Shown here: piece by piece, positions 1 through 64,000 of the stretch
How positions within the stretch are numbered: the first letter of the stretch is position 1
Layout: the number at the start of each line of letters is the position of its first letter
DNA from: Candidatus Nitrosotenuis cloacae
GTDB lineage: Archaea; Thermoproteota; Nitrososphaeria; Nitrososphaerales; Nitrosopumilaceae
Length of the DNA: 64,000 nucleotides
Direction of reading: 5' to 3'
NCBI RefSeq assembly: GCF_000955905.1
Contig: NZ_CP011097.1
Coordinates: 186,001 to 250,000 of the forward strand
Notes under the pieces: generated by a model
The model's input: the letters and a program-made list of their open reading frames with translations, nothing else
The model's database searches: none
What the model was told of the DNA's origin: nothing
Translations under genes and position numbers: made by a program

Positions 1-348
1 ATTCTTAGCTGAATTTAATACCGTCAGAGATTCGGCAGTATTCCCAGATACGCTAGTAGTGACTACCAGAGTGTTAGCATTTATCGTATTTGGAATATGA
101 TATCCTTTCACAACATCAACGTGAATATTTGTCTTGGATAATATGGAAGAAAATATGTCATTAATTGTTCCTGACCCACCCATTCCAGTCAAAACAATAT
201 GTGAAATTTTCTCAAAATTGATTTGTGCAAGATCCGTATTGTAACTTTCCTTTGCAATCTCAGGCCATCTATCATAAACCTTGTACATTCCATATGAGTC
301 AAATTTATTCAAGATAGACGAGTCGAGCAATCGTTTTTTGAATGACAT
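1..348 (-). CDS. Bifunctional phosphoglucose/phosphomannose isomerase, N-terminal part
   Basis: The visible 116 residues are the N-terminus of a SIS-domain sugar isomerase; the rest lies beyond the left edge. A glycine-rich GMGGSG loop near residue 57 and a later TSVSGNTAES segment are the sugar-phosphate binding signatures of the archaeal PGI/PMI family, which interconverts glucose-6-P or mannose-6-P with fructose-6-P in the cytoplasm. The start is ATG at 346-348. An AT-rich box about 25-30 bases upstream is shared with the divergent mtnA, so the message is probably leaderless. Another SIS protein is possible because the catalytic C-terminal part is not visible. Confidence 0.8.
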   Translation of the reverse strand, partial: MSFKKRLLDSSILNKFDSYGMYKVYDRWPEIAKESYNTDLAQINFEKISHIVLTGMGGSGTINDIFSSILSKTNIHVDVVKGYHIPNTINANTLVVTTSVSGNTAESLTVLNSAKN

Positions 349-364
349 CTTGTGATATAATGGT

Positions 365-385
365 TAACAAGTTTATTTTAAATAA
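365..385. promoter_or_regulatory. Shared divergent promoter region
   Basis: The AT-rich stretch around 370-385 (TTTATTTTAAATA) lies about 28 bases before the TTG start of mtnA on the plus strand and about 25-30 bases before the ATG of the isomerase on the minus strand. It can serve as a TATA box for either direction. The 60-base gap holds nothing else visible. Confidence 0.5.
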
Positions 386-408
386 CGAAAAAAATCTGAT
401 TATTTTAC

Positions 409-1464
409 TTGACCGAAAAAACATTGCCCCTATTAAGAACTATAGAGTGGAAAAATAACAAAGTGGTGATGATTGATCAGACCAAACTTCCTGTGGAGCT
501 TGTACGTGTAGAATATTCTGATTATTTGGATGTCGCAAATGCAATCAAGACTTTGATTATTAGGGGAGCTCCGGCCATTGGTGTTGCAGGTGCATTTGGA
601 TTGGCATTGGCCTCGCTTCAAAGTAAATCCAGCACAAAAGAACAACTAATCTCTGATCTAGAGATCGCAAAAAAAATTCTCTTTGAGACAAGACCTACTG
701 CAGTAAATCTGGCATGGGGTCTTGAGCAAATTATGATGGTAGCAAAAAAAGGTAACACTGTTTCAGAAATACAAAATCTCATAATAAATACGGCAAAGCA
801 AATGGCGGAAGATGATATCAAAATTAACATGACTATGGGAAAATACGGTTCAGAATTATTTTCCAACAATGATACAATAATGACTCACTGCAATGCCGGA
901 TCTCTAGCTACTGTGGCATATGGAACTGCATTGGGAGTAATACGAGCTACAAAGGAAAGTGGAAAAAACATCAAAGTAATCGCAACCGAAACTCGACCTG
1001 TACAACAAGGATCACGTTTAACTGCATTTGAGCTAAAACACGATGGATTTGACGTCAGTCTGATTCCGGACACTGCTGTTGGTTATTCCATGGCAAATAA
1101 GCTAGTAAACAAAGTGGTTGTAGGTGCAGACAGAGTGTTACGAACCGGCCATGTGTATAACAAGATTGGAACATATCAAGTTGCATTAATGGCAAAACAG
1201 CACGGAATTCCATTCTATGTAGCAGCACCCTTGTCCACATTTGATATGAAAAGCAGCCCACAAGAAGTCATAATAGAGCAACGAAAGGGAACCGAAGTAA
1301 CACAAATTGGCGATAGAAAGACAGCACCAGATGGAATTAATGTGATAAATCCCGCATTCGATATGACTCCACCAGAACTTATCTCGGGCATAATCACAGA
1401 AGCAGGCGTTGCAAAACCACCATTTGAAGAATCCATCAAAAAATTATTTGAAGCTAAGAAATAG
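409..1464 (+). CDS. mtnA: S-methyl-5-thioribose-1-phosphate isomerase
   Basis: This 351-residue enzyme isomerises 5-methylthioribose-1-phosphate to methylthioribulose-1-phosphate in methionine salvage. Family motifs are clear: RGAPAIGVAG from residue 52, THCNAG with the catalytic cysteine at 161, and VGADRV with the catalytic aspartate at 241. The length is normal for the family. The start is TTG at 409-411, with a TATA-like box about 28 bases upstream, so translation is probably leaderless. An archaeal ribose-1,5-bisphosphate isomerase is a related alternative, but the full set of MtnA motifs favours methionine salvage. Confidence 0.93.
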   Translation: MTEKTLPLLRTIEWKNNKVVMIDQTKLPVELVRVEYSDYLDVANAIKTLIIRGAPAIGVAGAFGLALASLQSKSSTKEQLISDLEIAKKILFETRPTAVNLAWGLEQIMMVAKKGNTVSEIQNLIINTAKQMAEDDIKINMTMGKYGSELFSNNDTIMTHCNAGSLATVAYGTALGVIRATKESGKNIKVIATETRPVQQGSRLTAFELKHDGFDVSLIPDTAVGYSMANKLVNKVVVGADRVLRTGHVYNKIGTYQVALMAKQHGIPFYVAAPLSTFDMKSSPQEVIIEQRKGTEVTQIGDRKTAPDGINVINPAFDMTPPELISGIITEAGVAKPPFEESIKKLFEAKK

Positions 1465-1500
1465 AAAGTTTTTATTCATTTTTAGAACCACATACAAAAT

Positions 1501-2130
1501 ATGTCAGTTAATGCCGAGCAAGTAAGGGAATCTCTTACCAGGTGTATGGATCCAGAAGTCCCACTAAACATTGTGGAAATGGGACTCATTTATGGAATCG
1601 ACATTACGCCATCAAATGACGTCAATATCAAAATGACTCTGACCACTCAAGGCTGTCCGTTGCATCAAACACTAGTTCAAGATGTGACAAGATATGTAAA
1701 AAAGGTTCCAGGCGTTAATGATGTCAAAGTGGACATTGTCTGGAATCCTCCATGGACAATGGACAAAATGTCAGAATCTGCCAAAGCCAAACTCAAGAGC
1801 ATGTCATCTGGGAATAGCCCTGCACCAATAGATTATGAAACAGCACTACCTCAAGGTGTCGGCTCTTTGGTACAACAAGAAGACGGTGGAATGGTTTTGG
1901 CAAATGAGCACAATCAGGGATTCATGGTAAATCAGGCAATCATTGATTTCTGGAAGTCATGCAATGGACAACGCAAGATCACAGAGCTGGTAGATATATT
2001 TGCACAAAAAACAGGACTTCAAAGATCCCAAGTTGAAAAGGAAGTAATCCAATTAATTGGCCAGCTAAGAGATGGTGGTCTCATTATAATACCGCAACCT
2101 GAAACACCAAATGTTCAATTTAGAAAATAA
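1501..2130 (+). CDS. MIP18/DUF59 iron-sulfur assembly protein fused to a PqqD-like domain
   Basis: The 209-residue protein has an N-terminal MIP18 (DUF59, SufT/PaaD-like) domain at about 5-90. It carries the DPEVPLNIVEMGLIYG signature and a TTQGCPLH segment with the conserved cysteine of proteins that help mature or target Fe-S clusters. Residues about 115-205 resemble the winged-helix PqqD fold, with FMVNQAIIDFWKSC and QVEKEVIQLIGQLRDGGLI. The fusion suggests that a peptide- or client-binding module is attached to an Fe-S carrier. A TATA-like box near 1466-1476 lies 25-35 bases before the ATG. Function is inferred from the domains only. Confidence 0.8.
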   Translation: MSVNAEQVRESLTRCMDPEVPLNIVEMGLIYGIDITPSNDVNIKMTLTTQGCPLHQTLVQDVTRYVKKVPGVNDVKVDIVWNPPWTMDKMSESAKAKLKSMSSGNSPAPIDYETALPQGVGSLVQQEDGGMVLANEHNQGFMVNQAIIDFWKSCNGQRKITELVDIFAQKTGLQRSQVEKEVIQLIGQLRDGGLIIIPQPETPNVQFRK

Positions 2131-2137
2131 TTTTTAA

Positions 2138-2416
2138 CTAAATTTCGTTAATCTCTATAATGGTTGCATGAACCGAGTCCAGTCTGACGATGGCTCGTTT
2201 TTCTGCAAATCCTAGAGCAACATACCAATCACCAGATTCGTCATCATATTTTGTTTCTAGCGTCTTGATGCTTTCTTGCGGTATGTTGTATTGCTTTATG
2301 ATTCCAGATACTGCTAGTATGATGGCTTGTTTTTCAGTCTCTAGTCTTTTTTTCATCAGGCCTATTCCGGGCATATGGTATGATACCAAAATTGTTCTAA
2401 TATAGTTAATCATCAT
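2138..2416 (-). CDS. Small conserved hypothetical protein
   Basis: This 92-residue protein is encoded convergently with the MIP18 gene, eight bases beyond its stop. It has a basic helical N-terminus (MKKRLETEKQAIILAVSG) followed by a short beta-rich half (DWYVALGFAEKRAIVRLDS). No signal peptide, transmembrane segment or catalytic motif is visible and I do not recognise the family. Codon use looks like its neighbours, which supports a real gene. The start may be either of the two adjacent ATGs at 2411-2416. Confidence 0.6.
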   Translation of the reverse strand: MMINYIRTILVSYHMPGIGLMKKRLETEKQAIILAVSGIIKQYNIPQESIKTLETKYDDESGDWYVALGFAEKRAIVRLDSVHATIIEINEI

Positions 2417-2435
2417 ATTTACAAAAAATAATTCA

Positions 2436-2509
2436 GGGCTCGGAGGGCTTCGATCCCTCGACCTGGCGGTCCGAAGCCGCCCGCACTATCCAGACTGTGC
2501 TACGAGTCC
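2436..2509 (-). tRNA. tRNA-Arg (anticodon TCG)
   Basis: The minus strand folds as a full cloverleaf. The acceptor is GGACTCG/CGAGCCC with one A-C mismatch at the third pair. The D stem is GCAC/GTGC, the anticodon stem GGCGG/CCGCC with loop CTTCGGA, and the T stem GAGGG/CCCTC with loop ATCGAAG. The anticodon reads TCG, for arginine. No intron and no encoded CCA are present. Confidence 0.88.
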
Positions 2510-2549
2510 AAAAGCCCTTTAACAGGGCTAAATATCTGTCTAGCTGCCC

Positions 2550-3722
2550 ATGAAAGTCTCAAAAAAAGTAGCTGGAGTAGAATATGCAATACGAGATATC
2601 GTAACTGCTGCACGCCAAGTCGAAAAACAGGGAAAAAAAATCACGTATCTCAATATCGGAGACCCGGTACAATATGGATTCCAACCACCAACAAATGTCA
2701 AGGATGCAATGATCAAATCCATCCGGGAAGGCAACAACTATTACGCACAATCCGAAGGTTTGCCTGAGCTTCGAGAGGCAATCTCACTAAAAGAAAAGTC
2801 AAAGGGATTGTCGGTATCTGCTGATGATATTTTGGTAACAAATGGAGTCTCGGAAGCTCTAGACATGGTAATGTCGTCTATTGTAGAGGAAGGAGACGAG
2901 GTGTTGCTCCCAGGACCATATTATCCACCATACGCATCATATGTCAGGTTACATGGAGGCAAACCAGTAGAATTCGCAGTGGATCTCAAAAATTCCACAC
3001 CAGACATTGATGATATCAAATCAAAGATTACACCAAAAACAGTCGCAATATGTCTTATTTCTCCAAACAATCCGACAGGCGCGGTATTTTCTGAAAAATC
3101 ATTAAAGGAATTAGTCGACATCGCAAATCAACATGATCTGTACATAATCTGTGATGAGATATACGACCAAATCGTATTTGATGAGAAATTTACAGGAATC
3201 GGCAAGGTATCTGGGGATTCACCAATTATACTGTTAAATGGATTCTCAAAGGTTCATCTCATGTCTGGCTGGAGAATTGGCTATATTGCGTTTAATAATT
3301 CGCCAAAACTTGTACCGATACGCGAGAATCTGCCCAAACTTGCTCGTGTAAGAATCTCTACTAATCTGCCGGTCCAATATGCTGCACTAGAGTCATTGCG
3401 CGGCTCACAGGGTTATGTCTCTGAATTTGTGTCCGAGCTCAAAAAGAGGCGGGACTTTGTAGTAAAACGACTAAATTCTATTCCGGGATTGTCATGTTCA
3501 AACCCAAAGGGCGCATTCTATGCCTTTCCAAAAATAGAAACCAATCCATACAAGACTGATCAGGAATTTGTAATGGAATTACTAAGGGAAACTGGCGTGC
3601 TGACCGTTCATGGATCTGGGTTTGGAACACAATATGGGAGCGGATATTTTCGAATAGTGTTTTTGCCTGATCTGAATACGTTGGACTTTGCTCTAAACGA
3701 AATCGAAAGATTTTGTCAATAG
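2550..3722 (+). CDS. Class I PLP-dependent aminotransferase
   Basis: This 390-residue fold-type I aminotransferase resembles archaeal aspartate/alanine aminotransferases. Visible motifs are NIGDP near 35-39, SPNNPTG at 171-177, CDEIYD at 201-206 and the Schiff-base lysine K234 in NGFSKVHLMSGWR. It would transfer an amino group between an amino acid and a 2-oxo acid; the substrate cannot be read from the sequence. The ATG follows a TATA-like TAAATAT at 2529-2535. The gene ends with a 7-base convergent overlap with the next gene. Confidence 0.9.
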   Translation: MKVSKKVAGVEYAIRDIVTAARQVEKQGKKITYLNIGDPVQYGFQPPTNVKDAMIKSIREGNNYYAQSEGLPELREAISLKEKSKGLSVSADDILVTNGVSEALDMVMSSIVEEGDEVLLPGPYYPPYASYVRLHGGKPVEFAVDLKNSTPDIDDIKSKITPKTVAICLISPNNPTGAVFSEKSLKELVDIANQHDLYIICDEIYDQIVFDEKFTGIGKVSGDSPIILLNGFSKVHLMSGWRIGYIAFNNSPKLVPIRENLPKLARVRISTNLPVQYAALESLRGSQGYVSEFVSELKKRRDFVVKRLNSIPGLSCSNPKGAFYAFPKIETNPYKTDQEFVMELLRETGVLTVHGSGFGTQYGSGYFRIVFLPDLNTLDFALNEIERFCQ

Positions 3723-4111
3723 TGCCAGCTTGTGACCTTTAGTGGTGTGATCTCTATTACACAATTCGTCTGATCCAATAATTGTTTTGCTGATTTTCCT
3801 TTTAATGTCTTGAAATAACGAAGCAAGATTTGACCTGCAATTTTTTTGACCTTGTAATTGTCTCTGATTAGTTTTGCCCTGCCTGTGCCCATCATACCAT
3901 CAATTGGTGACCAAACTCCAGCATCCACACAAAAACAAATCTTGTTGTTTTTTGCAATGTTTTTTGCCTTGCTAGTTTTGGTGTTTGTACCGATATAGAA
4001 TTTTTTTCCGATGTACTTGTACCACACTGGGACTAGATGTGGCATACCCTTACTGTCTATTGTAGCTAAATGTAGAATTTTTTGCTTTTTTAGGAATCGA
4101 ACTTTATGCAT
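3716..4111 (-). CDS. Pyridoxamine 5'-phosphate oxidase-like (split-barrel flavin/F420) protein
   Basis: The 131-residue protein matches the PPOX-class split-barrel fold: an N-terminal ILHLATIDSKGMPHLVPVWY strand pair, then KFYIGTNTKTSKAKNI and a CFCVDAG strand. Small archaeal members bind FMN or F420. It is the last gene of a three-gene operon headed by an F420:NADP oxidoreductase and overlaps the preceding gene by 8 bases. That context makes an F420H2-dependent reductase or F420-binding role attractive, but the cofactor is an inference. Confidence 0.82.
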   Translation of the reverse strand: MHKVRFLKKQKILHLATIDSKGMPHLVPVWYKYIGKKFYIGTNTKTSKAKNIAKNNKICFCVDAGVWSPIDGMMGTGRAKLIRDNYKVKKIAGQILLRYFKTLKGKSAKQLLDQTNCVIEITPLKVTSWHY

Positions 4112-4331
4112 ATTTTTTTTTAAACCCTAATAGTATCATAAATCCTCCAAATGCAAACATTCCAAGTGAAATCTTTTCATTTGTAATTTCTGCATTTGTC
4201 ATAAAATCCAAGACGAATTCCGGGCCCCAAATTAACAGGTTCTGTACAATTACGATTGCGCCAACTACAACAAACAATACGCCCATCGCAGAATACCAGT
4301 TTCTGCCTCGACGCGGATGATATTCACTCAT
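4104..4331 (-). CDS. Small two-helix membrane protein
   Basis: The 75-residue protein has two hydrophobic segments, MGVLFVVVGAIVIVQNLLI at about 16-34 and LGMFAFGGFMILLGF near the C-terminus, with a basic N-terminus (HPRRGRNWY). No catalytic residues are visible. Its ATG follows the stop of the F420-reductase gene with no gap, and it overlaps the PPOX gene downstream, so it is translated in an operon. The family is unknown to me. Confidence 0.65.
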   Translation of the reverse strand: MSEYHPRRGRNWYSAMGVLFVVVGAIVIVQNLLIWGPEFVLDFMTNAEITNEKISLGMFAFGGFMILLGFKKKYA

Positions 4332-5003
4332 TTAGAGAATTTTTATTCCGGGGTTTTTCATCTTGTTCTTTATCATGGCATTGAGCAACAGCGGGGTTGA
4401 TATTTCTGCCAGATATGCCAATGCGCCAGAGCCCAGAAATATTGGCCTGAGGCCACTAATCTCCCCAATCATGCTATTTACAACATCAATGGACTCCTTG
4501 TCGTCTCCGCACACAAAAATATCATAATCCAGAGTAAACGTAGGATCGACTAGCTTTTTTTCCGATATCACATGAAACGCAGAGACTAGCTTGTTTTTGT
4601 TTTTCATGTGTTTTTGAACCATTTGGTGTGAGAATGGTTTGTTCTCCTTAAGAGGGATGAACTCAAACCCAATGTCTGTCTTTGTCATTGGCACGATTGG
4701 TGATATGACTGTGCAGCTGTCTTTTATTTTTCCCAAAAGGCCAGAACACACCGAGTCGATGTTCTCATATGGTATTGATAAAATCAAAACATCGCTTTGA
4801 GTCGCAACCGAATCATTGTCTGTGCCCGATATTGTTCCATTTATGTTTCCAAATGCCTGTTTTGCTGTTTGTAAATACTCGTTGGCTGCGTCTGATGCTC
4901 TTTGTGTATCTCTTGAGCCGATCAAGATTTCGTGATTTTTGCACCACCGCAGAGCAAAGCCTTTGCCCATGCCGCCAGTACCACCAATAATCCCTATTTT
5001 CAA
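4332..5003 (-). CDS. NADPH:F420 oxidoreductase (F420H2:NADP type)
   Basis: The 223-residue protein begins with a Rossmann motif, GIIGGTGGMGKG at 3-14, followed by HEILIGSRD for NADP binding. Later segments (VLILSIPYENID and SAFHVISEKKLVD) fit the F420-dependent NADP reductase family. The enzyme moves hydride between reduced F420 and NADP+ in the cytoplasm. The start is TTG at 5001-5003, with TATA-like TAAAGATAATAATA roughly 25-35 bases before it. It leads a three-gene operon with a membrane protein and a PPOX protein. Confidence 0.87.
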   Translation of the reverse strand: MKIGIIGGTGGMGKGFALRWCKNHEILIGSRDTQRASDAANEYLQTAKQAFGNINGTISGTDNDSVATQSDVLILSIPYENIDSVCSGLLGKIKDSCTVISPIVPMTKTDIGFEFIPLKENKPFSHQMVQKHMKNKNKLVSAFHVISEKKLVDPTFTLDYDIFVCGDDKESIDVVNSMIGEISGLRPIFLGSGALAYLAEISTPLLLNAMIKNKMKNPGIKIL

Positions 5004-5057
5004 TTATATCACGGCAGGCAATGTTATTATTATCTTTATTTGAAATTTTAAAAATTC

Positions 5058-5684
5058 ATGGGATTGATCATATTCTTGCGCCATGGCCAAGCAAAAAATA
5101 ACACATCACGAGTCTTGGCAGGAAGATCTCCAGATGTTCCATTAACAGAAAAAGGAGTCAATCAGGCAATTGAAATTGGCAAATTCCTAAAGTCACTTGA
5201 CATTTCACACATTTACGCAAGCCCAATTGAGCGGGCTCACAAGACAGCGGAAATAGTCGGCAGTCATGTTGGATTGCCTACCACCATAGATGAAAGATTA
5301 TACGAGCTGGAAATGGGCAAGTTCTCTGGCATGGCATATGATGATCTGTTTGCAAAACACGGAAATGTATTTCTGAAATTTTACCAAGGCGATCCTACTA
5401 TTGAGGAAAACGGAGTGGAAACCTTTGATCAGGTCAAAAAAAGAGTCTTGGGTATGGTGGATCACGTCAAAAAGGAGCACTCTGGCAAAAACGTCCTGCT
5501 AGTAACCCACATGGATCCAATCAAAGCAATGATATCAAATGTCCTAAATCTAAACGCTCGATCCCTCTTTGAGCTGATAATTGCAAATGCTTCACTGACA
5601 ATAATTCGAGAAGAGCAAGGAAAGTTTTCCTTGTCTGCAATCAATGCAATGAACTCTGATCGATACAACCAAGGACCTTTCTAA
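5058..5684 (+). CDS. Histidine phosphatase family protein
   Basis: The 208-residue protein is a phosphoglycerate-mutase-like phosphatase. The phosphohistidine motif RHGQA is at residues 8-12, an SPIERAHKTAE segment carries the conserved arginine, an acidic ELEMGKFSG loop follows, and VTHMDP supplies the second histidine near 150. It could be a phosphoserine or adenosylcobalamin-phosphate phosphatase; the substrate is not visible. The gene is divergent from the F420-reductase operon, with about 54 bases between starts. A TATA-like box lies near 5030-5040. Confidence 0.87.
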   Translation: MGLIIFLRHGQAKNNTSRVLAGRSPDVPLTEKGVNQAIEIGKFLKSLDISHIYASPIERAHKTAEIVGSHVGLPTTIDERLYELEMGKFSGMAYDDLFAKHGNVFLKFYQGDPTIEENGVETFDQVKKRVLGMVDHVKKEHSGKNVLLVTHMDPIKAMISNVLNLNARSLFELIIANASLTIIREEQGKFSLSAINAMNSDRYNQGPF

Positions 5685-5696
5685 TAATCTGCAAAA

Positions 5697-5706
5697 GCCT
5701 TAAATA
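5697..5706 (+). promoter_or_regulatory. Promoter of the terminal-oxidase cluster
   Basis: AAAAGCCTTAAATAG at 5693-5707 is a BRE/TATA-like element 30-36 bases before the ATG at 5737. It is the only strong candidate ahead of the closely spaced oxidase genes that run to 9396. Confidence 0.5.
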
Positions 5707-5736
5707 GAATTTGCAGACCACGAGCTGTAATCGGTC

Positions 5737-6000
5737 ATGGCTAGGGCAATTGTATTAATGTCAATTTTGACTGTTTTAGTTATTTTACCAACATTACAAT
5801 TGGTCTTTGGTGAGGCAACCGAAGCCGGCGATTACATTAACCGCAAAGTAGAGATCTGGAATCTCTTTTTCAAGATGATGACAATAGCATTTACCGTTGG
5901 AGCTGTAGTATCTGGCACTTTAATCTGGGTAGTGTGGCGATTCAGAGAGTCCCATCCAAAGGCCAAGCCCACAAAATACGAAGAAAAGGGCGAATGGTAA
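5737..6000 (+). CDS. Membrane-anchor protein of split cytochrome oxidase subunit II
   Basis: The 87-residue protein has a signal-like hydrophobic N-terminus ending near LVFGEA and a second membrane helix at about 48-70 ending in VVWRFRESHP. That sequence resembles the second transmembrane helix of canonical subunit II. Its stop abuts the ATG of the CuA-domain gene. Together the two reading frames make up the parts normally found in one subunit II polypeptide. The assignment rests on this arrangement and on topology. Confidence 0.65.
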   Translation: MARAIVLMSILTVLVILPTLQLVFGEATEAGDYINRKVEIWNLFFKMMTIAFTVGAVVSGTLIWVVWRFRESHPKAKPTKYEEKGEW

Positions 6001-6423
6001 ATGAGCGGACACTCTAATTGGCCTGAATGGATTTACATCGGCGTTGTGATTTGCTTGCTGGCTTATGTTGGGGCGGAAGCATGGAATGTGGAGAGAATTG
6101 TAGAGCATGTTCCTGCAGAAGCCGAGGTAATCAAAGTGGTAGGTCAGCAGTGGTTTTGGACATTTGAGCATGAAGATGGAACCAAAGAGGTAGGGGAATT
6201 ACATGTCAAAAAAGGCAAACCATACAAATTTGAGGTAACTGCCAAAGATGTCAACCACGCATTCAACATTCATGACTATGTAGTATTACAGGATGCCATA
6301 GTAGGCAGAATCAACACAGTTTGGTTTGCACCAGACAAGGCAGGAGAATTTACCATCCAGTGCAGAGAATACTGCGGACTATTACACTATAACATGAGGG
6401 CCACACTATACGTGGAGGAATAA
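6001..6423 (+). CDS. coxB: Cytochrome c oxidase subunit II (CuA domain)
   Basis: The 140-residue protein has one N-terminal membrane helix (WIYIGVVICLLAYVGAEAW) followed by a cupredoxin fold. The CuA ligands are visible: a histidine in VNHAFNIHD, then CREYCGLLHYNM with two cysteines, a histidine and a methionine. QQWFWTF contains the tryptophan region used in electron entry. It would accept electrons outside the membrane, in these archaea probably from small blue copper proteins, and pass them to subunit I. The gene sits directly between the anchor protein and subunit I. Confidence 0.93.
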   Translation: MSGHSNWPEWIYIGVVICLLAYVGAEAWNVERIVEHVPAEAEVIKVVGQQWFWTFEHEDGTKEVGELHVKKGKPYKFEVTAKDVNHAFNIHDYVVLQDAIVGRINTVWFAPDKAGEFTIQCREYCGLLHYNMRATLYVEE

Positions 6424-6469
6424 AATGAACATTGATAACTTAATAAAACAAACACAGGTGGAAAACTAA

Positions 6470-7996
6470 ATGGTCCTAGAACTAGCAAAACCGCGACCAA
6501 TCTGGCAGATAATGTTCTCGACTCACCACACAGATGTCGGATTATTGTATACAATCACTTCACTAACATTCTTCTTCTTGGGCGGTGCACTGGCACTAGG
6601 AATCAGGGCAGAACTGTTCTTGCCTGGAAGCCAGATTATCGCTGACTCAATGACGTTTAATCGAATGTTTACCGTTCATGGAACGACTCTGATCTTTTTG
6701 TTCCTCTTACCGTTTGCATCTGCAGTTGGCAACTATTTTGTTCCAATCATGGTCCGATACAAAGACATGGCATATCCAAAACTAAATGCAGTTGCATTCT
6801 GGATGATTCCGCCAGCAGGCGCACTAATCTGGCTTGGATTTGCTGACTTTACTTGGTACGCAACACCGCCATACTCTGCGATCCGCTCTCCAGGACCAGC
6901 AGCCGACATGTGGATATTTGCCCAAAAGATATTGGGAGTGTCCTCGATTTTAGGAGCAATCAACTTTATAGTTACGATACTCAAATGCAAACACCCGGAC
7001 TTGCCACTAAGCAAGGTACCATTACTGGCTTGGTCGTTTTTGAGCTCATCTCTGATTATTATAGTAGCAGTTCCTACATTTGCTGCCGCACTCGTAATGT
7101 TGCTAACTGACAGACTTGGCGTATCTGGATTCTTTGATCCATCAAAAGGCGGTGACCCGATAGCATACCAACACTTGTTCTGGTTTACGTTCCATCCTGA
7201 GGTGTATGTTCTGGTAATTCCAGCAATTGGAATGATGTATGAGATAATCCCTAGATTCTCAAGAAGGCCAATATTTAGCCAAAGCTCCGGCATCTTTGCG
7301 TTTGTGATGCTGGCAATAGTTGGATTCTCTTCATGGGCTCACCACATGTATGCAACAGGCATGTCATTTACAGAAAAAACAGTATTCATGATTGGAACAC
7401 TGGCCGCAGTTCCGGCATCCGCAATGCACGTATTCAACTTTGTAGCCACAATGTGGGGTGCAAGAATTCGATTTGCAACACCAATGATGTGGGCAGTAGG
7501 AGGAATCGCTTTGTTCTTCTCAGCAGGAGCCGGCGGTGTAGCAAATGCGGCAATGCCATTTGACTTTATCACACACGACTCGTACTGGGTAGTTGGACAC
7601 TTTCACTTATTTGTGATGGGAACAATTGCATTTGGCTCTATTGGCTTCCTATACTACATGTTCCCATTCATCACAGGAAGAATGTACAATGAAACCATGG
7701 GCAAGATTCACTTTATCATGTCGATGGCAGGAACTGTCATGGTCTTTTTCACACAACACGTACTTGGATTATACGGCATGCCAAGAAGAGTTTTCGATTA
7801 CATACCATTACCGGAATACATCATAATGAACCAAATCGCATCAGTTGGTGCAATGATAATTGGCGTCAGCATGGCGCTATGGATTTTCAACATGATATAC
7901 AGCTCAGCCAAAGGCAAGGAAGCAAACATGGATGATCCATGGGCACTAGGCGGCAAATACTACTTCCCACATCAGGCAAAGACACCACACCATTAG
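6470..7996 (+). CDS. coxA: Heme-copper oxidase subunit I
   Basis: This 508-residue protein has about twelve membrane helices and all the metal ligands. H70 in FTVHGTT binds the low-spin heme. H242 and Y246 in FHPEVY form the CuB site with its His-Tyr crosslink, and H291/H292 in WAHHMY also bind CuB. H377 and H379 in VGHFHLF bind the two hemes. It reduces oxygen to water and conserves energy as a proton gradient. It is the core of the oxidase locus, preceded by subunit II and followed by a cupredoxin. Confidence 0.97.
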   Translation: MVLELAKPRPIWQIMFSTHHTDVGLLYTITSLTFFFLGGALALGIRAELFLPGSQIIADSMTFNRMFTVHGTTLIFLFLLPFASAVGNYFVPIMVRYKDMAYPKLNAVAFWMIPPAGALIWLGFADFTWYATPPYSAIRSPGPAADMWIFAQKILGVSSILGAINFIVTILKCKHPDLPLSKVPLLAWSFLSSSLIIIVAVPTFAAALVMLLTDRLGVSGFFDPSKGGDPIAYQHLFWFTFHPEVYVLVIPAIGMMYEIIPRFSRRPIFSQSSGIFAFVMLAIVGFSSWAHHMYATGMSFTEKTVFMIGTLAAVPASAMHVFNFVATMWGARIRFATPMMWAVGGIALFFSAGAGGVANAAMPFDFITHDSYWVVGHFHLFVMGTIAFGSIGFLYYMFPFITGRMYNETMGKIHFIMSMAGTVMVFFTQHVLGLYGMPRRVFDYIPLPEYIIMNQIASVGAMIIGVSMALWIFNMIYSSAKGKEANMDDPWALGGKYYFPHQAKTPHH

Positions 7997-8005
7997 GATA
8001 ATACC

Positions 8006-8950
8006 ATGTCACACGAAGCACCAATCTACAGGACAAGCCCGGCAAGAACCGCAAAAATGATGGCAATCATGTGCGGCGTTTGTATTGCTGGCGGAATTTT
8101 GTTTTTCACATTCTGGGACTATTGGATATCAATGCCTCCAGGAAACCAAGTCGTGGCGGGAGGACACAAAGAAGGACCAGCAGTTGCAACCGGTAAGACA
8201 ATTCCAGTCACACTAAACTTTATTGAGTCATCTGACTTTAAACAATTATCATTTAATGCATTACCAGGAGAGGAAGGCCACAATCCTACGATTCAGGCAA
8301 GCGTAGGGGATAAAGTAGAGTTCGCAATAGCAAACAACGGCAAATCATTCCATGCGTTTGGCGTCACACCAGCAAAAGAAGGCTTTGGTGATGTACTTGC
8401 AGGAACTGAGGTAGCAAGCGCAAATAGCCCGCTAAAGCCTGGTCAAAGCGGATCATCTGCATTCATACCAACAAGTGAGGGCACTTTCTACTACATTTGT
8501 ACAGTTCCAGGACACAGAGAAATGGGCATGGTTGGAGAGATTATAGTTGGGCCAAAAGGTGCAGCACCAACTGCGGCAGCTCCAACTGGAATAAGCCACA
8601 CATTTGATCTAAACTTTGTAGAATCATCTGATTTTAAACAACTGGCGTTTAACGCATTGACTGGAGAAGAGGGACACAACCCAGAAATTAAGGTAAAGTC
8701 TGGTGATACCGTTACCATAAAGTCAGCAAACAACGGCATATCATTCCACTCCTTTGGTGTTGTATCAAACCCAGATGACGTTAGTAGCATAGTGTTTAAT
8801 TCTGCAATAGGTTCAATGAACAACCCAATCAAGCCAAAAGAAGCAAAAGAAGTAACATTTACTGCAGGTGCACCGGGATCATACAATTACATTTGTACAG
8901 TTCCAGGACACGCAGCGCTTGGAATGAAAGGCAGTTTCATAGTAGAATAA
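8006..8950 (+). CDS. Membrane-anchored protein with two cupredoxin domains
   Basis: The 314-residue protein has an N-terminal membrane helix (about 17-38) and two tandem plastocyanin-like domains that repeat one another. Each begins with a VESSDFKQL-like strand and GEEGHNP, has a copper histidine in SFHAFGV or SFHSFGV, and ends with YICTVPGH...GM, supplying the Cys-His-Met ligands. This is a type 1 copper electron carrier, probably a donor to the adjacent oxidase. It lies 9 bases after coxA. The two domains look like a recent internal duplication. Confidence 0.9.
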   Translation: MSHEAPIYRTSPARTAKMMAIMCGVCIAGGILFFTFWDYWISMPPGNQVVAGGHKEGPAVATGKTIPVTLNFIESSDFKQLSFNALPGEEGHNPTIQASVGDKVEFAIANNGKSFHAFGVTPAKEGFGDVLAGTEVASANSPLKPGQSGSSAFIPTSEGTFYYICTVPGHREMGMVGEIIVGPKGAAPTAAAPTGISHTFDLNFVESSDFKQLAFNALTGEEGHNPEIKVKSGDTVTIKSANNGISFHSFGVVSNPDDVSSIVFNSAIGSMNNPIKPKEAKEVTFTAGAPGSYNYICTVPGHAALGMKGSFIVE

Positions 8951-8952
8951 TT

Positions 8953-9396
8953 TTGCGACTACAATATCTTGCGCTAGCATCGCTCATTGTCTTGTATTCT
9001 CTGATGTTCATTGGTGGATATGTATCTGCATCAGGCCTTGGATTATCATGCCCTGACTGGCCTCTATGCCCAAACGGACTGCTCCCAGACAATGAATTTC
9101 TAATAGAGTGGACTCATCGATTCATTGCTGCAACCACTGGTATCCTAATAGTTGCAACGACCGTTGGAGTTTGGCTAAACAAAAACTCTCATGGAAAAAT
9201 CAAGGTTACCTCCACACTGGCATCAGTATTTGTTGTAACGCAAATTACACTTGGTGCGCTGGTGATTGAGGCAAAATTGCATGCTGTATTGGTTGCAATA
9301 CATCTTGGAATTGGAATTTTGCTCTTTGCAATGACTTTACTAACTGTGCTGTTTGCATTTAGGATGGCAAAAGCAGCAATAATTGCAAAAGCCTAG
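8953..9396 (+). CDS. ctaA: Half-size heme A synthase (COX15/CtaA family)
   Basis: From the TTG at 8953, two bases after the cupredoxin stop, the protein is 147 residues with four membrane helices. Family features are GYVSASGLGLSCPDWPLCPNG near the N-terminus with a cysteine pair, then EWTHRFIAA and a later AIHLGIG that supply heme-ligand histidines. Bacterial CtaA has eight helices from a fused repeat. Archaeal half-size forms are known and probably work as dimers. It oxidises heme O to heme A for the neighbouring oxidase. An upstream GTG/ATG extension would overlap the previous gene and adds no membrane sequence. Confidence 0.87.
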   Translation: MRLQYLALASLIVLYSLMFIGGYVSASGLGLSCPDWPLCPNGLLPDNEFLIEWTHRFIAATTGILIVATTVGVWLNKNSHGKIKVTSTLASVFVVTQITLGALVIEAKLHAVLVAIHLGIGILLFAMTLLTVLFAFRMAKAAIIAKA

Positions 9397-9896
9397 TGTC
9401 TCTTGATTCGCTTTGGCAAATAGATGTAGCCAAATATCACGGCAGCGCCAATAGCACCTGACATTATCACATAAAAGAAGATGTAGCCAAATGGGCTCTG
9501 CGTACTCATGTTGAATGTGTGAGTGATTGCTTTGTTGTTTTCACCATAGATATCTACTCGAAATACGTGATTTCCTGGCTTGTCAAAGGCATAATCAAAG
9601 TCCCAATACCCGCCATCAATTGACTGTGGTGGAATACCATCAACTTGAATATCATCATAAAAGATCCTAACTCCAACTACAAACTGTTTTACGTCATTCA
9701 GATCGCGATCTGTTACATGCATACGAATCTTTGCCTTTTGGCCTGCCTGAGGAAACTCTGGGTCTGTTGCTACTTGGACTCGGTTATTACCTATTGTGGA
9801 CTCTGCAGAATTAAACAATGCATGGCCACTTGCCTGATGAATAATTGGGAAAATAAGCAATGCAAATAATGCAAAAAATGCGATCTTTTGATGCAC
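9393..9896 (-). CDS. Secreted membrane-anchored protein of unknown function
   Basis: I prefer the GTG at 9894-9896, which places a TATA-like ATTATATTG 25 bases upstream and gives 167 residues. An N-terminal signal sequence (KIAFFALFALLIFPII) is followed by an Ig-like or CopC-like beta domain with VTDRDLNDVKQFVVGVRI, and a C-terminal membrane helix (YIFFYVIMSGAIGAAVIFGYIYL) ending in basic residues. It is convergent with ctaA, with a 4-base overlap. A role in the oxidase or copper system is only suggested by position. An upstream ATG at 9929 would overlap the divergent promoter. Confidence 0.7.
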   Translation of the reverse strand: MHQKIAFFALFALLIFPIIHQASGHALFNSAESTIGNNRVQVATDPEFPQAGQKAKIRMHVTDRDLNDVKQFVVGVRIFYDDIQVDGIPPQSIDGGYWDFDYAFDKPGNHVFRVDIYGENNKAITHTFNMSTQSPFGYIFFYVIMSGAIGAAVIFGYIYLPKRIKRH

Positions 9897-9914
9897 TACA
9901 TTCAGATCGCTCCG

Positions 9915-9966
9915 GTCAATATAATGCAAAGTGGTTTTGTTCGAAAAATGACAAAAGCTTTAAATG
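9915..9966. promoter_or_regulatory. Divergent promoter pair
   Basis: CAATATAATG near 9917-9926 fits the TATA box of the minus-strand gene starting at 9896. AGCTTTAAATG near 9956-9966 fits the TATA box of the plus-strand gene starting at 9990. Both spacings are 25-30 bases, as expected for leaderless messages. Confidence 0.45.
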
Positions 9967-9989
9967 CAGACTTTGAAAAAGGCCCAACG

Positions 9990-10592
9990 TTGACTACAGT
10001 AAGAAAATCAATCGATATCAAAGCTCCAGTTGACACCGTTTTTACATACTTTGCAAGACCAGAGCATGTCTCTGACCAAATGTCGGACAAAGGTGTAGGG
10101 ATGACAGTCATTCCAATGGATATCAAAGACGGTATGGGTGTTGGAACAACATTTCGAATTGTCGGTGACTTTGGCGGAAAAAGGTTGGAATGGGACTGTG
10201 AGACAACAGAATTTGTCAAAGAAAGCAAAATCTCTGCAAAGATGACTGTAGGACCATTCAAGAAATGGGACATTACAACTGAATTTACACCAAAGACAGA
10301 GCGACTGACCACTGTTACAATGACGGTAAACTATGAGATGCCATTTGGCCCACTAGGTGGAATTCTAAACAAAGTCAAGTTTGCAAAGACTGCTGAAAAA
10401 GGAATGGAGAGCGCTCTATTCAAGGTTAGAGGACTGCTCGAAGGAAACGGCTCCATACCAGTATACATCACACTTGATGCGTACCAAAAACTACTAGCCG
10501 AGAAGAAAAAGATGAACAACATCCCAGTCTCAACGGTTTTGACTGCAATTCTGGACAAATACAACGAAATCGAAGCAAAAGCTTCAAACTAA
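9990..10592 (+). CDS. SRPBCC (polyketide cyclase/START-like) domain protein
   Basis: The 200-residue protein starts directly with a SRPBCC strand (TVRKSIDIKAPVDTVFTYFA). Further strands include TTFRIVGDFGGKRLEWDCE and a C-terminal helix with FAKTAEKGMESALFKVRGLLE. Members bind hydrophobic ligands such as lipids or hemes. A short C-terminal extension (SIPVYITLDAYQKLLAEKK) is helical. The start is TTG at 9990 with TATA about 29 bases upstream; an in-frame ATG at 9948 is possible. The ligand is not deducible. Confidence 0.75.
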   Translation: MTTVRKSIDIKAPVDTVFTYFARPEHVSDQMSDKGVGMTVIPMDIKDGMGVGTTFRIVGDFGGKRLEWDCETTEFVKESKISAKMTVGPFKKWDITTEFTPKTERLTTVTMTVNYEMPFGPLGGILNKVKFAKTAEKGMESALFKVRGLLEGNGSIPVYITLDAYQKLLAEKKKMNNIPVSTVLTAILDKYNEIEAKASN

Positions 10593-10633
10593 ATTTTTCA
10601 TCTCAATTAAATAACGGTATACTTGTTTTTCCC

Positions 10634-12082
10634 TCAGTGGGTCTGTGGCTCAGCCAGGTAGAGCGACGGACTCTTAAAATTACTTGGAGAAATCCGTATG
10701 TCGTGGGTCCGAATCCCACCAGACCCGCTAATTATGTTAGTCCGAGTTCTTTTTTCGCATGACTCGCTCATTACGGGAGTCCGAGAACCACTAGACCCGC
10801 TCTTACGTAATGTCCGGGCACATTTTGACGACGACCTTTCCATTTGGCAAAGTTCCGATGTATTGCCATCCTTCGTTGATGAGCTTCTCTGCATCATCTG
10901 CTGTGACGACTCGCTGCTTGTATTGCCGTTCCTAAGGAACTCTAGCACTTTAGCGATTTCGTCATGGCTCATCGATTCTATTTTCGCTCTTGCTTCTTCC
11001 TTTTCTTTTTCAAGCGGGTCTTCTCCCGTCTTTTCAAGATCGAGAAACTCTTCGCTTCTCTTGAAGGCATCACGCATTTCTTCCATCAACGTCTTTGGAA
11101 GTATTCCCTTGTTGGTTGTGTATTTTGCTTCTATGGAACCTTTGTGTCCCATGAAGAAAACACGGAAGTCATGCGCAATCTTCCCTCTTGATTCTGCTAT
11201 CAGCAGTTCCGTGTCGAAGAACGCCCTTAGCACATAGGGCCTCCACTTGAATCGTGGCCTCATTGCTTCTCTGACATCTCTTGACAGTATCGGAGTTATG
11301 ACGAACTTCTTTCCCTCGTTTTTTCCTCGTCTTCTGCTGAGAAAACTTGGTGCTATGATTGGCGATTCCGGTGCAAGTGCTTCTCCATGAAGTATTCTTT
11401 CGTTCAGATATGCAAGGAGTCTCTTTGCCCCCAGATCTGTCAGGAAAGTGAAGTATTCGTGTCCTGCTTTCGACAACGTTTTCCTTACAATGATTCTTGG
11501 CGGGCTTCTTGTGAAAGTCGCCAATCCCTGAACTATTGCAAGGTCTGGGAGGTCTTTTATCATAAGACCGTCTGTAGCGTCGTAATTTCCTAACACTTCC
11601 GGTCTTAACCCCGCTTTCCCAATGAGAGCCATTATCGCTCCCTGCCTAAGGTCTGCTCGGTTGAACAGTTCCGTCAGTTCGTTTCCTTCCGGCACTCTTT
11701 CGTTTTCTAACGTCGGCGTTGCTTCGACATTTGCGATTTTGATTTTTCTCTTGATTTCGATGTCGAAGTGGTGTAGCCACGATTTGACCGCCACTATTAT
11801 CGCTCTGATGTACTGCGGTGCTTTTCCCTGCTCTTCCATCATGGTGATGTGGTCTTGTATCAAATCAGTGACTGCTCTCGGGTCTTTCATCCCGAGTTCT
11901 ATCAATTGCATTGGCGTCAGTTCGTGGTCTTCACAGAACTTGCTCAGTTTCCTGATGTTGACTTCTGCCGTGTTTGGACTGCCTCTTGCTATGTTGTCGT
12001 GCCATCTTTTGATGTCAGGATTTGAAAGGAGCTTTTGCTTCTTGGATTCTGGTCGTCTTTTCGTCTGTAGTGCAGCATCCAT
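10634..12082 (-). CDS. Tyrosine recombinase/integrase of the tRNA-Lys element
   Basis: The 482-residue ORF has a SAM-like DNA-binding N-terminus (about 20-110). Its catalytic domain has R160 in KAGLRPE, the R281/R286 pair in WRPYVLR, H313 in FFMGHKG and the nucleophile Y321 in AKYTTNK. This pattern is typical of integrases of thaumarchaeal and other archaeal elements. The real domain ends near residue 385. The remaining tail, rich in SGSSGSRTP and SGSGGIRTHD, is the antisense of the attachment site and of the tRNA itself. In the excised circle the same frame would run into the sequence at 44544-44387, giving a different tail. It is divergent from a small winged-helix gene. Confidence 0.93.
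   Translation of the reverse strand: MDAALQTKRRPESKKQKLLSNPDIKRWHDNIARGSPNTAEVNIRKLSKFCEDHELTPMQLIELGMKDPRAVTDLIQDHITMMEEQGKAPQYIRAIIVAVKSWLHHFDIEIKRKIKIANVEATPTLENERVPEGNELTELFNRADLRQGAIMALIGKAGLRPEVLGNYDATDGLMIKDLPDLAIVQGLATFTRSPPRIIVRKTLSKAGHEYFTFLTDLGAKRLLAYLNERILHGEALAPESPIIAPSFLSRRRGKNEGKKFVITPILSRDVREAMRPRFKWRPYVLRAFFDTELLIAESRGKIAHDFRVFFMGHKGSIEAKYTTNKGILPKTLMEEMRDAFKRSEEFLDLEKTGEDPLEKEKEEARAKIESMSHDEIAKVLEFLRNGNTSSESSQQMMQRSSSTKDGNTSELCQMERSSSKCARTLRKSGSSGSRTPVMSESCEKRTRTNIISGSGGIRTHDIRISPSNFKSPSLYLAEPQTH
10639..10727 (+). tRNA. tRNA-Lys (anticodon CTT) with a 15-nt intron
   Basis: The cloverleaf is complete: acceptor GGGTCTG/CAGACCC with discriminator G, D stem GCTC/GAGC, anticodon stem ACGGA/TCCGT, and T stem GTGGG/CCCAC with loop TCCGAAT. 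The anticodon CTT is at 10673-10675. An intron at 10677-10691, at the canonical 37/38 position, fits a bulge-helix-bulge: a four-pair CTCT/GGAG helix flanked by three-base bulges TAA and AAA. Removing 15 bases leaves a seven-base loop. The 3' end serves as attachment site for the 34-kb element. Confidence 0.93.
10716..10731 (+). repeat. attL core: 3' end of tRNA-Lys
   Basis: CCACCAGACCCGCTAA is a 16-bp sequence covering the tRNA-Lys 3' end and four bases beyond. It is repeated exactly at 44529-44544. It marks the left boundary of the integrated element and lies inside the integrase open frame. Confidence 0.88.
10768..10811 (+). repeat. Second attachment-like copy within the integrase tail
   Basis: CATTACG, a GAGAACCACTAGACCCGCT core at 10783-10801, and an inverted CGTAATG at about 10805-10811 closely parallel the right boundary at 44509-44542, which has CATTACG followed by GAGAACCACCAGACCCGCT. 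The copy lies about 70 bases inside attL. It may be a duplicated or older attP. Confidence 0.7.
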
Positions 12083-12161
12083 CTAATCCCTCGTTTGTGT
12101 CCGTTTCCTTAGTCTGAGAATCTGTTGGACTGTTGACTCACAGACCGCATTTGTAGCTGGC

Positions 12162-12176
12162 TAACACTAGGTGTTA
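12162..12176. promoter_or_regulatory. Inverted-repeat operator between integrase and regulator
   Basis: TAACAC-TAG-GTGTTA is a perfect inverted repeat with a 3-bp centre in the 173-bp gap between the integrase and the divergent winged-helix gene. It is a plausible binding site for that small regulator. The rest of the gap holds a TATA-like TTTATACTTT near 12208-12217. Confidence 0.5.
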
Positions 12177-12255
12177 ACTGCTAAGATAGAATATGGCAGT
12201 GAAAGGATTTATACTTTAATGATTAGATATTAACGATCTGTGAAGTGGTTGGATC

Positions 12256-12462
12256 ATGCGAAGCATACGAGAGGAAGCAAAAAAGAAAATTTTTGAAGTC
12301 TTGAAGGAGGCGCACCCGGATGATCTTACGACGGCGGAAATATCAAAACGGTCGGGAATTTTCAGACTAACATTGGCAAAATATCTGAAAGAGCTTGCCG
12401 ATGAAAAGAAGCTCAGAACACGGAAAATAGGAAAGTATGTGCTTTATAGACGGACGAGATGA
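12256..12462 (+). CDS. Small winged-helix transcriptional regulator
   Basis: The 68-residue protein is almost entirely one winged helix-turn-helix: helix IREEAKKKIFEVLKEAH, then TTAEISKRSGIFRLTLAKYLKELADEKK as the HTH, then a KLRTRKIGKYVLYRR wing. It resembles MarR/ArsR-like single-domain regulators of archaeal elements. It lies divergent to the integrase across a gap with an inverted repeat, so control of integrase expression is a reasonable guess. Confidence 0.8.
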   Translation: MRSIREEAKKKIFEVLKEAHPDDLTTAEISKRSGIFRLTLAKYLKELADEKKLRTRKIGKYVLYRRTR

Positions 12463-12480
12463 TAAAAACGACAAAACAAC

Positions 12481-12939
12481 CTATTGCTGATTGTTTTGTG
12501 TGGTTCGTTCCTCGATCTTGAAGTCTACTGGGAGATCTGCATCTACTATCCTATAGTTTACCATTTTTTCTTGGATTAGTCTTCTGACTTTCTTTTCTCC
12601 TTTTGTCAGTGGAGAGCCTTTTGTTTTGATCTCGATGAAATCAAGACTGTTTTGATTTACTCCAATCAGATCCATCGACGCATTTCCTGAAGTTGTCGCG
12701 AGCAGCATGATTTCCTCGTATTCATTCAGCAGTGAGAAGGTTCCTAGGATCTGGTTTATTCCGCCCTTTATCTCGTTGATACCAAGTTGTCGTGATTGTT
12801 TTCCTCTTTCTTTGAGTTGTCCAATTGCATCTTTGTATTTTTGTTGCAGTTTTAGCACCGCTATTGCTAGCCCAACTATTACAGCAATGACAATGGCCCA
12901 TAATAGATACCAAGTCTCGGTTTGAATTTCGATTGCCAT
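12481..12939 (-). CDS. Membrane-anchored Holliday-junction-resolvase-like endonuclease domain protein
   Basis: The 152-residue protein has an N-terminal membrane helix (WYLLWAIVIAVIVGLAIAVL), a short coiled segment, then a domain with SMDLIGVNQNSLDFIEIKTKG. The aspartate followed by E-x-K fits the PD-(D/E)xK nuclease core of the Holliday-junction-resolvase-related family. A basic GEKKVRRLIQEKMV helix and VNYRIVDAD close the fold. It could process element DNA near the membrane. The nuclease assignment rests on the motif only. Confidence 0.72.
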   Translation of the reverse strand: MAIEIQTETWYLLWAIVIAVIVGLAIAVLKLQQKYKDAIGQLKERGKQSRQLGINEIKGGINQILGTFSLLNEYEEIMLLATTSGNASMDLIGVNQNSLDFIEIKTKGSPLTKGEKKVRRLIQEKMVNYRIVDADLPVDFKIEERTTQNNQQ

Positions 12940-12985
12940 AGGAGTTTATCACAGACTTTTATTATTTGAAGTTTAGAAACAGAAT

Positions 12986-13215
12986 ATGGTCAAATATACG
13001 TCAATGATTACAAATTACGATGTTAAGGGGGGCAACAAAATACGAACTCTGACATAACTTGTCCATTCTGTGGTTCTAAACAAAAGAAGCCCCTCAAGAC
13101 TTGGAAATATGGAACATCCGTCGATGTTTATCGATACAAATGTGTTTGTGGTAGACTATTCAATTCTTACAAAAGCCCAAAGAAGGTTTGGACAATTCCC
13201 AAATCAAAAAATTAG
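12986..13215 (+). pseudogene. Frameshifted small zinc-ribbon protein
   Basis: An ATG at 12986 opens MVKYTSMITNYDVKGG, then terminates. From the six-G run at 13026-13031 another frame continues as SDITCPFCGSKQKK with a second YKCVCGRLF pair and ends at the TAG at 13213-13215. The second part has two CxxC/CxC knuckles of a zinc ribbon but no start codon of its own. One extra G would restore a 76-residue protein. It may be a mutation, phase-variable tract, programmed shift or sequencing error. Confidence 0.62.
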
Positions 13216-13219
13216 TTTT

Positions 13220-13525
13220 CTAAACTTTCGTAGGTAACCCAGCGTCCTTCAATCGTTTCAAAATTTCTTGCCTAGAAGGAGGTTTCGATTCTTCAGTTCC
13301 CTTTGAAAGCGACTTTTCAATCTGACTGGCAGTTTTTCCGCAATTGGGACAATCTTTGATTACTTGATAGCGTTCATCTACCCACACACGAGTAGTCTTA
13401 TTCATTCCACTCCCACGAGCAATTTGAGTTTCAACACGGGCCGGAGTGTAACTTGCTTCTATCTGACCTTTGTCACAGAATGGACATTTTAGGATCTTGG
13501 GTTCTCGTTTTATTTCATACGACAT
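13220..13525 (-). CDS. Zinc-ribbon protein
   Basis: The 101-residue protein has one CPFCDKG knuckle near residue 14 and a second CPNCGKT knuckle near 59, forming a zinc ribbon. A basic beta segment (ARVETQIARGSGMNKTTRVWV) lies between them, and the C-terminal helix contains SRQEILKRLKDAGLP. Such proteins often bind nucleic acid. It precedes the type I restriction operon's distal end and is convergent with the frameshifted zinc-ribbon gene. The exact role is unknown. Confidence 0.7.
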   Translation of the reverse strand: MSYEIKREPKILKCPFCDKGQIEASYTPARVETQIARGSGMNKTTRVWVDERYQVIKDCPNCGKTASQIEKSLSKGTEESKPPSRQEILKRLKDAGLPTKV

Positions 13526-13547
13526 GTGAATAAAAGAAGTTTAAGTT

Positions 13548-15059
13548 TTAAATCCTTATTTTTCGCTTTGAAATTTTCTTAACTTCTACTTCTTTCGATT
13601 TTTTGATTCTCTCTAGAAGAACTGATGCTGATTCGTCGTTGGGATCCTGCGGAACTAATTCGCCTAGGAAAGCTTTTGCCAAAATTGCTTGGTCTATTTT
13701 GTCAGCCCGTTTCTTTGCCTCTTCGACTGATTTTTCGATTTGATCTGCAAAGGAGTACAGTTCTGCAATTTTACTTGATATTCGCTGTTGTTCATCAATT
13801 GGTGGTAATGGAAATGGTAGCTCTGATAATTGTTTTTTAGTTACTCCTGCAATTGTTGTACCCCTATGAGTATGCTTGAAAATTTGTACTGTTTTTGATA
13901 AATAATAAAGTGCATAATTAGGATCGATAAGAGAATTATTGCCAACAAGCGCTTGGGAATCTTGACTAAAACAAATAGGTGTTTTAGTGAACGCAATTTT
14001 TCCTAACCCTACCCTCGTCACTACAATTATGCTTCCAGATGGAACCAAATTTGTTGCAGAATTTTTAATGGCTTCATGGGTAATTTTTCGTCTGGGTCGG
14101 ATATCATACAAACCATAAATGTCTGCACTTGAAATCCACGGAATGTTTCCTTCCCAATATTTTTCAACCTTTGTCGATGGTGTGCCTCCACCGATTATAT
14201 CATAAAGTTCACCAACACTAGTCCAAACCCAATCTTTCGGCAAGTCTGGCAGTTCATCGGTTTCGATTGATTGTGGTTCTTCATACTTGAATTTCTTAGG
14301 ATCTTTCCCTTTCGCCTTTAATTCTTCCTCCCATTTTCTTCGTCTTTCCTGTTTTATTTTTTCAAGTAATTTTTCTGCTGGTTCATCGTTAGGATCTTGT
14401 GATACAAGTTCCCCTCGGAAAGCAGAAGCCAAAATAGACTGCCGCAATTTTTTCACTATTGTGGGAATTTTATCGAGGACTTCACGTGCAGATTTGCTTT
14501 CTTTGAAAAGTTCTTCAATTTTTGAGATGATGCGCTTTTGTTCTTTTGTTGGTGCTAATGGAATTTCAGCATTTTCTATAACATCCTTTGAGACCCTCAA
14601 TTGACCAACTGTGCTCGTCATAAAGCCGGCAGCAAAGTTTCTGAACTTCTCTTGTCTAACGTAATGATATATGTAGTCAGGAAGAATTCCATCTTTTGCT
14701 CGTATAACGTGAAATTCGGTAGAACCAAATCCAAAACCATTTTTAAGATTACGTGCGATCGCAATTTTTCCATTTTCCATACATGGTGTTATTCTAGCGA
14801 AAATAACGTCATTTTCAAGAAATTTAGTATGTCCTTTTCTCGCTTCCTCAAAACTCATAACTTCAGGCGTCATAATACTTCCACTAACATCATCAACTGC
14901 TGCCATTGGAACAAAAGTAACAGGTAAGTTAGATTTAACATTAGAATAATCGTTTTTGGGGTTAACGAACGTTATTTCATCAATCTTAGACCACGCCCAA
15001 TTAGATGGTAATGTGTTTATTGTATTCATTTCATCACATTTTGTTATTCCCGTTACCAA
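13548..15059 (-). CDS. hsdS: Type I restriction-modification specificity subunit
   Basis: The 503-residue HsdS has two target-recognition domains (about 10-165 and 275-435). Each is followed by a long helical conserved region with a closely repeated segment: KLRQSILASAFRGELVSQDP in the middle and AILAKAFLGELVPQDP at the end. The repeats reflect the pseudo-twofold design that reads a split DNA target. The gene starts inside the last 26 bases of hsdM, so the two are translationally coupled. The target sequence cannot be read from the protein. Confidence 0.93.
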   Translation of the reverse strand: MVTGITKCDEMNTINTLPSNWAWSKIDEITFVNPKNDYSNVKSNLPVTFVPMAAVDDVSGSIMTPEVMSFEEARKGHTKFLENDVIFARITPCMENGKIAIARNLKNGFGFGSTEFHVIRAKDGILPDYIYHYVRQEKFRNFAAGFMTSTVGQLRVSKDVIENAEIPLAPTKEQKRIISKIEELFKESKSAREVLDKIPTIVKKLRQSILASAFRGELVSQDPNDEPAEKLLEKIKQERRRKWEEELKAKGKDPKKFKYEEPQSIETDELPDLPKDWVWTSVGELYDIIGGGTPSTKVEKYWEGNIPWISSADIYGLYDIRPRRKITHEAIKNSATNLVPSGSIIVVTRVGLGKIAFTKTPICFSQDSQALVGNNSLIDPNYALYYLSKTVQIFKHTHRGTTIAGVTKKQLSELPFPLPPIDEQQRISSKIAELYSFADQIEKSVEEAKKRADKIDQAILAKAFLGELVPQDPNDESASVLLERIKKSKEVEVKKISKRKIRI

Positions 15060-16428
15060 GTTTCACAATTAACTCGTTCAACGAATCCATCGCAGTTTCT
15101 AATTGAGTTACAGCCTCACTTGCTAAATCCTGCGGATCTGGCAAATTACTAGAGTCTTCTAGTGATTTGTCTTTCAACCAAGAAATGTCAAGATTGTAAT
15201 CCCTTTTCTCTATCTCGGATTTAGTGACTTTCTTGAATCTGTCGCTCCCTTTCCTTGGCTTCTGATGGAAACATTTCTCAAAGTCTTTAAAGTAATCACA
15301 AGTAAGTGGATGACTTTTGTTTACTTTCTCAATATTTGTCCTTAGATCATAAACCCAAACTTCTTCCGTCGGTAAGCCCTTTCTGAAGAAAATGATGTTT
15401 GCTTTTACCCCCGGAGAATATGGAGTAAATGTTCCAATAGGCAGTCTCAAAATTGTGTGCAACTGACAATCTGTTAGCAATAGTTTTCTTACATCCCGTC
15501 CTGCATTTTCCTCAAACAATACATTGTCTGGAATCACCATGGCTGCCCTTCCACCGGGTTTCAGTATGTGCATGACATGTTGAACAAAGTTAAGTTGCTT
15601 GTTTGATGTTCTGACTGTGAAGTCTTCACGTATTGGAACTTCGCCAGCTCCCTTAGTTCCAAATGGAGGATTTGTCAGAACGCAGTCATAACGTTTTCCA
15701 GCATGAGGCCCCTCAGTTAACGAATCAATGAAAAAGATATCAGCTTCTATTTCGTGTAAATAGAGGTTCATTAGAGCAAGACGTTTCGTTTCAAGAACTA
15801 TTTCTGATCCAGAAAATGTCCTTTTCAGAAGTCGTTCTCTTTCTTCTCTGCTTAGTTCAGCACCCTCTTTCGTTTCCTTCATCATCCATTCGTATGCACC
15901 AATCAGGAATCCAGCGGTGCCGGAAGCGGGGTCGTGAATGGTGAATTCTTTACTTTCGCGTATGTCTGGTTTCATACATCTGATAACGGCACGAATGGCC
16001 TCTCTAGGCGTGAAGTACTGTCCAGCTCCTTTCTGCTCAGATGCAAATTTCTGAAGAAGTCCTTCGTATGCTTGTGCTTTCAAATCCACATCGATTGTTG
16101 CCCATTCTGTCTCGTCGATAAGGTTGATTAGTTTTTTCAGATTGACAGGTTCTCTAAACTTCGAGAGGGATCCGGCAAAGATTTCTCCAAGAATTCCTTT
16201 CTGTTTTGCCAGAGTGCGAAGAACATCATTATAATGATCTAATAGTTCTGTACCAGATTCATTTTTCAGAGAATTCCAATCATATCCCTTTGGAACAGAT
16301 AATCCCTTTTCGTCTGCAAGTTTCAAAAACAGAAGATAAGTAAGCTGCTCGATGTAATCCCCATAATTGATCCCATCATGTCTGAGAGTGTTGCAGAATC
16401 CCCAGAGTTTTCCTACTACATCCGACAT
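15034..16428 (-). CDS. hsdM: Type I restriction-modification methyltransferase subunit
   Basis: The 464-residue N6-adenine methyltransferase has an N-terminal helical HsdM domain (to about 125), QYFTPR at 137-142, the S-adenosylmethionine motif DPASGTAGF at 166-174 and the catalytic NPPFG at 253-257. It modifies adenines in the sequence chosen by HsdS and is also needed for cleavage with HsdR. It overlaps hsdR upstream by 13 bases and hsdS downstream by 26, giving the operon order hsdR-hsdM-hsdS. Confidence 0.95.
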   Translation of the reverse strand: MSDVVGKLWGFCNTLRHDGINYGDYIEQLTYLLFLKLADEKGLSVPKGYDWNSLKNESGTELLDHYNDVLRTLAKQKGILGEIFAGSLSKFREPVNLKKLINLIDETEWATIDVDLKAQAYEGLLQKFASEQKGAGQYFTPREAIRAVIRCMKPDIRESKEFTIHDPASGTAGFLIGAYEWMMKETKEGAELSREERERLLKRTFSGSEIVLETKRLALMNLYLHEIEADIFFIDSLTEGPHAGKRYDCVLTNPPFGTKGAGEVPIREDFTVRTSNKQLNFVQHVMHILKPGGRAAMVIPDNVLFEENAGRDVRKLLLTDCQLHTILRLPIGTFTPYSPGVKANIIFFRKGLPTEEVWVYDLRTNIEKVNKSHPLTCDYFKDFEKCFHQKPRKGSDRFKKVTKSEIEKRDYNLDISWLKDKSLEDSSNLPDPQDLASEAVTQLETAMDSLNELIVKLGNGNNKM

Positions 16429-19094
16429 TGAACCATCGCCGTGTTAATTTCTGTTAACAATTTTGGAAGTTTCCCTTCAAATACTACATCCGCTTTCTTC
16501 CATGATCCATATCTTGAAAATGGAATTGTATTGAAGTCTTGTTGCTCAATTACGAGATTCTTAATTAGATGATCTCTGATTAGCGTTAGCCATTTTTGTT
16601 GTTCTTGAGTGAATTTTTTGCCTTTAGTAACTACAACTAATGCTCTTTCAACATGTTCTTCAGCAGTCATCAACGGATCGCCTTCAGCAGCGTGTCTTAT
16701 GATGGTAATTATGTCTGCTAGCTCACTGTGATATGCTTTTCTCAGATTATCTTCGGTAAATCTCTCTGGACGACTTGAGAGTTTTTTTCTGAGATCGGAT
16801 AACTCCTTTGTTGTGAATTGTGATGGCTTTTCAAGAAGTATTTTCAATGCTTCAATCTTATCAGGATTTTTTCTAACAAACTTTTCGAAAGTGATGATGT
16901 AATCTGCTGGTTTGTATTCAGTGCCATCTGTACCTCTGAAAATGTACTCAGATACAGCAACATCCTCCTTTGTTTCTGCAACAATGAATGGCTGTTTTGC
17001 ACGTGGATAGTTCTCCATAAGGTCGAGGAAACTCCCATCTCTCAAAATTTTCATAGTTTGTGCCCATTCCTTATCCAATTTTATGGGTAGTTCCTCTGCA
17101 AAAGCAGCGATATCGCCATCTGGAATTAACTGTGCAAACATTTCTCTTCCTTCAACTGAGACGTTTTTTGCTACTCTTTGGAGTCTTCTCACAAGAGATT
17201 TAGTGTTATACGCTCTATCTCTATTTCCATAAATTGCATCTACAACTTCACGGATCGTTCTTGTTGGTTTTTCAGGTGGATCAGCAGTAAAGTCTGTTGC
17301 CTGTTTGAAGTAATCTAGAACGCCTACAGCATCAAAGACGGTGAAATGAGTTTTGTTAATTTCATCAGCAATCCTTGTTCCTCTTCCCATCATCTGCTCA
17401 AATAAGATACGAGATTTAACTGGTCGAACAAAAACAATGTTTTCGAGTTTGGGTATATCGACTCCTGTTGTCAACATGTCGACTGTCACAACAATTGCTG
17501 GCTCTGGTCTGTTTCTGAATTCTCTGATTCTTTGCAATGGCCTATCAACCGTAGCGCTACCAGTTATCTTCTGAACAAAGTCATCTCCTTTGTTGAATTT
17601 ATCTCGTAAAATGTTTACCAGCATGTCTGAATGAGATACGTGTGGCAAGTCGTTTATGGCAAAAAACAAAGTTTTTGGAAATCTGCCATGCTCTTTTTCA
17701 AATTCAAGAGCGTGTTTTGCGAATTCTTCAACAATCTTCTTGTTTCTGTCTGGAGCAGTGGCTTTACGTTCTAAATCTGTAGCATTGTACTCTCTTTCGT
17801 CTTCCAATACATCTAATGCTTCTCTACCACTCGTAGGATCGACTATCTTTACTTCCTCTCCGGGTTTCAGGAAGAATCCTTTCATAGTAATATCTGACTT
17901 TACCCTAACTATGTCGTAATCAACAAGAAATCCTTCTCTTATGGCCCTTTCAATCGTATATCTGTAAACCACATCATCAAAGTATGCTTTCGTGTGGGCT
18001 GCTGGAGTTGCAGTTAATCCAACTTTGATAGCATCAAAATGGTCTAAAACCTGCCTCCATTTACCTTCTTCAGTAGATGTGTAGCCCCTGTGACACTCAT
18101 CCGCTATTATGCAATCAAATGCATGTATCGGAATGTCTATTTTTTCAGCATCTTCTTCCTCATCTCCGTCTCCCTTTTCCCACTCAAACATTCCCTCCCT
18201 CCCAAACAGATTGATTCTCATTCTCTGGATGGTGCAAACGTAAACAAACGTGTGTTTTGGTTGTGGGTTTTCTAGATACTCTTTTGGTAAAACTTTGGGA
18301 TCGTACTTTTCACCCTCTTCAAGATCCTCTTTCCTGAATCTTTGACTATACACCTCATAGATTTTGTCAAACTTTAGTCCCGGTTCAGGTGTAAATGCAG
18401 CTAATGCACCCACTGCTTGTGCAGCAAGTGCTCTTCTGTCAACCAAAAACAAAATCCGTTTTGCAAATCCCGATTTCAGAAGGCGATACATAAGAGCTGA
18501 CGCAACAAAAGTCTTCCCAGTTCCAGTGGCCATCGCAAGCAACATTTTTCGTTTACTAGTGGCGAGAGAATCTTCAATTGACTCTATTGCTTCTTTTTGG
18601 TAAGGTCGAAGTCTTTCAATGTTGACTGGATTTTTGTCAAGCCATGATTCGTATGCATCGACATCTTTTGCAAGCATTTCTTCCATTGCTTGCGGTGTAT
18701 GGAATTTGGTAATCTTGTATGAGCGACTATTTTTTCTTCTGAGATCTCTAAACCAGATCACCTCTCCATTTGTTGAATAAACGAATGGCAAACAATGACC
18801 ATTGAAATCAAACGGCCCGTTGTTGAAACCCTTTGAGTATCTTTCAGCTTGTACCAAAACATTTTGTGGGCCAAGCGAGAGTTTCTTTGCTTCAATAGCA
18901 GCAATGGCACGACCGTTGTGAAAGAGTACATAATCTGCTGGCCCATTTTCAGTTACGTATTCTCTGACTGCTGTAAAATCGTAATTTTTATCCTCTTCGA
19001 AATCAACGATGTTAGTCCACCCAGAGGCACGTAAAGCTACATCAATAAGCCTGTTTCGAGTGGTTTTCTCACTCATGTAATTGGGGTCTTTCAT
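16416..19094 (-). CDS. hsdR: Type I restriction endonuclease/translocase subunit
   Basis: The 892-residue protein has an N-terminal PD-(D/E)xK nuclease domain with D54 and the E68-A-K70 pair in AAIEAKK. A superfamily 2 helicase motor follows, with Walker A MATGTGKT at 188-195 and DECH at 332-335. TTGVDIPKLEN and GRGTRI are motifs V and VI of the motor. A C-terminal EcoEI-like helical region binds HsdM. It pumps unmethylated DNA and cuts it. It is the first gene of a complete RM operon, with no visible damage. An internal ATG six codons later is an alternative start. Confidence 0.95.
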   Translation of the reverse strand: MKDPNYMSEKTTRNRLIDVALRASGWTNIVDFEEDKNYDFTAVREYVTENGPADYVLFHNGRAIAAIEAKKLSLGPQNVLVQAERYSKGFNNGPFDFNGHCLPFVYSTNGEVIWFRDLRRKNSRSYKITKFHTPQAMEEMLAKDVDAYESWLDKNPVNIERLRPYQKEAIESIEDSLATSKRKMLLAMATGTGKTFVASALMYRLLKSGFAKRILFLVDRRALAAQAVGALAAFTPEPGLKFDKIYEVYSQRFRKEDLEEGEKYDPKVLPKEYLENPQPKHTFVYVCTIQRMRINLFGREGMFEWEKGDGDEEEDAEKIDIPIHAFDCIIADECHRGYTSTEEGKWRQVLDHFDAIKVGLTATPAAHTKAYFDDVVYRYTIERAIREGFLVDYDIVRVKSDITMKGFFLKPGEEVKIVDPTSGREALDVLEDEREYNATDLERKATAPDRNKKIVEEFAKHALEFEKEHGRFPKTLFFAINDLPHVSHSDMLVNILRDKFNKGDDFVQKITGSATVDRPLQRIREFRNRPEPAIVVTVDMLTTGVDIPKLENIVFVRPVKSRILFEQMMGRGTRIADEINKTHFTVFDAVGVLDYFKQATDFTADPPEKPTRTIREVVDAIYGNRDRAYNTKSLVRRLQRVAKNVSVEGREMFAQLIPDGDIAAFAEELPIKLDKEWAQTMKILRDGSFLDLMENYPRAKQPFIVAETKEDVAVSEYIFRGTDGTEYKPADYIITFEKFVRKNPDKIEALKILLEKPSQFTTKELSDLRKKLSSRPERFTEDNLRKAYHSELADIITIIRHAAEGDPLMTAEEHVERALVVVTKGKKFTQEQQKWLTLIRDHLIKNLVIEQQDFNTIPFSRYGSWKKADVVFEGKLPKLLTEINTAMVQCRM

Positions 19095-19177
19095 AGGATC
19101 ATCTGTCAGCTCTCTTTAATATCTTGAAGATAGGGATTAAAATTGATTCAGTTTGACTTTTGCAGAGGAAATCCTGT

Positions 19178-20722
19178 CTACATAAAGAACCTGTAATGGT
19201 CTTGTACATCTTTATCTTCGGGTAGTTCTGATAAGATATTCCCAACTTCCTTCGCAAAACTTATCGTTATTGGTAGGTTTGTTGAGAAGGATGTTGTGTT
19301 CCAATTCAGCTTTGACAAACCCAGTATCTCCTGCGCAATCTCCTCCTTACTGGAATCTCCATGATGGGTTATCTTTAGTGGGTTGGGAACTCTGAATCCG
19401 GCATAAGTACGAATTCGTGGTGAATATCCAGTAGTATAAAGCAGAAAATTTGTCTTATCCAATTCTATCAATGTGCCTCTAAGAACTGGGTACTTACCCA
19501 TTCTTAGGAAGTTTATTCCGGGATCTCTGGTTGGTATTGCCACGAAATCTTTGATTGTACTTCCCTGAGCATAAATTGCATCATTGAATCCTTTTTGCTC
19601 TCCTTCTGAAAAACCAGATGTTTTGTGGATTACAACTCTTGCAGGTTTTCTGTTGGCTTTGCTGATGTATTTTGCAATAGCTTCTGTCAAAAGCTTTTTT
19701 GCTTGCTCTTCTTTGAGGTATGGTTCTTTAGTATGCTCATCAATTTCAACTTCAGTTCCTCTAAGTACTAATCCCTCACCATTATGGGTGAACACCTGTG
19801 CCATGGAAATCTGCTTTTCCAGTCTTGGATGAAGTTTATCAACAAAAAATGAAATGCCCACATAACATGTATCGGTTCTTAATTTTGCCAATCTCCATGG
19901 CTTCCCATTTGCTTTGTAGTAAAGTGCTGTACTAAAGTTCCATGAAAACGCTGATGGATCCTGATTTTTTGCTTTCTTGATCTTGTCATAGTTTAAGATT
20001 CTTTCACACACACTTTGTTTCAGTATTTGTGTTGGTATACCAAACTCCATTACTTTGCCCTTTAACGAGTTCCTAAAGTCATAGCTTTTCTCTGGCTCCT
20101 TGGCAGGTTTCGGAAAGGTAACACCCCATTCTGTCAGAAACTTTTGATTTTTGGCTACCAGTTCATCATGTTCTTTCTGTCTAGGCGATATTCTGACTTC
20201 TTTTGCTCCTCGAGTCTTTTCAGATATTCCACACCAAGTTTCAACAATAGATGGAAGTGTACAGACTATGACATCAGGTATGTCGTCATTTGCTCGAATC
20301 TGTTTAATTTTGTCTACATATAGCATGACTCCGTAGTTTATTCTTTCGTTGGGGTCTATAATGTCTGGAATTTTTTTCAAATCATAATCATCGATCAGAA
20401 TGGCATTCCAATTGTTTGAGGTTTTTATGTTGCACTTGAACTGAGTAATTGTGGTCATTCCCGGATAGTCTGGATAAAGCCATTTGTTTGACTTCTTACT
20501 GACTGACTCTTGTTGAATTAGCCTCAATATGTTGCACGTAAAATCGATCATTGTCCGGTTTCCAATAATGCCCACTTTGATGCTCTCTAGTGGTGCTGTT
20601 TCATCGGAGTAGAAGTATGGCCCATATCTTTTCAATCCAATTCTGGGGTCTTTGTCTTCACCTTGGTTTCCGAATACCAAGTCAGGTTCTACTATGTATC
20701 TTGCTTGAAGACTAGAATTCAT
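19178..20722 (-). CDS. Short prokaryotic Argonaute (MID-PIWI, catalytically inactive)
   Basis: From the ATG at 20722, which overlaps the upstream gene by 11 bases, the protein is 514 residues, the size of short pAgos that lack N and PAZ domains. The MID part opens with a VEPDLVFG strand, a DPRIGLKRYGPY turn and VGIIGNRTM. The PIWI part has GIPTQ at 228-232, YYKANGKPWRL near 268-278, YVGISFF at 287-293, a GEGLVLRG strand and HKTSGF at 366-371. The first catalytic aspartate is replaced by S291 and the HRD-type aspartate by T368, so guide-directed cutting is not expected. Short pAgos use a guide to sense invader nucleic acid and activate a partner effector. Here the partner is the coupled upstream AlbA_2 protein. 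Confidence 0.92.
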   Translation of the reverse strand: MNSSLQARYIVEPDLVFGNQGEDKDPRIGLKRYGPYFYSDETAPLESIKVGIIGNRTMIDFTCNILRLIQQESVSKKSNKWLYPDYPGMTTITQFKCNIKTSNNWNAILIDDYDLKKIPDIIDPNERINYGVMLYVDKIKQIRANDDIPDVIVCTLPSIVETWCGISEKTRGAKEVRISPRQKEHDELVAKNQKFLTEWGVTFPKPAKEPEKSYDFRNSLKGKVMEFGIPTQILKQSVCERILNYDKIKKAKNQDPSAFSWNFSTALYYKANGKPWRLAKLRTDTCYVGISFFVDKLHPRLEKQISMAQVFTHNGEGLVLRGTEVEIDEHTKEPYLKEEQAKKLLTEAIAKYISKANRKPARVVIHKTSGFSEGEQKGFNDAIYAQGSTIKDFVAIPTRDPGINFLRMGKYPVLRGTLIELDKTNFLLYTTGYSPRIRTYAGFRVPNPLKITHHGDSSKEEIAQEILGLSKLNWNTTSFSTNLPITISFAKEVGNILSELPEDKDVQDHYRFFM

Positions 20723-22193
20723 TCTCTTCCTCTCCTTCTTCTTCCGATTGTTCTTCTTCTGGCTTGAATTCTTCAATGAACTCCTTTATGGTAGATGTGG
20801 GGATATCCCAAGAAATCCCCGTATCTAATTTGGTTTCAACAGGATTTACTGAAATTACCAAATCATCTGAAATCTTTATGTCAGTTCCGTCTCCTAACTT
20901 ATTTATCCAGAACAAAATGTTGTTGAGATACTGATTGTTGAATGTATTGAAAGATTTGCGTGTTATTACCGTGCCTTCTTTCATTCCAGTTGAAACTTTT
21001 TTCCCATCTTCAGTAATTATGGATGTAAGTGCAATTTTCAGGTAAAATTTATCGTTAAGTCTAGTAAATGTGGGCTGTATCGCAGCGTGCCAAAACACCG
21101 AGCGACCAAGCTGTTCCGCCCAAATCTTTTTGGCAACAATTCTACTTGAAACCCCCTTGTATCTGGAAGGCCACGACACTTTGCGTTCGTCGTTGACTGT
21201 ATGATAAAACAATTTCTTGTGTTTTACAAAATATCTCATCTCTTGCTCTTTTCCCTTTCCAGCAACTTCTTTGTTTAACAGAGAAGTTATGATGCGTTCT
21301 TTCGGCCCAGAATCCAACCAATTTTCGATTGGTTCCTTCTTTATCTCATCTGGATAAACTAGATGATGGTGAAAATTGCTAGTATTTTCCAAGTTCTGGA
21401 ATGAAACTATCTTGTCTTCGTGGTGTCTAACTCTAAAGAAAAAGTATCTGGCATCCGGATATTCTTTATCTAACCATCCCTGCAACTCCAACCCATTTTT
21501 GAATTTAGCCGTTCCAATGTAAACAAATTTGGGTAGTTTCTTTACTTCAAACAAATTGCTGAGAAGAGTTTCTTCTACTTTATCCGGCTCACCTGTCAAA
21601 AGAGATAATCTATAGTTCTCATCTTCTAGCCTCTTGTTCATTCGATATATCTCGTACTGTGAAGCTGGGACGCTCTGCGTCCCCCTTCTGATTAAAATTT
21701 GTTCTTTTGTGAACGCCTTTTTTTCTTTACCGTCGATGTTGTAAACACCATCCTTTATTGGAGTCATAATCTTGAAGGATGGTGGAATGTAAATCAACGC
21801 AAATTTTCTTTTTTCTCCATTCACTTCTCTTTCAAATGGGGCATAGAGTATCTCGAGTGGTTTATCCATATACGAGTTTATTTTTTCTTGAAGTGATGCC
21901 GATTCAATTTCAAAATTCTCGGGAAGTCCAGTTTTGATGAAACTACCTTTGATCTCTTTATCTACATGATCGTTTGGTTTGACTCCGAGAACGAGGAAAC
22001 CTCCCCCAGCATTCGTAAATGCGAAAATATCTTTTATTATCTTTGGAAAGTCTGTGGAATTTTTTCCAATATCTAAGGTAGATTTGAAATCGTGGAAAGG
22101 AGTCTCTTTTGATTGAGACAGTAAAAAGTCTATGACATTGTCTCCTAGAGGATCACTTAACTCATCGTTAATTATTACACCATCTTTCTTCAC
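20712..22193 (-). CDS. Schlafen/AlbA_2 domain protein with APAZ-like C-terminus (pAgo partner)
   Basis: The 493-residue protein begins with an AlbA_2 (Schlafen-like) domain. It has an acidic E30/D35/K37 cluster in SKETPFHDFKS, IFAFTNAGGGFLVLGV around 56-71, and ILIRRGTQSVPAS near 167-179. The C-terminal half (about 205-470) has no AlbA_2 character. It carries a SVFWHAAIQPTF segment, a KFYLKIALTS strand, a DG turn and NILFWINKLGD, the pattern I associate with APAZ domains that pair with short Argonautes. The tail is very acidic. The start is GTG at 22191-22193 and its stop overlaps the pAgo start. AlbA_2 is predicted to be the effector, either a nuclease as in Schlafen or a nucleotide-binding module. 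The APAZ call is weaker than the AlbA_2 call. Confidence 0.82.
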   Translation of the reverse strand: MKKDGVIINDELSDPLGDNVIDFLLSQSKETPFHDFKSTLDIGKNSTDFPKIIKDIFAFTNAGGGFLVLGVKPNDHVDKEIKGSFIKTGLPENFEIESASLQEKINSYMDKPLEILYAPFEREVNGEKRKFALIYIPPSFKIMTPIKDGVYNIDGKEKKAFTKEQILIRRGTQSVPASQYEIYRMNKRLEDENYRLSLLTGEPDKVEETLLSNLFEVKKLPKFVYIGTAKFKNGLELQGWLDKEYPDARYFFFRVRHHEDKIVSFQNLENTSNFHHHLVYPDEIKKEPIENWLDSGPKERIITSLLNKEVAGKGKEQEMRYFVKHKKLFYHTVNDERKVSWPSRYKGVSSRIVAKKIWAEQLGRSVFWHAAIQPTFTRLNDKFYLKIALTSIITEDGKKVSTGMKEGTVITRKSFNTFNNQYLNNILFWINKLGDGTDIKISDDLVISVNPVETKLDTGISWDIPTSTIKEFIEEFKPEEEQSEEEGEEENEF

Positions 22194-22380
22194 TAACTTA
22201 TCACCACGTAGTATTTCTTAACCATACTAAGATAAATCAGAATCGAGTATGTTGCAATTCTTGTGTAGTAATTTCCATTTCTCTCCTTAGAACACGTTAT
22301 GCGGTTTATGCCAAAACATCCAAGGATGTCCGATGATAGATACCATCCCCTACCTCACTCTACCCGGTTATCCAACAATC

Positions 22381-22854
22381 CTACTTCCCCAGATAGTAGT
22401 CGTACCTTCCGTTGACCAACTGGACTCTTATGTGATAGATCTGCTCGCTATCCAAGCGGTGCCGATCAGCAAAGGAGCGTATGTCCGATTCAAGGGAAAG
22501 TTCTTTCTTGCGGAACCTGTTGTAGGCAGACAGGAAATCGTCTTGTATCACTGAAGGGATGTAGTCTCTTGCCAGTACCAGTCTTGCATTTGCCAGCTCT
22601 TTGGCTTTTTCATAGATCCTCATCTTGTGTTTGTTAACTGATTCTGGCATTTGGCCGAAAATCCCTTCAGCCAGTCTTTCGTTCTGCCTGTCTACATTTT
22701 CTCTCAGAACTCTCGTAATGTATCTACTCTGGTTCCTAACGCTCCCTGTGGTCGCTATCAACACATTCCGCAAATCTCGCTGCAATGTTGGGTCGGAATC
22801 CAGACCGAAGGTCAATTTCAAAGATTTTTCTGTATTTTTGAAGGCCCTGTCCAT
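22381..22854 (-). CDS. Helical protein of unknown function
   Basis: The 157-residue protein is strongly charged and helical, with segments such as RYITRVLRENVDRQNERLAEG and YEKAKELANARLVLARDYI, and no membrane helix or metal site. I do not recognise it. It lies 187 bases upstream of the AlbA_2-pAgo pair on the same strand, so it could share regulation with them. It could equally be a maintenance protein of the element. Codon use matches the surrounding element genes. Confidence 0.6.
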   Translation of the reverse strand: MDRAFKNTEKSLKLTFGLDSDPTLQRDLRNVLIATTGSVRNQSRYITRVLRENVDRQNERLAEGIFGQMPESVNKHKMRIYEKAKELANARLVLARDYIPSVIQDDFLSAYNRFRKKELSLESDIRSFADRHRLDSEQIYHIRVQLVNGRYDYYLGK

Positions 22855-22886
22855 TAGATTTTATGCAAATTCAATGATTTGAGTGG

Positions 22887-22930
22887 TACTTTCGCCAGCA
22901 TAGCAAAAAAACCTTCGCCAGCATTCTATC
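22887..22930 (+). repeat. Short direct repeat upstream of the small membrane-protein genes
   Basis: CTTTCGCCAGCAT and CCTTCGCCAGCAT occur about 24 bases apart in the 190-base gap between 22855 and 23045. The rest of the gap shows no gene. Confidence 0.4.
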
Positions 22931-23045
22931 TGTTTTATCAATGGCTTGTTGCATTTAGATGAATAGAAGGAAACGAAATCCTTCTGCAAGATGCCGTTTT
23001 TGGCATCAAAAATCTGGTAGACAGTAACTATCTAGACGTGGCTAC

Positions 23046-23270
23046 ATGAAAAATACTGCAATGACGAAGAAAGAGGAAAGGGAAGAAGACTTCGCAGACA
23101 AGGTATGGGGGTTTCTCATAGGAAGCAGTTTTGCCGTCCTGAAGATTGTTTTGATTCTCTTTCTGGTATTTCTTGCAATACTAGGATTTCTGTGGCTACT
23201 GAGCCTCCTGTTCCCCTATCTCATCGAAATTGTAAAGAACGCAGTAAAGAACGCTCTTGGAATTGGTTAG
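23046..23270 (+). CDS. Small membrane protein
   Basis: The 74-residue protein has a charged N-terminus (KKEEREEDFADKVWG) and one long or hairpin hydrophobic stretch at about 28-60, followed by a short amphipathic end. It is the first of four tightly packed genes that end with a HerA-like ATPase: its stop abuts the next ATG. A role as membrane partner of the ATPase is suggested by this operon alone. Confidence 0.65.
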   Translation: MKNTAMTKKEEREEDFADKVWGFLIGSSFAVLKIVLILFLVFLAILGFLWLLSLLFPYLIEIVKNAVKNALGIG

Positions 23271-23525
23271 ATGAAATCTCTGAACAAAATCAAGAAGAAA
23301 ATGAAGAAGTGGGTCAAGGACAAGGACGAGAATGTTTCCTTTGCAAGAGTAATTTCACTAGTGCACATAATGATTCTGCTTGCTATCGTTCTTTTTGTAC
23401 TGCTTCTCTTCTGGATCGATTCTGTGTTCGGAATAGAAAACATTGCAAGGATGCTGCAAGAGTTGCTGTCGTTTTTCCAAACAATATTGATTGATAGATT
23501 TGATTTGCTGAAGGCCGGGGTGTGA
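23271..23525 (+). CDS. Small membrane protein
   Basis: The 84-residue protein has a strongly basic N-terminal helix (LNKIKKKMKKWVKDKD) and one membrane helix (VHIMILLAIVLFVLLLFWI). It is the second gene of the four-gene operon and starts directly after the previous stop. The basic cytoplasmic end could contact DNA or the ATPase. No family is recognised. Confidence 0.62.
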   Translation: MKSLNKIKKKMKKWVKDKDENVSFARVISLVHIMILLAIVLFVLLLFWIDSVFGIENIARMLQELLSFFQTILIDRFDLLKAGV

Positions 23526-23527
23526 AG

Positions 23528-23836
23528 ATGGAAAGTCAGGTTGATGACGTAAAACCTGCAAGGAGAAATTATAGCAATTGTGGAATTTGCGGGCTTCCAC
23601 TAGGATCAGAGGCAGTCAGATGCCCTCTCGACGGCAAAATATGCCATCCACAGTGCTCTTCAAAATATTTCGACGAAAGGATAGAGGCGGAGAGGAACAT
23701 CTGCAAAGACTGCAACGCAAGACTGGAAGAGGAGCAGGAAAAAAGACGAATCGAAGACATGATGAAAGCAGCTAAAATCATTTTTGCTCTTGTCGTGATT
23801 TTAGTGGTGTTTTTACTGGTGAGACGATGGCTCTGA
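23528..23836 (+). CDS. Zinc-finger protein with C-terminal membrane anchor
   Basis: The 102-residue protein has a treble-clef-like set of cysteines and histidine: CGICGLPLG, then VRCPLDGKICHPQC, then ICKDCNARLEE. A C-terminal helix (IIFALVVILVVFLLV) anchors it. The ATG at 23528 has a GGGGTG site about six bases upstream; a GTG at 23522 is also in frame. It overlaps the ATPase gene start by 10 bases, so the two are coupled. Confidence 0.68.
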   Translation: MESQVDDVKPARRNYSNCGICGLPLGSEAVRCPLDGKICHPQCSSKYFDERIEAERNICKDCNARLEEEQEKRRIEDMMKAAKIIFALVVILVVFLLVRRWL

Positions 23837-25191
23837 AAGACATTCTGCCTGACAGGATAAAGAAAACTATGATCGATGTTGGAGTTGAGCCTGTGGCGTC
23901 TCCTGTTTTTGGATGGTCTAACAAGGACAAGGTTCTGGTGATAGTGGAAAAAAAGAAGGATCATTACGAGGTATATGGAAACAGGGTCTTCTTTTCCGAC
24001 AAAAAGATGCTGAAGATATCAGAGACTAGGAGAGTCGACGGCGATGATGAGTTGAGAGGCGCAATAATTTCCGTCATCAACAGCGCAGTTAATCAAATGA
24101 TTGAAGGTGTTTCTGTCAAAGATCCATACACCGCAATTGACATGCTTTTCACTGTACAGGAGGGAAGGGACGTTCCGAAACAGGAAATCCTTCCTACAAC
24201 AACACAACAAATCCATGTTTATGGAAATATGATCGGTTACATCTGCGATCAGAATCTTCAGGTCACCAATAACCCGGTTCTACTCTCGGAGAAAATGCTT
24301 CTTCACCATATCATAATCACTGGTTCCACTGGAGGAGGGAAAACAGAAGTCGCAAAAAGAATTGTGACAGAAGTTGAAAAAACCAAAAAGAAAATTCTCG
24401 TCATAACTCCAGAAGCACATCTATGGAATAAATTAGAAAATGTTCACATCCTCGGAGACAATGATTCTGATCTTGAAGACGGAATCAATGTCGTAGATTG
24501 TACAAACGCAAAGGATTTTGCGAAAGAAGCGTCTCATGTGATCGAAAGTGTTATCGAGCATTACGGGAAGATGGAGCAGACGGATAATCTTCGGTTGCTT
24601 GTTGTAGTTGATGAAGCCCACCTTTTCATCGACCAAAAAGATTTTGAAAATGTCCTTGAAAGCGCGACAAGAATTCTTAGGAAATTCGGTGTGTCGTGCG
24701 TTCTCCTGTCACATACTTATGCGGATTTCAGCAGAGGAATCCGTTCTAACGTCCAGACTCACATCGCACTTTACACCAATTGGGCAAGAGATCTTTCATT
24801 CATCAAAGCATTCCAAGCTGACGGTACGGTTGATTATTCCAAACTTCTGCTCTCGATGCCGGAAGGATATGGGATCTTCAGATCACGAGAATTCCTGAGA
24901 AATCAGCCCGTGCCGTGCAGATTCTTGAAATGCTATGAAATGATGTATCCAAACATAAAACAAGATATTTCGATAGACGACCAATATCAAAGACGGTTAG
25001 CAATTCTAGAAATAATCAAAGATAACCCAAAGATCTCCGCCGAGGAAATATCGTCGAACATGGCAAAAAGAAGCATTTCTGTGGCTAACAGTACGGTTTC
25101 GAGGGATCTGGATTGGCTAGAAAATCAGGACTTGATTACCGTAGTTGACACAAGCGGAAAAGGAGGAAGGAAACTGTATGTCGCTATTTGA
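23827..25191 (+). CDS. HerA/FtsK-like ATPase with C-terminal winged helix
   Basis: The 454-residue protein has Walker A GSTGGGKT at 166-173 and Walker B VVVDEAH at 259-265. The order and spacing resemble HerA (DUF87) DNA-translocating ATPases, including an NVQTHIALYTNW sensor-like segment. The C-terminus (about 390-450) is a winged helix with KISAEEISSNMAKRS. It follows three small membrane or zinc proteins in one operon, as expected for a membrane-associated DNA pump used in transfer, segregation or packaging. No NurA nuclease is adjacent, so a repair role is less likely. Confidence 0.82.
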   Translation: MALKDILPDRIKKTMIDVGVEPVASPVFGWSNKDKVLVIVEKKKDHYEVYGNRVFFSDKKMLKISETRRVDGDDELRGAIISVINSAVNQMIEGVSVKDPYTAIDMLFTVQEGRDVPKQEILPTTTQQIHVYGNMIGYICDQNLQVTNNPVLLSEKMLLHHIIITGSTGGGKTEVAKRIVTEVEKTKKKILVITPEAHLWNKLENVHILGDNDSDLEDGINVVDCTNAKDFAKEASHVIESVIEHYGKMEQTDNLRLLVVVDEAHLFIDQKDFENVLESATRILRKFGVSCVLLSHTYADFSRGIRSNVQTHIALYTNWARDLSFIKAFQADGTVDYSKLLLSMPEGYGIFRSREFLRNQPVPCRFLKCYEMMYPNIKQDISIDDQYQRRLAILEIIKDNPKISAEEISSNMAKRSISVANSTVSRDLDWLENQDLITVVDTSGKGGRKLYVAI

Positions 25192-25207
25192 AAACTCGAA
25201 AAAACCT

Positions 25208-25262
25208 AACTTTTGCAGCAAAAGTTCAACTTTTTCATGCAAAAGTTCTGCAAAAGTAACTT
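25208..25262. repeat. GCAAAAGTT inverted and direct repeats
   Basis: AACTTTTGC-A-GCAAAAGTT at 25208-25226 is a perfect inverted repeat. It is followed by further copies of GCAAAAGT at about 25239 and 25250 and by AACTTTTT. The cluster lies between the ATPase stop and the next zinc-ribbon gene. It may be an operator or a terminator. Confidence 0.6.
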
Positions 25263-25283
25263 TGTGTTAAATGAGGTGATTCA

Positions 25284-25451
25284 ATGCCAAGGGTTGTAAA
25301 GATAAAGTGGGTTTGCGAAACTTGCGGGGCAGAAATCATAACACGGCCCCGGACGGTTCCGTACGCCGATGAACCTAACAGAGGAATGTGTCCAATCTGC
25401 GGAAGTTCGTCATCGTTAATCAAAAGAGAAGAAATCTTCGAAGTTCTCTGA
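25284..25451 (+). CDS. Small zinc-ribbon protein
   Basis: The 55-residue protein has two CxxC knuckles, WVCETCGAE and GMCPICGSSS, spaced to bind one zinc ion, and a charged C-terminus (IKREEIFEVL). An AGGTGAT site six to ten bases before the ATG is a Shine-Dalgarno sequence. It heads a run of three short plus-strand genes that ends in convergence with the second recombinase. It probably binds nucleic acid. Confidence 0.7.
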   Translation: MPRVVKIKWVCETCGAEIITRPRTVPYADEPNRGMCPICGSSSSLIKREEIFEVL

Positions 25452-25461
25452 GGATGATGCA

Positions 25462-25743
25462 GTGGAAGAACTGGGCGAGAGGGTATCAGAATACATTTCC
25501 GACAGGAAAATCAGCTTCGATGGAGAATGCTATCACTCACGCATTCCGCTGGAAATTATGAAAATTGTCATACAGTATGGAGTTAATCTGAACAGTGTTC
25601 AATGGGAAGGGGTTTGGAAAGACGGAAATAAACTCCATGTTGTTTTGTCGTTCAAAATGGCAGAAGCTGCGAAACAATCCAAATCAGAAACTATTCCAGA
25701 AGAAAATAATCCGGAAAAAGATTACGTTGTCCTGAAAGGCTGA
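25462..25743 (+). CDS. Hypothetical protein
   Basis: The 93-residue protein starts with GTG and has an alpha/beta pattern: ERVSEYISDRKISF, then VQWEGVWKDGNKLHVVLSFKMAEAA. The C-terminus is polar and acidic. No motif is recognised. It lies 10 bases after the small zinc-ribbon gene and 2 bases before the next ORF, so it is probably co-transcribed. Confidence 0.55.
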   Translation: MEELGERVSEYISDRKISFDGECYHSRIPLEIMKIVIQYGVNLNSVQWEGVWKDGNKLHVVLSFKMAEAAKQSKSETIPEENNPEKDYVVLKG

Positions 25744-25745
25744 CT

Positions 25746-25892
25746 ATGGGAATGTTTACAAAAGAAGAATTGGAAAACGTGCTGAAAGAGACTGCATCTA
25801 AATTCAAGCACATTGAGCCTCACGTAATTCTGCTGATTTACGGATACATAAAAATGAAAAAACTGGAAAAGAAGAAATCACAATTGAGCTAG
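25746..25892 (+). CDS. Very small helical protein
   Basis: The 48-residue ORF encodes a mostly helical product with KEELENVLKETASKF and a lysine-rich end (KMKKLEKKKSQ). It starts two bases after the previous stop and ends in a 4-base convergent overlap with the recombinase gene. Tight packing supports expression; function is unknown. Confidence 0.5.
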   Translation: MGMFTKEELENVLKETASKFKHIEPHVILLIYGYIKMKKLEKKKSQLS

Positions 25893-27139
25893 CCTTTTTC
25901 AGCAAGACTGTCAAGAAAAGCATTTGCGTTTGGGTGTATCTTGATAAGTTCTTCAAACTTGCTCTTGATTATCTTCTTAACCAAACCTTCAAGGACTTCC
26001 GGGGTAATCATATCCGTTACCGCTTTGATGTCCTTCACCCTTTTCTCATCAATGTCAATTGCAATTTTCACCTCAAATGGTTTTGCGCACTTCTTGCACA
26101 CTAACGCAGTAACCTCATTCCATTCCTGGCATATCTGGCAAACCTTCGGCTTCAACAGGCTCTCTTTCTTGGTTTTAGTCTCCATGCCACACATTTCCAG
26201 AAGGGAGCCTTCGGTATCCACCCCCGTAAGATGGTCATAGATCTGCGACATCCTAGAATTCTTTACCCAACCCATGTACACGCATCGTTGCGATTGACCC
26301 ATCCACATTCCAAGTACGGTGGCACGCGCATGGCGAAAACTGTGTGGATTCACTCTTTTTGTTATTCCAGCTTTGTTTGCAGCCCGCTTGAGCAACGCTG
26401 AAATCATCTCGTATTTCATAGCCTGCCCGTGATTGGGATGTCCAATGTTTATCCAGAGGGGGGATTGTGGGTTGTTTTTCTGGGGATGAACGTTTATCCA
26501 AGCAGCAAGATACGGCGCTGATGCAAGCAGCCTTATCGGTCTCTGCCCTGTTTTTCCGTCGACAAGTATCTTGATTCCCAAATCATCAAAAATCACATCT
26601 TTGATATCAAGACTGGCAAGTTCTCCGACCCGGCAACCGCTTTCCGCAAGGGTCATGATTAGTGCCCTATTCCTCGGATTCCCTTCGGCTTCTATCATCT
26701 TGATGATATCTTGCTCTGTGAGCAGATCCCAAGGATATTCCATTTTACGCAAGTTTGTTTTAATCTGCCTTACAAGCTCGGGGTAATCCTCCCCGCCATT
26801 CAGCCATTTGTAGAGTTTCTTTATCGACACTTTGAAGAATTGCTTTGTGTGCGGTTTGATGTTCTGCGCTTCAATTGAAATCAGCAGCCTTTTGATATCG
26901 CCTTTCTCTGCCCTGTCAAAATCCTTTTCCAGCCACTCAGCAATTTTACGAAGTGTGAAGGCATACGTACCTACTCTCGGGATGCTCAGAGGTTCCCCCC
27001 ACCCAGCCCCGTCTATCTGGCAATCTGCAATGAAATCGAGGATGATCTTCTTGTTCTGCTCTGAAATCTTTGTTGACTCTTTTACCAGACTTATCGCTTT
27101 TGCAAGGCGCTTTTTGCATTCGTAGATGTCCCTTTTCAT
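25889..27139 (-). CDS. Second tyrosine recombinase (XerCD-like) with C-terminal zinc ribbon
   Basis: From the ATG at 27137-27139, with a GAGGTGTG Shine-Dalgarno site just upstream, the protein is 416 residues. The N-terminal SAM-like core-binding domain spans about 20-130. Catalytic residues are R170 in SGCRVGEL, K196 in DGKTGQR, H266 and R269 in PHSFRHAR, and Y301 in SQIYDHL. After the catalytic domain a zinc ribbon (VCQICQEW and VCKKCAK near 333-352) and a helical tail follow. It differs strongly from the tRNA-site integrase. It may resolve element dimers or act at the inverted-repeat region just upstream. Confidence 0.9.
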   Translation of the reverse strand: MKRDIYECKKRLAKAISLVKESTKISEQNKKIILDFIADCQIDGAGWGEPLSIPRVGTYAFTLRKIAEWLEKDFDRAEKGDIKRLLISIEAQNIKPHTKQFFKVSIKKLYKWLNGGEDYPELVRQIKTNLRKMEYPWDLLTEQDIIKMIEAEGNPRNRALIMTLAESGCRVGELASLDIKDVIFDDLGIKILVDGKTGQRPIRLLASAPYLAAWINVHPQKNNPQSPLWINIGHPNHGQAMKYEMISALLKRAANKAGITKRVNPHSFRHARATVLGMWMGQSQRCVYMGWVKNSRMSQIYDHLTGVDTEGSLLEMCGMETKTKKESLLKPKVCQICQEWNEVTALVCKKCAKPFEVKIAIDIDEKRVKDIKAVTDMITPEVLEGLVKKIIKSKFEELIKIHPNANAFLDSLAEKG

Positions 27140-27210
27140 AACACACCTCTGACCCGACCACGTTTTCCACCATCTATTGATTAGTGGGATTCGTTTCCGT
27201 TTAAACAAAA

Positions 27211-27402
27211 CACGAACGGTTCCGTTCGGCTGGATTTACCGACGAGCCGGATTTCACTTTTTGTCAAATCCGGGATGTTAGAGAACTGAACTTGGGGTCT
27301 TGGTCCCGGGACTGAAGACGACAAGCACAGTTGAATTACCCAGATTCCGTACGGTTTTGTTTTACGTCGAATCTTTTCAAACCGTACTGTTCAGTACGGT
27401 TT
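27211..27402. repeat. Inverted-repeat cluster upstream of the second recombinase
   Basis: The 288-base non-coding gap contains several perfect palindromes. CGAACGG-TT-CCGTTCG is at 27213-27228 and CCGGATTT/AAATCCGG with an 11-base loop is at 27247-27273. GTCCCGGGAC is near 27303-27312 and CCGTACGG is at 27347-27354. AAACCGTACTG-TT-CAGTACGGTTT, with 11-bp arms, is at 27379-27402. The sites share ACGGTT/AACCGT. This density suggests a recombination site, operator array or replication origin. Confidence 0.7.
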
Positions 27403-27427
27403 TGCTAATCTATTCTTGTGAGCGAAA

Positions 27428-27820
27428 TTATTTATCCTTGAAATGTCTGGCTTTATCCAACTGTGCCTTCAAACTATCAATGTCGAATTGCTGCACAGCG
27501 ATCCTGTTTTTGTAAGAAACTCCAAACTTTTCTTCGTCATGCATCATGGAATGCAGTTTTGCGTCTTTGTTTGCCATCTCAATTTCCATTTTGCTGATTT
27601 CTGAAGCAGAATAATGACGATGGTGTGTTATCTCAATCTGATCAAGTTCTTTGTACAAATCCGTAATCTTGCGCCCATAATAGCGGACATCCGCCTTGCC
27701 CGTGGAGACCCCCATATCCAAATCAAAAGCAGCACTGGATAGTTTTATGTCATAATGCAGAATCTTATTTTTTATCTCTGAAATCTCTTTTTCGTAGTTC
27801 ACATGGTGACCATGTCGCAT
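27428..27820 (-). CDS. Coiled-coil protein of unknown function
   Basis: From the ATG at 27818-27820, with a GAGGTGGG Shine-Dalgarno site upstream, the protein is 130 residues and almost wholly helical. Heptad-like segments include KEISEIKNKILHYDIKL and LDSLKAQLDKARHF-type sequence at the C-terminus. There are many histidines (HGHH, HHRHY) but no clear metal site. It heads a minus-strand group downstream of the recombinase's inverted-repeat region. Family unknown. Confidence 0.6.
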   Translation of the reverse strand: MRHGHHVNYEKEISEIKNKILHYDIKLSSAAFDLDMGVSTGKADVRYYGRKITDLYKELDQIEITHHRHYSASEISKMEIEMANKDAKLHSMMHDEEKFGVSYKNRIAVQQFDIDSLKAQLDKARHFKDK

Positions 27821-27910
27821 AACCCACCTCGACCGCAATATTTTCTTCTAATTACTAATTGGTAATGATAAAATAAATACAAAACTGAGTTTTCAAACAA
27901 CTTGTTAACT

Positions 27911-28264
27911 TTATTTTGAAAACTCATACGCTTGTCTAATCAAAGAAATTGCATACTCCAACTCCTCCATCGAATTGATGTAGAAGTAATGTGGAGGACT
28001 CCATTTCATCTGTTTTACGATTCCTTTAGGGTCGGAAAACGTCTTCGGATTTACTCTTATCCATGCCTTTATGCTTTTGCTGTTTATCCGCATGGAGGCA
28101 AAGACTTGTTTCGCCTCGTATCTGATTTCGTATTTTGTCGCCCGTTCTTTGACATCGGAACCGAAAGCCGTTATCCTCTTTTTCAGTTCTTCAAAGATTC
28201 TCTGGGTTTCTTCTTTCGTCCCTTTCAGGCTGTTTTCTACTCTGTAGCCAATGTTCAAACTCAT
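27911..28264 (-). CDS. DUF5655-like protein
   Basis: The 117-residue protein matches the pattern of the DUF5655 domain: a helix (IFEELKKRITAFGSDVKE), then ATKYEIRYEAKQVFASMRI, a WIRV strand and a Y-I-N-SMEELEYAISLIRQAYE ending. The family is found alone or next to restriction and type IV systems, and its biochemical role is not known. It forms a minus-strand run with two or three other small genes and has a GAGGTGA site before the start. Confidence 0.7.
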   Translation of the reverse strand: MSLNIGYRVENSLKGTKEETQRIFEELKKRITAFGSDVKERATKYEIRYEAKQVFASMRINSKSIKAWIRVNPKTFSDPKGIVKQMKWSPPHYFYINSMEELEYAISLIRQAYEFSK

Positions 28265-28274
28265 CTAAATCACC

Positions 28275-28403
28275 TCAAATTTCCTTCTCAATGCATTCTC
28301 TGCATACGACTCTGCCATTCTGCTTGTTGGTAGACAATTCGCAGTCTATGCCACACTCATCGCAGACTATTAGTCTCCATTCCATCGGTATGTCTTTTCC
28401 CAT
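28275..28403 (-). CDS. Very small zinc-ribbon protein
   Basis: The 42-residue ORF has two CxxC knuckles, IVCDECGID and VVCRECIEK, typical of a minimal zinc ribbon. A strong GGAGGGGTG Shine-Dalgarno sequence lies before the ATG at 28401-28403. It sits between the DUF5655-like gene and a winged-helix gene with short gaps, so it is part of the same transcription unit. Confidence 0.68.
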   Translation of the reverse strand: MGKDIPMEWRLIVCDECGIDCELSTNKQNGRVVCRECIEKEI

Positions 28404-28407
28404 CACA

Positions 28408-28635
28408 TCACCCCTCCTTGAGTGACCAGACGCCACTCCCTTTCTCTTTCTGGCAAAACAGACCGCTTAACTGGACGACCTGTCTTACTTTGGCTTCTAT
28501 GTTCTTGTTGCGTCCTAGTTTTTCAGAGTCTTTCTTTTTTGCTACCTTCTTTGTTTCCTCGTAGAGTTGCGACAGGCTTGCAGACCCTCCAAGGTTTTTC
28601 ATTGCCTCTTCCACCAACTTAACCCATGTTGGCAT
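28408..28635 (-). CDS. Winged-helix (HARE-HTH-like) protein
   Basis: From the ATG at 28633-28635, seven bases after GGAGGTG, the 75-residue protein has the HARE-HTH pattern: TWVKLVEEAMKNLGGSASLS, LYEETKKVAKKK, a helix with NIEAKVRQVVQLSG, and a final GSGVWSL strand. Domains like this occur in restriction enzymes and chromatin proteins and probably sense or bind DNA. A GTG nine bases upstream is an alternative start. Confidence 0.7.
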   Translation of the reverse strand: MPTWVKLVEEAMKNLGGSASLSQLYEETKKVAKKKDSEKLGRNKNIEAKVRQVVQLSGLFCQKEKGSGVWSLKEG

Positions 28636-28776
28636 TCCGAACACCTCCCTGTCTTGAACTTTCTAGAAGATTATAGAACTAGTAAATTGAAATAACCAAC
28701 TGGCTGCTTTCTTTAACTTTCTGTAAGTTTCTAGAATGATAAATCCTTGCTCGGACAAATACAATTAGGTAGTTCC

Positions 28777-28914
28777 ATGGCTTTCAAAATCGGAATCTCT
28801 GGAGATGAGAAGTTGTGGAAGCAGTTTCAGGAGTATTGCAAATCAAAAGGATATGATGCTTCCAAAAGAGTAATGGTTCTGATTAAGGAAGATGTGGACA
28901 AGAACTCAAAATAG
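28777..28914 (+). CDS. Small ribbon-helix-helix-like protein
   Basis: The 45-residue ORF begins with a short strand (MAFKIGIS) and has two helices (EKLWKQFQEYCKSKG and DASKRVMVLIKEDVDK), the order of a CopG/Arc-type ribbon-helix-helix DNA-binding unit. It is divergent from the minus-strand small-gene group and could regulate that group or the ATPase gene downstream. The 180-base gap after it shows only TATA-like AT tracts. Confidence 0.6.
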   Translation: MAFKIGISGDEKLWKQFQEYCKSKGYDASKRVMVLIKEDVDKNSK

Positions 28915-29096
28915 AATGGTAAGCCAAGCTAATACCTATTTGTTTTCAGAAAAAAACCAACGAGAACAAAGCTATTGGATTCGCAGGAATACGGAGCAAT
29001 TGTAAATTTCATAATAATTCCCTTTATTAGTTCCCAAATCGCCTCCCAAAACCTTATCATTTTGTTTCCCGTTTTCTATGATGGCGACCTTCTGGT

Positions 29097-31469
29097 TTGG
29101 CATCAATATCTCCCACATGGGAACAAGTTGGGACGCTTCGCTACGGTAAGATCCGCTCAGAGATTTACTGGGTAAGAAGCAGCAACGCAACCATTGAAGT
29201 TTTGGCTTTGGCAGATGATGTTTACCTACTTCGTGGAGCCAAGAATTACTACGTTGCCAATGCCTCGGACTCCGGGGAAATGCAAAGCAGATTACAGGAA
29301 ATAGGGACTTTTTCCGATTACCTCAAAGAATCCGTCCCGTCCTTTAGCCTGAGCTACTATTACATTAGTTCCCTTACCGAGGGAATCATCGGCGTAGATA
29401 GTTCCCCGATTAGAACCGAGATTGGGGAACTAAAGCGTGGCATACTACACAAGCAGGGGAAGATAGCATCTTTGGAAAGTGATAGACAATTGCTCAATCT
29501 CCCCGTCGGTAAGGATGCCCTAAGTCTGGAATCCGAAATAAGACGCTCTGAAGAGAGGCTGCGGAAACTCGAAGAAGAGGTTGCCAATGCAGAACAATTC
29601 AAGAGAGAATACGGATCAAAGGGATTTGGTGCTTCCGTCGTCATAAAGAGCCAGACTTCCTGTTTTTCCTCAAGAAAGGCGGATCTGGAAAAGACCATGC
29701 AATTGATAATCAATGATCTTGAAGATTTTGATAATGTAATCAAGAACCGGGCTAAACATGGCTTCTACCTTGCCATCAAGGAGCTGCCCAACCCTGCACT
29801 GGGATACAGCGCAGAGTCTTTGGGCATCTTCGATCCTCACACTCTGGAAGATTTGATAAAACAATATCCTGAGCTTTCAGAACTGAAAAACCAAGTTGAC
29901 TCTCTTTTCGTTCATCGTTGGGCTAAGGATGCTAGGATCGGGGAAAGGACGTTTGAAAAGAGTTCTGCAATAGCGCAGGGCCTTGCAACTCTTCTTAGAA
30001 GAGCGACTTTGAAATCGCAAACGCAGACGAAAGTCAACGAACCCAAATGGGATAAACTTCCATTCCCCGACGAAACAAAAAGGCTGGGTTTTCTGGGTTT
30101 TGTTTTAGACGGCCATCTTGAAACAACGAAATTCCCGTTTCTTTTTGATTATGACAATCAGGCTCCTACTCACACCATAATCGTGGGTGCAAGCGGATGC
30201 GGAAAGACGATTACTGCTTACGATATGGCGGAAGGTGCGCTATTCCAGAATATTCCGGTTTTGGTTCTCGATCCTATGATTCAGTGGTCTGGCTTCCTCG
30301 AAAAATGCAGTGAAAAGAAGCTTCTTGACGGTTACAGGGAGTTTTCCATGCATGAACCCATGTCATTCACTGGTAAGATATTCACTCCCGGCTCTGACAT
30401 CGGAGCAAATCTAAGCAGCAACCTTCTGGCAAAACCAAAGACCGACAAGGAAAGCGAACTTCAGGCGTTTGCCATTGACCTGAGCATGATAATCAAGGAA
30501 TTCTGCAAATTAAGCGACAACGAAACTGTAAAAGTGAAAGAGACTGTCTTCGGATGCTGGAAGAAAGGGATCGATTTGGATTGCTTTTCTCTTATCAATG
30601 CCACTGGCAAAGAAATCGCAAAGATGAAGATTCAATCGCTCACAGCACTTTCATTTTTGTTTGAGGGAAAAGGATCGAACATTTCTGAATTGTGGAAGGA
30701 CGGAGAGATCTCCGTTGTATCCCTCAATGAAATCAAAGTGGATGAAGTGAAAATGTTTGTCGCATATTATCTTGTCAGGGAGCTTGTAAACTACTTTGAC
30801 TCGCAGCCTGACTCGAACACCTTGAAACTTCTGCTTGTAGTTGAAGAGTATCACAGGTTCAAAGGAGAGGCAAAGATTATTCTCGATAGAGCTGCAAGGA
30901 CGCTACGAAAAAAGGGAGTCGGATTAGTTTTCATCACTCAAGCGATAACAGACTTGGAAGAAACCAGAGCAAACATCAACATGAAAATCTACATGCACAT
31001 GACATACGACAATGACATTGAAAGATCTAAGATAGACTTGGGAAACGATGTTTCTAAACTCCTTTCGACAATTGATTCGGGGTTCGGGATCTGCGTTTAT
31101 CCCAGCTATGAAACCCCTGTAGTAGTGAAGTTCAGGCCGTGCTTTCACAGGAATACTGGCTTATCATCGGAGGAGATCAAGAGCAAAATGATGATGTGGA
31201 GTGAAAGGGACGTTTCAAAATTCTACAAGGTTGAAGAAAAACAAGAGATACCTAAAGAAGTCACTAAAGCGATGCAGTTCCTAAATGAAATAATCTCATA
31301 TCACAATGAGACCGGAAAATCCCCCAGAAGGGAAGACATAGTGAAAAGGCTTGGGATCAAATCGGATCGTGTTGCAAACGAAATCAAAAATCAACTCATC
31401 AAAGAAGGAAAAATTAGAGAAGAGCCTGACCCTGACGATAAAAGAGCCAAAAGACTGGTTCCAGTCTAA
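29097..31469 (+). CDS. Large HerA/VirB4-like ATPase with coiled coil and winged helix
   Basis: The 790-residue protein has an N-terminal beta-rich domain, a long coiled coil (about 105-215), then a P-loop ATPase with Walker A VGASGCGKT at 363-371 and Walker B LLLVVEEYHRF near 578-588. It closes with a winged helix (PRREDIVKRLGIKS). The catalytic EEYH in place of DEAH is unusual. It resembles element-borne DNA-pumping ATPases such as HerA, VirB4 and TraG. The start is a TTG at 29097 with no strong Shine-Dalgarno site; a nearby ATG pair is in another frame. It is the second such ATPase of the element and is convergent with the next gene. Confidence 0.8.
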   Translation: MASISPTWEQVGTLRYGKIRSEIYWVRSSNATIEVLALADDVYLLRGAKNYYVANASDSGEMQSRLQEIGTFSDYLKESVPSFSLSYYYISSLTEGIIGVDSSPIRTEIGELKRGILHKQGKIASLESDRQLLNLPVGKDALSLESEIRRSEERLRKLEEEVANAEQFKREYGSKGFGASVVIKSQTSCFSSRKADLEKTMQLIINDLEDFDNVIKNRAKHGFYLAIKELPNPALGYSAESLGIFDPHTLEDLIKQYPELSELKNQVDSLFVHRWAKDARIGERTFEKSSAIAQGLATLLRRATLKSQTQTKVNEPKWDKLPFPDETKRLGFLGFVLDGHLETTKFPFLFDYDNQAPTHTIIVGASGCGKTITAYDMAEGALFQNIPVLVLDPMIQWSGFLEKCSEKKLLDGYREFSMHEPMSFTGKIFTPGSDIGANLSSNLLAKPKTDKESELQAFAIDLSMIIKEFCKLSDNETVKVKETVFGCWKKGIDLDCFSLINATGKEIAKMKIQSLTALSFLFEGKGSNISELWKDGEISVVSLNEIKVDEVKMFVAYYLVRELVNYFDSQPDSNTLKLLLVVEEYHRFKGEAKIILDRAARTLRKKGVGLVFITQAITDLEETRANINMKIYMHMTYDNDIERSKIDLGNDVSKLLSTIDSGFGICVYPSYETPVVVKFRPCFHRNTGLSSEEIKSKMMMWSERDVSKFYKVEEKQEIPKEVTKAMQFLNEIISYHNETGKSPRREDIVKRLGIKSDRVANEIKNQLIKEGKIREEPDPDDKRAKRLVPV

Positions 31470-32725
31470 CCGTAAGGATTGCGTGATTTCAGGCTGTCCA
31501 TGAGTGCGTAGAAAGTCCTTTCCCGTCTTTCCATTGCTTTTTCAAGAAAAGTCCGATATCTCTCCTTTGCCCTTTCAACCTCAACTTCATCGTAAACTGG
31601 AAGGTAACGATCTTCATCGTCGTCCTGCTTCTCCTCTACTAATTCTCTTATCCTGCTTCCTTTTTTGGCCCGGCTGAGCGAATCGATTTCCATCTCATCA
31701 ACTACCAGCTCAAAAATTTCTTTTGCAAGTTCCTCTTGCATTGAATGTGATGCTCTTTTGGCCGCATCAAGATTTCTTTGTTTTGACTCGTTGTCATAAG
31801 CAAGATATGCCTGACACAATATGATCAGCGGGTATGCGGAGCTTTGTATCGATCCTCTTCCTAGTTCAAGAGAACGCAAGGCGTCCTGAAAATGGCTTTT
31901 GTTTTTCTCAAATGCGCCTTTACACATAGAGATGTAAGCTTCGATTGCGTTGACATCTTCATGGGCTTGCACCTTTCGGTGTCTTAGGGAATTAGCATCT
32001 GAAGACCACACAATCTCTTTTCTGTACTTTTCTCTTAATCCTTCAAGAAGCCTTAACGCCTCTAGGATGTCTACGGATGATGTGTGCGATGGGTTTGCCA
32101 TCGATGAACGGCCAGCACGCTTCGGGATTTTAGCAATTCCTAATCTTCGTTCCATATCAAAAGACCTAAGCACGTCGTTCATCTCCTTCATTTCTTCGAC
32201 TGGCATGAACTGGTTCACTCTTCTCTTCCCCTTTATCGCATCTTTCAATTGCGCAAAGACTACCGGAGCTTCAAGCCCTGTCTCTGCTCCCTGATGCCTT
32301 TTTGCAAGCGTTGTAAAAGCGACCAAGCTTATGAGATGTGCAACTCTGCATTCATTCTCGTCCCTGTCGTTCCAGTCATCGTACGCTCTGTAATAATCGC
32401 CGGGGAACGTGTTTTTGGCGTTCTGTATCAACGATTCATAGATTCCGCTTCTTCTTGAGAACTCGGAGTTGAAAGACGAATCCATGTAAGAGAAATGCCT
32501 GAGCATTTCAAGACATGCGATTCCGCAAAGTATGTCGTAGTTTAACGTGGAATTTTTTGCAGCGTCGTCAATGCACTCCAGCAGATTCTTCTTGAAATCT
32601 GAAATATCGCCTTCCGGCTTCTGATTTCTTGGAGGTTTCCAGCCTGCTGGCATTGACCCTCTGGATACTACAGGATTAACTTCGTCTTTTTTCTTGAACC
32701 AGCCCAAATTTGCAATATTATACAC
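31466..32725 (-). CDS. Hypothetical helical protein
   Basis: The 419-residue protein is soluble, rich in charged helices, and has no known motif. Its middle (EALRLLEGLREKYRKEIV and NAIEAYISMCKGAFEKNKSHF) could form TPR-like helical pairs, and its C-terminus has an acidic EEKQDDDEDRYLP stretch before ERAKERYRTFLEKAMERRERT. It overlaps the ATPase gene by 4 bases tail to tail. A scaffold role with the ATPase is possible but not shown. Confidence 0.6.
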   Translation of the reverse strand: MYNIANLGWFKKKDEVNPVVSRGSMPAGWKPPRNQKPEGDISDFKKNLLECIDDAAKNSTLNYDILCGIACLEMLRHFSYMDSSFNSEFSRRSGIYESLIQNAKNTFPGDYYRAYDDWNDRDENECRVAHLISLVAFTTLAKRHQGAETGLEAPVVFAQLKDAIKGKRRVNQFMPVEEMKEMNDVLRSFDMERRLGIAKIPKRAGRSSMANPSHTSSVDILEALRLLEGLREKYRKEIVWSSDANSLRHRKVQAHEDVNAIEAYISMCKGAFEKNKSHFQDALRSLELGRGSIQSSAYPLIILCQAYLAYDNESKQRNLDAAKRASHSMQEELAKEIFELVVDEMEIDSLSRAKKGSRIRELVEEKQDDDEDRYLPVYDEVEVERAKERYRTFLEKAMERRERTFYALMDSLKSRNPYG

Positions 32726-32794
32726 GTTCTAAAAGAAAAAGTTGGCGATCTGAGAATTATCAGCATCTTTTTACAAAAGATAAACAAACATAAT

Positions 32795-33358
32795 GTGATT
32801 TCATTGGTAGAGCGAAAGACTAACTGGCGTTATTTTGGGCCTTACCTGATAGGTGGCGGCATCTTTCTTGCCATGTTGGGTGTTGTTATTGATTTTTCAG
32901 ATGTTTGGTCTATAGAACAACATTATCCACCGTTTGATGTAACAGCAGATAGTAACAGCTATGTTTCCTTCCTTTTAATGCATACCGAAAAACTCGAAAT
33001 ACATATTCTCATAAGTGGCGGTAACCAAAAACTGATTTATTACATAACGGACGCTAAAAACGTAATTCTGATAGATAAAACTCCAATATCCAATGATCAA
33101 CGGTTCGCCTTTCAACCACGTTATGATGGAACGTATTTCTTGCTATTTGAAAATGAGGGTGGTAGACCTGAAACAAAGACAGTTACAATTACTTATGCGG
33201 TAACTGATGCAAGTGTTTTAGTTCCAGACCATCTAAGAGGATTTGTAATCTTGGTTTTGGGTTTCATTTCCGTTGCTGGTATTGGGATTTCATTACGAAA
33301 CTCATTCAAAAAACCAGAAAGACCGGGTACAAAATCAGAGAAACCCGGCGGTGAATAA
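32795..33358 (+). CDS. Two-helix membrane protein with extracellular domain
   Basis: The 187-residue protein starts with GTG, has an N-terminal membrane helix (PYLIGGGIFLAMLGVVI), a beta-rich external domain of about 105 residues, a second helix (LRGFVILVLGFISVAGIGI) and a short cytoplasmic tail. The tail ends in KPERPGTKSEKPG, the same motif that ends the next gene. Membrane layout is clear, function unknown. Confidence 0.65.
   Translation: MISLVERKTNWRYFGPYLIGGGIFLAMLGVVIDFSDVWSIEQHYPPFDVTADSNSYVSFLLMHTEKLEIHILISGGNQKLIYYITDAKNVILIDKTPISNDQRFAFQPRYDGTYFLLFENEGGRPETKTVTITYAVTDASVLVPDHLRGFVILVLGFISVAGIGISLRNSFKKPERPGTKSEKPGGE
33308..33349 (+). repeat. Duplicated tail segment (copy 1 of 2)
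   Basis: A 41-base stretch encoding KPERPGTKSEKPG recurs at 33842-33882 with one mismatch. Within it CCGGGT and ACCCGG are inverted with a 14-base loop, so the coding repeat can also form a hairpin at the RNA level. Confidence 0.75.
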
Positions 33359-33420
33359 TTAACAATATGTAAAATATTTCATCACTCAACAATAAAAACG
33401 CACATGAAAATGTTGTATAC

Positions 33421-33897
33421 ATGGTAACGTATGATGAATTTTACAAAATGGAAAAAAATGAATCAGACAAATCGAAGGACACCGACTTGATATTTTTCAT
33501 TAAAGTTGCAAAAGAAGCTCTTAAACCATTGATAAAATATCCATTATCAACAAATGATATTTACGATCACGTTAACCAGAAAAATTTCAAGATACCGACA
33601 GAAGAATTCAATAGGCTCATGAACTCATTAGTCGATAAAGGCTTTATTGAAAGTAGGACACAAGACGAAATTTCATATTTTGGTTTTCCAGATGAAAAAA
33701 ATAAAAAAAGTTTTGAGTTGGACTATTTCCCAAAATGTAATGAAACGAAACTCCCGCTAGATGAAAGAGATGGACTTGGGCATGCAGTTAAACAATATTT
33801 TGATTACATAAAGGGTGAACGTCGTCTTGATGAAGTAAAACAAAAACCAGAAAGACCGGGTACAAAACCAGAGAAACCCGGCAAGCCTATATTCTAA
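33421..33897 (+). CDS. Hypothetical protein with helix-turn-helix-like middle
   Basis: The 158-residue protein is polar. Residues about 25-80 (FIKVAKEALKPLIKYPLSTNDIYDHV and EFNRLMNSLVDKGFIESR) have the order of a winged helix. The C-terminus ends with KPERPGTKPEKPG, the same tail as the membrane protein upstream, so the two may have exchanged DNA by recombination. It overlaps the next gene by 11 bases tail to tail. Confidence 0.58.
   Translation: MVTYDEFYKMEKNESDKSKDTDLIFFIKVAKEALKPLIKYPLSTNDIYDHVNQKNFKIPTEEFNRLMNSLVDKGFIESRTQDEISYFGFPDEKNKKSFELDYFPKCNETKLPLDERDGLGHAVKQYFDYIKGERRLDEVKQKPERPGTKPEKPGKPIF
33842..33882 (+). repeat. Duplicated tail segment (copy 2 of 2)
   Basis: This is the second copy of the 41-base segment, again containing the CCGGGT/ACCCGG hairpin, at the 3' end of the downstream gene. 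Confidence 0.75.
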
Positions 33898-34378
33898 CCC
33901 ATCTGTCCTTTGCAAGATGGACAAAATATCCAAACGACAAACAAAGTCCACTCCATACCGATAAAACAAAACTCCCAAAGACAGAATGCAATAGAATTGC
34001 AACAACCCCACCAAACAAGAGGCCCGCACGCATCGTATGCACGAACTGCCTGTGACTCGGCATCAATTTAGTATAGAAAACCAGAGCAACTATGCCATGA
34101 GCCAGAGATAACATAATGCCAAGTTTCAACATAACAAAGGAAATCAGAACGATTGCTCCGGGAACTAGAATCTGGAAAATTTTGTGAATCGGTGCATTTC
34201 TTGAATCAATATCGGGAAGATCACTTCCTAAGACTATCATTATTACTCCAAACAGCGACAACGCAAACACGTCATAACCAGTCGGGATAATTCCACGAGA
34301 GTAAGCAAAGACAAGAAGCAAAACAACTCCGAGACTTGCAATGATTCCCGAGTCGATATGTTCTTTCATGTAAGGCAT
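33887..34378 (-). CDS. DUF457/YdjM-like membrane-bound putative hydrolase
   Basis: The 163-residue protein has four or five membrane helices and the family motifs SDLPDID near residue 52, an SHRQFVHT segment near 108 and GYFVHLAKD near the C-terminus. These form a putative metal site of the LexA-binding, membrane-associated hydrolase family. Its ATG overlaps the stop of a short frame that matches the integrase C-terminal tail. A decayed copy lies at 44071-44387, so this gene belongs to the element's right-end module. Confidence 0.8.
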   Translation of the reverse strand: MPYMKEHIDSGIIASLGVVLLLVFAYSRGIIPTGYDVFALSLFGVIMIVLGSDLPDIDSRNAPIHKIFQILVPGAIVLISFVMLKLGIMLSLAHGIVALVFYTKLMPSHRQFVHTMRAGLLFGGVVAILLHSVFGSFVLSVWSGLCLSFGYFVHLAKDRWVRI

Positions 34379-34584
34379 TATGCGGCCTCCAAAATGCTTA
34401 GAAAACGCCGTAAACCCCCGTTTTCCCTAATCATTTTCTTTACGACAATAATCCCGTTAGGAAATTCCTTGATGGAAACAAAAATGGGGGAGGTTTCGTT
34501 ACCCTGTGGGTGGTGAAGCCCTTTGGGCCCATTACCCTCTGGGTAGCGAAACCCAGTAAATTCAAACTCTTCGTTATGATTTTT
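34378..34584 (-). pseudogene. Integrase C-terminal-tail-like open frame (no start)
   Basis: An open frame without a start codon ends SPIFVSIKEFPNG...LSILEAA at the TAA overlapping the DUF457 ATG. It parallels, residue by residue, the frame at 44387-44544 that continues the integrase across the attachment core. Substitutions between the copies are mostly conservative or silent, which suggests past selection on protein. It is best read as the relic right end of another copy of the element. Confidence 0.6.
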
Positions 34585-34672
34585 TCAATTATGTTTACAA
34601 CAAGTTCGAGATTTTCTATTTTCATTTAAAAGGAAGGTAGCGAGCCCTTCTCGGTTTCGTTACCTTAACTAT
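34493..34672. repeat. GGTTTCGTTACC palindromic repeats
   Basis: GGTTTCGTTACCC near 34493 is matched in inverted orientation by GGGTAGCGAAACCC near 34543-34556. GGTAGCGAGCCC and TCGGTTTCGTTACC near 34637-34672 form another inverted pair. The units lie exactly where the right-end module at 34 kb departs from the one at 44 kb. They may be the scar or attachment site of a separate integration. A simple terminator explanation is possible for the last hairpin. Confidence 0.6.
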
Positions 34673-34693
34673 GTTCATTTTTTCGAATTACCT

Positions 34694-35812
34694 TCACCGT
34701 ATATCACTAGGCTCTTCATTGATTGTTAGATGTTGAGCTTTTCTTCCAGCCTTTACGATCTCTTCCCTGCTAAGATGTTGATGCAATACGATTTTTGCCA
34801 TCTCTATGCTTCTTCGAATCAGATCCTTTGCCCCATTTTTTAGATCATCACTTTCTGCAACGTAAGCGATGTTGCGTTCCATGTCTTCTGCATCCCAACC
34901 TCGCGTATGTGCGATAAATGGGAATGTGGGAAACACAAATCCAAGCTCTGAAAAAAAGCCCAGCATGTGGCCTGCAACGTCCTGTACATTATCCTGTCCT
35001 CCAGTTATGATGAATGAAGCAACCTTGTTTTGGATCAAAACTCTGTTGTTTATTGTGATCTGGTTCTGAACACAATTCATTCTCTCAATCATTTTGTGGT
35101 ATAGCGAGCTTGCGGCGCCCCAGCGGATAGGCGTTGCAACAATTACTACATCTGCCCAATAAATTAACGCTTCATACACCTGAGCAAGTTGATCTGTCTC
35201 ATCCATTTGAGTAATGGAACAAGGCCAAGTGCAAGCAAAAGCACTTTTAGAGTAAAACCCCTCACATGCCCTGAATTTGAGATCGTTTAGTCTAATGAAC
35301 ATGGTCTGGGCTGAGAGCTCATTTTTTGCATAATCAATTGCTACTTCAAGCAATTTATCCGAAGTCGAATAGCGCGGATTTTTAGAGTCCATTATAGTAG
35401 TTGATATCCCAACGACCCTGATTGGCCCTTCCTCTCGTTTGATTGGCCTTTCAAGTTGGTGAGGCGGATGCGCACTTTTGTGTACTTTGGTTATTGGATT
35501 AGTATCGATGAAAAGATGATTATTTTTAATTTTGAGTTCATACTGAGGTACTTTATCTTCATATCCTGGCGGAGCAGAACCTGTTACTCTGTGGAACTGC
35601 CAATAATGCCATGGACAGACGATATGATCTCCGTCTATCTTTCCCTTTCCTAGTGGTCCTCCAACATGAGTACAAACTCCCAAGATGGCGCCAAATTGCT
35701 CATCCTTGTAAGATAATGCAATTGGTTTTCCTTGGACAGAAATCTCTCTGAGTGGAGGATCTTTTAGTGAATCTACTGAACCAAGATCAAGCCAATTTTT
35801 TTCCAACATCAT
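34694..35812 (-). CDS. Rieske ferredoxin domain fused to flavodoxin-like NAD(P)H:FMN reductase
   Basis: The 372-residue protein has an N-terminal Rieske domain with C47-T-H49 in VCTHVGGPLG and C66-P-W-H69, which bind a 2Fe-2S cluster. Residues about 130-370 form a flavodoxin-like NADPH-dependent FMN reductase, with VVGISTTIMDSKNPRYS for phosphate binding and VATPIRWGAASSLYHKMIERM. Fusion of a Rieske donor to a flavoprotein suggests a self-contained reductase. It is divergent from thioredoxin, with octamer operators between them, so it belongs to the redox-stress group. Confidence 0.88.
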   Translation of the reverse strand: MMLEKNWLDLGSVDSLKDPPLREISVQGKPIALSYKDEQFGAILGVCTHVGGPLGKGKIDGDHIVCPWHYWQFHRVTGSAPPGYEDKVPQYELKIKNNHLFIDTNPITKVHKSAHPPHQLERPIKREEGPIRVVGISTTIMDSKNPRYSTSDKLLEVAIDYAKNELSAQTMFIRLNDLKFRACEGFYSKSAFACTWPCSITQMDETDQLAQVYEALIYWADVVIVATPIRWGAASSLYHKMIERMNCVQNQITINNRVLIQNKVASFIITGGQDNVQDVAGHMLGFFSELGFVFPTFPFIAHTRGWDAEDMERNIAYVAESDDLKNGAKDLIRRSIEMAKIVLHQHLSREEIVKAGRKAQHLTINEEPSDIR

Positions 35813-35859
35813 ACACAGCGTTTGAGATTAAAAAAGCCTTACCCCGAGATATAGTAAAG

Positions 35860-35889
35860 TTTGGAATCTATTTGGTAATCAATTGGTAA
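35860..35889. promoter_or_regulatory. Tandem octamer operator, thioredoxin/Rieske promoter
   Basis: Three octamers, TTTGGAAT, TTTGGTAA and ATTGGTAA, start at 35860, 35871 and 35882, exactly 11 bases apart with 3-base spacers. TATA-like CTATTAAG follows, about 25-30 bases before the thioredoxin ATG. The array lies between the divergent Rieske-flavodoxin and thioredoxin genes. Confidence 0.7.
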
Positions 35890-35922
35890 AACTATTAAGA
35901 ACATTGCTGTAATCTAGTGTTT

Positions 35923-36282
35923 ATGGTAGTAGAAGATGTCACAGAAGGACAATGGAATGAGAAAGTTCTATCTCAAGACCATGTCGCAGTTGACTTTTGG
36001 GCTCCTTGGTGTCCGTTTTGTGTCAAACTTGCTCCTGTGTTTGAGCAAGTTTCAGGCGAAGTTTCTGATATGAAGTTCGTTAAGGTAAATGTACAAAATG
36101 AGCAAAACATTGCCTCAAAATATGGCGTCCTGGGAATACCTGCAATCAAATTCTTTTGTCATGGAAAAGAAGTTGGTGGAGTTGTTGGCTACCGAACGAA
36201 AGAACAATTAAAACAGGACATCGCAAAAGTTCGAGCCGAAGATGAATCTTGCGTTGCAAATTCATCAGACATGAAACGATAA
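35923..36282 (+). CDS. trx: Thioredoxin
   Basis: From the ATG at 35923 the protein is 119 residues with a thioredoxin fold and active site WAPWCPFC (C30 and C33), plus the cis-proline loop GIPAIKFF. It reduces disulfides using the thioredoxin reductase encoded 2 kb downstream and can regenerate the neighbouring MsrA and MsrB. CPFC is a variant of the usual CGPC. A GTG six bases upstream is a less likely start. Confidence 0.92.
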   Translation: MVVEDVTEGQWNEKVLSQDHVAVDFWAPWCPFCVKLAPVFEQVSGEVSDMKFVKVNVQNEQNIASKYGVLGIPAIKFFCHGKEVGGVVGYRTKEQLKQDIAKVRAEDESCVANSSDMKR

Positions 36283-36298
36283 TTACTTGTTTGCAGAA

Positions 36299-36784
36299 TT
36301 AATTGCGAATTCTATCATTAAAACTACAAGCGTGCGTGCCACCTTTGACCAGATAATGTTGATGATAGTCTTCAGCATTATAGAATGTTGAGGCTCTTGT
36401 AATTTCTGTAACTATAGGTCTACTGAATCTACCAGAATTATCAAGTTTTTTCTTTAGGTTTATGGCTGTATTTTTCTGGTCCTCATCATGATAGAAAACT
36501 ACCGATCTGTATTGTGAGCCAACGTCTGGACCTTGCCTGTCTTGGGTTGTAGGATCATGGTTATCCCAAAAGATCTCCAATAGCTTTTCATAGGAAATGA
36601 TTTTTGGGTCAAATTCTATCTGCACAGACTCTGCATGACCAGTTCTTCCAGAACAAACATTCTTGTATGTTGGATTCTCGAGATGGCCACCAGTATAACC
36701 GACAACCGTTGATGTCACTCCTTTAGTGGTTCTGAAGAGCTCTTCAACTCCCCAAAAACATCCAGCGGCAAATGTTGCCTTCAT
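36299..36784 (-). CDS. msrA: Peptide methionine sulfoxide reductase A
   Basis: The 161-residue enzyme has the catalytic GCFWG motif with C9, then GYTGG, GHAESVQIEFDP and an HDPTTQDRQGPDVGSQYRS segment, all diagnostic of MsrA. It reduces the S-form of methionine sulfoxide in oxidised proteins or free methionine, with electrons from thioredoxin. It is convergent with the thioredoxin gene. Its promoter shares an almost identical stretch of about 30 bases with the dps promoter. Confidence 0.96.
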   Translation of the reverse strand: MKATFAAGCFWGVEELFRTTKGVTSTVVGYTGGHLENPTYKNVCSGRTGHAESVQIEFDPKIISYEKLLEIFWDNHDPTTQDRQGPDVGSQYRSVVFYHDEDQKNTAINLKKKLDNSGRFSRPIVTEITRASTFYNAEDYHQHYLVKGGTHACSFNDRIRN

Positions 36785-36818
36785 GGCTGTAATTAAGAAA
36801 TAATAGTTTATAATATTT

Positions 36819-36837
36819 TTACCAAAGCTATTCCAAA
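36819..36837 (-). promoter_or_regulatory. Octamer operator, msrA promoter
   Basis: Read on the minus strand, TTTGGAAT-AGC-TTTGGTAA precedes AAATATTATAAAC, a TATA element. The octamer pair has the same 11-base period as in the thioredoxin, dps, cupredoxin and msrB promoters. Confidence 0.7.
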
Positions 36838-36856
36838 TTGTTTCTTTGAAGTCGAT

Positions 36857-37143
36857 CTAAAGTATAGATTGAATTAGTGTGATCCCCACCCGCCTTATTA
36901 CAAACTGGCAGTTAGTGCAGCTTAAAATATGATTAGGATAGTTTTTCAATTCTGACTTTATGCCTTCAAGAGCACATCTTGGGCAGGTAAACGGTTCAGT
37001 TAATTTGTTCTTAACTTTTTTTCCTAACCAATTGCATTTTTCACAAATATATCATCAGTGAGGCGTTTCAATTTTGTTTTAATATTTTCTAAGGCGCACC
37101 TTGGACAGAGTTTTTCCTCCTTTAAGACATCATCTTCCGTCAC
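36857..37143 (-). pseudogene. Frameshifted zinc-ribbon protein
   Basis: From the GTG at 37141-37143 the frame reads LCPRCALENIKTKLKRL and then stops early. A one-base shift in the T run at about 37048-37053 restores CEKCNWLGKKV, then FTCPRCALEG and SCTNCQFVIRR, ending at 36857. This would be a 95-residue protein with four paired-cysteine knuckles. The promoter (AAACTATTAAGAGCATT) closely resembles that of thioredoxin. A palindrome, CTCAGATCTGAG, lies at 37185-37196. Recent decay or a sequencing error are both possible. Confidence 0.65.
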
Positions 37144-37267
37144 AAACACTAGATCTAGGTAATGCTCTTAATAGTTTACTTTAACTCAGATCTGAGATCA
37201 TTGTTTTACTTTGCAGAATAACAAATCTACAGGTTATACTTGAAAATATTGAGTCATTTTTCGGATT

Positions 37268-37297
37268 ATTGGAAACAATTTGGAATAGCTTTGGTAA
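37268..37297 (+). promoter_or_regulatory. Tandem octamer operator, dps promoter
   Basis: ATTGGAAA, TTTGGAAT and TTTGGTAA start at 37268, 37279 and 37290, again 11 bases apart, and are followed by AAATAATATAAAC, a TATA element about 30 bases before the dps ATG. Confidence 0.7.
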
Positions 37298-37331
37298 AAA
37301 TAATATAAACTAGATTTTGTGTTATCCTGTA

Positions 37332-37808
37332 ATGAACAACATAAAAATCGGAATTTCAGACAAAAACAGACAGATAGTAATCGACCTTTTGGGTAAATTG
37401 TTGGCGGACGAATATGTTTTGTATACCAAGACTCGAAATTATCATTGGAATGTTGTAGGTTCACATTTTAATGATCTTCACAAGTTCTTTGAATCCCAGT
37501 ATGAGGAAATAGATTCAGACATTGACGAGATTGCAGAACGAATTAGATCTCTTGGAGAGAAAACTAATTCTACGCTTGCCGAGTTTGTCAAAAATGCCAG
37601 AATAAAAGAGCATCCCGGAGAATTTCCATCCGCAGACAAGATGATCTCAAATCTTGTTGCAGACCACGAGAATCTTATTCAGATCTTAAGAGCTGACGTT
37701 ATTACATGTGAAGAAAACAACGATGCTGGAACTGCGGACTTTCTTACCGGTCTGATGGAAAAACACGAAAAGACCGCCTGGATGTTGCGCTCTGTTTTAG
37801 AAAAATAG
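37332..37808 (+). CDS. dps: Dps family ferritin-like protein
   Basis: From the ATG at 37332 the protein is 158 residues. The Dps signature is clear: YHWNVVGSHFNDLHKFFESQ followed by YEEIDSDIDEIAERIRSLG, which carries the histidines and acidic residues of the ferroxidase site between subunits, and an HENLIQILR helix. Dps stores iron, uses hydrogen peroxide as oxidant and can shield DNA. Its gene lies in the stress cargo under an octamer promoter. Confidence 0.94.
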   Translation: MNNIKIGISDKNRQIVIDLLGKLLADEYVLYTKTRNYHWNVVGSHFNDLHKFFESQYEEIDSDIDEIAERIRSLGEKTNSTLAEFVKNARIKEHPGEFPSADKMISNLVADHENLIQILRADVITCEENNDAGTADFLTGLMEKHEKTAWMLRSVLEK

Positions 37809-37866
37809 AGCAAGAACTTCTTTTTCTGAGATAATATTCCCACAAGCTAAAAATTAAAAAAAGAAT

Positions 37867-38133
37867 TTATGGACAGCCTTCCATCTTTTGGATGAAAAAG
37901 CCATTCGTTTTGATTGCGTCCTCTACTGGCTTCGGTGCACCTTGTGAATGACAGAAGTGACATTCTTCTGTTGTAACTTTTGCACTATCTTCACCTATAG
38001 TTTTGAGCCATTGTTTGGCATATTCGATTGCCTTGCCATGGTCTTTTTCTGATGTTATGACATCAAAGTGCATCGTGTGGCCGTCTTTTGCCTCTACGTA
38101 TGTGTCGTAGACATATATTTCCGCCATAAACAT
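37867..38133 (-). CDS. DUF2024 family protein
   Basis: The 88-residue protein closely follows the DUF2024 pattern: YVYDTYVEAKDGHTMHFDVI, an AIEYAKQWLKTIGE helix, TTEECHFCHSQGAP and a final FIQKMEGCP. The conserved cysteines and histidines suggest metal binding, but the role is not known. It is convergent with dps and downstream of thioredoxin reductase on the same strand. Confidence 0.85.
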   Translation of the reverse strand: MFMAEIYVYDTYVEAKDGHTMHFDVITSEKDHGKAIEYAKQWLKTIGEDSAKVTTEECHFCHSQGAPKPVEDAIKTNGFFIQKMEGCP

Positions 38134-38190
38134 CTGACCTTGGCATTATTCTTAACTATTTTCCCAACTGATTACCAGAGATCTATAGGG

Positions 38191-39102
38191 TTATTTTGTT
38201 TCTAGATATCTTATTGCATCGATAGCCGCTTGTGCTCCAGTCCCTGCCGCAGTAACAGCTTGGCGATATTCGTAATCAAACACATCACCTGCAACAAAAA
38301 CTCCTTTTACACTTGTTCTGCTCTTTTCTACACGCCTAACAAAGCCATTGGGTAGAATGTCTACTTTACCACGGAACACTTCAGTGTTTGGTTTGTGTCC
38401 TATTGCAATGAAAACTGCACTACAAGGAATTTTTTTTATCTCTCTTGTTTTTACATTCTCAATTTTTACACCAGTAACATTATCTTTTCCTTGAATTTCT
38501 TTTACTATGCTCCACCAGACAAACTCTATTTTTGATTCATTAAATGCCCTTTGTTGAAGTGTGTGAGTTGCTCTAAGTTCGTCTCTTCTATTGATCACTG
38601 TCACTTTTTTGGCTATTTTTGCCATGAATAAAGCATCTTCAATTGCAACATCACCACCACCGACAAGGCAGATATCTTTATCTTTGAAGAAAAAACCATC
38701 GCATGTTGCGCAGGCAGAAACGCCTTTACCTTTAAGGCGTTCTTCAGATTCAAGACCTAGCCATAAAGCTGATGCGCCAGTTGCGATAATTACAACATCT
38801 GTAGTCAGTTCTTTTTCTATAGTTTTGATTACAAATGGTTGTTTTCGAAAATCAACTTCAGTCACAGTACTATCTAGAAACTTTGCACCCACCTTTCCAG
38901 CCTGCTCGCGCACCTTAGTCATTAGATCGGGTCCTAATATGCCTCCTGGAAACCCCGGAAAGTTTTCTACGTCTGTTGTAAAAATCAACTGTCCTCCCAG
39001 TTGGTCGCCTGAAATGACAGTTGTGTCAATTCCTGCTCGAACTAGATAAATTGAAGAAGTTAGTCCTGCGGGCCCAGATCCAATCACAACCGCCTTTGCC
39101 AT
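38191..39102 (-). CDS. trxB: Thioredoxin reductase
   Basis: From the ATG at 39100-39102 the protein is 303 residues with FAD-binding GSGPAG at 8-13, NADPH-binding GGGDVA at 148-153 and the redox pair in CATCDG at 131-136. A C-terminal GVFVAGDV closes the FAD site. It passes electrons from NADPH to the thioredoxin at 35923 and so to MsrA and MsrB. A TATATATA-like run about 25 bases upstream indicates a leaderless start. An upstream ATG at 39120 would lie in that promoter. Confidence 0.95.
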   Translation of the reverse strand: MAKAVVIGSGPAGLTSSIYLVRAGIDTTVISGDQLGGQLIFTTDVENFPGFPGGILGPDLMTKVREQAGKVGAKFLDSTVTEVDFRKQPFVIKTIEKELTTDVVIIATGASALWLGLESEERLKGKGVSACATCDGFFFKDKDICLVGGGDVAIEDALFMAKIAKKVTVINRRDELRATHTLQQRAFNESKIEFVWWSIVKEIQGKDNVTGVKIENVKTREIKKIPCSAVFIAIGHKPNTEVFRGKVDILPNGFVRRVEKSRTSVKGVFVAGDVFDYEYRQAVTAAGTGAQAAIDAIRYLETK

Positions 39103-39173
39103 AAAAATCCTTACGCACATTTAAATATATACATATACAAAGTTTTTTAGTAATAGATCCCAACTAATCTCCA

Positions 39174-39533
39174 ATGTATATCTGTGACGAATGCCATGAG
39201 GACCAACAACATTCAAAATATCATGTCCCAGCAATACTTCATTCCAAAAATAGGAACAGAATTCTTCATTTAGAGTGCTGCTCGCGGGAAAACCTGGTCA
39301 ATAGAATAAACGAGATTATAGAGTCTGAAATAATGTTTTATGAGGATGTTTCTAAGCTAGTTGAAAACTTTAACTCTGAAACCCTAGAAAAATTCAAGAA
39401 AAAATATGGAACCTATGAAGAGATTATAGGAAGCATGAAATATGATCCTATGCAAGATGCAATGTTAGCAAGTCAAATTGATAAATTTCTAGAGATTTTG
39501 GCCGTGATTAACGAACTTGAGAAACATTTGTAG
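39174..39533 (+). CDS. Hypothetical protein with N-terminal cysteine/histidine site
   Basis: The 119-residue protein opens with YICDECHEDQQHSKYH and a later LECCSRENL, a possible zinc site, and then is helical (NLVNRINEIIESEIMFYEDV and DKFLEILAVINELEKHL). I do not recognise it. It is divergent from trxB with about 70 bases between starts and precedes the ArsR-like regulator. Confidence 0.6.
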   Translation: MYICDECHEDQQHSKYHVPAILHSKNRNRILHLECCSRENLVNRINEIIESEIMFYEDVSKLVENFNSETLEKFKKKYGTYEEIIGSMKYDPMQDAMLASQIDKFLEILAVINELEKHL

Positions 39534-39568
39534 TTTAGATTGATAAAAACAGAGAGAGGATTAGCGAA

Positions 39569-39910
39569 CTACAACTTAGTTATTATTTCCTCAAAAAGTT
39601 GTTGATTCTGCTTAAATAACGGAGACACAAAATAGGTATTGATCCCACCATTTCTGAATCTTTCAACAAGATGATTTTTCTCTAGTGTATTTAGATGATG
39701 TTTTATTACCTTGTAATCTATCCCAATATGTCGAGACATTTGATTTGGGTTGCTAGGTCTACCCGCTAGAAGATTTACGATTTTGATTCTGTTTGCGGTT
39801 CCTCTAGCAGAGGAAAACAAGTTCCAAAACAGTTTTTTTGTGTCTGGGTGAGTTGGAATTTCGATTTTATGAATATTCTTCGCCTTCATGTTCATACCAA
39901 CTGATATCAT
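39569..39910 (-). CDS. ArsR-like winged-helix regulator
   Basis: The 113-residue protein has an ArsR-type winged helix: TKKLFWNLFSSARGTANRIKI, LLAGRPSNPNQMSRHIGIDYKVIKHHLNTLEKNHLVERF, then an NTYFVSPLF wing. No metal-binding cysteine pair is visible. A 46-base palindrome overlaps the ATG at 39910 and probably provides self-regulation. In-frame ATGs at 39895 and 39889 are alternative starts and would place the palindrome fully upstream. It is divergent from a ribbon-helix-helix gene. Confidence 0.82.
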   Translation of the reverse strand: MISVGMNMKAKNIHKIEIPTHPDTKKLFWNLFSSARGTANRIKIVNLLAGRPSNPNQMSRHIGIDYKVIKHHLNTLEKNHLVERFRNGGINTYFVSPLFKQNQQLFEEIITKL

Positions 39911-39950
39911 AATATCAATTATAAACGTTCTTATAATTGATATTATGATA
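39905..39950. promoter_or_regulatory. Large perfect palindrome (operator)
   Basis: Two 20-base arms (39905-39924 and 39931-39950, containing TAATATCAATTATAA) are perfect inverted copies around the 6-base centre ACGTTC. A second palindrome, ATATCATGATAT, is at about 39963-39974. Both lie between the divergent ArsR-like and ribbon-helix-helix genes and contain ATATCAAT-type half sites. Confidence 0.78.
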
Positions 39951-40004
39951 GCATATTATAACATATCATGATATCAATATATAAAGGCAACTAGGTGAAA
40001 TTGT

Positions 40005-40664
40005 ATGCCAAAAGATCTATTGGTGCGTGGAATCGATGAGAAAATTTATTCCTCTTTAGGTGAAAAAGCAAAAGCCCAGGGTATCTCTCTAAACTCTATA
40101 GTAAAGGATGCAATAGACTCTTGGTTAAGTCATCAAGATAGAGAAATGGTAAAGCATCACTTGATTTTGTATTCTGGTGATAATTCAATAATTAATGCTT
40201 TAAAATCAATAGATCATTTCACAGCAAAATCTTCCTGGTTTAGATCCTTTTATGGTCCGCCAGATAGCCAGATAACAAAAACACTAGAGAAACTAAAATG
40301 GTATAATGGAACCGCCTCACCATATGATGTTACAAAAAACATAATACAATTTTATGGGAAAATGATGAAAAGGGTTGCTGATAAAGCTAAAAACCAACCG
40401 GTTTGTTGTTTTGACTTTGTTATAAGTGATCTTGCAAGAAAGACGTCGTTAACACAATCCACAAAGACTGAAAAAGCATACAATGAAATTAAGATGAAAG
40501 GAGTGATGTTTTGTCCCTATGATGTAGAAGATGTTTTGTCATCAGGGTTGCATGATCTGATAAGCTTATTTGAAGAGCATGATGAGATTTTCCTTCTACA
40601 AGACGACCGAGTATATAAACTTCATGTGAGTCTAGAAAACATTCACAAATTATTTTTCAATTAA
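40005..40664 (+). CDS. Ribbon-helix-helix regulator with unknown C-terminal domain
   Basis: The 219-residue protein starts with a CopG/Arc-like unit (LLVRGIDEKIYSSLGEKAKAQGISLNSIVKDAI within 5-37). A domain of about 165 residues follows, with LILYSGDNSIINALKSID and VCCFDFVISDLARKT. The C-terminal part resembles MEDS-type sensor domains of uncertain ligand, and this is a weak resemblance. It is divergent from the ArsR-like regulator across a large palindrome and upstream of the cupredoxin gene, so it may respond to redox signals. Confidence 0.68.
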   Translation: MPKDLLVRGIDEKIYSSLGEKAKAQGISLNSIVKDAIDSWLSHQDREMVKHHLILYSGDNSIINALKSIDHFTAKSSWFRSFYGPPDSQITKTLEKLKWYNGTASPYDVTKNIIQFYGKMMKRVADKAKNQPVCCFDFVISDLARKTSLTQSTKTEKAYNEIKMKGVMFCPYDVEDVLSSGLHDLISLFEEHDEIFLLQDDRVYKLHVSLENIHKLFFN

Positions 40665-40666
40665 AT

Positions 40667-40696
40667 ATTGGTAGATGTTTGGCAGTATCTTGGTAA
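40667..40696 (+). promoter_or_regulatory. Tandem octamer operator, cupredoxin promoter
   Basis: ATTGGTAG, TTTGGCAG and CTTGGTAA start at 40667, 40678 and 40689, at the same 11-base period, followed by AACGTTTTTAAATT, a TATA element about 28 bases before the ATG at 40731. Confidence 0.68.
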
Positions 40697-40730
40697 AACG
40701 TTTTTAAATTATAATTTTATGTGCGTTTTG

Positions 40731-42221
40731 ATGAATACCAGAAAAATCATGGGACTAGGCACAATTATTTTGTCAATTACCTTGATGATGTTGTTCGTTT
40801 CTGATTCTACTGAGTTAGCGATTCAAGACGTATTTGGATTAAAAAGTAAAGGCTCAGATACTTCAGGTCGTGTCGGCACAGACTCATATGGTTCCGCAAA
40901 TAAAGGAATTGTTTGTGATGATAGGTTATGTTCTGAATATCCAGGTGGTTATAAACAATTCAAAAAAGAACAAGAGCAAAGTTCAAAAATCAAATCTAAA
41001 ACTGTAGGGCAAAAACTAGTCGAAGAAAACAAAATGGAAAACGAAATGATGAAATCTAAAGAGATGACAAAACGTGCTAATGATGCCCCAATGAAAATAG
41101 TAAAAAAAATCCAGACACAAGATAACGTTTCCGTGGAATTTAGGGTTCCAGAAACTATTGTTGCAGGTAAGCTGATTCCTATCAATGCCAGAGTTTATGA
41201 TGCAAGTAACGAGGGAAATCTTTCTCACACTGACTGGTCATACGCAATAATTGATTCCAATGGAAATATAGTTCATAAAAGCACAACACTACACGGTCAC
41301 TTCGGTATCATGAACTTTAAGGATACATTTCCTGCTTCAGGAACGTACACTATAAAGTATACCGTATTGTCTTCTGGTACAGTCCTGTTTGGAATGCCAG
41401 TTCCTGAACTTGGTCAGACAAGATCTGTAATTAGTGGCGACCTCTTAAAGTTCGCAGAAGACCCAAAAAATGACTTTGGTTCAAGGACGTTTGAATTTAC
41501 AGTTGATATAATGAATCAAGGCCAAACCCTTGTGCTTGACGGTTCTGAACCAGGCACGTTAATTTTAGTAAGTTTCTCTACAGCACCTGAAAGGATTGTT
41601 GTAGGGCAACCCGCCACATTGATGATAGACGTCAACGATGCAAAAACCGGAAAGGATGCGACTCACGTTGACGGGTTGATAACGATAGCACATGAAAATC
41701 TTCAAGTAACTGCATCAGGAGATCAGCCAGAGGCTCCTATTCCGATACCATTACACGGTGCATACCATGGTCACCTTGGTGTAGTGTCTACCGGTCACAC
41801 CTTTTACCAATCCGGAACTTATGTAATTGATGTGGATCTTAATGGGATTCCATATTCCATACCTGCTTTTGGACAAACCTCAGCTAGATTCACAATCGAG
41901 GTTTTTGAAGGCGGTTCTACACAAGAGATAAAACAAACTATAAAAGAAAACACGGTTGATATAGTTGGTATAGAATCACCATTTTTCAGCCCAAACATAA
42001 TCAATGTATTGCCGAGGCAAACCATAACGTTCGATAATATAGATGGAAATCAGCATACTATCACATCGGTAAAAGCTGGTACTATAGAACCTGATGGCAA
42101 GTTTGACAGCAAGCTTCTTGCACCAGGAAAAAAATTCGAGATTACTCTTAATGAAAAAGGGACTTATGAATATTTCTGCGCTGTGCATCCTCCTATGCGC
42201 GGCAAGATAATAATTTCCTAA
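40731..42221 (+). CDS. Secreted multi-domain protein with C-terminal cupredoxin domain
   Basis: The 496-residue protein has a signal or anchor helix (MGLGTIILSITLMMLFV), a polar lysine/glutamate-rich linker, two similar beta domains (about 130-390) containing TLHGHFGIMNF and PLHGAYHGHLGVV segments, and a C-terminal blue-copper domain. Copper ligands are a histidine in NQHTITS and YFCAVHPPMRG with Cys, His and Met. It is probably a surface copper protein in electron transfer or copper handling. The ATG at 40731 fits a leaderless promoter; upstream in-frame codons are inside it. Confidence 0.82.
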   Translation: MNTRKIMGLGTIILSITLMMLFVSDSTELAIQDVFGLKSKGSDTSGRVGTDSYGSANKGIVCDDRLCSEYPGGYKQFKKEQEQSSKIKSKTVGQKLVEENKMENEMMKSKEMTKRANDAPMKIVKKIQTQDNVSVEFRVPETIVAGKLIPINARVYDASNEGNLSHTDWSYAIIDSNGNIVHKSTTLHGHFGIMNFKDTFPASGTYTIKYTVLSSGTVLFGMPVPELGQTRSVISGDLLKFAEDPKNDFGSRTFEFTVDIMNQGQTLVLDGSEPGTLILVSFSTAPERIVVGQPATLMIDVNDAKTGKDATHVDGLITIAHENLQVTASGDQPEAPIPIPLHGAYHGHLGVVSTGHTFYQSGTYVIDVDLNGIPYSIPAFGQTSARFTIEVFEGGSTQEIKQTIKENTVDIVGIESPFFSPNIINVLPRQTITFDNIDGNQHTITSVKAGTIEPDGKFDSKLLAPGKKFEITLNEKGTYEYFCAVHPPMRGKIIIS

Positions 42222-42252
42222 ACCGTTTTTTTATTTTTAGTTTTGAATGTTA

Positions 42253-42271
42253 GTTGGAAGAAATTTGGTAA
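42253..42271 (+). promoter_or_regulatory. Octamer operator, msrB promoter
   Basis: GTTGGAAG-AAA-TTTGGTAA is followed by AACAGTTTTAAAC, a TATA element about 25 bases before the msrB ATG. The pair has the same 11-base period as the other four sites. Confidence 0.68.
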
Positions 42272-42304
42272 AACAGTTTTAAACAATAAGTAGATAGCAT
42301 TGCC

Positions 42305-42706
42305 ATGGAACATACTAAAAAATCAGAACAAGAATGGAAGGAGACTTTAACTCCTGAACAATACAAGATCTTGAGACAAAAAGGGACCGAGATACCTTTT
42401 ACTGGAAAATACTATAAGAATAAAGACAGAGGCATCTACAAATGCGCTGCTTGTGGGGGCGAACTTTTTGATTCTGAAACAAAGTATGATTCAGGCTCAG
42501 GCTGGCCAAGCTTTCATTCTCCATCTTCTGAAGATAGTGTCTCATTAGACAAAGATACTAGTCTTGGAATGGTTAGAACAGAGGTAAAGTGCAGCAAGTG
42601 TGATTCACATTTAGGCCATGTATTTGATGATGGTCCAGGCCCAACTAACAAAAGATTTTGCATAAATTCTGCCTCACTAAATTTTGAAAAAGAAAATAAC
42701 AATTAA
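42305..42706 (+). CDS. msrB: Peptide methionine sulfoxide reductase B
   Basis: The 133-residue enzyme has two zinc-binding CxxC pairs, C47/C50 in [10 protein letters not shown] and C96/C99 in [11 protein letters not shown], a SGSGWPSF loop and the catalytic C119 in RFCINSAS. It reduces the R-form of methionine sulfoxide and complements MsrA. Electrons should come from the thioredoxin of the same cargo. The length is typical of the family. Confidence 0.96.
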
Positions 42707-42732
42707 TTGTAGTACATATATCGGATAACATC

Positions 42733-43104
42733 ATGACTCAGACTTGCTCTCTGTGTAACACGACGATCGAAAATACTTCGCTAGTTTTTAAAAAATCTGA
42801 TCTTGAAATTAATTCTTTGATAGTTCCAAGTAAACTAACTGAAAAAGATCTTATCTGTGTTACCTGTTTTAATGAAATGTTAGAAGATCCCAAAACTAAT
42901 GTCAAAAAAGGAAGAATCATCATTCTTACTGATATTGTAAAAAATGAGATAGATAATAATGAGATTAATGTTGACTATATCTTCAAAAAGTTAGACATAG
43001 AAATGAACAAATGGACATTGTCTGAATCTGACAAAGTAACATATCTTTTAGAAATTACAGACATAATTGAAGATCTGACACATGATAAATTAAGCGAACA
43101 GTAA
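42733..43104 (+). CDS. Small protein with paired-cysteine knuckles
   Basis: The 123-residue protein has TCSLCNTTIEN at the N-terminus and LICVTCFNEML near 40-50, which could bind one zinc ion, followed by helices (TDIVKNEIDNNEINVDYIFKK and TYLLEITDIIEDL). It lies 27 bases after msrB on the same strand and may be co-transcribed. Family and role are unknown. Confidence 0.62.
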   Translation: MTQTCSLCNTTIENTSLVFKKSDLEINSLIVPSKLTEKDLICVTCFNEMLEDPKTNVKKGRIIILTDIVKNEIDNNEINVDYIFKKLDIEMNKWTLSESDKVTYLLEITDIIEDLTHDKLSEQ

Positions 43105-43246
43105 GCAATAACCTAACTAGAAGAAGTTATCATTAACTCATCAAAACATGTTTCCAAAATTCACAAACTTAACAATTAAAATAGCACGTAAAAAGCCATA
43201 CTCTGGAGTTTGCAAAGAATAGTACTGCGAAATTATGGTGATCTTC

Positions 43247-43936
43247 ATGTCAAGCAATAAAATTCGTTTTGGCGCAATTGTGGTTTTTTCTGTATTTGTA
43301 ATTAGTGCATTTTTTGTTCATAATGCATTCGGCTTGGCTTCTGAAGAATGTGGCCTATGGGATATGAAATCTGAATGTGATCTCTCCGGTTGGATTGGAT
43401 TAATTGTAGGCGATATTGGAGTGGCAGTGTTTTTGTCAGTGTTGTTGTATTTTTTAGCACAGCGTAGTAATGCAAAATTAGAACAAAATAGTGTCGAAAT
43501 AAGAAAAAACAGTGAAGAAATACAAAAAATAGTTAGAGCCCAAGAGTTGCTTAGGATAACACGTAAAGATCATGCAGTTAAAAGCTTCAAAAGCCACATA
43601 GCCATTCTGCTTTTTGTTATAGAGATTATCAACAAACTGATAACGAATTACAACACAACGACTGAACAAAAAAGTGTACTTTATGCTAAAATTAAAGGAG
43701 AGGAAGAAAGATTAGCACGTATCACCCAAAACCTAAAAAATACAATAACTTATGCAAGTGACACTCTTGATCCAGTTCTGTTAGACCAATTAGATGGATT
43801 TTGCACATTTGTTAGCCAACCCAACATAATAGAAAAAGACGGGAACTTAGAATTTTCCAAATATGAAAAATCCAAAAGAAAAATTGATGAAGTGGTAAAA
43901 AAGCTTGCAAATATTACCAATTCCATCTCCAACTGA
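43247..43936 (+). CDS. Membrane-anchored coiled-coil protein
   Basis: From the ATG at 43247, with a GGTGATC site just upstream, the 229-residue protein has an N-terminal signal-like helix, a short external loop with two cysteines (EECGLWDMKSECDLS), a second membrane helix (GVAVFLSVLLYFLAQ) and a long charged helical domain (SVEIRKNSEEIQKIVRAQELL). No enzyme motif is visible. It is the last intact gene before the decayed right end of the element. Confidence 0.62.
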   Translation: MSSNKIRFGAIVVFSVFVISAFFVHNAFGLASEECGLWDMKSECDLSGWIGLIVGDIGVAVFLSVLLYFLAQRSNAKLEQNSVEIRKNSEEIQKIVRAQELLRITRKDHAVKSFKSHIAILLFVIEIINKLITNYNTTTEQKSVLYAKIKGEEERLARITQNLKNTITYASDTLDPVLLDQLDGFCTFVSQPNIIEKDGNLEFSKYEKSKRKIDEVVKKLANITNSISN

Positions 43937-43972
43937 TTTTCGTATTATATCATCACACAGACTTTGGTGTGA

Positions 43973-44064
43973 TCTGTTCTTATTGATGAAGGATTAGTGG
44001 AAAAACGATTTGATGAAAAGGGAAGAAAATATTATAGATTAACTAGTAAAATGAAAAGTGAATA
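43973..44064 (+). pseudogene. Winged-helix regulator remnant
   Basis: A short open frame without a start reads LIDEGLVEKRFDEKGRKYY and RLTSKMKSE before a stop. This is the typical last helix and wing of a PadR/MarR-like winged-helix protein. The upstream part is missing, so it is a fragment. Confidence 0.5.
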
Positions 44065-44070
44065 AAATTC

Positions 44071-44387
44071 TCAAATCCTAACCCGGCTATCTTTCGCAAG
44101 ATGCACGAAGTACCCAAACGACAAACAAAAATCACTCCATGTCGATAAGACCAATCTTCCAAACACAGAGTGCAATAGAATCGCAATAACCACACTAAAC
44201 AAAATCCACATCCTCATAGTATGCACAAACTATCTATGCCCGGCATCAGTTTCGTGTAGAAAACTAACGCAACTACCACATGAACCAGTGATAGCCAAAT
44301 ATCGAGTTTCAGCAAAACGAAAGAAATCAAAACTACTCAAAGACTTGTCATGATTCCAGAGTCCAGATGTTCTTTCATGTAAGGCAT
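44071..44387 (-). pseudogene. Decayed copy of the DUF457 membrane-protein gene
   Basis: The nucleotide sequence follows the intact gene at 33887-34378, including the ATGCCTTACATGAAAGAACAT start and the KDxRVRI end. It has an early TGA after about 15 codons, an internal loss of roughly 175 bases and several further stops. It is the second copy of the element's right-end module, next to attR. Confidence 0.85.
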
Positions 44388-44544
44388 TATACGGCCTCCA
44401 AAATGCTGAGATAACGCTGTAAACACCCGCTTTTCCAAACCATCTTCTTTATGACAATGACTCCATTAGGAAATTCTTCGACGGAAACAAAAATGGGGGT
44501 GTGCCCGTTCATTACGTATGGTCGAGAACCACCAGACCCGCTAA
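44387..44544 (-). other. Predicted integrase C-terminal tail separated by integration
   Basis: Reading from the 16-bp core on the minus strand in the frame of the integrase gives SGSGGSRPYVMNG, then TPIFVSVEEFPNG and LSILEAV, ending at the TAA at 44387-44389 that overlaps the start of the DUF457 copy. The coordinates of both repeats place this frame exactly in phase with the integrase ORF at 10728. In the excised circle the integrase would end here instead of within the tRNA antisense. Confidence 0.72.
44529..44544 (+). repeat. attR core of the tRNA-Lys element
   Basis: CCACCAGACCCGCTAA repeats 10716-10731 exactly and is the right boundary of the element. It is preceded by CATTACG at about 44509-44515 and GAGAAC, features also found at the extra copy near 10769. 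Confidence 0.88.
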
Positions 44545-44576
44545 GTTTTATCTATATTATTCTCATATCTGTTAAC

Positions 44577-46334
44577 ATGAAGATTTTCCTCATCTTATCG
44601 TTATTGCTTATTGGCATTCTCGCTTTGATCTTTATTCCAACACAAAACTTCTCAATACTCTCAATTGAGGACGTGACCAAATCAAAAATCCAGACATGTC
44701 TAGATAGCAACTATCAAATGCAAATCGATAAAAATCTGTCCGATTGTGATCTTTCAGGAATATCATTAAGGGGGATAAATTTTGAAAATGCAAATCTCAC
44801 AAATTCTGATCTAAGTGGTTCCGATCTAACTAAATCTAATCTTAGATATGTTAATTTAAAAAACGCAAAACTATTTGGCACAAATCTGAGGGAGGCTGAT
44901 CTCTATAAGGCGGATCTTAGGTATGCTGTTTTAGATGGCTCCAACATGAGAGATACAATACTGGAAGGAGCAAACATTGAACAATCAAGCCTTCGTTACG
45001 TAAAATTGTATAAAACAATTCTTGCCGGTGCGAGTCTTGTCAATGTTGATGCATCTCATGCAAATTTCTGTGGGCAAGACCTGACCAAGAATCTCTTGTT
45101 TAAAACTAATTTTACTGGTGCAGATCTAGCGTATGCGAATCTTGCAAATACTCAATTAAGTAATTCCTATCTGAAAGAGGCATTTCTCAAAGATGCAAAC
45201 CTGGCTTTTGCGGATCTATCAAACCTAGATCTGAGTGGAACTAACTTTAATGGTGCAAACATGGTGGGAACTGTGATCAGACAATCTAACCTGGAGAATT
45301 CTGACTTTAGTGATATTGAATTACGCAATGCAGTAATTGAAGACTCGATATTTGATAATGCAAATATCTATCGCTCTGACTTTTCTTCTGCTAAAACAAA
45401 AAACTTGAATTTACACAATGCCATCTCGCAGGAAATCAAATCATCTAACAGTCAATTACATAAAGCTACCAGACATCCACATGGCAATTTCTCTAATGCT
45501 GATCTACATGAAAAAGACTTTTCAGAATCATCACTAGAGTTTTCTACATTTGTGAATTCTAATCTGAAGAAAAGCAAATTATCTCATACGAATTTCACAA
45601 ATTCTGATCTTAGAGGAGCAGATCTATCTAATTCTGATTTATTGGGATCTATATTCAAAGGTGCAAATTTAGAGCACGCTAATTTATCCGATGCAAATCT
45701 ATCTGGTGCGGATTTGTCTGGAGCAAATTTTAGAGGAGCAAATCTATCTGGAACAGTTCTATATGGTGTTAAAGCATACGGATCTGATTTTTCTAATGCA
45801 AATCTCACCAATGCAAAGATCAAGGCTGCAATATTTCATGGTTCAAAATTTAATGCTGCAGTTTTAAATCTAGATATGAGTAAGGGCCAATTTAGTGGCA
45901 CAGAAATCATCAACTCTGATTTAAGTAATAAGAATCTTGAATCTATTAACCTACGAAACGCTAATCTACAAAACACTAGGCTGACAAATTCAAGCCTACA
46001 AAATGCAGATCTTTCGTTTGTCTATTTGAATTCCGCTAATCTGGCGAATACTAATTTTGAAAAAGCATCGCTTTTTGCGGCTGATTTGGGAAATGCAAAT
46101 CTAGAGAATTCAAATTTAATTGGTGCGGATCTTCGCTTAATACATATTAAAAATGCAAAGTTAAATGATATCAATATATCTAAAGAAACAAAAACCGATT
46201 CTTGTTTAGAAAATAATCTATTTCACAAATTGATTTGTAAGATAACTTTGAAATTATATGATATTGGTCCGCCTTATGAAACTACTTATGTGCATAGAGA
46301 CAGTTACAAATTACGATCTGTAAACACCAACTGA
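44577..46334 (+). CDS. Large secreted or anchored pentapeptide-repeat protein
   Basis: From the ATG at 44577 the protein is 585 residues. A hydrophobic N-terminus (FLILSLLLIGILALIFI) acts as signal or anchor. Residues about 65-540 consist of A(N/D)LxxA-type pentapeptide repeats such as ANLTNSDLSGSDL and GADLSGANFRGANL, which fold as a right-handed quadrilateral beta helix. The C-terminus has two cysteines and is not repetitive. The role is unknown; some family members mimic DNA, but an external location makes that unlikely here. It begins 33 bases outside attR. Confidence 0.9.
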   Translation: MKIFLILSLLLIGILALIFIPTQNFSILSIEDVTKSKIQTCLDSNYQMQIDKNLSDCDLSGISLRGINFENANLTNSDLSGSDLTKSNLRYVNLKNAKLFGTNLREADLYKADLRYAVLDGSNMRDTILEGANIEQSSLRYVKLYKTILAGASLVNVDASHANFCGQDLTKNLLFKTNFTGADLAYANLANTQLSNSYLKEAFLKDANLAFADLSNLDLSGTNFNGANMVGTVIRQSNLENSDFSDIELRNAVIEDSIFDNANIYRSDFSSAKTKNLNLHNAISQEIKSSNSQLHKATRHPHGNFSNADLHEKDFSESSLEFSTFVNSNLKKSKLSHTNFTNSDLRGADLSNSDLLGSIFKGANLEHANLSDANLSGADLSGANFRGANLSGTVLYGVKAYGSDFSNANLTNAKIKAAIFHGSKFNAAVLNLDMSKGQFSGTEIINSDLSNKNLESINLRNANLQNTRLTNSSLQNADLSFVYLNSANLANTNFEKASLFAADLGNANLENSNLIGADLRLIHIKNAKLNDINISKETKTDSCLENNLFHKLICKITLKLYDIGPPYETTYVHRDSYKLRSVNTN

Positions 46335-46452
46335 ATAAATCTCGCTTGGCCTAAATATGGCCCCCGTCATTTTGGTATCGGTTACACTATTCCACTATTG
46401 AGTTTGATATTTTGACAAAGTTTTTTATTAAATTAATTTTGTTAAATCTCCT

Positions 46453-46749
46453 ATGGTGGATTTGTTGATACAAGTCTTTGAGAGATACACTCTACAGGAT
46501 GTACTTGGGGAAATCCCACAAGCTGATGAAAAACTAAGACAAAATCTAGAATTTACAATGTCTTCCTTGATAAAAAATCTGGACAACAAGTCAAGTCCTG
46601 AGATGCAAAAAATCCTATCACAACATCTAAGAGCAAAACAAGAGATTACAAAGTTTTCAGGCGCTATGGCACTAGATCAGTCCAAACTAGAGCTGTTTCA
46701 CGAGTTTTTGACAAAATACATCTGTGAGATCGAATCCCGACTAAAATGA
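46453..46749 (+). CDS. Small helical hypothetical protein
   Basis: The 98-residue protein is soluble and helical (DEKLRQNLEFTMSSLIKNLDN and QHLRAKQEITKFSGAMAL), without motifs. It is convergent with the phosphate operon, three bases from the phoU stop. The 118 bases before it hold AT-rich promoter-like sequence (TTTTTTATTAAATTAATTT near 46421-46439). Family unknown. Confidence 0.6.
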   Translation: MVDLLIQVFERYTLQDVLGEIPQADEKLRQNLEFTMSSLIKNLDNKSSPEMQKILSQHLRAKQEITKFSGAMALDQSKLELFHEFLTKYICEIESRLK

Positions 46750-46752
46750 TCT

Positions 46753-47388
46753 TTAAGGCAGTTTTTGGATCTTGTGTTTGCCAGTTACGATATAGTTTAT
46801 TGCATCGCTCATAAATAACGCATGATCCGCTATTCGCTCAAGATAACGCAGTACTAGGGCCTCAGCTAGGGCGCACTTTGTGTTTTGCGAGTTAATCAGC
46901 ATTGGCAATCGTTGCTTGTACATCTTGTCTACAAACTCTTCGTTTTCCTGCATGGTTATTGCCTTTCGTATGTCCAGTTCTGCAAAATACAAAACAGAAT
47001 CTTTGATCATTGTCTTTACCTTGTTTGATACCTCGATTAGCCAGCTCTTATCGCACTCTGAAATGTCCCCAAAGACATCCCTAACTGATGCAATATCGTA
47101 CGCATATCTTCCAAATCTTGTAAACCCGTATGATATCTCAATTGATGAACGAATGAATCTGAAATCATCTGCAACTGGCTGGTATTTTAGAAAAATATCA
47201 AATGTCAGATCAGCCACCTCAAAGTATCGCTTTGAGATCTCACTTGATATTTCGTGCACTCTTTTGGTCTCGTCTTTCCCATACAGGTAAGAATCAATTG
47301 CAAGCATGATGCTTTGTGTTGCCAAATCTCCCATCTCTGACATCATGCCAGAGAGTTTTTTTATGGAAGGATCGATTAGGCGAGTCAT
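46753..47388 (-). CDS. phoU: PhoU-like phosphate-transport regulator
   Basis: The 211-residue protein has two PhoU three-helix repeats, with acidic metal-binding segments near [18 protein letters not shown] and a closing [20 protein letters not shown]. PhoU proteins restrain phosphate uptake through the Pst transporter. It is the last gene of pstC-pstA-pstB-phoU and starts inside the final ATGA of pstB, showing translational coupling. Confidence 0.92.
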
Positions 47389-48200
47389 CCAAATTGCCCC
47401 TGGACATATTTTGCAGTTAGCTCATTCTTTGGTTGGGTAAAGATCTTTTTTGTCTCTTCAAATTCTATCAAGTCGCCCAAATACATGAATGCTGTATAAT
47501 CTGAGACACGAACTGCCTGTTGCATATTGTGTGTGACAATGATTATGGTGAATTCTTTTGCAAGCTCGATTATGGTCTCTTCTATTTTTTGCGTGGCTAT
47601 TGGATCAAGTGCTGATGCTGGCTCATCCATTAGCAAAACCTCGGGTTGTATTGCCAGGGCACGTGCAATGCACACTCGTTGTTGCTGACCTCCTGAGAGC
47701 TCCATTGCTGGCTTTTTGAGATTATCCTTTACCTCATCCCACAAATATGCCATCTTTAGCGAGTCTTCCACTATCTCATCTAGGACTTTTTTGTCTCTGA
47801 TCCCGTTTAACCGTAGGCCTGCAGCCACATTGTCGTAAATTGACATTGTTGGAAAGGGGTTTGGCTTTTGAAAAACCATGCCGACTTTGCGCCTGTGATA
47901 GATGGGATCTACGCCTTTGGAGTAAAGGTCTTCACCGTCCAGCAAAATCCTGCCCTCAACTTTGGCACTCTTTGTCATATCATGCATTCTGTTTAGGCAT
48001 CGCAGAAATGTGGTCTTGCCACATCCAGAAGGGCCAATCAAAGACGTAACTGTTCTTTCCCTGAATCTCATTGTGATGTTTTTGACTGCTTGTACTCCAC
48101 CATAATACACTGAAACGTTTTCTGCTATCATTTTGTATTTTTTCTCATCGACTGGCAGTTTTTCTGAGACTATGTTTTGCATATCGATCATGGCCGTCAT
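47385..48200 (-). CDS. pstB: Phosphate ABC transporter ATP-binding protein
   Basis: The 271-residue ATPase has Walker [11 protein letters not shown]-loop FQKPNPFP, the PstB-type signature LSGGQQQR and Walker [12 protein letters not shown], followed by a switch histidine in IVTHNMQQA. It powers uptake of inorganic phosphate through PstC and PstA. Four-base ATGA overlaps link it to pstA and phoU. Confidence 0.97.
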
Positions 48201-49126
48201 TTTCTTCTTCCACCCATCACTCTATAGAACAGTCTGCTCTTGGTGCTGCTTTTTGTTGCAAAATAATATCTCACGCCAATGTTGATTGCCAAAATTATCA
48301 TTATCAGAACACATGCAGCGCCCCAGCCTTGTAGCTGTGCACTATCGTATGGAAGCAAGGACAGTCTCCATACCCGAAGTGGTAATGCGTCCATTGGCGA
48401 GTCAAAGCCCGCAAAGAACTGACTGCTTCCAAGAACCGTCATGATTAGCGGTGCTGTCTCGCCAGAGATTCTTGCCACTGCAAGTAATATGCCAGTGATC
48501 ATTCCACTTTTTGCAGCAGAAAGTATTATTCTGAATGTGACTACCCATTGCCTTAGCCCCAAGGCAAGGCCTGCCTCTCGATATGTTAGCGGAACAAGCT
48601 TGAGGGATTCTTCAGTGGTTCTGGCAACGATTGGAAACATTATCAGTGATAGTGCAAATGCACCTGCCCATAATGAGAAATGCCCAAGCAATAGCACTAT
48701 GGTCAAAAACGCAAATACTCCAAGAACAATGGATGGAAATTCCATAAACACATCATTAAAGAATCGGACTGTCCTTCCAAGCTTGTTATCACCAAACTCT
48801 GCCAAGAAAATTCCAGACATTACTCCAATTGGGATTCCGATCAGACTAGACATGCCAATTATGATCAAGGTTCCCTGAATGGCAGGACCAATCCCGCCAG
48901 TGCCTGAGCCTACGGCGCCGGGAACCTGGGTCAAAAACTCTACAGAAATGGCAGCAATCCCATTTTTGAAGACTTCAAGCAGAATGCTGCCAAGTGGAAT
49001 TATTGCAATTACTACACAACCCAACACAATCCCCATTGCGATCTTGTCGACGACTAGTCTTCCTCTGACATTGTGCTTGAATAATGCGCGATACTCTACT
49101 CTTTTTTGGATGGATGATTGCATCAT
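48197..49126 (-). CDS. pstA: Phosphate ABC transporter permease
   Basis: The 309-residue membrane protein has six helices after a basic N-terminus. The permease coupling motif [20 protein letters not shown] matches the EAA loop that contacts PstB. It forms the phosphate channel with PstC. It overlaps pstC by four bases and pstB by four bases. Confidence 0.95.
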
Positions 49127-50091
49127 GCGTTTATGACTCCTTCTTTTACTTTGAGCATTCTTGATACCAAAAGATGTGCAACGATGTTAATTGCAATTGC
49201 AACCAACAACAAGGTAAATCCTATTCCAATCAATGCTGGCAAATGCAGTGATGCTGGCGAGGCCTCGATGAACTCGTTAGCTATTATGCTTGGCATTGTT
49301 TGCCCAGGTTGGAAAAGTGTTTGTGGAAATGCGTTTGGGCCTGTTGCATTACCAATCAGCATTGTTACTGCCATGGTCTCGCCAACTGCTCGACCTAGGC
49401 CCAAAATAGCTGCACCGATCAATCCTGTCTTTGCATATGGAAATATTGCCAGCTTGAACATTTCCCACTTTGTTGCACCGAGCATGTAGGCAGCCTCTTT
49501 TTGCATGTGTGGAACCGCCATCATTATCTCTCGAGAGACTGCAGAAATAGTAGGTATGATCATTATTGACAAAATTATGCTGGCACTGAAAATATCAAGA
49601 CCAAATGGGGCCGATGAGAAAAGCCAAACACTCTCACCAAAAGCATCATGCAATGGGTATTCTATGTTGTATAGCAGAAACTCTCTGAAAACCAGCAAGC
49701 CCCAAAATCCGTAAATTATGCTTGGAACTGCTGCCAGCAGATCAATTACTATAGAAAGTGGGCCTGCAATGAATTTTGGCGCCTGGGAGATAAACATGGC
49801 AATCCCAATACTCACTGGAACACCCATTGCCATGGCAAGGCCCGCCGTGACTAGGGTTCCCATAATGTATGGGGCAGCACCAAATGACTCTCTTCCCTCA
49901 ACGGCATTCCACTCTGCACCGATTATGAAACCGAGTCCCTCATGCTCCCAAACTAGGTGTGACTCTGAGTACAGTTGAAACACGATCAGCACAATTACTG
50001 CTAAAACATAGACTCCGGAAACTGTTGCAATTATTTTGAATATTTTGTCTGTGGGTATCCTACGCGTGGATCTTTGAGTGGCTAACAACAC
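49123..50091 (-). CDS. pstC: Phosphate ABC transporter permease
   Basis: The 322-residue membrane protein has about six helices. Its EAA-type coupling loop is KEAAYMLGATKWEMFKLAI, and AAVPSIIYGFWGLLVF matches PstC proteins. The start is GTG at 50089-50091. It is the first gene of the pst operon and is divergent from the AbrB-PhoU regulator across a 124-base region with a palindrome. Confidence 0.95.
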   Translation of the reverse strand: MLLATQRSTRRIPTDKIFKIIATVSGVYVLAVIVLIVFQLYSESHLVWEHEGLGFIIGAEWNAVEGRESFGAAPYIMGTLVTAGLAMAMGVPVSIGIAMFISQAPKFIAGPLSIVIDLLAAVPSIIYGFWGLLVFREFLLYNIEYPLHDAFGESVWLFSSAPFGLDIFSASIILSIMIIPTISAVSREIMMAVPHMQKEAAYMLGATKWEMFKLAIFPYAKTGLIGAAILGLGRAVGETMAVTMLIGNATGPNAFPQTLFQPGQTMPSIIANEFIEASPASLHLPALIGIGFTLLLVAIAINIVAHLLVSRMLKVKEGVINA

Positions 50092-50151
50092 CTTGGTTTT
50101 GTTGTTATTGTTTTATCTCGGATCACCATAGTCTACCTAGCAAACATAGTT

Positions 50152-50169
50152 CTATATTGATCAATATAG
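50152..50169. promoter_or_regulatory. 18-bp perfect palindrome between pstC and regulator
   Basis: CTATATTGATCAATATAG at 50152-50169 is a perfect palindrome in the divergent pst control region. It is a candidate phosphate-response operator. Confidence 0.6.
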
Positions 50170-50215
50170 TTTACAGACCAAACTAGTATTAGCTATCATT
50201 CATTTCAGTTGATCA

Positions 50216-51253
50216 GTGCAATCATTAGAAGACACAAAGCAGACTCGTCGAATACAGATTAGCGGCGGCTCGACCTATACAATATCGCTTCCAAAAAAAT
50301 GGATTGATGAGCTTGGAATAAAAAACGGCGATAACATGACAATAATAAAAAATTCAAACCGATCCTTGACGTTGTTTCCAGGATCAGACAATGAGAGGCC
50401 TACAAAAAAAGCCATATTCACAATCAGCCAGAAAGACTCTGAAGAGTCCATTAGGCGCAAAATAGTCGCGTTATATCTTACTGGATACAAGACCATTCAG
50501 GTTACATCAAAGGGAGTCAAAATTTTGCCAGAGCATTCTCGACTCATAAAGGATCTGGTTCGCAAATCCATGATTGGAACGGAAATAGTCGAGTCGGATT
50601 CTGAATCAATAACAATACAAATTCTGACCAGGCTGCCAGAGCTGACATTTGATGTGGCACTAAAGAGAATGTATCTGATGACTGCAAACATGCACCGCGA
50701 GGCAATGGATGCACTCAAAAAATTTGACATTGAATATGGCGAGGAAGTGGTGAGGATGGATGATGAGGTGGACAGATTTAGCCTATACATGATGCGAACA
50801 CTGATCATGGCAATCCAAAACTCTAGCATGTTGTATGATGTGGGATTGGAGCGACCATCTGATTGCCTCAACTATCGCACTGTAATATCGCGAATAGAGA
50901 GAATCGCAGATCATGCGGCATTGATTGCCAAGAGAATAAAGTTTCTAAAAGAACCATTAGAGCCAAAAATCCTCAAGGAACTGGAATCACTTAGCAACGA
51001 TGCAATCACTTGCTTTGAGAATTCCATATCGGCGCTGGCAAAAAAAGACCACATTCTAGCAGAAAAGGTGGCTGCAAACATTATCCAAGTCGTGGAAAAG
51101 GAAAAAGAACTCATGTATGGAATGAAGGAATCAAAAAACTCTACCATTGTCAAGTTTACCCTAGAAGACATTAGGAGAACTGCTGAATATTCCAGCGATA
51201 TAATAGAAACCGTGGTCAATGAGACCATTCATAACGTAATTAATGAAAAATAA
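50216..51253 (+). CDS. AbrB-domain PhoU-like phosphate uptake regulator
   Basis: The 345-residue protein begins with a SpoVT/AbrB swapped-hairpin DNA-binding domain (TRRIQISGGSTYTISLPKKW, then GDNMTIIKNSNRSLTLFP). It continues with two PhoU repeats (about 120-340) containing DDEVDRFSLYMMR and RIERIADHAALIAKRI. This archaeal architecture couples phosphate sensing to transcription. The start is GTG. It is divergent from the pst operon and probably controls it through the palindrome. Confidence 0.9.
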   Translation: MQSLEDTKQTRRIQISGGSTYTISLPKKWIDELGIKNGDNMTIIKNSNRSLTLFPGSDNERPTKKAIFTISQKDSEESIRRKIVALYLTGYKTIQVTSKGVKILPEHSRLIKDLVRKSMIGTEIVESDSESITIQILTRLPELTFDVALKRMYLMTANMHREAMDALKKFDIEYGEEVVRMDDEVDRFSLYMMRTLIMAIQNSSMLYDVGLERPSDCLNYRTVISRIERIADHAALIAKRIKFLKEPLEPKILKELESLSNDAITCFENSISALAKKDHILAEKVAANIIQVVEKEKELMYGMKESKNSTIVKFTLEDIRRTAEYSSDIIETVVNETIHNVINEK

Positions 51254-51278
51254 TTAAAAAGAAAAACTGATTTTTCTT

Positions 51279-51887
51279 TTATTCGTATGGTTTTCTGTTT
51301 TGTTCTTCTTTGATCATTGCATCCAAGAGAGGATTTTCTGCGTGGTATCCGCCACATCCAATAGTGAATGTGTCAGTTACTGCAAAGCCGGTCTTTCCGC
51401 CTGTAGTATATCCTTCCTCGTTATCGGTTCTTGTGTCTACTTTGTAGTTTACGATATTACATCTGTCATATTGTAGAACTCTAACTGGTTCTCCTGCTTG
51501 CAATAGATCGACTCTCACTTTGAAATCAAAGTAATCGCCAGTTTGACGTCCATCAAGACCATTTGCTTGGACTTCGTCTACTGCTGCATAGAGGTATGGC
51601 GTACCACCTGCAATCTTTGTCAGAGTGAACTCTGGTGATGTTCCTCGTCCGTTATTTCCAAATCCCTGTGTTTGTGAGATCAGCTGGAAATCAGCTACTT
51701 CTGTTTTGTCACCGAATGTGAACGTTGCAGTTGGACTGATTCCCTCTGCAAACAAATAGACATTGTTACCTTTTGGTGCATCAGCTGCTTGTATGCTGTC
51801 AGTTTGTGACAGACTCACAATCAATCCGATTGATGCAATTGCAAGGACTGCAATGATTGAAGTCTTTTTCATATTTTGTGTGTTCAT
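51279..51887 (-). CDS. Secreted protein of unknown function
   Basis: The 202-residue protein has a signal peptide (IIAVLAIASIGLIVSL) and a mature beta-rich part with two cysteines, DRCNIVNYKV and TIGCGGYHAENP. The C-terminus is charged. It lies between the phosphate regulator and pstS, so it might respond to phosphate, but no motif supports a function. It is convergent with the regulator. Confidence 0.7.
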   Translation of the reverse strand: MNTQNMKKTSIIAVLAIASIGLIVSLSQTDSIQAADAPKGNNVYLFAEGISPTATFTFGDKTEVADFQLISQTQGFGNNGRGTSPEFTLTKIAGGTPYLYAAVDEVQANGLDGRQTGDYFDFKVRVDLLQAGEPVRVLQYDRCNIVNYKVDTRTDNEEGYTTGGKTGFAVTDTFTIGCGGYHAENPLLDAMIKEEQNRKPYE

Positions 51888-51957
51888 TGTGGGTGTTTTG
51901 ATATTACTATACTAAAAAAGAATCTTTATTGATTTGGTATGGTATGGTCTTACCCAT

Positions 51958-52084
51958 ATACTATATAGTTCAAAGCCAAAATTTGCCTTATCAAAGCAAA
52001 AATCAAAGATAGATTAATTCAAACTATATAGAAACTAGAGATTCACGTAAAAAATGTAATCTATGTCGATTATTTGTATATAAC
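51958..52084 (+). promoter_or_regulatory. pstS promoter region with ACTATATAG sites
   Basis: The 218-base gap contains ACTATATAGT at 51960-51969 and AACTATATAG at 52022-52031. A TATA element, GTATATAAC, lies at 52076-52084, about 25 bases before the pstS ATG. The ACTATATAG sites may be operator copies; another AACTATATAG lies near 55484. Confidence 0.45.
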
Positions 52085-52105
52085 AAACAACTCGATTCTA
52101 TACCA

Positions 52106-53485
52106 ATGAAGAAAACACTATCTGTAGTACTTAGTCTGATTCTTATGGCCGGCGTTTATACCCCACTGGCAGATGCAGCACAGGGACCAGAACCACCAAA
52201 GTCTGATAAACAATTTCAGATAAACGGCGCAGGAGCTACATTCCCATTCCCACTGATTGATACATGGAGAGTAGAATACAACAAACTATACTCTAACATA
52301 AATCTGAACTACCAGTCCATTGGTAGCGGCGGTGGAGTAAAGCAGCACACTGAAAAAACCGTGAACTTTGGAGCATCTGATGCACCACTGACTCCATCTG
52401 AGCGGGAACTTGTTCCGGGAACAATGCACATACCAGAAGCAATAGGATCCGTAGTTTTGGCATATTACATTCCCGAAGTCCCACAAAGTGGACTAAAGCT
52501 GACTGGTGAGATGGTTGCCGACATTTATCTTGGCAAGATAAAAAGATGGAATGATCCAAAAATCCAAGAGGCAAACCCTGATCTCAAACTTCCAGACAGA
52601 CCAATTCTTGTGACTAGAAGATCTGATGGTTCTGGAACGACCTATGTCTTTACTGACTATCTCTCAAAGGTAAGTCCTGAATGGGATAAAAAAGTAGGCA
52701 AAGGAAAAAGTGTTGCATGGCCAACCGGTGTTGGCGCTGCAGGAAACGAAGGAGTCGCATGGGCTACTAGAAACACAAAATATGCAATTGGATATGTTGA
52801 GCTTGCTTATGCAAAGGCAAACGAAATGACCGTTGCGTATTTGCAAAATGGTGACAAGACCAAGTTTGTAGAGCCTACGTTTGACACCGTTTTTGAAGGC
52901 GCAAAGGCATTTCCGGTAGAGAAAATACCGAAACCAGAGGCGGATTGGAGCCAAGTAAGCATGATCCTATCGCCTGGCGAGAATTCGTATCCTATAGTGA
53001 GTTTTACGTATCTTTTGGTGTATGAGGACATTAACCAAGCAATCTCGGACAAAGAGATGGCAAAGGCATTCGTCCACATGCTACACTGGATGATAACTGA
53101 CGGACAAAAATTCTCAAAACCACTGGGCTATGTGCCGCTGCCTGAGAACATTCAGGAGCTTGGTAAGCAGGGAATCTCTAGGATCAAGTTCGATGGCGAA
53201 CATCTCTGGGTCTATGGTTCTGCAAAGACTGATGCAGCAAAATCTGATGTAAAATCAGATACTAAGGTCGACAAAAAGGATATCAAAAAGGACACTAAGA
53301 AAGACACCAAGAAAACAGACAAGAAAAAGACAGACAAAAAGGACATCAAGAAAACAGACAAGAAAAAGACAGACAAAAAGGACATCAAGAAAACAGACAA
53401 GAAAAAGACAGAAAAAAAAGATATCAAGAAAAAGACAATCAAAAAACCTGTAAAAACAACAACCAGCAAGACTGGCAGCAAGTGA
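52106..53485 (+). CDS. pstS: Phosphate-binding protein with lysine-rich tail
   Basis: The 459-residue protein has a signal peptide ending near PLADA, then a periplasmic-type phosphate-binding fold. Binding segments are INGAGATFPFPLIDTW, SIGSGGGVKQ, GASDAPLT and RSDGSGTTYVFTDYLS. The last 70 residues are a KKTDKKKTDKKDIKK-type repeat tail not found in bacterial PstS. It may interact with the S-layer or surface polymers. The protein captures phosphate for PstCAB encoded 2 kb to the left. Confidence 0.94.
   Translation: MKKTLSVVLSLILMAGVYTPLADAAQGPEPPKSDKQFQINGAGATFPFPLIDTWRVEYNKLYSNINLNYQSIGSGGGVKQHTEKTVNFGASDAPLTPSERELVPGTMHIPEAIGSVVLAYYIPEVPQSGLKLTGEMVADIYLGKIKRWNDPKIQEANPDLKLPDRPILVTRRSDGSGTTYVFTDYLSKVSPEWDKKVGKGKSVAWPTGVGAAGNEGVAWATRNTKYAIGYVELAYAKANEMTVAYLQNGDKTKFVEPTFDTVFEGAKAFPVEKIPKPEADWSQVSMILSPGENSYPIVSFTYLLVYEDINQAISDKEMAKAFVHMLHWMITDGQKFSKPLGYVPLPENIQELGKQGISRIKFDGEHLWVYGSAKTDAAKSDVKSDTKVDKKDIKKDTKKDTKKTDKKKTDKKDIKKTDKKKTDKKDIKKTDKKKTEKKDIKKKTIKKPVKTTTSKTGSK
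53309..53425 (+). repeat. Three 39-bp tandem repeats in the pstS tail
   Basis: A 39-base unit encoding KKTDKKKTDKKDI is repeated three times at 53309-53347, 53348-53386 and 53387-53425. The first two are identical and the third is slightly changed. Slippage could alter the tail length. Confidence 0.85.
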
Positions 53486-53505
53486 CACCCACTTAGCTGA
53501 TACAT

Positions 53506-54063
53506 CTACATTTTTCTTAATAGAGTGAATCTTGATTTTTTGGGATCAATCTCTTCGTGCATATCCACATTGCTGATTATTTTGACTCGATGATCCAGCC
53601 AGTGTTTTTTCATATTTCTATAATGCATATCTGGATTGTCGTTTATTGTTTCTTCATTTTCAGAAAATAATTCAATGTTGAAAATGTATTTTTTTGATAC
53701 GCGAAATAACTCATCTATTGCTTTTTTGATGTCTTGTACATCTACATAATTAAAGAGATTCCTTGTAAATACTAGATCTATTGAATCGCTCCCAAATGGG
53801 ATTGATGTGATGTTGCCTGTCTTAAAACTAAATTTTGGTAGATTCTCTTTTGCGAGTGTTATAGCCATATCTGATGTATCTATTCCATTAACATTCATCT
53901 CATCTGGGAATAATTTCAGATCATTTCCTGCACTGCACCCTATCTCCAAAACACTTTGGACTCGCAGGGAAACTACCAAATCTCTGATGAATTTTGACAT
54001 TTCACCGTTGTACTGAGTAAGATGATCCTTTGCGTATTGGTCCCAGTAGTCTAATGCTGGCAT
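53506..54063 (-). CDS. Class I SAM-dependent methyltransferase
   Basis: The 185-residue protein has a Rossmann-like methyltransferase core: VLEIGCSAGNDLKLFP is motif I, NVNGIDTSDMAI motif II, ITSIPFGSDSIDLVFTRNLF motifs III-IV, and IKKAIDELFRVSKKYIF follows. The substrate is not recognisable. It overlaps the end of a tiny cysteine-rich gene by 13 bases and is probably co-transcribed with it. Confidence 0.85.
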   Translation of the reverse strand: MPALDYWDQYAKDHLTQYNGEMSKFIRDLVVSLRVQSVLEIGCSAGNDLKLFPDEMNVNGIDTSDMAITLAKENLPKFSFKTGNITSIPFGSDSIDLVFTRNLFNYVDVQDIKKAIDELFRVSKKYIFNIELFSENEETINDNPDMHYRNMKKHWLDHRVKIISNVDMHEEIDPKKSRFTLLRKM

Positions 54064-54215
54064 TGGCAGGCAACCATCTTTGTATCAAAGGTGCAGTCAT
54101 GTGGGCCATCGGACATGGCATCTGTCGGAATTTCTTTCATGCACTCAGAGTGTCTGCCCTTTTTGCAAAACCAGCAAATGTGTTCTGCAGTACCGCCAAC
54201 TGAGCACGAATCCAT
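54051..54215 (-). CDS. Small cysteine/histidine-rich protein
   Basis: The 54-residue ORF has eight cysteines or histidines in pairs: DSCSVGGTAEHICWFCKKG, HSECMKE, and HDCTFDTKMVACQCQH. This suggests a small metal-binding domain. It starts with ATG at 54213-54215 and overlaps the methyltransferase gene. The reading frame is free of stops and fits a real product, though family is unknown. Confidence 0.6.
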   Translation of the reverse strand: MDSCSVGGTAEHICWFCKKGRHSECMKEIPTDAMSDGPHDCTFDTKMVACQCQH

Positions 54216-54251
54216 GGTATGATGTGGTAAAATCTGTAAAAAAACCTAGTT

Positions 54252-55166
54252 CTAGACGTATTGCAGCCACTGGATGAATCGCTCGTCTTTGCCCATGGCT
54301 ACATCCATGAATGATTTTTGCAGTGTCTTTGTGATGTTGCCCATCTTACCATCTGATATGGTAACATCATCGACTTGGGCAACGGATTTTACCTCGGCGG
54401 CAGTTCCTGTCATGAATATCTCGTCTGCTGAATACAGGTCATCCCGCTCTAGTTCGCGCTCTGTTAGCTCCATGCCATCTGATTTTATTATCTGAATTAC
54501 GCTATCACGAGTGATTCCTGCGAGGCATCCTGAGCTTAATGGTGGTGTAAAGATTTGGCCGTCCTTTACTACGAAAATGTTCTCAGCGCTCCCTTCAGCT
54601 ATCTTTCCATAATGGTTTAGCATGATTGCCTCATCGTATCCGTTTTTGAGTGCCTCCACTCTGGCAAGCGCTGCATTTGCATAGTTTGATGCTGCCTTTG
54701 CCTGCATTGGCTGTGACCTGGAGTCAATTCTAATCCAGCTAGAGATCTTGCACTTGGCACCTGTCTGTTTTCCTGCCTTTGATTCACCCATCTTCCACTC
54801 CCAACATGCAATGGAGACATCGACCTTGTTTGGGGTGGGTGTGAGGCCCATAGTGCCATATCCGTAATATGCCAATGGCCTGATGTAGCATTCCTTTAGC
54901 GAGCTTGCCTTTACTGTTCTTATGATGGCGTCCATTATCTGTGGTTTGGTAAACTCCATCTTCATAGAATACAGCTTGGCTGATCGAAAGAACCTATCAA
55001 CATGCTCTGGTAAACGAAATATGGCAGAGCCACTTGGTGTATCATAACACCTGATTCCCTCAAAGACTGCCGTTGAATAGTGTAATGCGTGGGTCAGAAC
55101 ATGGACCTTTGCGTCCTTGAATGGCACCAATTTTCCATTCATCCATATTTTTCCCACTTCTTTCAT
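54252..55166 (-). CDS. ilvE: Branched-chain amino acid aminotransferase
   Basis: From the ATG at 55164-55166 the protein is 304 residues of the fold-type IV aminotransferase family. It has KIWMNGKLVPFKDAKVHVLTHALHY at the N-terminus, the catalytic lysine in ASNYANAALARVEALKNG-type context, EGSAENIFVVKDG and SGCLAGITRDSVI. It catalyses the last step of leucine, isoleucine and valine synthesis. A TTTTTTAATT box about 25 bases upstream fits a leaderless start; an ATG eight codons earlier would lie in that promoter. Confidence 0.93.
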   Translation of the reverse strand: MKEVGKIWMNGKLVPFKDAKVHVLTHALHYSTAVFEGIRCYDTPSGSAIFRLPEHVDRFFRSAKLYSMKMEFTKPQIMDAIIRTVKASSLKECYIRPLAYYGYGTMGLTPTPNKVDVSIACWEWKMGESKAGKQTGAKCKISSWIRIDSRSQPMQAKAASNYANAALARVEALKNGYDEAIMLNHYGKIAEGSAENIFVVKDGQIFTPPLSSGCLAGITRDSVIQIIKSDGMELTERELERDDLYSADEIFMTGTAAEVKSVAQVDDVTISDGKMGNITKTLQKSFMDVAMGKDERFIQWLQYV

Positions 55167-55251
55167 AGAATGTCGGAAATGTGGCACCAATTAAAAAATT
55201 ATCCTATGTCACCACGCACAACTAAATACTGGAATCTGGTATAGTCATACC

Positions 55252-55452
55252 GTGGAGATAGCGTCATCTGTAATATCCATGGCACTTGTAGTAGCGGGGT
55301 TAATTGGGCAGGGCTTTGAGATGAAAAAGATCCGAGCCTCAATTAGAACAGATGAGCAGCTAAGCCCAAAGAATGTGTTTTTGGACAAGCGTAATCTCAA
55401 ATGGTATGCGCTGATTGGAGCAGGCCTGATTCTTAGTTTTATGAAATTCTGA
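55252..55452 (+). CDS. Small membrane protein
   Basis: The 66-residue protein starts with GTG, has one hydrophobic helix at each end (SVISMALVVAGLIGQGF and WYALIGAGLILSFMKF) and a charged middle (KKIRASIRTDEQLSPKN). No function is evident. It is divergent from ilvE. The following 184 bases to the aspartate kinase stop hold only very short frames and an AACTATATAG site near 55484. Confidence 0.6.
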   Translation: MEIASSVISMALVVAGLIGQGFEMKKIRASIRTDEQLSPKNVFLDKRNLKWYALIGAGLILSFMKF

Positions 55453-55636
55453 TTTGTGCCTAGCTCGCAAAAAATTCTAGATGAACTATATAGATCAGGT
55501 CTAAATATTGCGATCGCCTATTATAATCAGCGCGTGTTTTGGGTAACGCCGGGCTAATTCTAGACTATGGCCCATGAACAAACCCAGCATGGCACTCTTG
55601 GAATACCAAGGGCGCCATATGCGATTTGTACTGCAT

Positions 55637-57052
55637 TCAGGAGAAGGTGATTTTTGACCTTTCTGAATGAACAGCACGAATCGCTGTTTCTATATTATTT
55701 GCGGAATCGTCAACCACTATGATGACTCGTGAGGTCTCTTCCTGCGCATCCATGTTTAGTATGTTGAGGCCTGCTTCTCCAATTCTGGAGCTTGCTTTTG
55801 ATACAATTTGGTGGACGCGCCACATTTGATCACCAATAAGTGTGATTACACCCCTGTTGTACTGTATAGTAGCTAGTGGGTCAAATCCAAGGAAATAGCG
55901 CTCGTTTCGCTTGATGTAATCGGCATCCAAAAATAATATCCTTGTAAATTCAATATCATCTTTGGTAAATGGCGATAAAATGACAAACTCGGAATAACGT
56001 TTTTCCTTTTCCAGTGATTCCAAGAGTGTTTCTGCTGCCAGGCTTTCTATTTTTAGGATGGCACAGTTTTTCTTGCCAGTCACTATCTTTAGCGGGTGGC
56101 CGTTCTGGTTATCTGACTTGCGTAAAATGGTAGTGGTCTTGTTTGGGTCTTTCATGTTGGTGATTATAATTGGCATGTCCACTCCGTTTTCCAAAATCTC
56201 TTTGATTGCAATTGGGTCCAATATCTTCATGCCAAACATGCCTGCAATTCTTGCCTCATTGTATGACAGATATGTAATGTCTTCTAGCTCATTTGTTACT
56301 ACTCTTGGATCTGCAGATACTACGGCACTATCTTTTTCAAAGTCGATTCGAGTGTCATATTTTTTGTGAAACAAAATTCCAAGATCAGCAGCTGTTCTAT
56401 CTGAGCCTCCACGCTCATATGTGGTTTCAATGCCGTCGACTGTCTTTCCGATAAATCCACCAATGGATACTACTTGGTTGTTTTTGACCAGTTCTTCCAG
56501 TGGTCCCAATCTTGCTGCCGATTCTGAGGCCAAGAAATTAGTTGACTCTATGTTATTGTCTGTAATGATGGGCCAGCTGTCATAGCTTGCCGCACCTGAT
56601 TTGAGCCCATTGCTTCTCAGAATGTAGCTCATCACATTAGACATGAGTATCTCACCGGAAAATGCAAGTGCCCTTGAACGTGTATCATCCGCAAAAGAGT
56701 GCTTTTCCTTTGCATCTGAGAATGCTTGTAGCGCTTTATCCAAAAATGAGTCAATCACCTTTTGGCATTCTGGTCTGTATTGGTCTGAGACGGAAGACAG
56801 AATTTTTGCGTATGATTGTTTGATTGGGGTAATGTCTGGAATGTTTCCTTCCTCTGACTTTCTGCCAATCAATAATGCTAGATCTGTTAATGACTTTCTT
56901 TTACCTTCGTGGATGGTGAGTGGTGCAGAAAAAACCGCAATTACCTTGGAGTCCTGCGTTAGCTGCTTTATTCTTGATATTATGTCTGATACAAACTCGC
57001 CATCAATCCCGCTTGCACTTCCGCCAAACTTTGCAACAATTAGTCTTTCCAA
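55637..57052 (-). CDS. Aspartate kinase
   Basis: The 471-residue enzyme begins with the kinase motif VAKFGGSAS and has FSGEILMS, TYERGGSDRTA for substrate binding and two C-terminal ACT domains (about 320-470) for allosteric control. It phosphorylates aspartate at the entry to lysine, threonine and methionine synthesis. The start is TTG at 57050-57052. It is followed on the same strand by no other gene within 450 bases. Confidence 0.93.
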   Translation of the reverse strand: MERLIVAKFGGSASGIDGEFVSDIISRIKQLTQDSKVIAVFSAPLTIHEGKRKSLTDLALLIGRKSEEGNIPDITPIKQSYAKILSSVSDQYRPECQKVIDSFLDKALQAFSDAKEKHSFADDTRSRALAFSGEILMSNVMSYILRSNGLKSGAASYDSWPIITDNNIESTNFLASESAARLGPLEELVKNNQVVSIGGFIGKTVDGIETTYERGGSDRTAADLGILFHKKYDTRIDFEKDSAVVSADPRVVTNELEDITYLSYNEARIAGMFGMKILDPIAIKEILENGVDMPIIITNMKDPNKTTTILRKSDNQNGHPLKIVTGKKNCAILKIESLAAETLLESLEKEKRYSEFVILSPFTKDDIEFTRILFLDADYIKRNERYFLGFDPLATIQYNRGVITLIGDQMWRVHQIVSKASSRIGEAGLNILNMDAQEETSRVIIVVDDSANNIETAIRAVHSERSKITFS

Positions 57053-57080
57053 GTAAGATAATTTGAAATCAAAACCACTT

Positions 57081-58133
57081 TTAAGGATTCGTGCTGATGT
57101 GATTTAGTATTATTTGAGCTGCTTTTTTTGCGCCATCAGTTTGGGCTTGCGCCCTCTCTGATTCTATTTTTTGTGGAATTAGTGATTCTAGCTTGTTGAT
57201 GTCCTCAAAGGAGTAACCAACTGATCTTGCATTGTCTTCCTGCTCAAAGTGGCCCTTGATTGGAATAAATATTCCAGGCGTGCCATATGCACTTGATTCG
57301 TCTATTGTAGATTTTCCTGCCAATGAGATGACCAAGTCTGATGCGTAAATGATCTCATGCAAGTTGTTTACAAATCCCAAATTTCTAATACTTGCATTTT
57401 GTATTTTCAGTGCAGGTCCTGAAATCAAAATTATATCATAGTCTTTTAGCTTTGGTGATATTTCCAATACTTTATCGACTAGGAATTTTCCCGCATCTGT
57501 TCCGCCAACGCTGACTGTAATGGTATTTTTATCAAAAGCAAATCTCTTTCTTAGCTCGTCTCTTGTATGTTTAGTCTGCCGCACAATTGGGCCCACACGT
57601 CTGATGTTATTTTCGTCTGGGCCTGTCTCTGGCATTATCACCGTGTGGCAATTTTGTATTATCTGCTTCATGGACTGGTTCATCTTTTTTTCGATCATGC
57701 TTCCGATTCCTTTTGTGAAATTGGTCTCCAAAATGTCCGTGATAAGTATGGTTGGTATTTTTTTTTGCTGAGCAATTGTCAGTGAGGCAAAATCTTCATC
57801 ACTGACTACAATCTTTGGTGACTCATCATTGATGAATTTTTGAGATATTTTTTTGCAGTCCTTGTAATATTGATAGTAATTCCAAATCCACCTGAGTGAA
57901 CCTTTGAGTGCACCGTTTTGTACATCAAAGTTTGGAGGCGCGTATTTGTCATTTACCAAAAATCCATATTCTGAGATGAGCTTTGCCGCACCAATTCCAG
58001 TCACAAATTTGGTTGAAGTTCTGTCCAAAAAATCTGCAATTGCTACATCGCGAGTTGCATGCCCAAGACCAATCGGGCTGCAAAAAAATCCTACATCTGT
58101 GCGGTTCAATGATTTTTGTGTAGACTCTCTCAA
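57081..58133 (-). CDS. GT-B fold glycosyltransferase (MurG/GT28-like)
   Basis: The 350-residue protein has an N-terminal SPIGLGHATRDVAIAD loop typical of MurG-like glycosyltransferases and ITVSVGGTDAGK at the start of the second domain. Donor-binding LHEIIYASDLVISLAGKSTIDESSAYGTP follows, with PIKGHFEQEDNA. It probably transfers a sugar from a nucleotide donor to a lipid, protein or polysaccharide; the acceptor is not visible. It precedes aspartate kinase with a 28-base gap, so the two may be in one operon. Confidence 0.85.
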   Translation of the reverse strand: MRESTQKSLNRTDVGFFCSPIGLGHATRDVAIADFLDRTSTKFVTGIGAAKLISEYGFLVNDKYAPPNFDVQNGALKGSLRWIWNYYQYYKDCKKISQKFINDESPKIVVSDEDFASLTIAQQKKIPTILITDILETNFTKGIGSMIEKKMNQSMKQIIQNCHTVIMPETGPDENNIRRVGPIVRQTKHTRDELRKRFAFDKNTITVSVGGTDAGKFLVDKVLEISPKLKDYDIILISGPALKIQNASIRNLGFVNNLHEIIYASDLVISLAGKSTIDESSAYGTPGIFIPIKGHFEQEDNARSVGYSFEDINKLESLIPQKIESERAQAQTDGAKKAAQIILNHISTNP

Positions 58134-58165
58134 AGTTTAAATGGTTTCTGAAAAGGAATTTTGCT

Positions 58166-58243
58166 GGGCTCATGGTCCAGATCGGTTATGACGTCGCCCT
58201 TACACGGCGAAAATCCAGGGTTCAAATCCCTGTGGGCCCACCA
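58166..58243 (+). tRNA. tRNA-Val (anticodon TAC), CCA encoded
   Basis: The sequence folds as a cloverleaf with acceptor GGGCTCA/TGGGCCC containing one T-G pair, anticodon stem TCGCC/GGCGA with loop CTTACAC and anticodon TAC. The T stem is CAGGG/CCCTG with loop TTCAAAT. Discriminator A is followed directly by CCA. The 3' end is repeated at 59037-59052, bounding a small insertion. Confidence 0.92.
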
Positions 58244-58337
58244 TTTTCAGGGGTTCATATACAATGATTATGACCAGCCGTGCCCCAAACAGATCTAGAA
58301 TTTGTAAATTAGAAATCATACTACCTTAATACATAAT

Positions 58338-58828
58338 GTGAGTAGAACGGATGTGCTTCATTTTATTGATATTGCAATCAAACGTTACGAAGAAGAAGAA
58401 GTTAGTTACAGCAGACATTTAGATCAAAAAGCAGGAACTCAGACTGGTTATAGTGGAATCATTTCTGCTTTAATGTCCGTAATATTCGGTTTAATACAAA
58501 ATGGTATGTTGGTGCAAATAAATAATTCATTATTTATTACCGGAATTGTTTTTTTGATATTGTCTATATACCATCAATTATTGTTTTAACTCCATTCACA
58601 AATAACAAAGAAAACAAACCCAGACCGGTTTTTGCATTAGAGGCATTTTACAATGCAAACAAAGGTAATCCTATTGGTTCATATCAAAAACATATTCTGA
58701 AAACATATCGAGGATTAGTACGGGATCTTACAAAACGTAACAACAAAAAAGCCAAAACTCTCTATGCTGGCAATATCCTACTTCTGATTGGAATTTTCTT
58801 CATCTTTATATCTTTGGCATTCCATTGA
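58338..58828 (+). pseudogene. Frameshifted membrane-protein gene
   Basis: A GTG at 58338 opens VLHFIDIAIKRYEEEEVSY and a first pair of hydrophobic helices, then stops at 58589. A second frame from about 58577 continues TPFTNNKENKPRPVFALEAF and ends with a helix, NILLLIGIFFIFISLAFH, at 58826-58828. A single-base change near 58575-58585 would restore a protein of about 162 residues with three or four helices. The layout resembles small membrane effector or sensor proteins, but no function is assigned. Confidence 0.62.
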
Positions 58829-58834
58829 TGAGAG

Positions 58835-58960
58835 TTGAACGAATCCTCAGAAGAAGATAGTAAAGAATACATCACTATTGAAGAGGGACAAGAAGAGGAA
58901 GAAGGTACTGAATACATAGAACCAAATGATAATTCCCAAGAACAAACTACTACCGGATAA
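58835..58960 (+). CDS. Short acidic ORF in the mini-insertion
   Basis: The 41-residue ORF has a TTG start and encodes a very acidic peptide (EEGQEEEEGTEYIEPND), probably disordered. It starts seven bases after the broken membrane gene. It could be a real small protein or a leftover; evidence for expression is weak. The 209 bases after it hold the tRNA-Val repeat and a TATA-like TTTTTAAAG near 59138. Confidence 0.4.
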   Translation: MNESSEEDSKEYITIEEGQEEEEGTEYIEPNDNSQEQTTTG

Positions 58961-59169
58961 TTTTATCTAAGAAATTCTCATCTGATAATCTTGTAAATTC
59001 TATTTTGCATATGAACCCCTGAACTCATCAGATTCTAATCCCTGTGGGCCCATACACCTTCAGCATCCATGAGTGGTTTATTCATATGATGGGATAGCTA
59101 CGAAAGCAATAATCATAATTTCATAACCCCCGCTAATTATTTTTAAAGTAGGCATTTTTTTAATACATA

Positions 59170-61965
59170 TTGCGCTCACGATTAATTTGGATTTTTATTA
59201 TTCCATTTGTTATCATTGGATTTCAATACGTATTCGCGCTGATTAGCACGCCTACTGCCATCTCTGGCGGGCCAGAGGCTGCCGATGGGGTAATTGATAC
59301 TGCAGAAGCAACGGATGCAAACCAAATCCAGATCAGAGTCTATTTTAATGGCGCAACCAACTCTGCTGGAAACACGGTACGGCTCCTAAATGGCACAACT
59401 CCTGCAAACTTTACGACTCCAATCACCACAACAATGACTGCTACCGATGTTACAAATGGATTTATCAATTTCACACTAAGTACTACTCAGCTACCAAATG
59501 GGCCATACCGAATAAAGGCGCAAATCAACAATGCCACCCATATCAGTGCGGTAGGTCCTGCAACATTTCTTAATTTTACTGTCAGCGCGTTTCCAGTAAG
59601 CGTCTCTACAAGTGGTAGTGGACCTGACACCAAATCATCTGCCATATCGTTTGAGCCCCCAGAGTTAATATCCGAAGAAATTCCTGATCTTGTAATTAAT
59701 GGCGAATCTTATTTTCTGGATCAGTATGATCGCCTTGTATCCAAGGATAATCCAAACAAAATAATCACACAACAAGTAATATCTGGACAGCCCTCTGAGC
59801 TTTCTCTGGAATTTTATTCCGAGCTTGGGCCTGAAAACATACAACACGTCTCAATATACCCAAACATGCACGGAAGAGTAAAGGGTGATCCAAGCGAGAC
59901 TGTCATCACGTTTGATAGGGATAGAGGATTTTCAATAAACGATCCAAAGAACCTGATATCTGATGCCTCAATTAATCTGGTGGATGATGGGCCCAAAGTA
60001 AGGCTGGTGGCATTAGTTGACTTCGAGAATGAAATGGAACTGTCTGATCTTGTCATTAACATGTGGGACAAGGACCGCTACTCCCTTACTAGGACAATTA
60101 AGGACTTTTGGTCGGTTGAAAAAACAGAAACTGCAGACCCTGAATACCAAAAGGCATATGCCAATCTGCAACACAAGCCCGAGCCGCAAGTAGCTGATCC
60201 AATACCAAATGATTTGGACAAGGTGCAAGAGCCTACCACCATATCTGAGCCAAAGGTAAACACACAAATTTTTGGACTGTTTTCTGCGTCAAACCCCGAA
60301 CAATATGCCAAAGAAAAAGGAATTGACTACAAGGCAGGCCAAATACGAATAGCATTAGCAGTAAACGCAAAGCCTGATACTATGCAAAAGCTTGCCAAAC
60401 TCGGCAAAGTAGAGGCAAGCTCATCAGGCTTTGTCCAGATGCTATCTGACATCAAGGGAATCAAAAACCTGATCCAGATGCCGGAGGTAAACAAAATTCA
60501 GATACCGATTAGGGCAATACAAAACGGAATCGTATCGGAAGGAGTCGAGTTTATCCGGGCAGACCAGATCCAAAAAAAGGGAACGTTGGGATCTGGAATC
60601 AAAATAGCGGTTCTTGATTTGGGATTTGACACTGCAAATCCGGAAATCGGCAAAGTATCTGAATCAAAATCGTTCCGATATGACTTTGATAACAAGCTAA
60701 TCCCAATGAAGGGCTTTGGAACTGAATATGTGCATGGCACGGCAGTGTCTGAGATAATCACGGATGTTGCACCAAAATCTGAGCTATATTTGTACACATT
60801 TGCAACAGAGGCGGAATTTTTGCAGGCAATGGACTATGCCATATCCAAAAAGGTAAACATGATCTCCATGTCTGCTGGATGGATGAACTATCCAACTGAT
60901 AACACCAGCCCAATGACTAAAAAAGTTGAAGAGGCAATCAACAAGGGAATTCCGTTTGTTGTATCCTCTGGTAACTATGCGGAAACCCATTGGGAGAACA
61001 GCTTTGTTGATTCTGATTCTGATGGGTGGGCTGAATTCTCTGGAACCGATGAGGGCTTGTCATTTAATGTATCGCAGACCAGAATAGCAAACCAGATCCC
61101 AATTCTGGCATATGTGATGTGGAATGGGGAAAAGCTAGTTGATCTTAATGTAGTATTGACTGATCCAAACGGCGAGGTAGTTGCCAGCTCGTCCAATGCG
61201 CAAAAGCAAAAGGGCGATGAATTTGAGTATATTTACCATGTTCCTACCAGTCCTGGCACGTATAATCTTGGTATCACCACTACATCGCCAAAACCGAAGG
61301 TGACAGTAGAGGTCTTTGCCCAAAATGACATTGTTGAATATCCTACCAGCAAGGGAAGCGTTAGTGTCCCAACTGATGCAAAGGGGGTAATATCTGTGGG
61401 TGCAGTAAACTATGCCAATGCCAAACTAGAGCCGTTCAGCTCGCAAGGCCCTACAAATAATGGCAAAATAGTACCAAGTGTTGTGGGCCCTGACGCCGTT
61501 CAGACCCATGCATATGGTAGTCAATCATTCTATGGAACTTCTGCTGCCCAGCCACACACTGCGGGAATTGTTGCGTTGATGCTGGAGAAAATGCCTACAC
61601 TAAAACCAAACCAGATAATATCATACCTGCAGGACAATGCAGACAAAAAAATTCTACCCACATCTGGAAACACGGAAAATGTTTTTGGCCATGGAAAGGT
61701 AAACGCTGATTTCATTGAAGGGTTATCCAAGACTGCTCCAAAAGAGACCAAATCCGAAAAGCCTGCAAAAGCCATCGAGAAAAAACCAGAGAAGAAAACC
61801 GACAAAAAACAAGACAAGGTAAAGCCTGCAAAGTCAAAATCAGTTCAACAACAAGGAATCACTCCAAAAGATGACTCTAAAAAAGATGAGCAAAAAGAAA
61901 AGTCATTGACCAAGGCAACAAAAACCATAAAAAAACAAAAACCAAAACACACACTTTCCAAGTAA
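59170..61965 (+). CDS. Secreted subtilisin-like serine protease (S8)
   Basis: The 931-residue protein has a signal sequence (LIWIFIIPFVIIGFQYVFA) and an N-terminal beta region of about 130 residues. The S8 domain (about 470-850) has the catalytic aspartate in IAVLDLGFD, histidine in YVHGTAVSEI and serine in YGTSAAQPHTAG. An extra beta domain interrupts it after VVSSGNYAETHW. The C-terminus is a lysine-rich tail (KKPEKKTDKKQDKVK) resembling the pstS tail. The start is TTG at 59170 under a TATA box near 59138. It may degrade peptides at the cell surface. Confidence 0.9.
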   Translation: MRSRLIWIFIIPFVIIGFQYVFALISTPTAISGGPEAADGVIDTAEATDANQIQIRVYFNGATNSAGNTVRLLNGTTPANFTTPITTTMTATDVTNGFINFTLSTTQLPNGPYRIKAQINNATHISAVGPATFLNFTVSAFPVSVSTSGSGPDTKSSAISFEPPELISEEIPDLVINGESYFLDQYDRLVSKDNPNKIITQQVISGQPSELSLEFYSELGPENIQHVSIYPNMHGRVKGDPSETVITFDRDRGFSINDPKNLISDASINLVDDGPKVRLVALVDFENEMELSDLVINMWDKDRYSLTRTIKDFWSVEKTETADPEYQKAYANLQHKPEPQVADPIPNDLDKVQEPTTISEPKVNTQIFGLFSASNPEQYAKEKGIDYKAGQIRIALAVNAKPDTMQKLAKLGKVEASSSGFVQMLSDIKGIKNLIQMPEVNKIQIPIRAIQNGIVSEGVEFIRADQIQKKGTLGSGIKIAVLDLGFDTANPEIGKVSESKSFRYDFDNKLIPMKGFGTEYVHGTAVSEIITDVAPKSELYLYTFATEAEFLQAMDYAISKKVNMISMSAGWMNYPTDNTSPMTKKVEEAINKGIPFVVSSGNYAETHWENSFVDSDSDGWAEFSGTDEGLSFNVSQTRIANQIPILAYVMWNGEKLVDLNVVLTDPNGEVVASSSNAQKQKGDEFEYIYHVPTSPGTYNLGITTTSPKPKVTVEVFAQNDIVEYPTSKGSVSVPTDAKGVISVGAVNYANAKLEPFSSQGPTNNGKIVPSVVGPDAVQTHAYGSQSFYGTSAAQPHTAGIVALMLEKMPTLKPNQIISYLQDNADKKILPTSGNTENVFGHGKVNADFIEGLSKTAPKETKSEKPAKAIEKKPEKKTDKKQDKVKPAKSKSVQQQGITPKDDSKKDEQKEKSLTKATKTIKKQKPKHTLSK

Positions 61966-62024
61966 TTTCATAATTTCACAATTGCATGATCATGTTTTAA
62001 TATTGAAATTCTTGTTTTTATGGT

Positions 62025-62753
62025 GTGAAAGTTGATCAGGCAGCGATCATCTGGACTATGGGAATCATGATAGTTGGTGCAGGATTTGCTAGCTTTCCAC
62101 CACAAGCAGAACAGTCAAGCGAGGCTCCAAGCACTGGCATATCCAGATCTGGCCAAATGGCACAGCAGGGAATAGCGAAAATCCAGGGAATCAACACATT
62201 TGAGAATAATGATTTGGTGAGCAAATCCGTAGACACGTTAACCAATGAGGTCACAATCTCTGCATGGGTAGAGCCAAACTATGGGGATCTATCGGACGAA
62301 TACACCATACTGTCCAAGGAAAACTCGTTTATCCTATCAATTAACAATGTCTTACCACCAAAATATGTCGCAAAACTGGCAATATATGATGGAATGAGGT
62401 GGACAGAGATTACCAGTACCACATCAATACAAGGACTATCTCACATAGTGGGAGTCATTAATGGAAATATGGTATTGCTGTATGTCAATGGGGCACTAGA
62501 GCAGCAAATCCAGATGGAAAACGTCTTTGTCGTGGATTCTGGGAGACTAGACATAAGGGAGGCAGAGCTTTCGCATTCTGAGGCGAATGTGGTGGTTGGC
62601 GCATATGTTTCCACGGCGCGTCACTCATCGGGTGATGTTCTAAACAAGTTCAGTGGAATAGTTCATGATGTGAAAATCTATGATGATGAGGCGTTATCTG
62701 GCCAGCAAATAGAAGAGCTGTACTGGACCGAGTTTTCTGATATTAGTCAATAG
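62025..62753 (+). CDS. Membrane-anchored LamG-like lectin domain protein
   Basis: The 242-residue protein starts with GTG, has an N-terminal anchor (KVDQAAIIWTMGIMIVGAG), a linker, and a LamG/concanavalin-like domain (about 70-240). That domain contains EVTISAWVEPNYGDL, LSHIVGVINGNMVLLYVNG and GIVHDVKIYDDEALSGQQI. Such domains often bind sugars. The next gene shares its N-terminal anchor, and it follows the S8 protease by 60 bases. Confidence 0.82.
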   Translation: MKVDQAAIIWTMGIMIVGAGFASFPPQAEQSSEAPSTGISRSGQMAQQGIAKIQGINTFENNDLVSKSVDTLTNEVTISAWVEPNYGDLSDEYTILSKENSFILSINNVLPPKYVAKLAIYDGMRWTEITSTTSIQGLSHIVGVINGNMVLLYVNGALEQQIQMENVFVVDSGRLDIREAELSHSEANVVVGAYVSTARHSSGDVLNKFSGIVHDVKIYDDEALSGQQIEELYWTEFSDISQ

Positions 62754-62894
62754 ATCAAACGCTTTGCACGTTTGTTGCACTGATTATTGATCTGTGTACT
62801 GTGTAAGCATATTTTCAGAGATCATGATAATGGTTAATTCATAAATTCATAAAAAAACCATTATTCTTATAATAAAGAAATTGTACAAAATTTT

Positions 62895-64000
62895 GTGCGC
62901 AAATTTGATCAAGCTGCAATAATTTGGACTATTGCTATAATTGTAGCAGCAATTGGATTTGCGGGATTTAATGGCTCTCAAAATTACACACTAACTGATA
63001 AAACACCGCAAACAAAATCTGATGTACCAATCGAATTAGAATCAGCAGATCAAGAAATCTCTAGAGGTGGCGTTACGCAACAAGCTGCACAAATAGCACA
63101 GAAAGTGCAAAAGATGCAGACTGTAGGCAATCAAGTTATGCTAAAAGGCACATCACAATCAGGATCACCTTCTGCACAAAACTCAGTTGAACTTGCTAGA
63201 TCGCCACAATCTTATACGTATCCGCAAGTACTTAATATTCCAAATCAATATCCTCCTCTTCTTTCCTTTACCCCAAATCCTCAAGACATTTCTTCTGTAA
63301 CAAACACAATTCGTGCACTAAAAAATAATGCCTATGTTCAAACTGTTTTGTATGATAAAAATTCAGCATGTTACGCAATAGCAATTATTCCGACTGATAC
63401 ATTTGATGCTGAAGTAAAATTATACAAATGTGATGGAACATACCTAAAAGACATTGGTTCATTTTCTGGAAGTAGCCTTTCTATGCCCAAATTTTGGGTC
63501 TTTGATACAAATGGCAATTTGTTCTATAGTTATAGATCACAAATCCATAAGCTTGATGTCAACGGCGAATCATCAATATTTGTAAATCGATTTTCCAGAG
63601 GATTAGCAATCGATTCAATGGACAATGTGTATGTTGCTGATAATGGTTACCAAATACACAAATACAATAAAAATGGAAATTTTGTTTCAACACTTGAAAT
63701 TTTTCCAGAAAACAATGTGCCGTATTACGTACAATACTCAGATTCTTTTGATGAAGGTTATGTTGGAGTTAAAGCAAATCACTGGTATGGAATATTGGAT
63801 AGGTTTCCTGGTTATCATAATTCACTAGAATACAAAAGACCTAATGTTGATTGTGATCCAAATGCCTCAATAAAATCAAATGATCGCCCTACTGTTAAAA
63901 CAAGGGGCGACTATGATGTCCTCACCGACGGAGAACTTAATGCAGATCAGCCTACCAATTTCGGCATTGATGGCAACATATTTGGGCCAAATCCATGTGC
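62895..64000 (+). CDS. Anchored surface protein, paralogue of the LamG gene (incomplete)
   Basis: From the GTG at 62895 about 368 codons are visible and the gene runs off the right edge. The N-terminus FDQAAIIWTIAIIVAA matches the anchor of the upstream LamG protein. The middle has beta-propeller-like strands such as KLDVNGESSIFVN, GLAIDSMDNVYVADNGYQI and YNKNGNFVSTL, as in NHL or six-blade propellers. A TATA-like CTTATAATAAAG lies near 62866. The 141-base gap before it shows nothing else. The end of the protein is not in the window. Confidence 0.78.
   Translation, partial: MRKFDQAAIIWTIAIIVAAIGFAGFNGSQNYTLTDKTPQTKSDVPIELESADQEISRGGVTQQAAQIAQKVQKMQTVGNQVMLKGTSQSGSPSAQNSVELARSPQSYTYPQVLNIPNQYPPLLSFTPNPQDISSVTNTIRALKNNAYVQTVLYDKNSACYAIAIIPTDTFDAEVKLYKCDGTYLKDIGSFSGSSLSMPKFWVFDTNGNLFYSYRSQIHKLDVNGESSIFVNRFSRGLAIDSMDNVYVADNGYQIHKYNKNGNFVSTLEIFPENNVPYYVQYSDSFDEGYVGVKANHWYGILDRFPGYHNSLEYKRPNVDCDPNASIKSNDRPTVKTRGDYDVLTDGELNADQPTNFGIDGNIFGPNPC

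Follow-up and report, generated by a model that had tools for sequence, protein, structure and literature searches.

The integrated island and its ATPase genes

The window analysed here, 64,000 nucleotides of contig NZ_CP011097.1 of Candidatus Nitrosotenuis cloacae, an archaeon of the ammonia-oxidising type, holds an integrated mobile island of about 34 kb with fixed edges, within which sit the genes for two ATPases, A1 and A2, with the gene for integrase 2 placed between them. The island is bordered by a 16-bp direct repeat at the 3′ end of a tRNA gene, and we judge it to be mobile because its exact empty site is present in a genome of the same genus (G015), where the junction falls at the repeat. 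No replication gene was recognised on the island. The features that define its ends and its integrases are as follows, with positions given in the window.

10639-10727, + strand: intron-containing tRNA gene, the integration target (Rfam RF00005, 58.3 bits)
10720-10735, + strand: candidate attL, CCACCAGACCCGCTAA, 16/16 identical to 44529-44544 and placed at the empty-site junction of G015
44529-44544, + strand: candidate attR, the other repeat copy, also from the empty-site comparison with G015
10634-12082, - strand: integrase 1, assigned by its open reading frame, its position over the tRNA end and inspection
25889-27208, - strand: integrase 2, a XerA/XerC/D-type tyrosine recombinase (Pfam PF00589, E 8e-17)

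The anticodon of the tRNA, read by eye, is CTT (Lys). A Pfam search with integrase 1 gave no match; integrase 2 matches the NCBIfam XerA model at E 9e-27 (94 bits, below the cut-off of 220) and has a weak match to a zinc ribbon at its C terminus. The genes in and around the ATPase region are listed below.

23046-23270, + strand: small membrane protein, 74 aa, hydrophobic span 19-64 (open reading frame, TM scan, codon score)
23271-23525, + strand: small membrane protein, 84 aa, hydrophobic span 21-59 (open reading frame, TM scan, codon score)
23522-23836, + strand: zinc-finger protein, 104 aa, seven cysteines, C-terminal TM helix (hydrophobic span 77-104)
23827-25191, + strand: ATPase A1, 454 aa, HerA-type core and C-terminal winged helix
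25284-25451, + strand: zinc-ribbon protein, 55 aa (sequence, translation)
25462-25743, + strand: 93-aa protein with no assigned function (open reading frame list, translation)
29097-31469, + strand: ATPase A2, 790 aa, HerA-type core, coiled coil and winged helix

A preliminary description of this DNA had placed three small membrane or zinc proteins ahead of one of two HerA-like ATPases, and this arrangement is borne out at A1, whose gene is the last of a tight head-to-tail operon in which successive genes abut or overlap by 4 and 10 bases. This packing, together with the hydrophobic spans, the cysteines and codon scores that are positive or near zero, in contrast to the clearly negative scores of overlapping control frames, makes the three small genes look real. 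Neither they nor the N terminus of A1, where the models are poor, have a recognised fold, and no relatives of the small proteins were found in phage records, PDB or IMG/VR.

ATPase cores and superfamily placement

A1 consists of a poorly predicted N terminus (1-130), a compact HerA-type core (132-375) with Walker A GSTGGGKT and Walker B VVVDEAH, and a winged helix (386-450) recognised through the Pfam families FUR (E 4e-6) and Arg_repressor (E 4e-5). The model of the core (129-372) has pLDDT mostly between 80 and 95 and matches HerA over about 230 residues (VIA Z 25-27). A2 opens with a poorly modelled N-terminal part of strands and a predicted coiled coil, the latter seen with low confidence as long helices (139-228), followed by a HerA-type core (328-684) with Walker A GASGCGKT and a modelled winged helix (720-790, pLDDT 70-80); it has no membrane segment. 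Its Walker B is LVVEEYH, so that EEYH replaces DEAH (E-E for D-E), and in a model-based fold search its core matches DndH and HerA structures over about 290 residues (Z 24-26). The earlier account of A2 as a HerA-like protein with a coiled coil, an EEYH motif and a winged helix agrees with the sequence and the models; the winged helix of A1 was absent from that account.

Walker A, a HerA-type Walker B, an R-x-x-G motif and predicted folds at Z 24-27 identify both proteins, as far as models can, as pump-type ATPases of the HerA superfamily, and an alignment shows invariant G, K, E, R and G columns common to A1, A2 and 17 relatives. Solved structures of HerA and DndH rank above those of FtsK and TcpA, and A2 scores 16.7 bits against FtsK_SpoIIIE, where the cut-off is 24, its best families being HerA-type. 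In a free tree of the ATPase core, in which branches are long, A1 and A2 fall outside the 100/100 repair-HerA clade. The two are sisters in the full tree (99/97), but in trees lacking one of them the other takes a different, unsupported position, which weakens the sisterhood and makes long-branch attraction possible.

The HerA-type fold raises the question of whether the island carries extra copies of the HerA-NurA machinery of end resection in DNA repair, which we consider highly improbable. The long-branched tree does not reject a grouping of both ATPases with HerA (AU p 0.31); against this, the free tree places both of them apart from HerA, and the grouping of A2 alone with HerA is rejected (p 0.03). 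The canonical HerA of the host lies with Mre11/Rad50 at C1:542688-544331, near the only NurA of the genome (C1:547114-547734), 330 kb away from A1 and A2, and no NurA match was found among the island proteins scanned. The assignment of both ATPases to a known repair pair, against which the preliminary description had set its reading, was accordingly not found, and the evidence supports the conclusion that A1 and A2 are not members of the host HerA-NurA pair.

The main rival to a role in moving DNA is anti-virus defence, because the island also carries a type I restriction-modification system and a short Argonaute (short pAgo) with an APAZ protein, to which a DUF5655 protein can be added. On this account a HerA-type ring would sense or thread invading DNA, a nearby effector would act on it, and the small membrane proteins would kill or sense. 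The best PADLOC matches of A1 are MADS mad8 (E 1.5e-15) and defence HerA (E 6e-14), A2 matches mad8 at E 2e-10, and antiphage HerA complexes and DndH are among the top solved folds. These likenesses to defence HerA, DndH and mad8 are, however, confined to the shared ATPase core, and profile scans of the neighbouring genes recognised no nuclease, SIR2, DUF4297, NurA or Dnd/Ssp partner adjoining A1 or A2, where the known systems have partner nucleases or effectors; a 419-aa protein encoded next to A2, at 31466-32725, may be a partner that the profiles do not recognise. Known defence HerAs carry other N-terminal domains and, to our knowledge, no C-terminal winged helix. We regard defence as possible, if rather unlikely.

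A provirus remnant, in which A1 would be a packaging ATPase and the small hydrophobic proteins would be virion membrane or spindle-type capsid proteins, is in our judgement very unlikely. The compact core of A1 is sized like STIV B204, with a target TM of up to 0.76 against it, and a Pox_A32 Pfam match reaches 22.7 bits (cut-off 22.8), but HerA, DndH and VirB4 structures outscore B204. Typical packaging ATPases, moreover, are not known to carry a winged helix. The preliminary description had seen no capsid genes, which holds in the sense that no capsid or virion profile was matched in PHROGs or Pfam, nor was any match found in phage genomes or IMG/VR; the small two-helix proteins are too short and divergent to be judged by sequence and may be virion proteins. 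In favour of the viral interpretation, the core genes of a proposed family of spindle-shaped viruses of ammonia-oxidising archaea encode an ATPase, a zinc-binding protein and a capsid protein of the helix-hairpin type (PMC10866085).

Related islands and known transfer systems

Both ATPases are near-orphans. Close relatives of A1 were absent from 60 relatives, 300 genomes of the class and 398 of the phylum, those of A2 from 60 relatives and 250 genomes of the family, and those of either from IMG/VR, two GTDB scans, INPHARED and PLSDB; all of these gave core-level HerA matches only. Matches of about 800 aa (L026-L029) were rejected as relatives, the ATPase core alone being in common. Islands in the same genus and the same family combine small zinc genes, a HerA-like ATPase, a tyrosine recombinase and Cdc6, a module comparable to that of A1 and one that indirectly supports the reading as a DNA-transfer machine. 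Their zinc-ribbon HerA-like ATPases (L013, L085-L088) and the HerA-like ATPases of archaeal dark-matter islands (arCOG00280) resemble A1 and A2 in being pumps of integrated elements, encoded close to a tyrosine recombinase and small zinc proteins. Those of L013 and L085-L088 form a separate, strongly supported clade and have a long C-terminal extension that A1 and A2 lack.

The preliminary description had suggested that the two ATPases may form a DNA-transfer or partition machine of a new kind, a reading that is partly supported; the comparison with archaeal conjugation systems that it proposed lends it indirect support. The best profile match of A1 is CedB of two genomes (G392 and G427, E 1.6e-14), where the neighbouring gene is CedA (E 1e-23), and the best NCBIfam matches of the two ATPases include CedD and CedB, at scores far below cut-off (CedD, cut-off 600: A1 37.6 bits, A2 51 bits; CedB, cut-off 700: A2 39.1 bits). 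With the T4SS-derived Ced system of crenarchaeal DNA import (CedB/CedD with CedA/CedA1), the island shares a HerA/VirB4-like ATPase, small two-helix membrane proteins and an archaeal host; it differs in that no CedA/VirB6 channel was found and in that A1 and A2 carry C-terminal winged helices. A search of the complete genome at E<=1 gave no match to the VirB6 family TrbL (PF04610) and a TM scan of the ATPase region showed no polytopic protein of CedA/VirB6 size, although both could miss a CedA that has diverged strongly; for VirB4 (TIGR00929), nothing matched genome-wide at E<=1e-10. Since neither VirB6 nor VirB4 was detected, a type IV secretion reading of the island machine is not supported. 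No known pilus was recognised on the island; the 74-aa protein fits a VirB2/CedA1-type pilin in size and hydrophobicity, with no CedA1 match for it or for the 84-aa protein.

Precedents for a different mode of transfer are TraB and TdtA (PMC5365140, PMC4170104). The likeness to TraB of Streptomyces conjugative elements is one of working principle, a single pump on an integrative element with small membrane partners, a tyrosine integrase and a C-terminal DNA-recognition domain, which is predicted here by the model of A2 and by the FUR and Arg_repressor matches of A1. In TraB the membrane part lies in the same chain. TraB moreover belongs to the FtsK lineage, whereas A1 and A2 are of the HerA type, and no convincing clt-like octamer repeats were found in the island, where exact 7-9-mers do not cluster but a phased array of palindromic half-sites is present at 25208-25258. 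TdtA of Thermus ICEth1 is a HerA-type hexameric ATPase; its element excises itself and also encodes a restriction enzyme and a site-specific recombinase (PMC5365140). TdtA is adjoined by a NurA-like nuclease and has no detected DNA-binding domain, whereas the island has winged helices and small membrane proteins but no NurA match.

Candidate DNA sites and proposed mode of action

Two sets of inverted repeats lie near these genes.

25208-25258: five half-sites (GCAAAAGTT/AACTTTTGC, orientation mixed) in an array phased at 10-11 bp, just downstream of A1
27345-27404: perfect 11-bp inverted repeat and a third half-site upstream of integrase 2, a candidate operator or recombinase site

At the first array five half-sites occur within 70 bp, compared with at most two in 20 shuffles, and this helically phased array is a candidate docking or operator site; the palindromes could be simply an operator. 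A terminator at this position was set aside, as the hairpin is not clearly better than those of shuffled sequences (z -1.64).

The phased palindromes near A1 and next to the recombinase gene, and the place of this XerA-type recombinase between the two ATPases, also bear on partition or resolution, in which A1 and A2 would act like FtsK, their winged helices reading island sequence and bringing dimer sites together for the recombinase while the membrane proteins tether the ring. A C-terminal winged helix recalls FtsK gamma. Yet the ATPases are HerA-like in sequence, not FtsK-like, no strongly polar or over-represented octamer in the island was convincing, and no ParA or ParB profile matched among the island proteins scanned, and we find this scenario distinctly unlikely.

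Tentatively, and with appreciable doubt, we favour a reading in which A1 and A2 are island-encoded pumps for double-stranded DNA, A1 being membrane-anchored and sequence-directed, whose action on the island, moving or segregating it, would resemble that of TraB or TdtA. The small proteins would anchor the A1 ring on the membrane, and the A1 winged helix would locate the element, for which the phased palindromes that follow the A1 gene are a possible site; once the island has been excised, A1 would push its DNA toward or across the envelope. As it has no membrane segment, A2 would be placed in the cytoplasm, where it might load the same DNA, process its ends or segregate it by means of the coiled coil. 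Such a system would do without a complete type IV secretion system and would work like Streptomyces TraB, a ring pump with a C-terminal DNA-recognition domain and small membrane Spd proteins, or like TdtA of Thermus, and we speculate that it may be a minimal apparatus by which the island moves its own DNA. The more specific proposal of a T4SS-free archaeal transfer machine, with a HerA-lineage pump bearing a sequence-reading winged helix, three tiny membrane tethers and a second, coiled-coil pump, moving double-stranded DNA TraB-style from a different superfamily branch, seems to us unlikely as a whole.

In Thaumarchaeota, the majority of integrated elements are classified as cryptic (PMC6563490). 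If the favoured reading is true, a pump that the element itself encodes, with its own DNA-recognition domain and a minimal set of membrane partners, would be a concrete candidate for how mobile elements of this archaeal group pass from cell to cell when no conjugation apparatus can be recognised, made testable by the candidate docking site downstream of A1 and the defined island ends.

An integrated island and its ends

The window covers positions 186001–250000 of the contig (C1) in a 1.62-Mb single-contig genome, whose gene content and relatives indicate an ammonia-oxidising archaeon of thaumarchaeal type. It contains an intron-containing tRNA that overlaps the end of a long open reading frame in integrase position.

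10639–10727, intron-containing tRNA
10634–12082, long ORF in integrase position
44529–44544, 16-bp copy of the tRNA end

In G015, a genome of the same genus, we found the empty site, where window positions 8694–10731 run straight into 44529–46751 with a shared 16-bp overlap, and the 33.8 kb between the repeats is therefore a mobile insertion. In another relative (G013), the sequence after the same tRNA is unrelated and includes an integrase-like gene. A further, inexact copy of the tRNA end (CCACTAGACCCGCT) lies at 10782–10801, some 70 bp inside attL, and 20 bp around it agree with the attR flank except at one position; it may be left over from an earlier or a tandem integration.

Two HerA-type ATPases and the A1 operon

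23046–23836 (+), three small genes
23827–25191 (+), ATPase A1, 454 aa
25889–27208 (−), XerA-like recombinase
29097–31469 (+), ATPase A2, 790 aa

Profiles and predicted models place HerA-type cores in both ATPases. The A1 core is compact, with ~90 residues from Walker A to Walker B and without HerA's helical insert, and its size is comparable to STIV B204 and to the CedB proteins of two compared genomes, G392 and G427 (462–471 aa); a role in provirus packaging ranks fourth and is quite improbable. A2 retains an insert, and the EEYH in place of DEAH and the winged helix given in the preliminary description are both present, the latter C-terminal and modelled at pLDDT 70–80. The C-terminal winged helix of A1 comes from Pfam FUR and Arg_repressor matches, A1's own model being poor there. 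Host HerA lies at C1:542688–544331 beside Mre11 and Rad50 (both recognised by inspection), with the sole NurA of the genome ~3 kb beyond. Because these occupy a separate locus, A1 and A2 are not the repair HerA–NurA pair, the assignment that the preliminary description had set against its own reading, and a role in repair, ranked last, is very improbable.

The genes for 74, 84 and 104 aa and A1 form a gapless row: the first gene abuts the second, and at the two following junctions the genes share 4 and 10 bases. The first two proteins have a hydrophobic stretch of 39–46 residues and the third contains seven cysteines and ends in a helix, bearing out the earlier reading of three small membrane/zinc proteins ahead of one ATPase. 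On codon scoring, the two membrane genes and A1 come out positive, the zinc gene lies close to zero and control frames fall below it. Immediately 3′ of A1 are five half-sites (GCAAAAGTT/AACTTTTGC; 25208, 25218, 25228, 25239 and 25250) at a spacing of 10–11 bp, equivalent to one helix face; at most two per 70 bp occurred in any of 20 shuffles, which is a lead and no clean test, as the motif was picked after viewing the sequence. The next genes downstream encode a 55-aa zinc ribbon, a protein of 93 aa and then the XerA-like recombinase, whose gene has a perfect 11-bp inverted repeat upstream; FtsK/Xer-like resolution by A1 and A2, ranked third, is unlikely.

Relatives and a possible role as DNA pumps

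Close homologues were found neither in 60 relatives (both ATPases), 250 family genomes (A2) and 300 class plus 398 phylum genomes (A1), nor in IMG/VR, two GTDB scans, INPHARED or PLSDB. When profiles are compared, the closest to A1 is CedB of G392/G427 (E 1.6e-14), which adjoins a CedA homologue (E 1e-23), and the closest to A2 is a group of YjgR-like ATPases (E 1.3e-15), then CedB (E 1.3e-10). A 40-row tree pairs A1 with A2 (99/97) outside the HerA, CedB and VirB4 clades, which may reflect long-branch attraction, and the tree test leaves a grouping of both with HerA unrejected (AU p 0.31). A whole-genome profile search detected neither TrbL/VirB6 nor VirB4 and thus gives no support to a type IV secretion system.

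Genomes of the same genus or family (G008, G009, G013, G023, G144) encode a different HerA-like ATPase of 579–613 aa with a zinc ribbon at its start. In some cases (L088, L013) its gene directly follows ones for small zinc-finger proteins, and in the three genomes of the same genus a tyrosine recombinase of ~400 aa and a Cdc6-like ATPase are encoded nearby.

Zinc-ribbon HerA-like ATPases, conserved in thaumarchaea, in loci from compared genomes
L013:3451–5289
L086:8635–10473
L087:9356–11125
L088:1985–3811

By eye, the C-terminal extension of these four resembles a winged helix with a PD-(D/E)XK-type nuclease, and it has no Pfam match. Archaeal dark-matter islands, too, have HerA-like ATPases among their commonest genes (Makarova et al. 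2014, PMC4158269), and together these observations make HerA-like pumps common tools of archaeal mobile elements. Unusual in this island are two such pumps, both with a C-terminal winged helix, and a membrane-protein operon.

Two described systems offer the nearest parallels in how they work (PMC5365140, PMC4170104). TraB is a hexameric dsDNA pump that carries a DNA-recognition domain at its C-terminus; its element also encodes Spd proteins, one a proven integral membrane protein interacting with TraB. TdtA is a HerA-type hexamer encoded on ICEth1, an element that excises itself. By this analogy we tentatively favour the reading that A1 and A2 are dsDNA pumps encoded by the element and serve transfer or segregation. 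The mobile context, predicted folds, domain order and operon are established; we infer ring assembly, anchoring in the membrane, recognition of DNA, and the substrate and direction.

Defence and other cargo

19178–22193 (−), short Argonaute (pAgo_I, E 2e-146) and APAZ partner
27911–28264 (−), DUF5655 protein matching PDC-S18, a candidate defence family
12481–12939 (−), membrane-anchored protein, weak PF10107 match (23.0 bits, cut-off 23.8)
34694–42706, oxidative-stress block (Rieske/FMN reductase, thioredoxin, MsrA, Dps-like ferritin, thioredoxin reductase, cupredoxin, MsrB)

The island also encodes type I restriction-modification (identified by inspection); that A1 and A2 themselves serve defence is doubtful and ranks second. 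The N-terminal domain of the APAZ partner is Schlafen AlbA_2, not SIR2, TIR or a nuclease, and a 59% identical AlbA_2-APAZ protein adjoins a similar Argonaute gene on a same-genus island (L085:4849–6330). AlbA_2 domains are already listed beside pAgos, and the APAZ partners named there carry DUF4365, SIR2, TIR or a SIR2-Schlafen fusion (PMC6299218); AlbA_2-APAZ is a candidate effector type. PF10107, matched below cut-off, is an archaeal Holliday-junction-resolvase-related endonuclease family. Finally, a 41-nt repeat (98% identical copies, 33309–33349 and 33842–33882) gives an identical KPERPGTK-EKPG tail to two adjacent, otherwise unrelated genes, encoding a GOLD/emp24-like membrane protein and an F-93 winged-helix-like protein.
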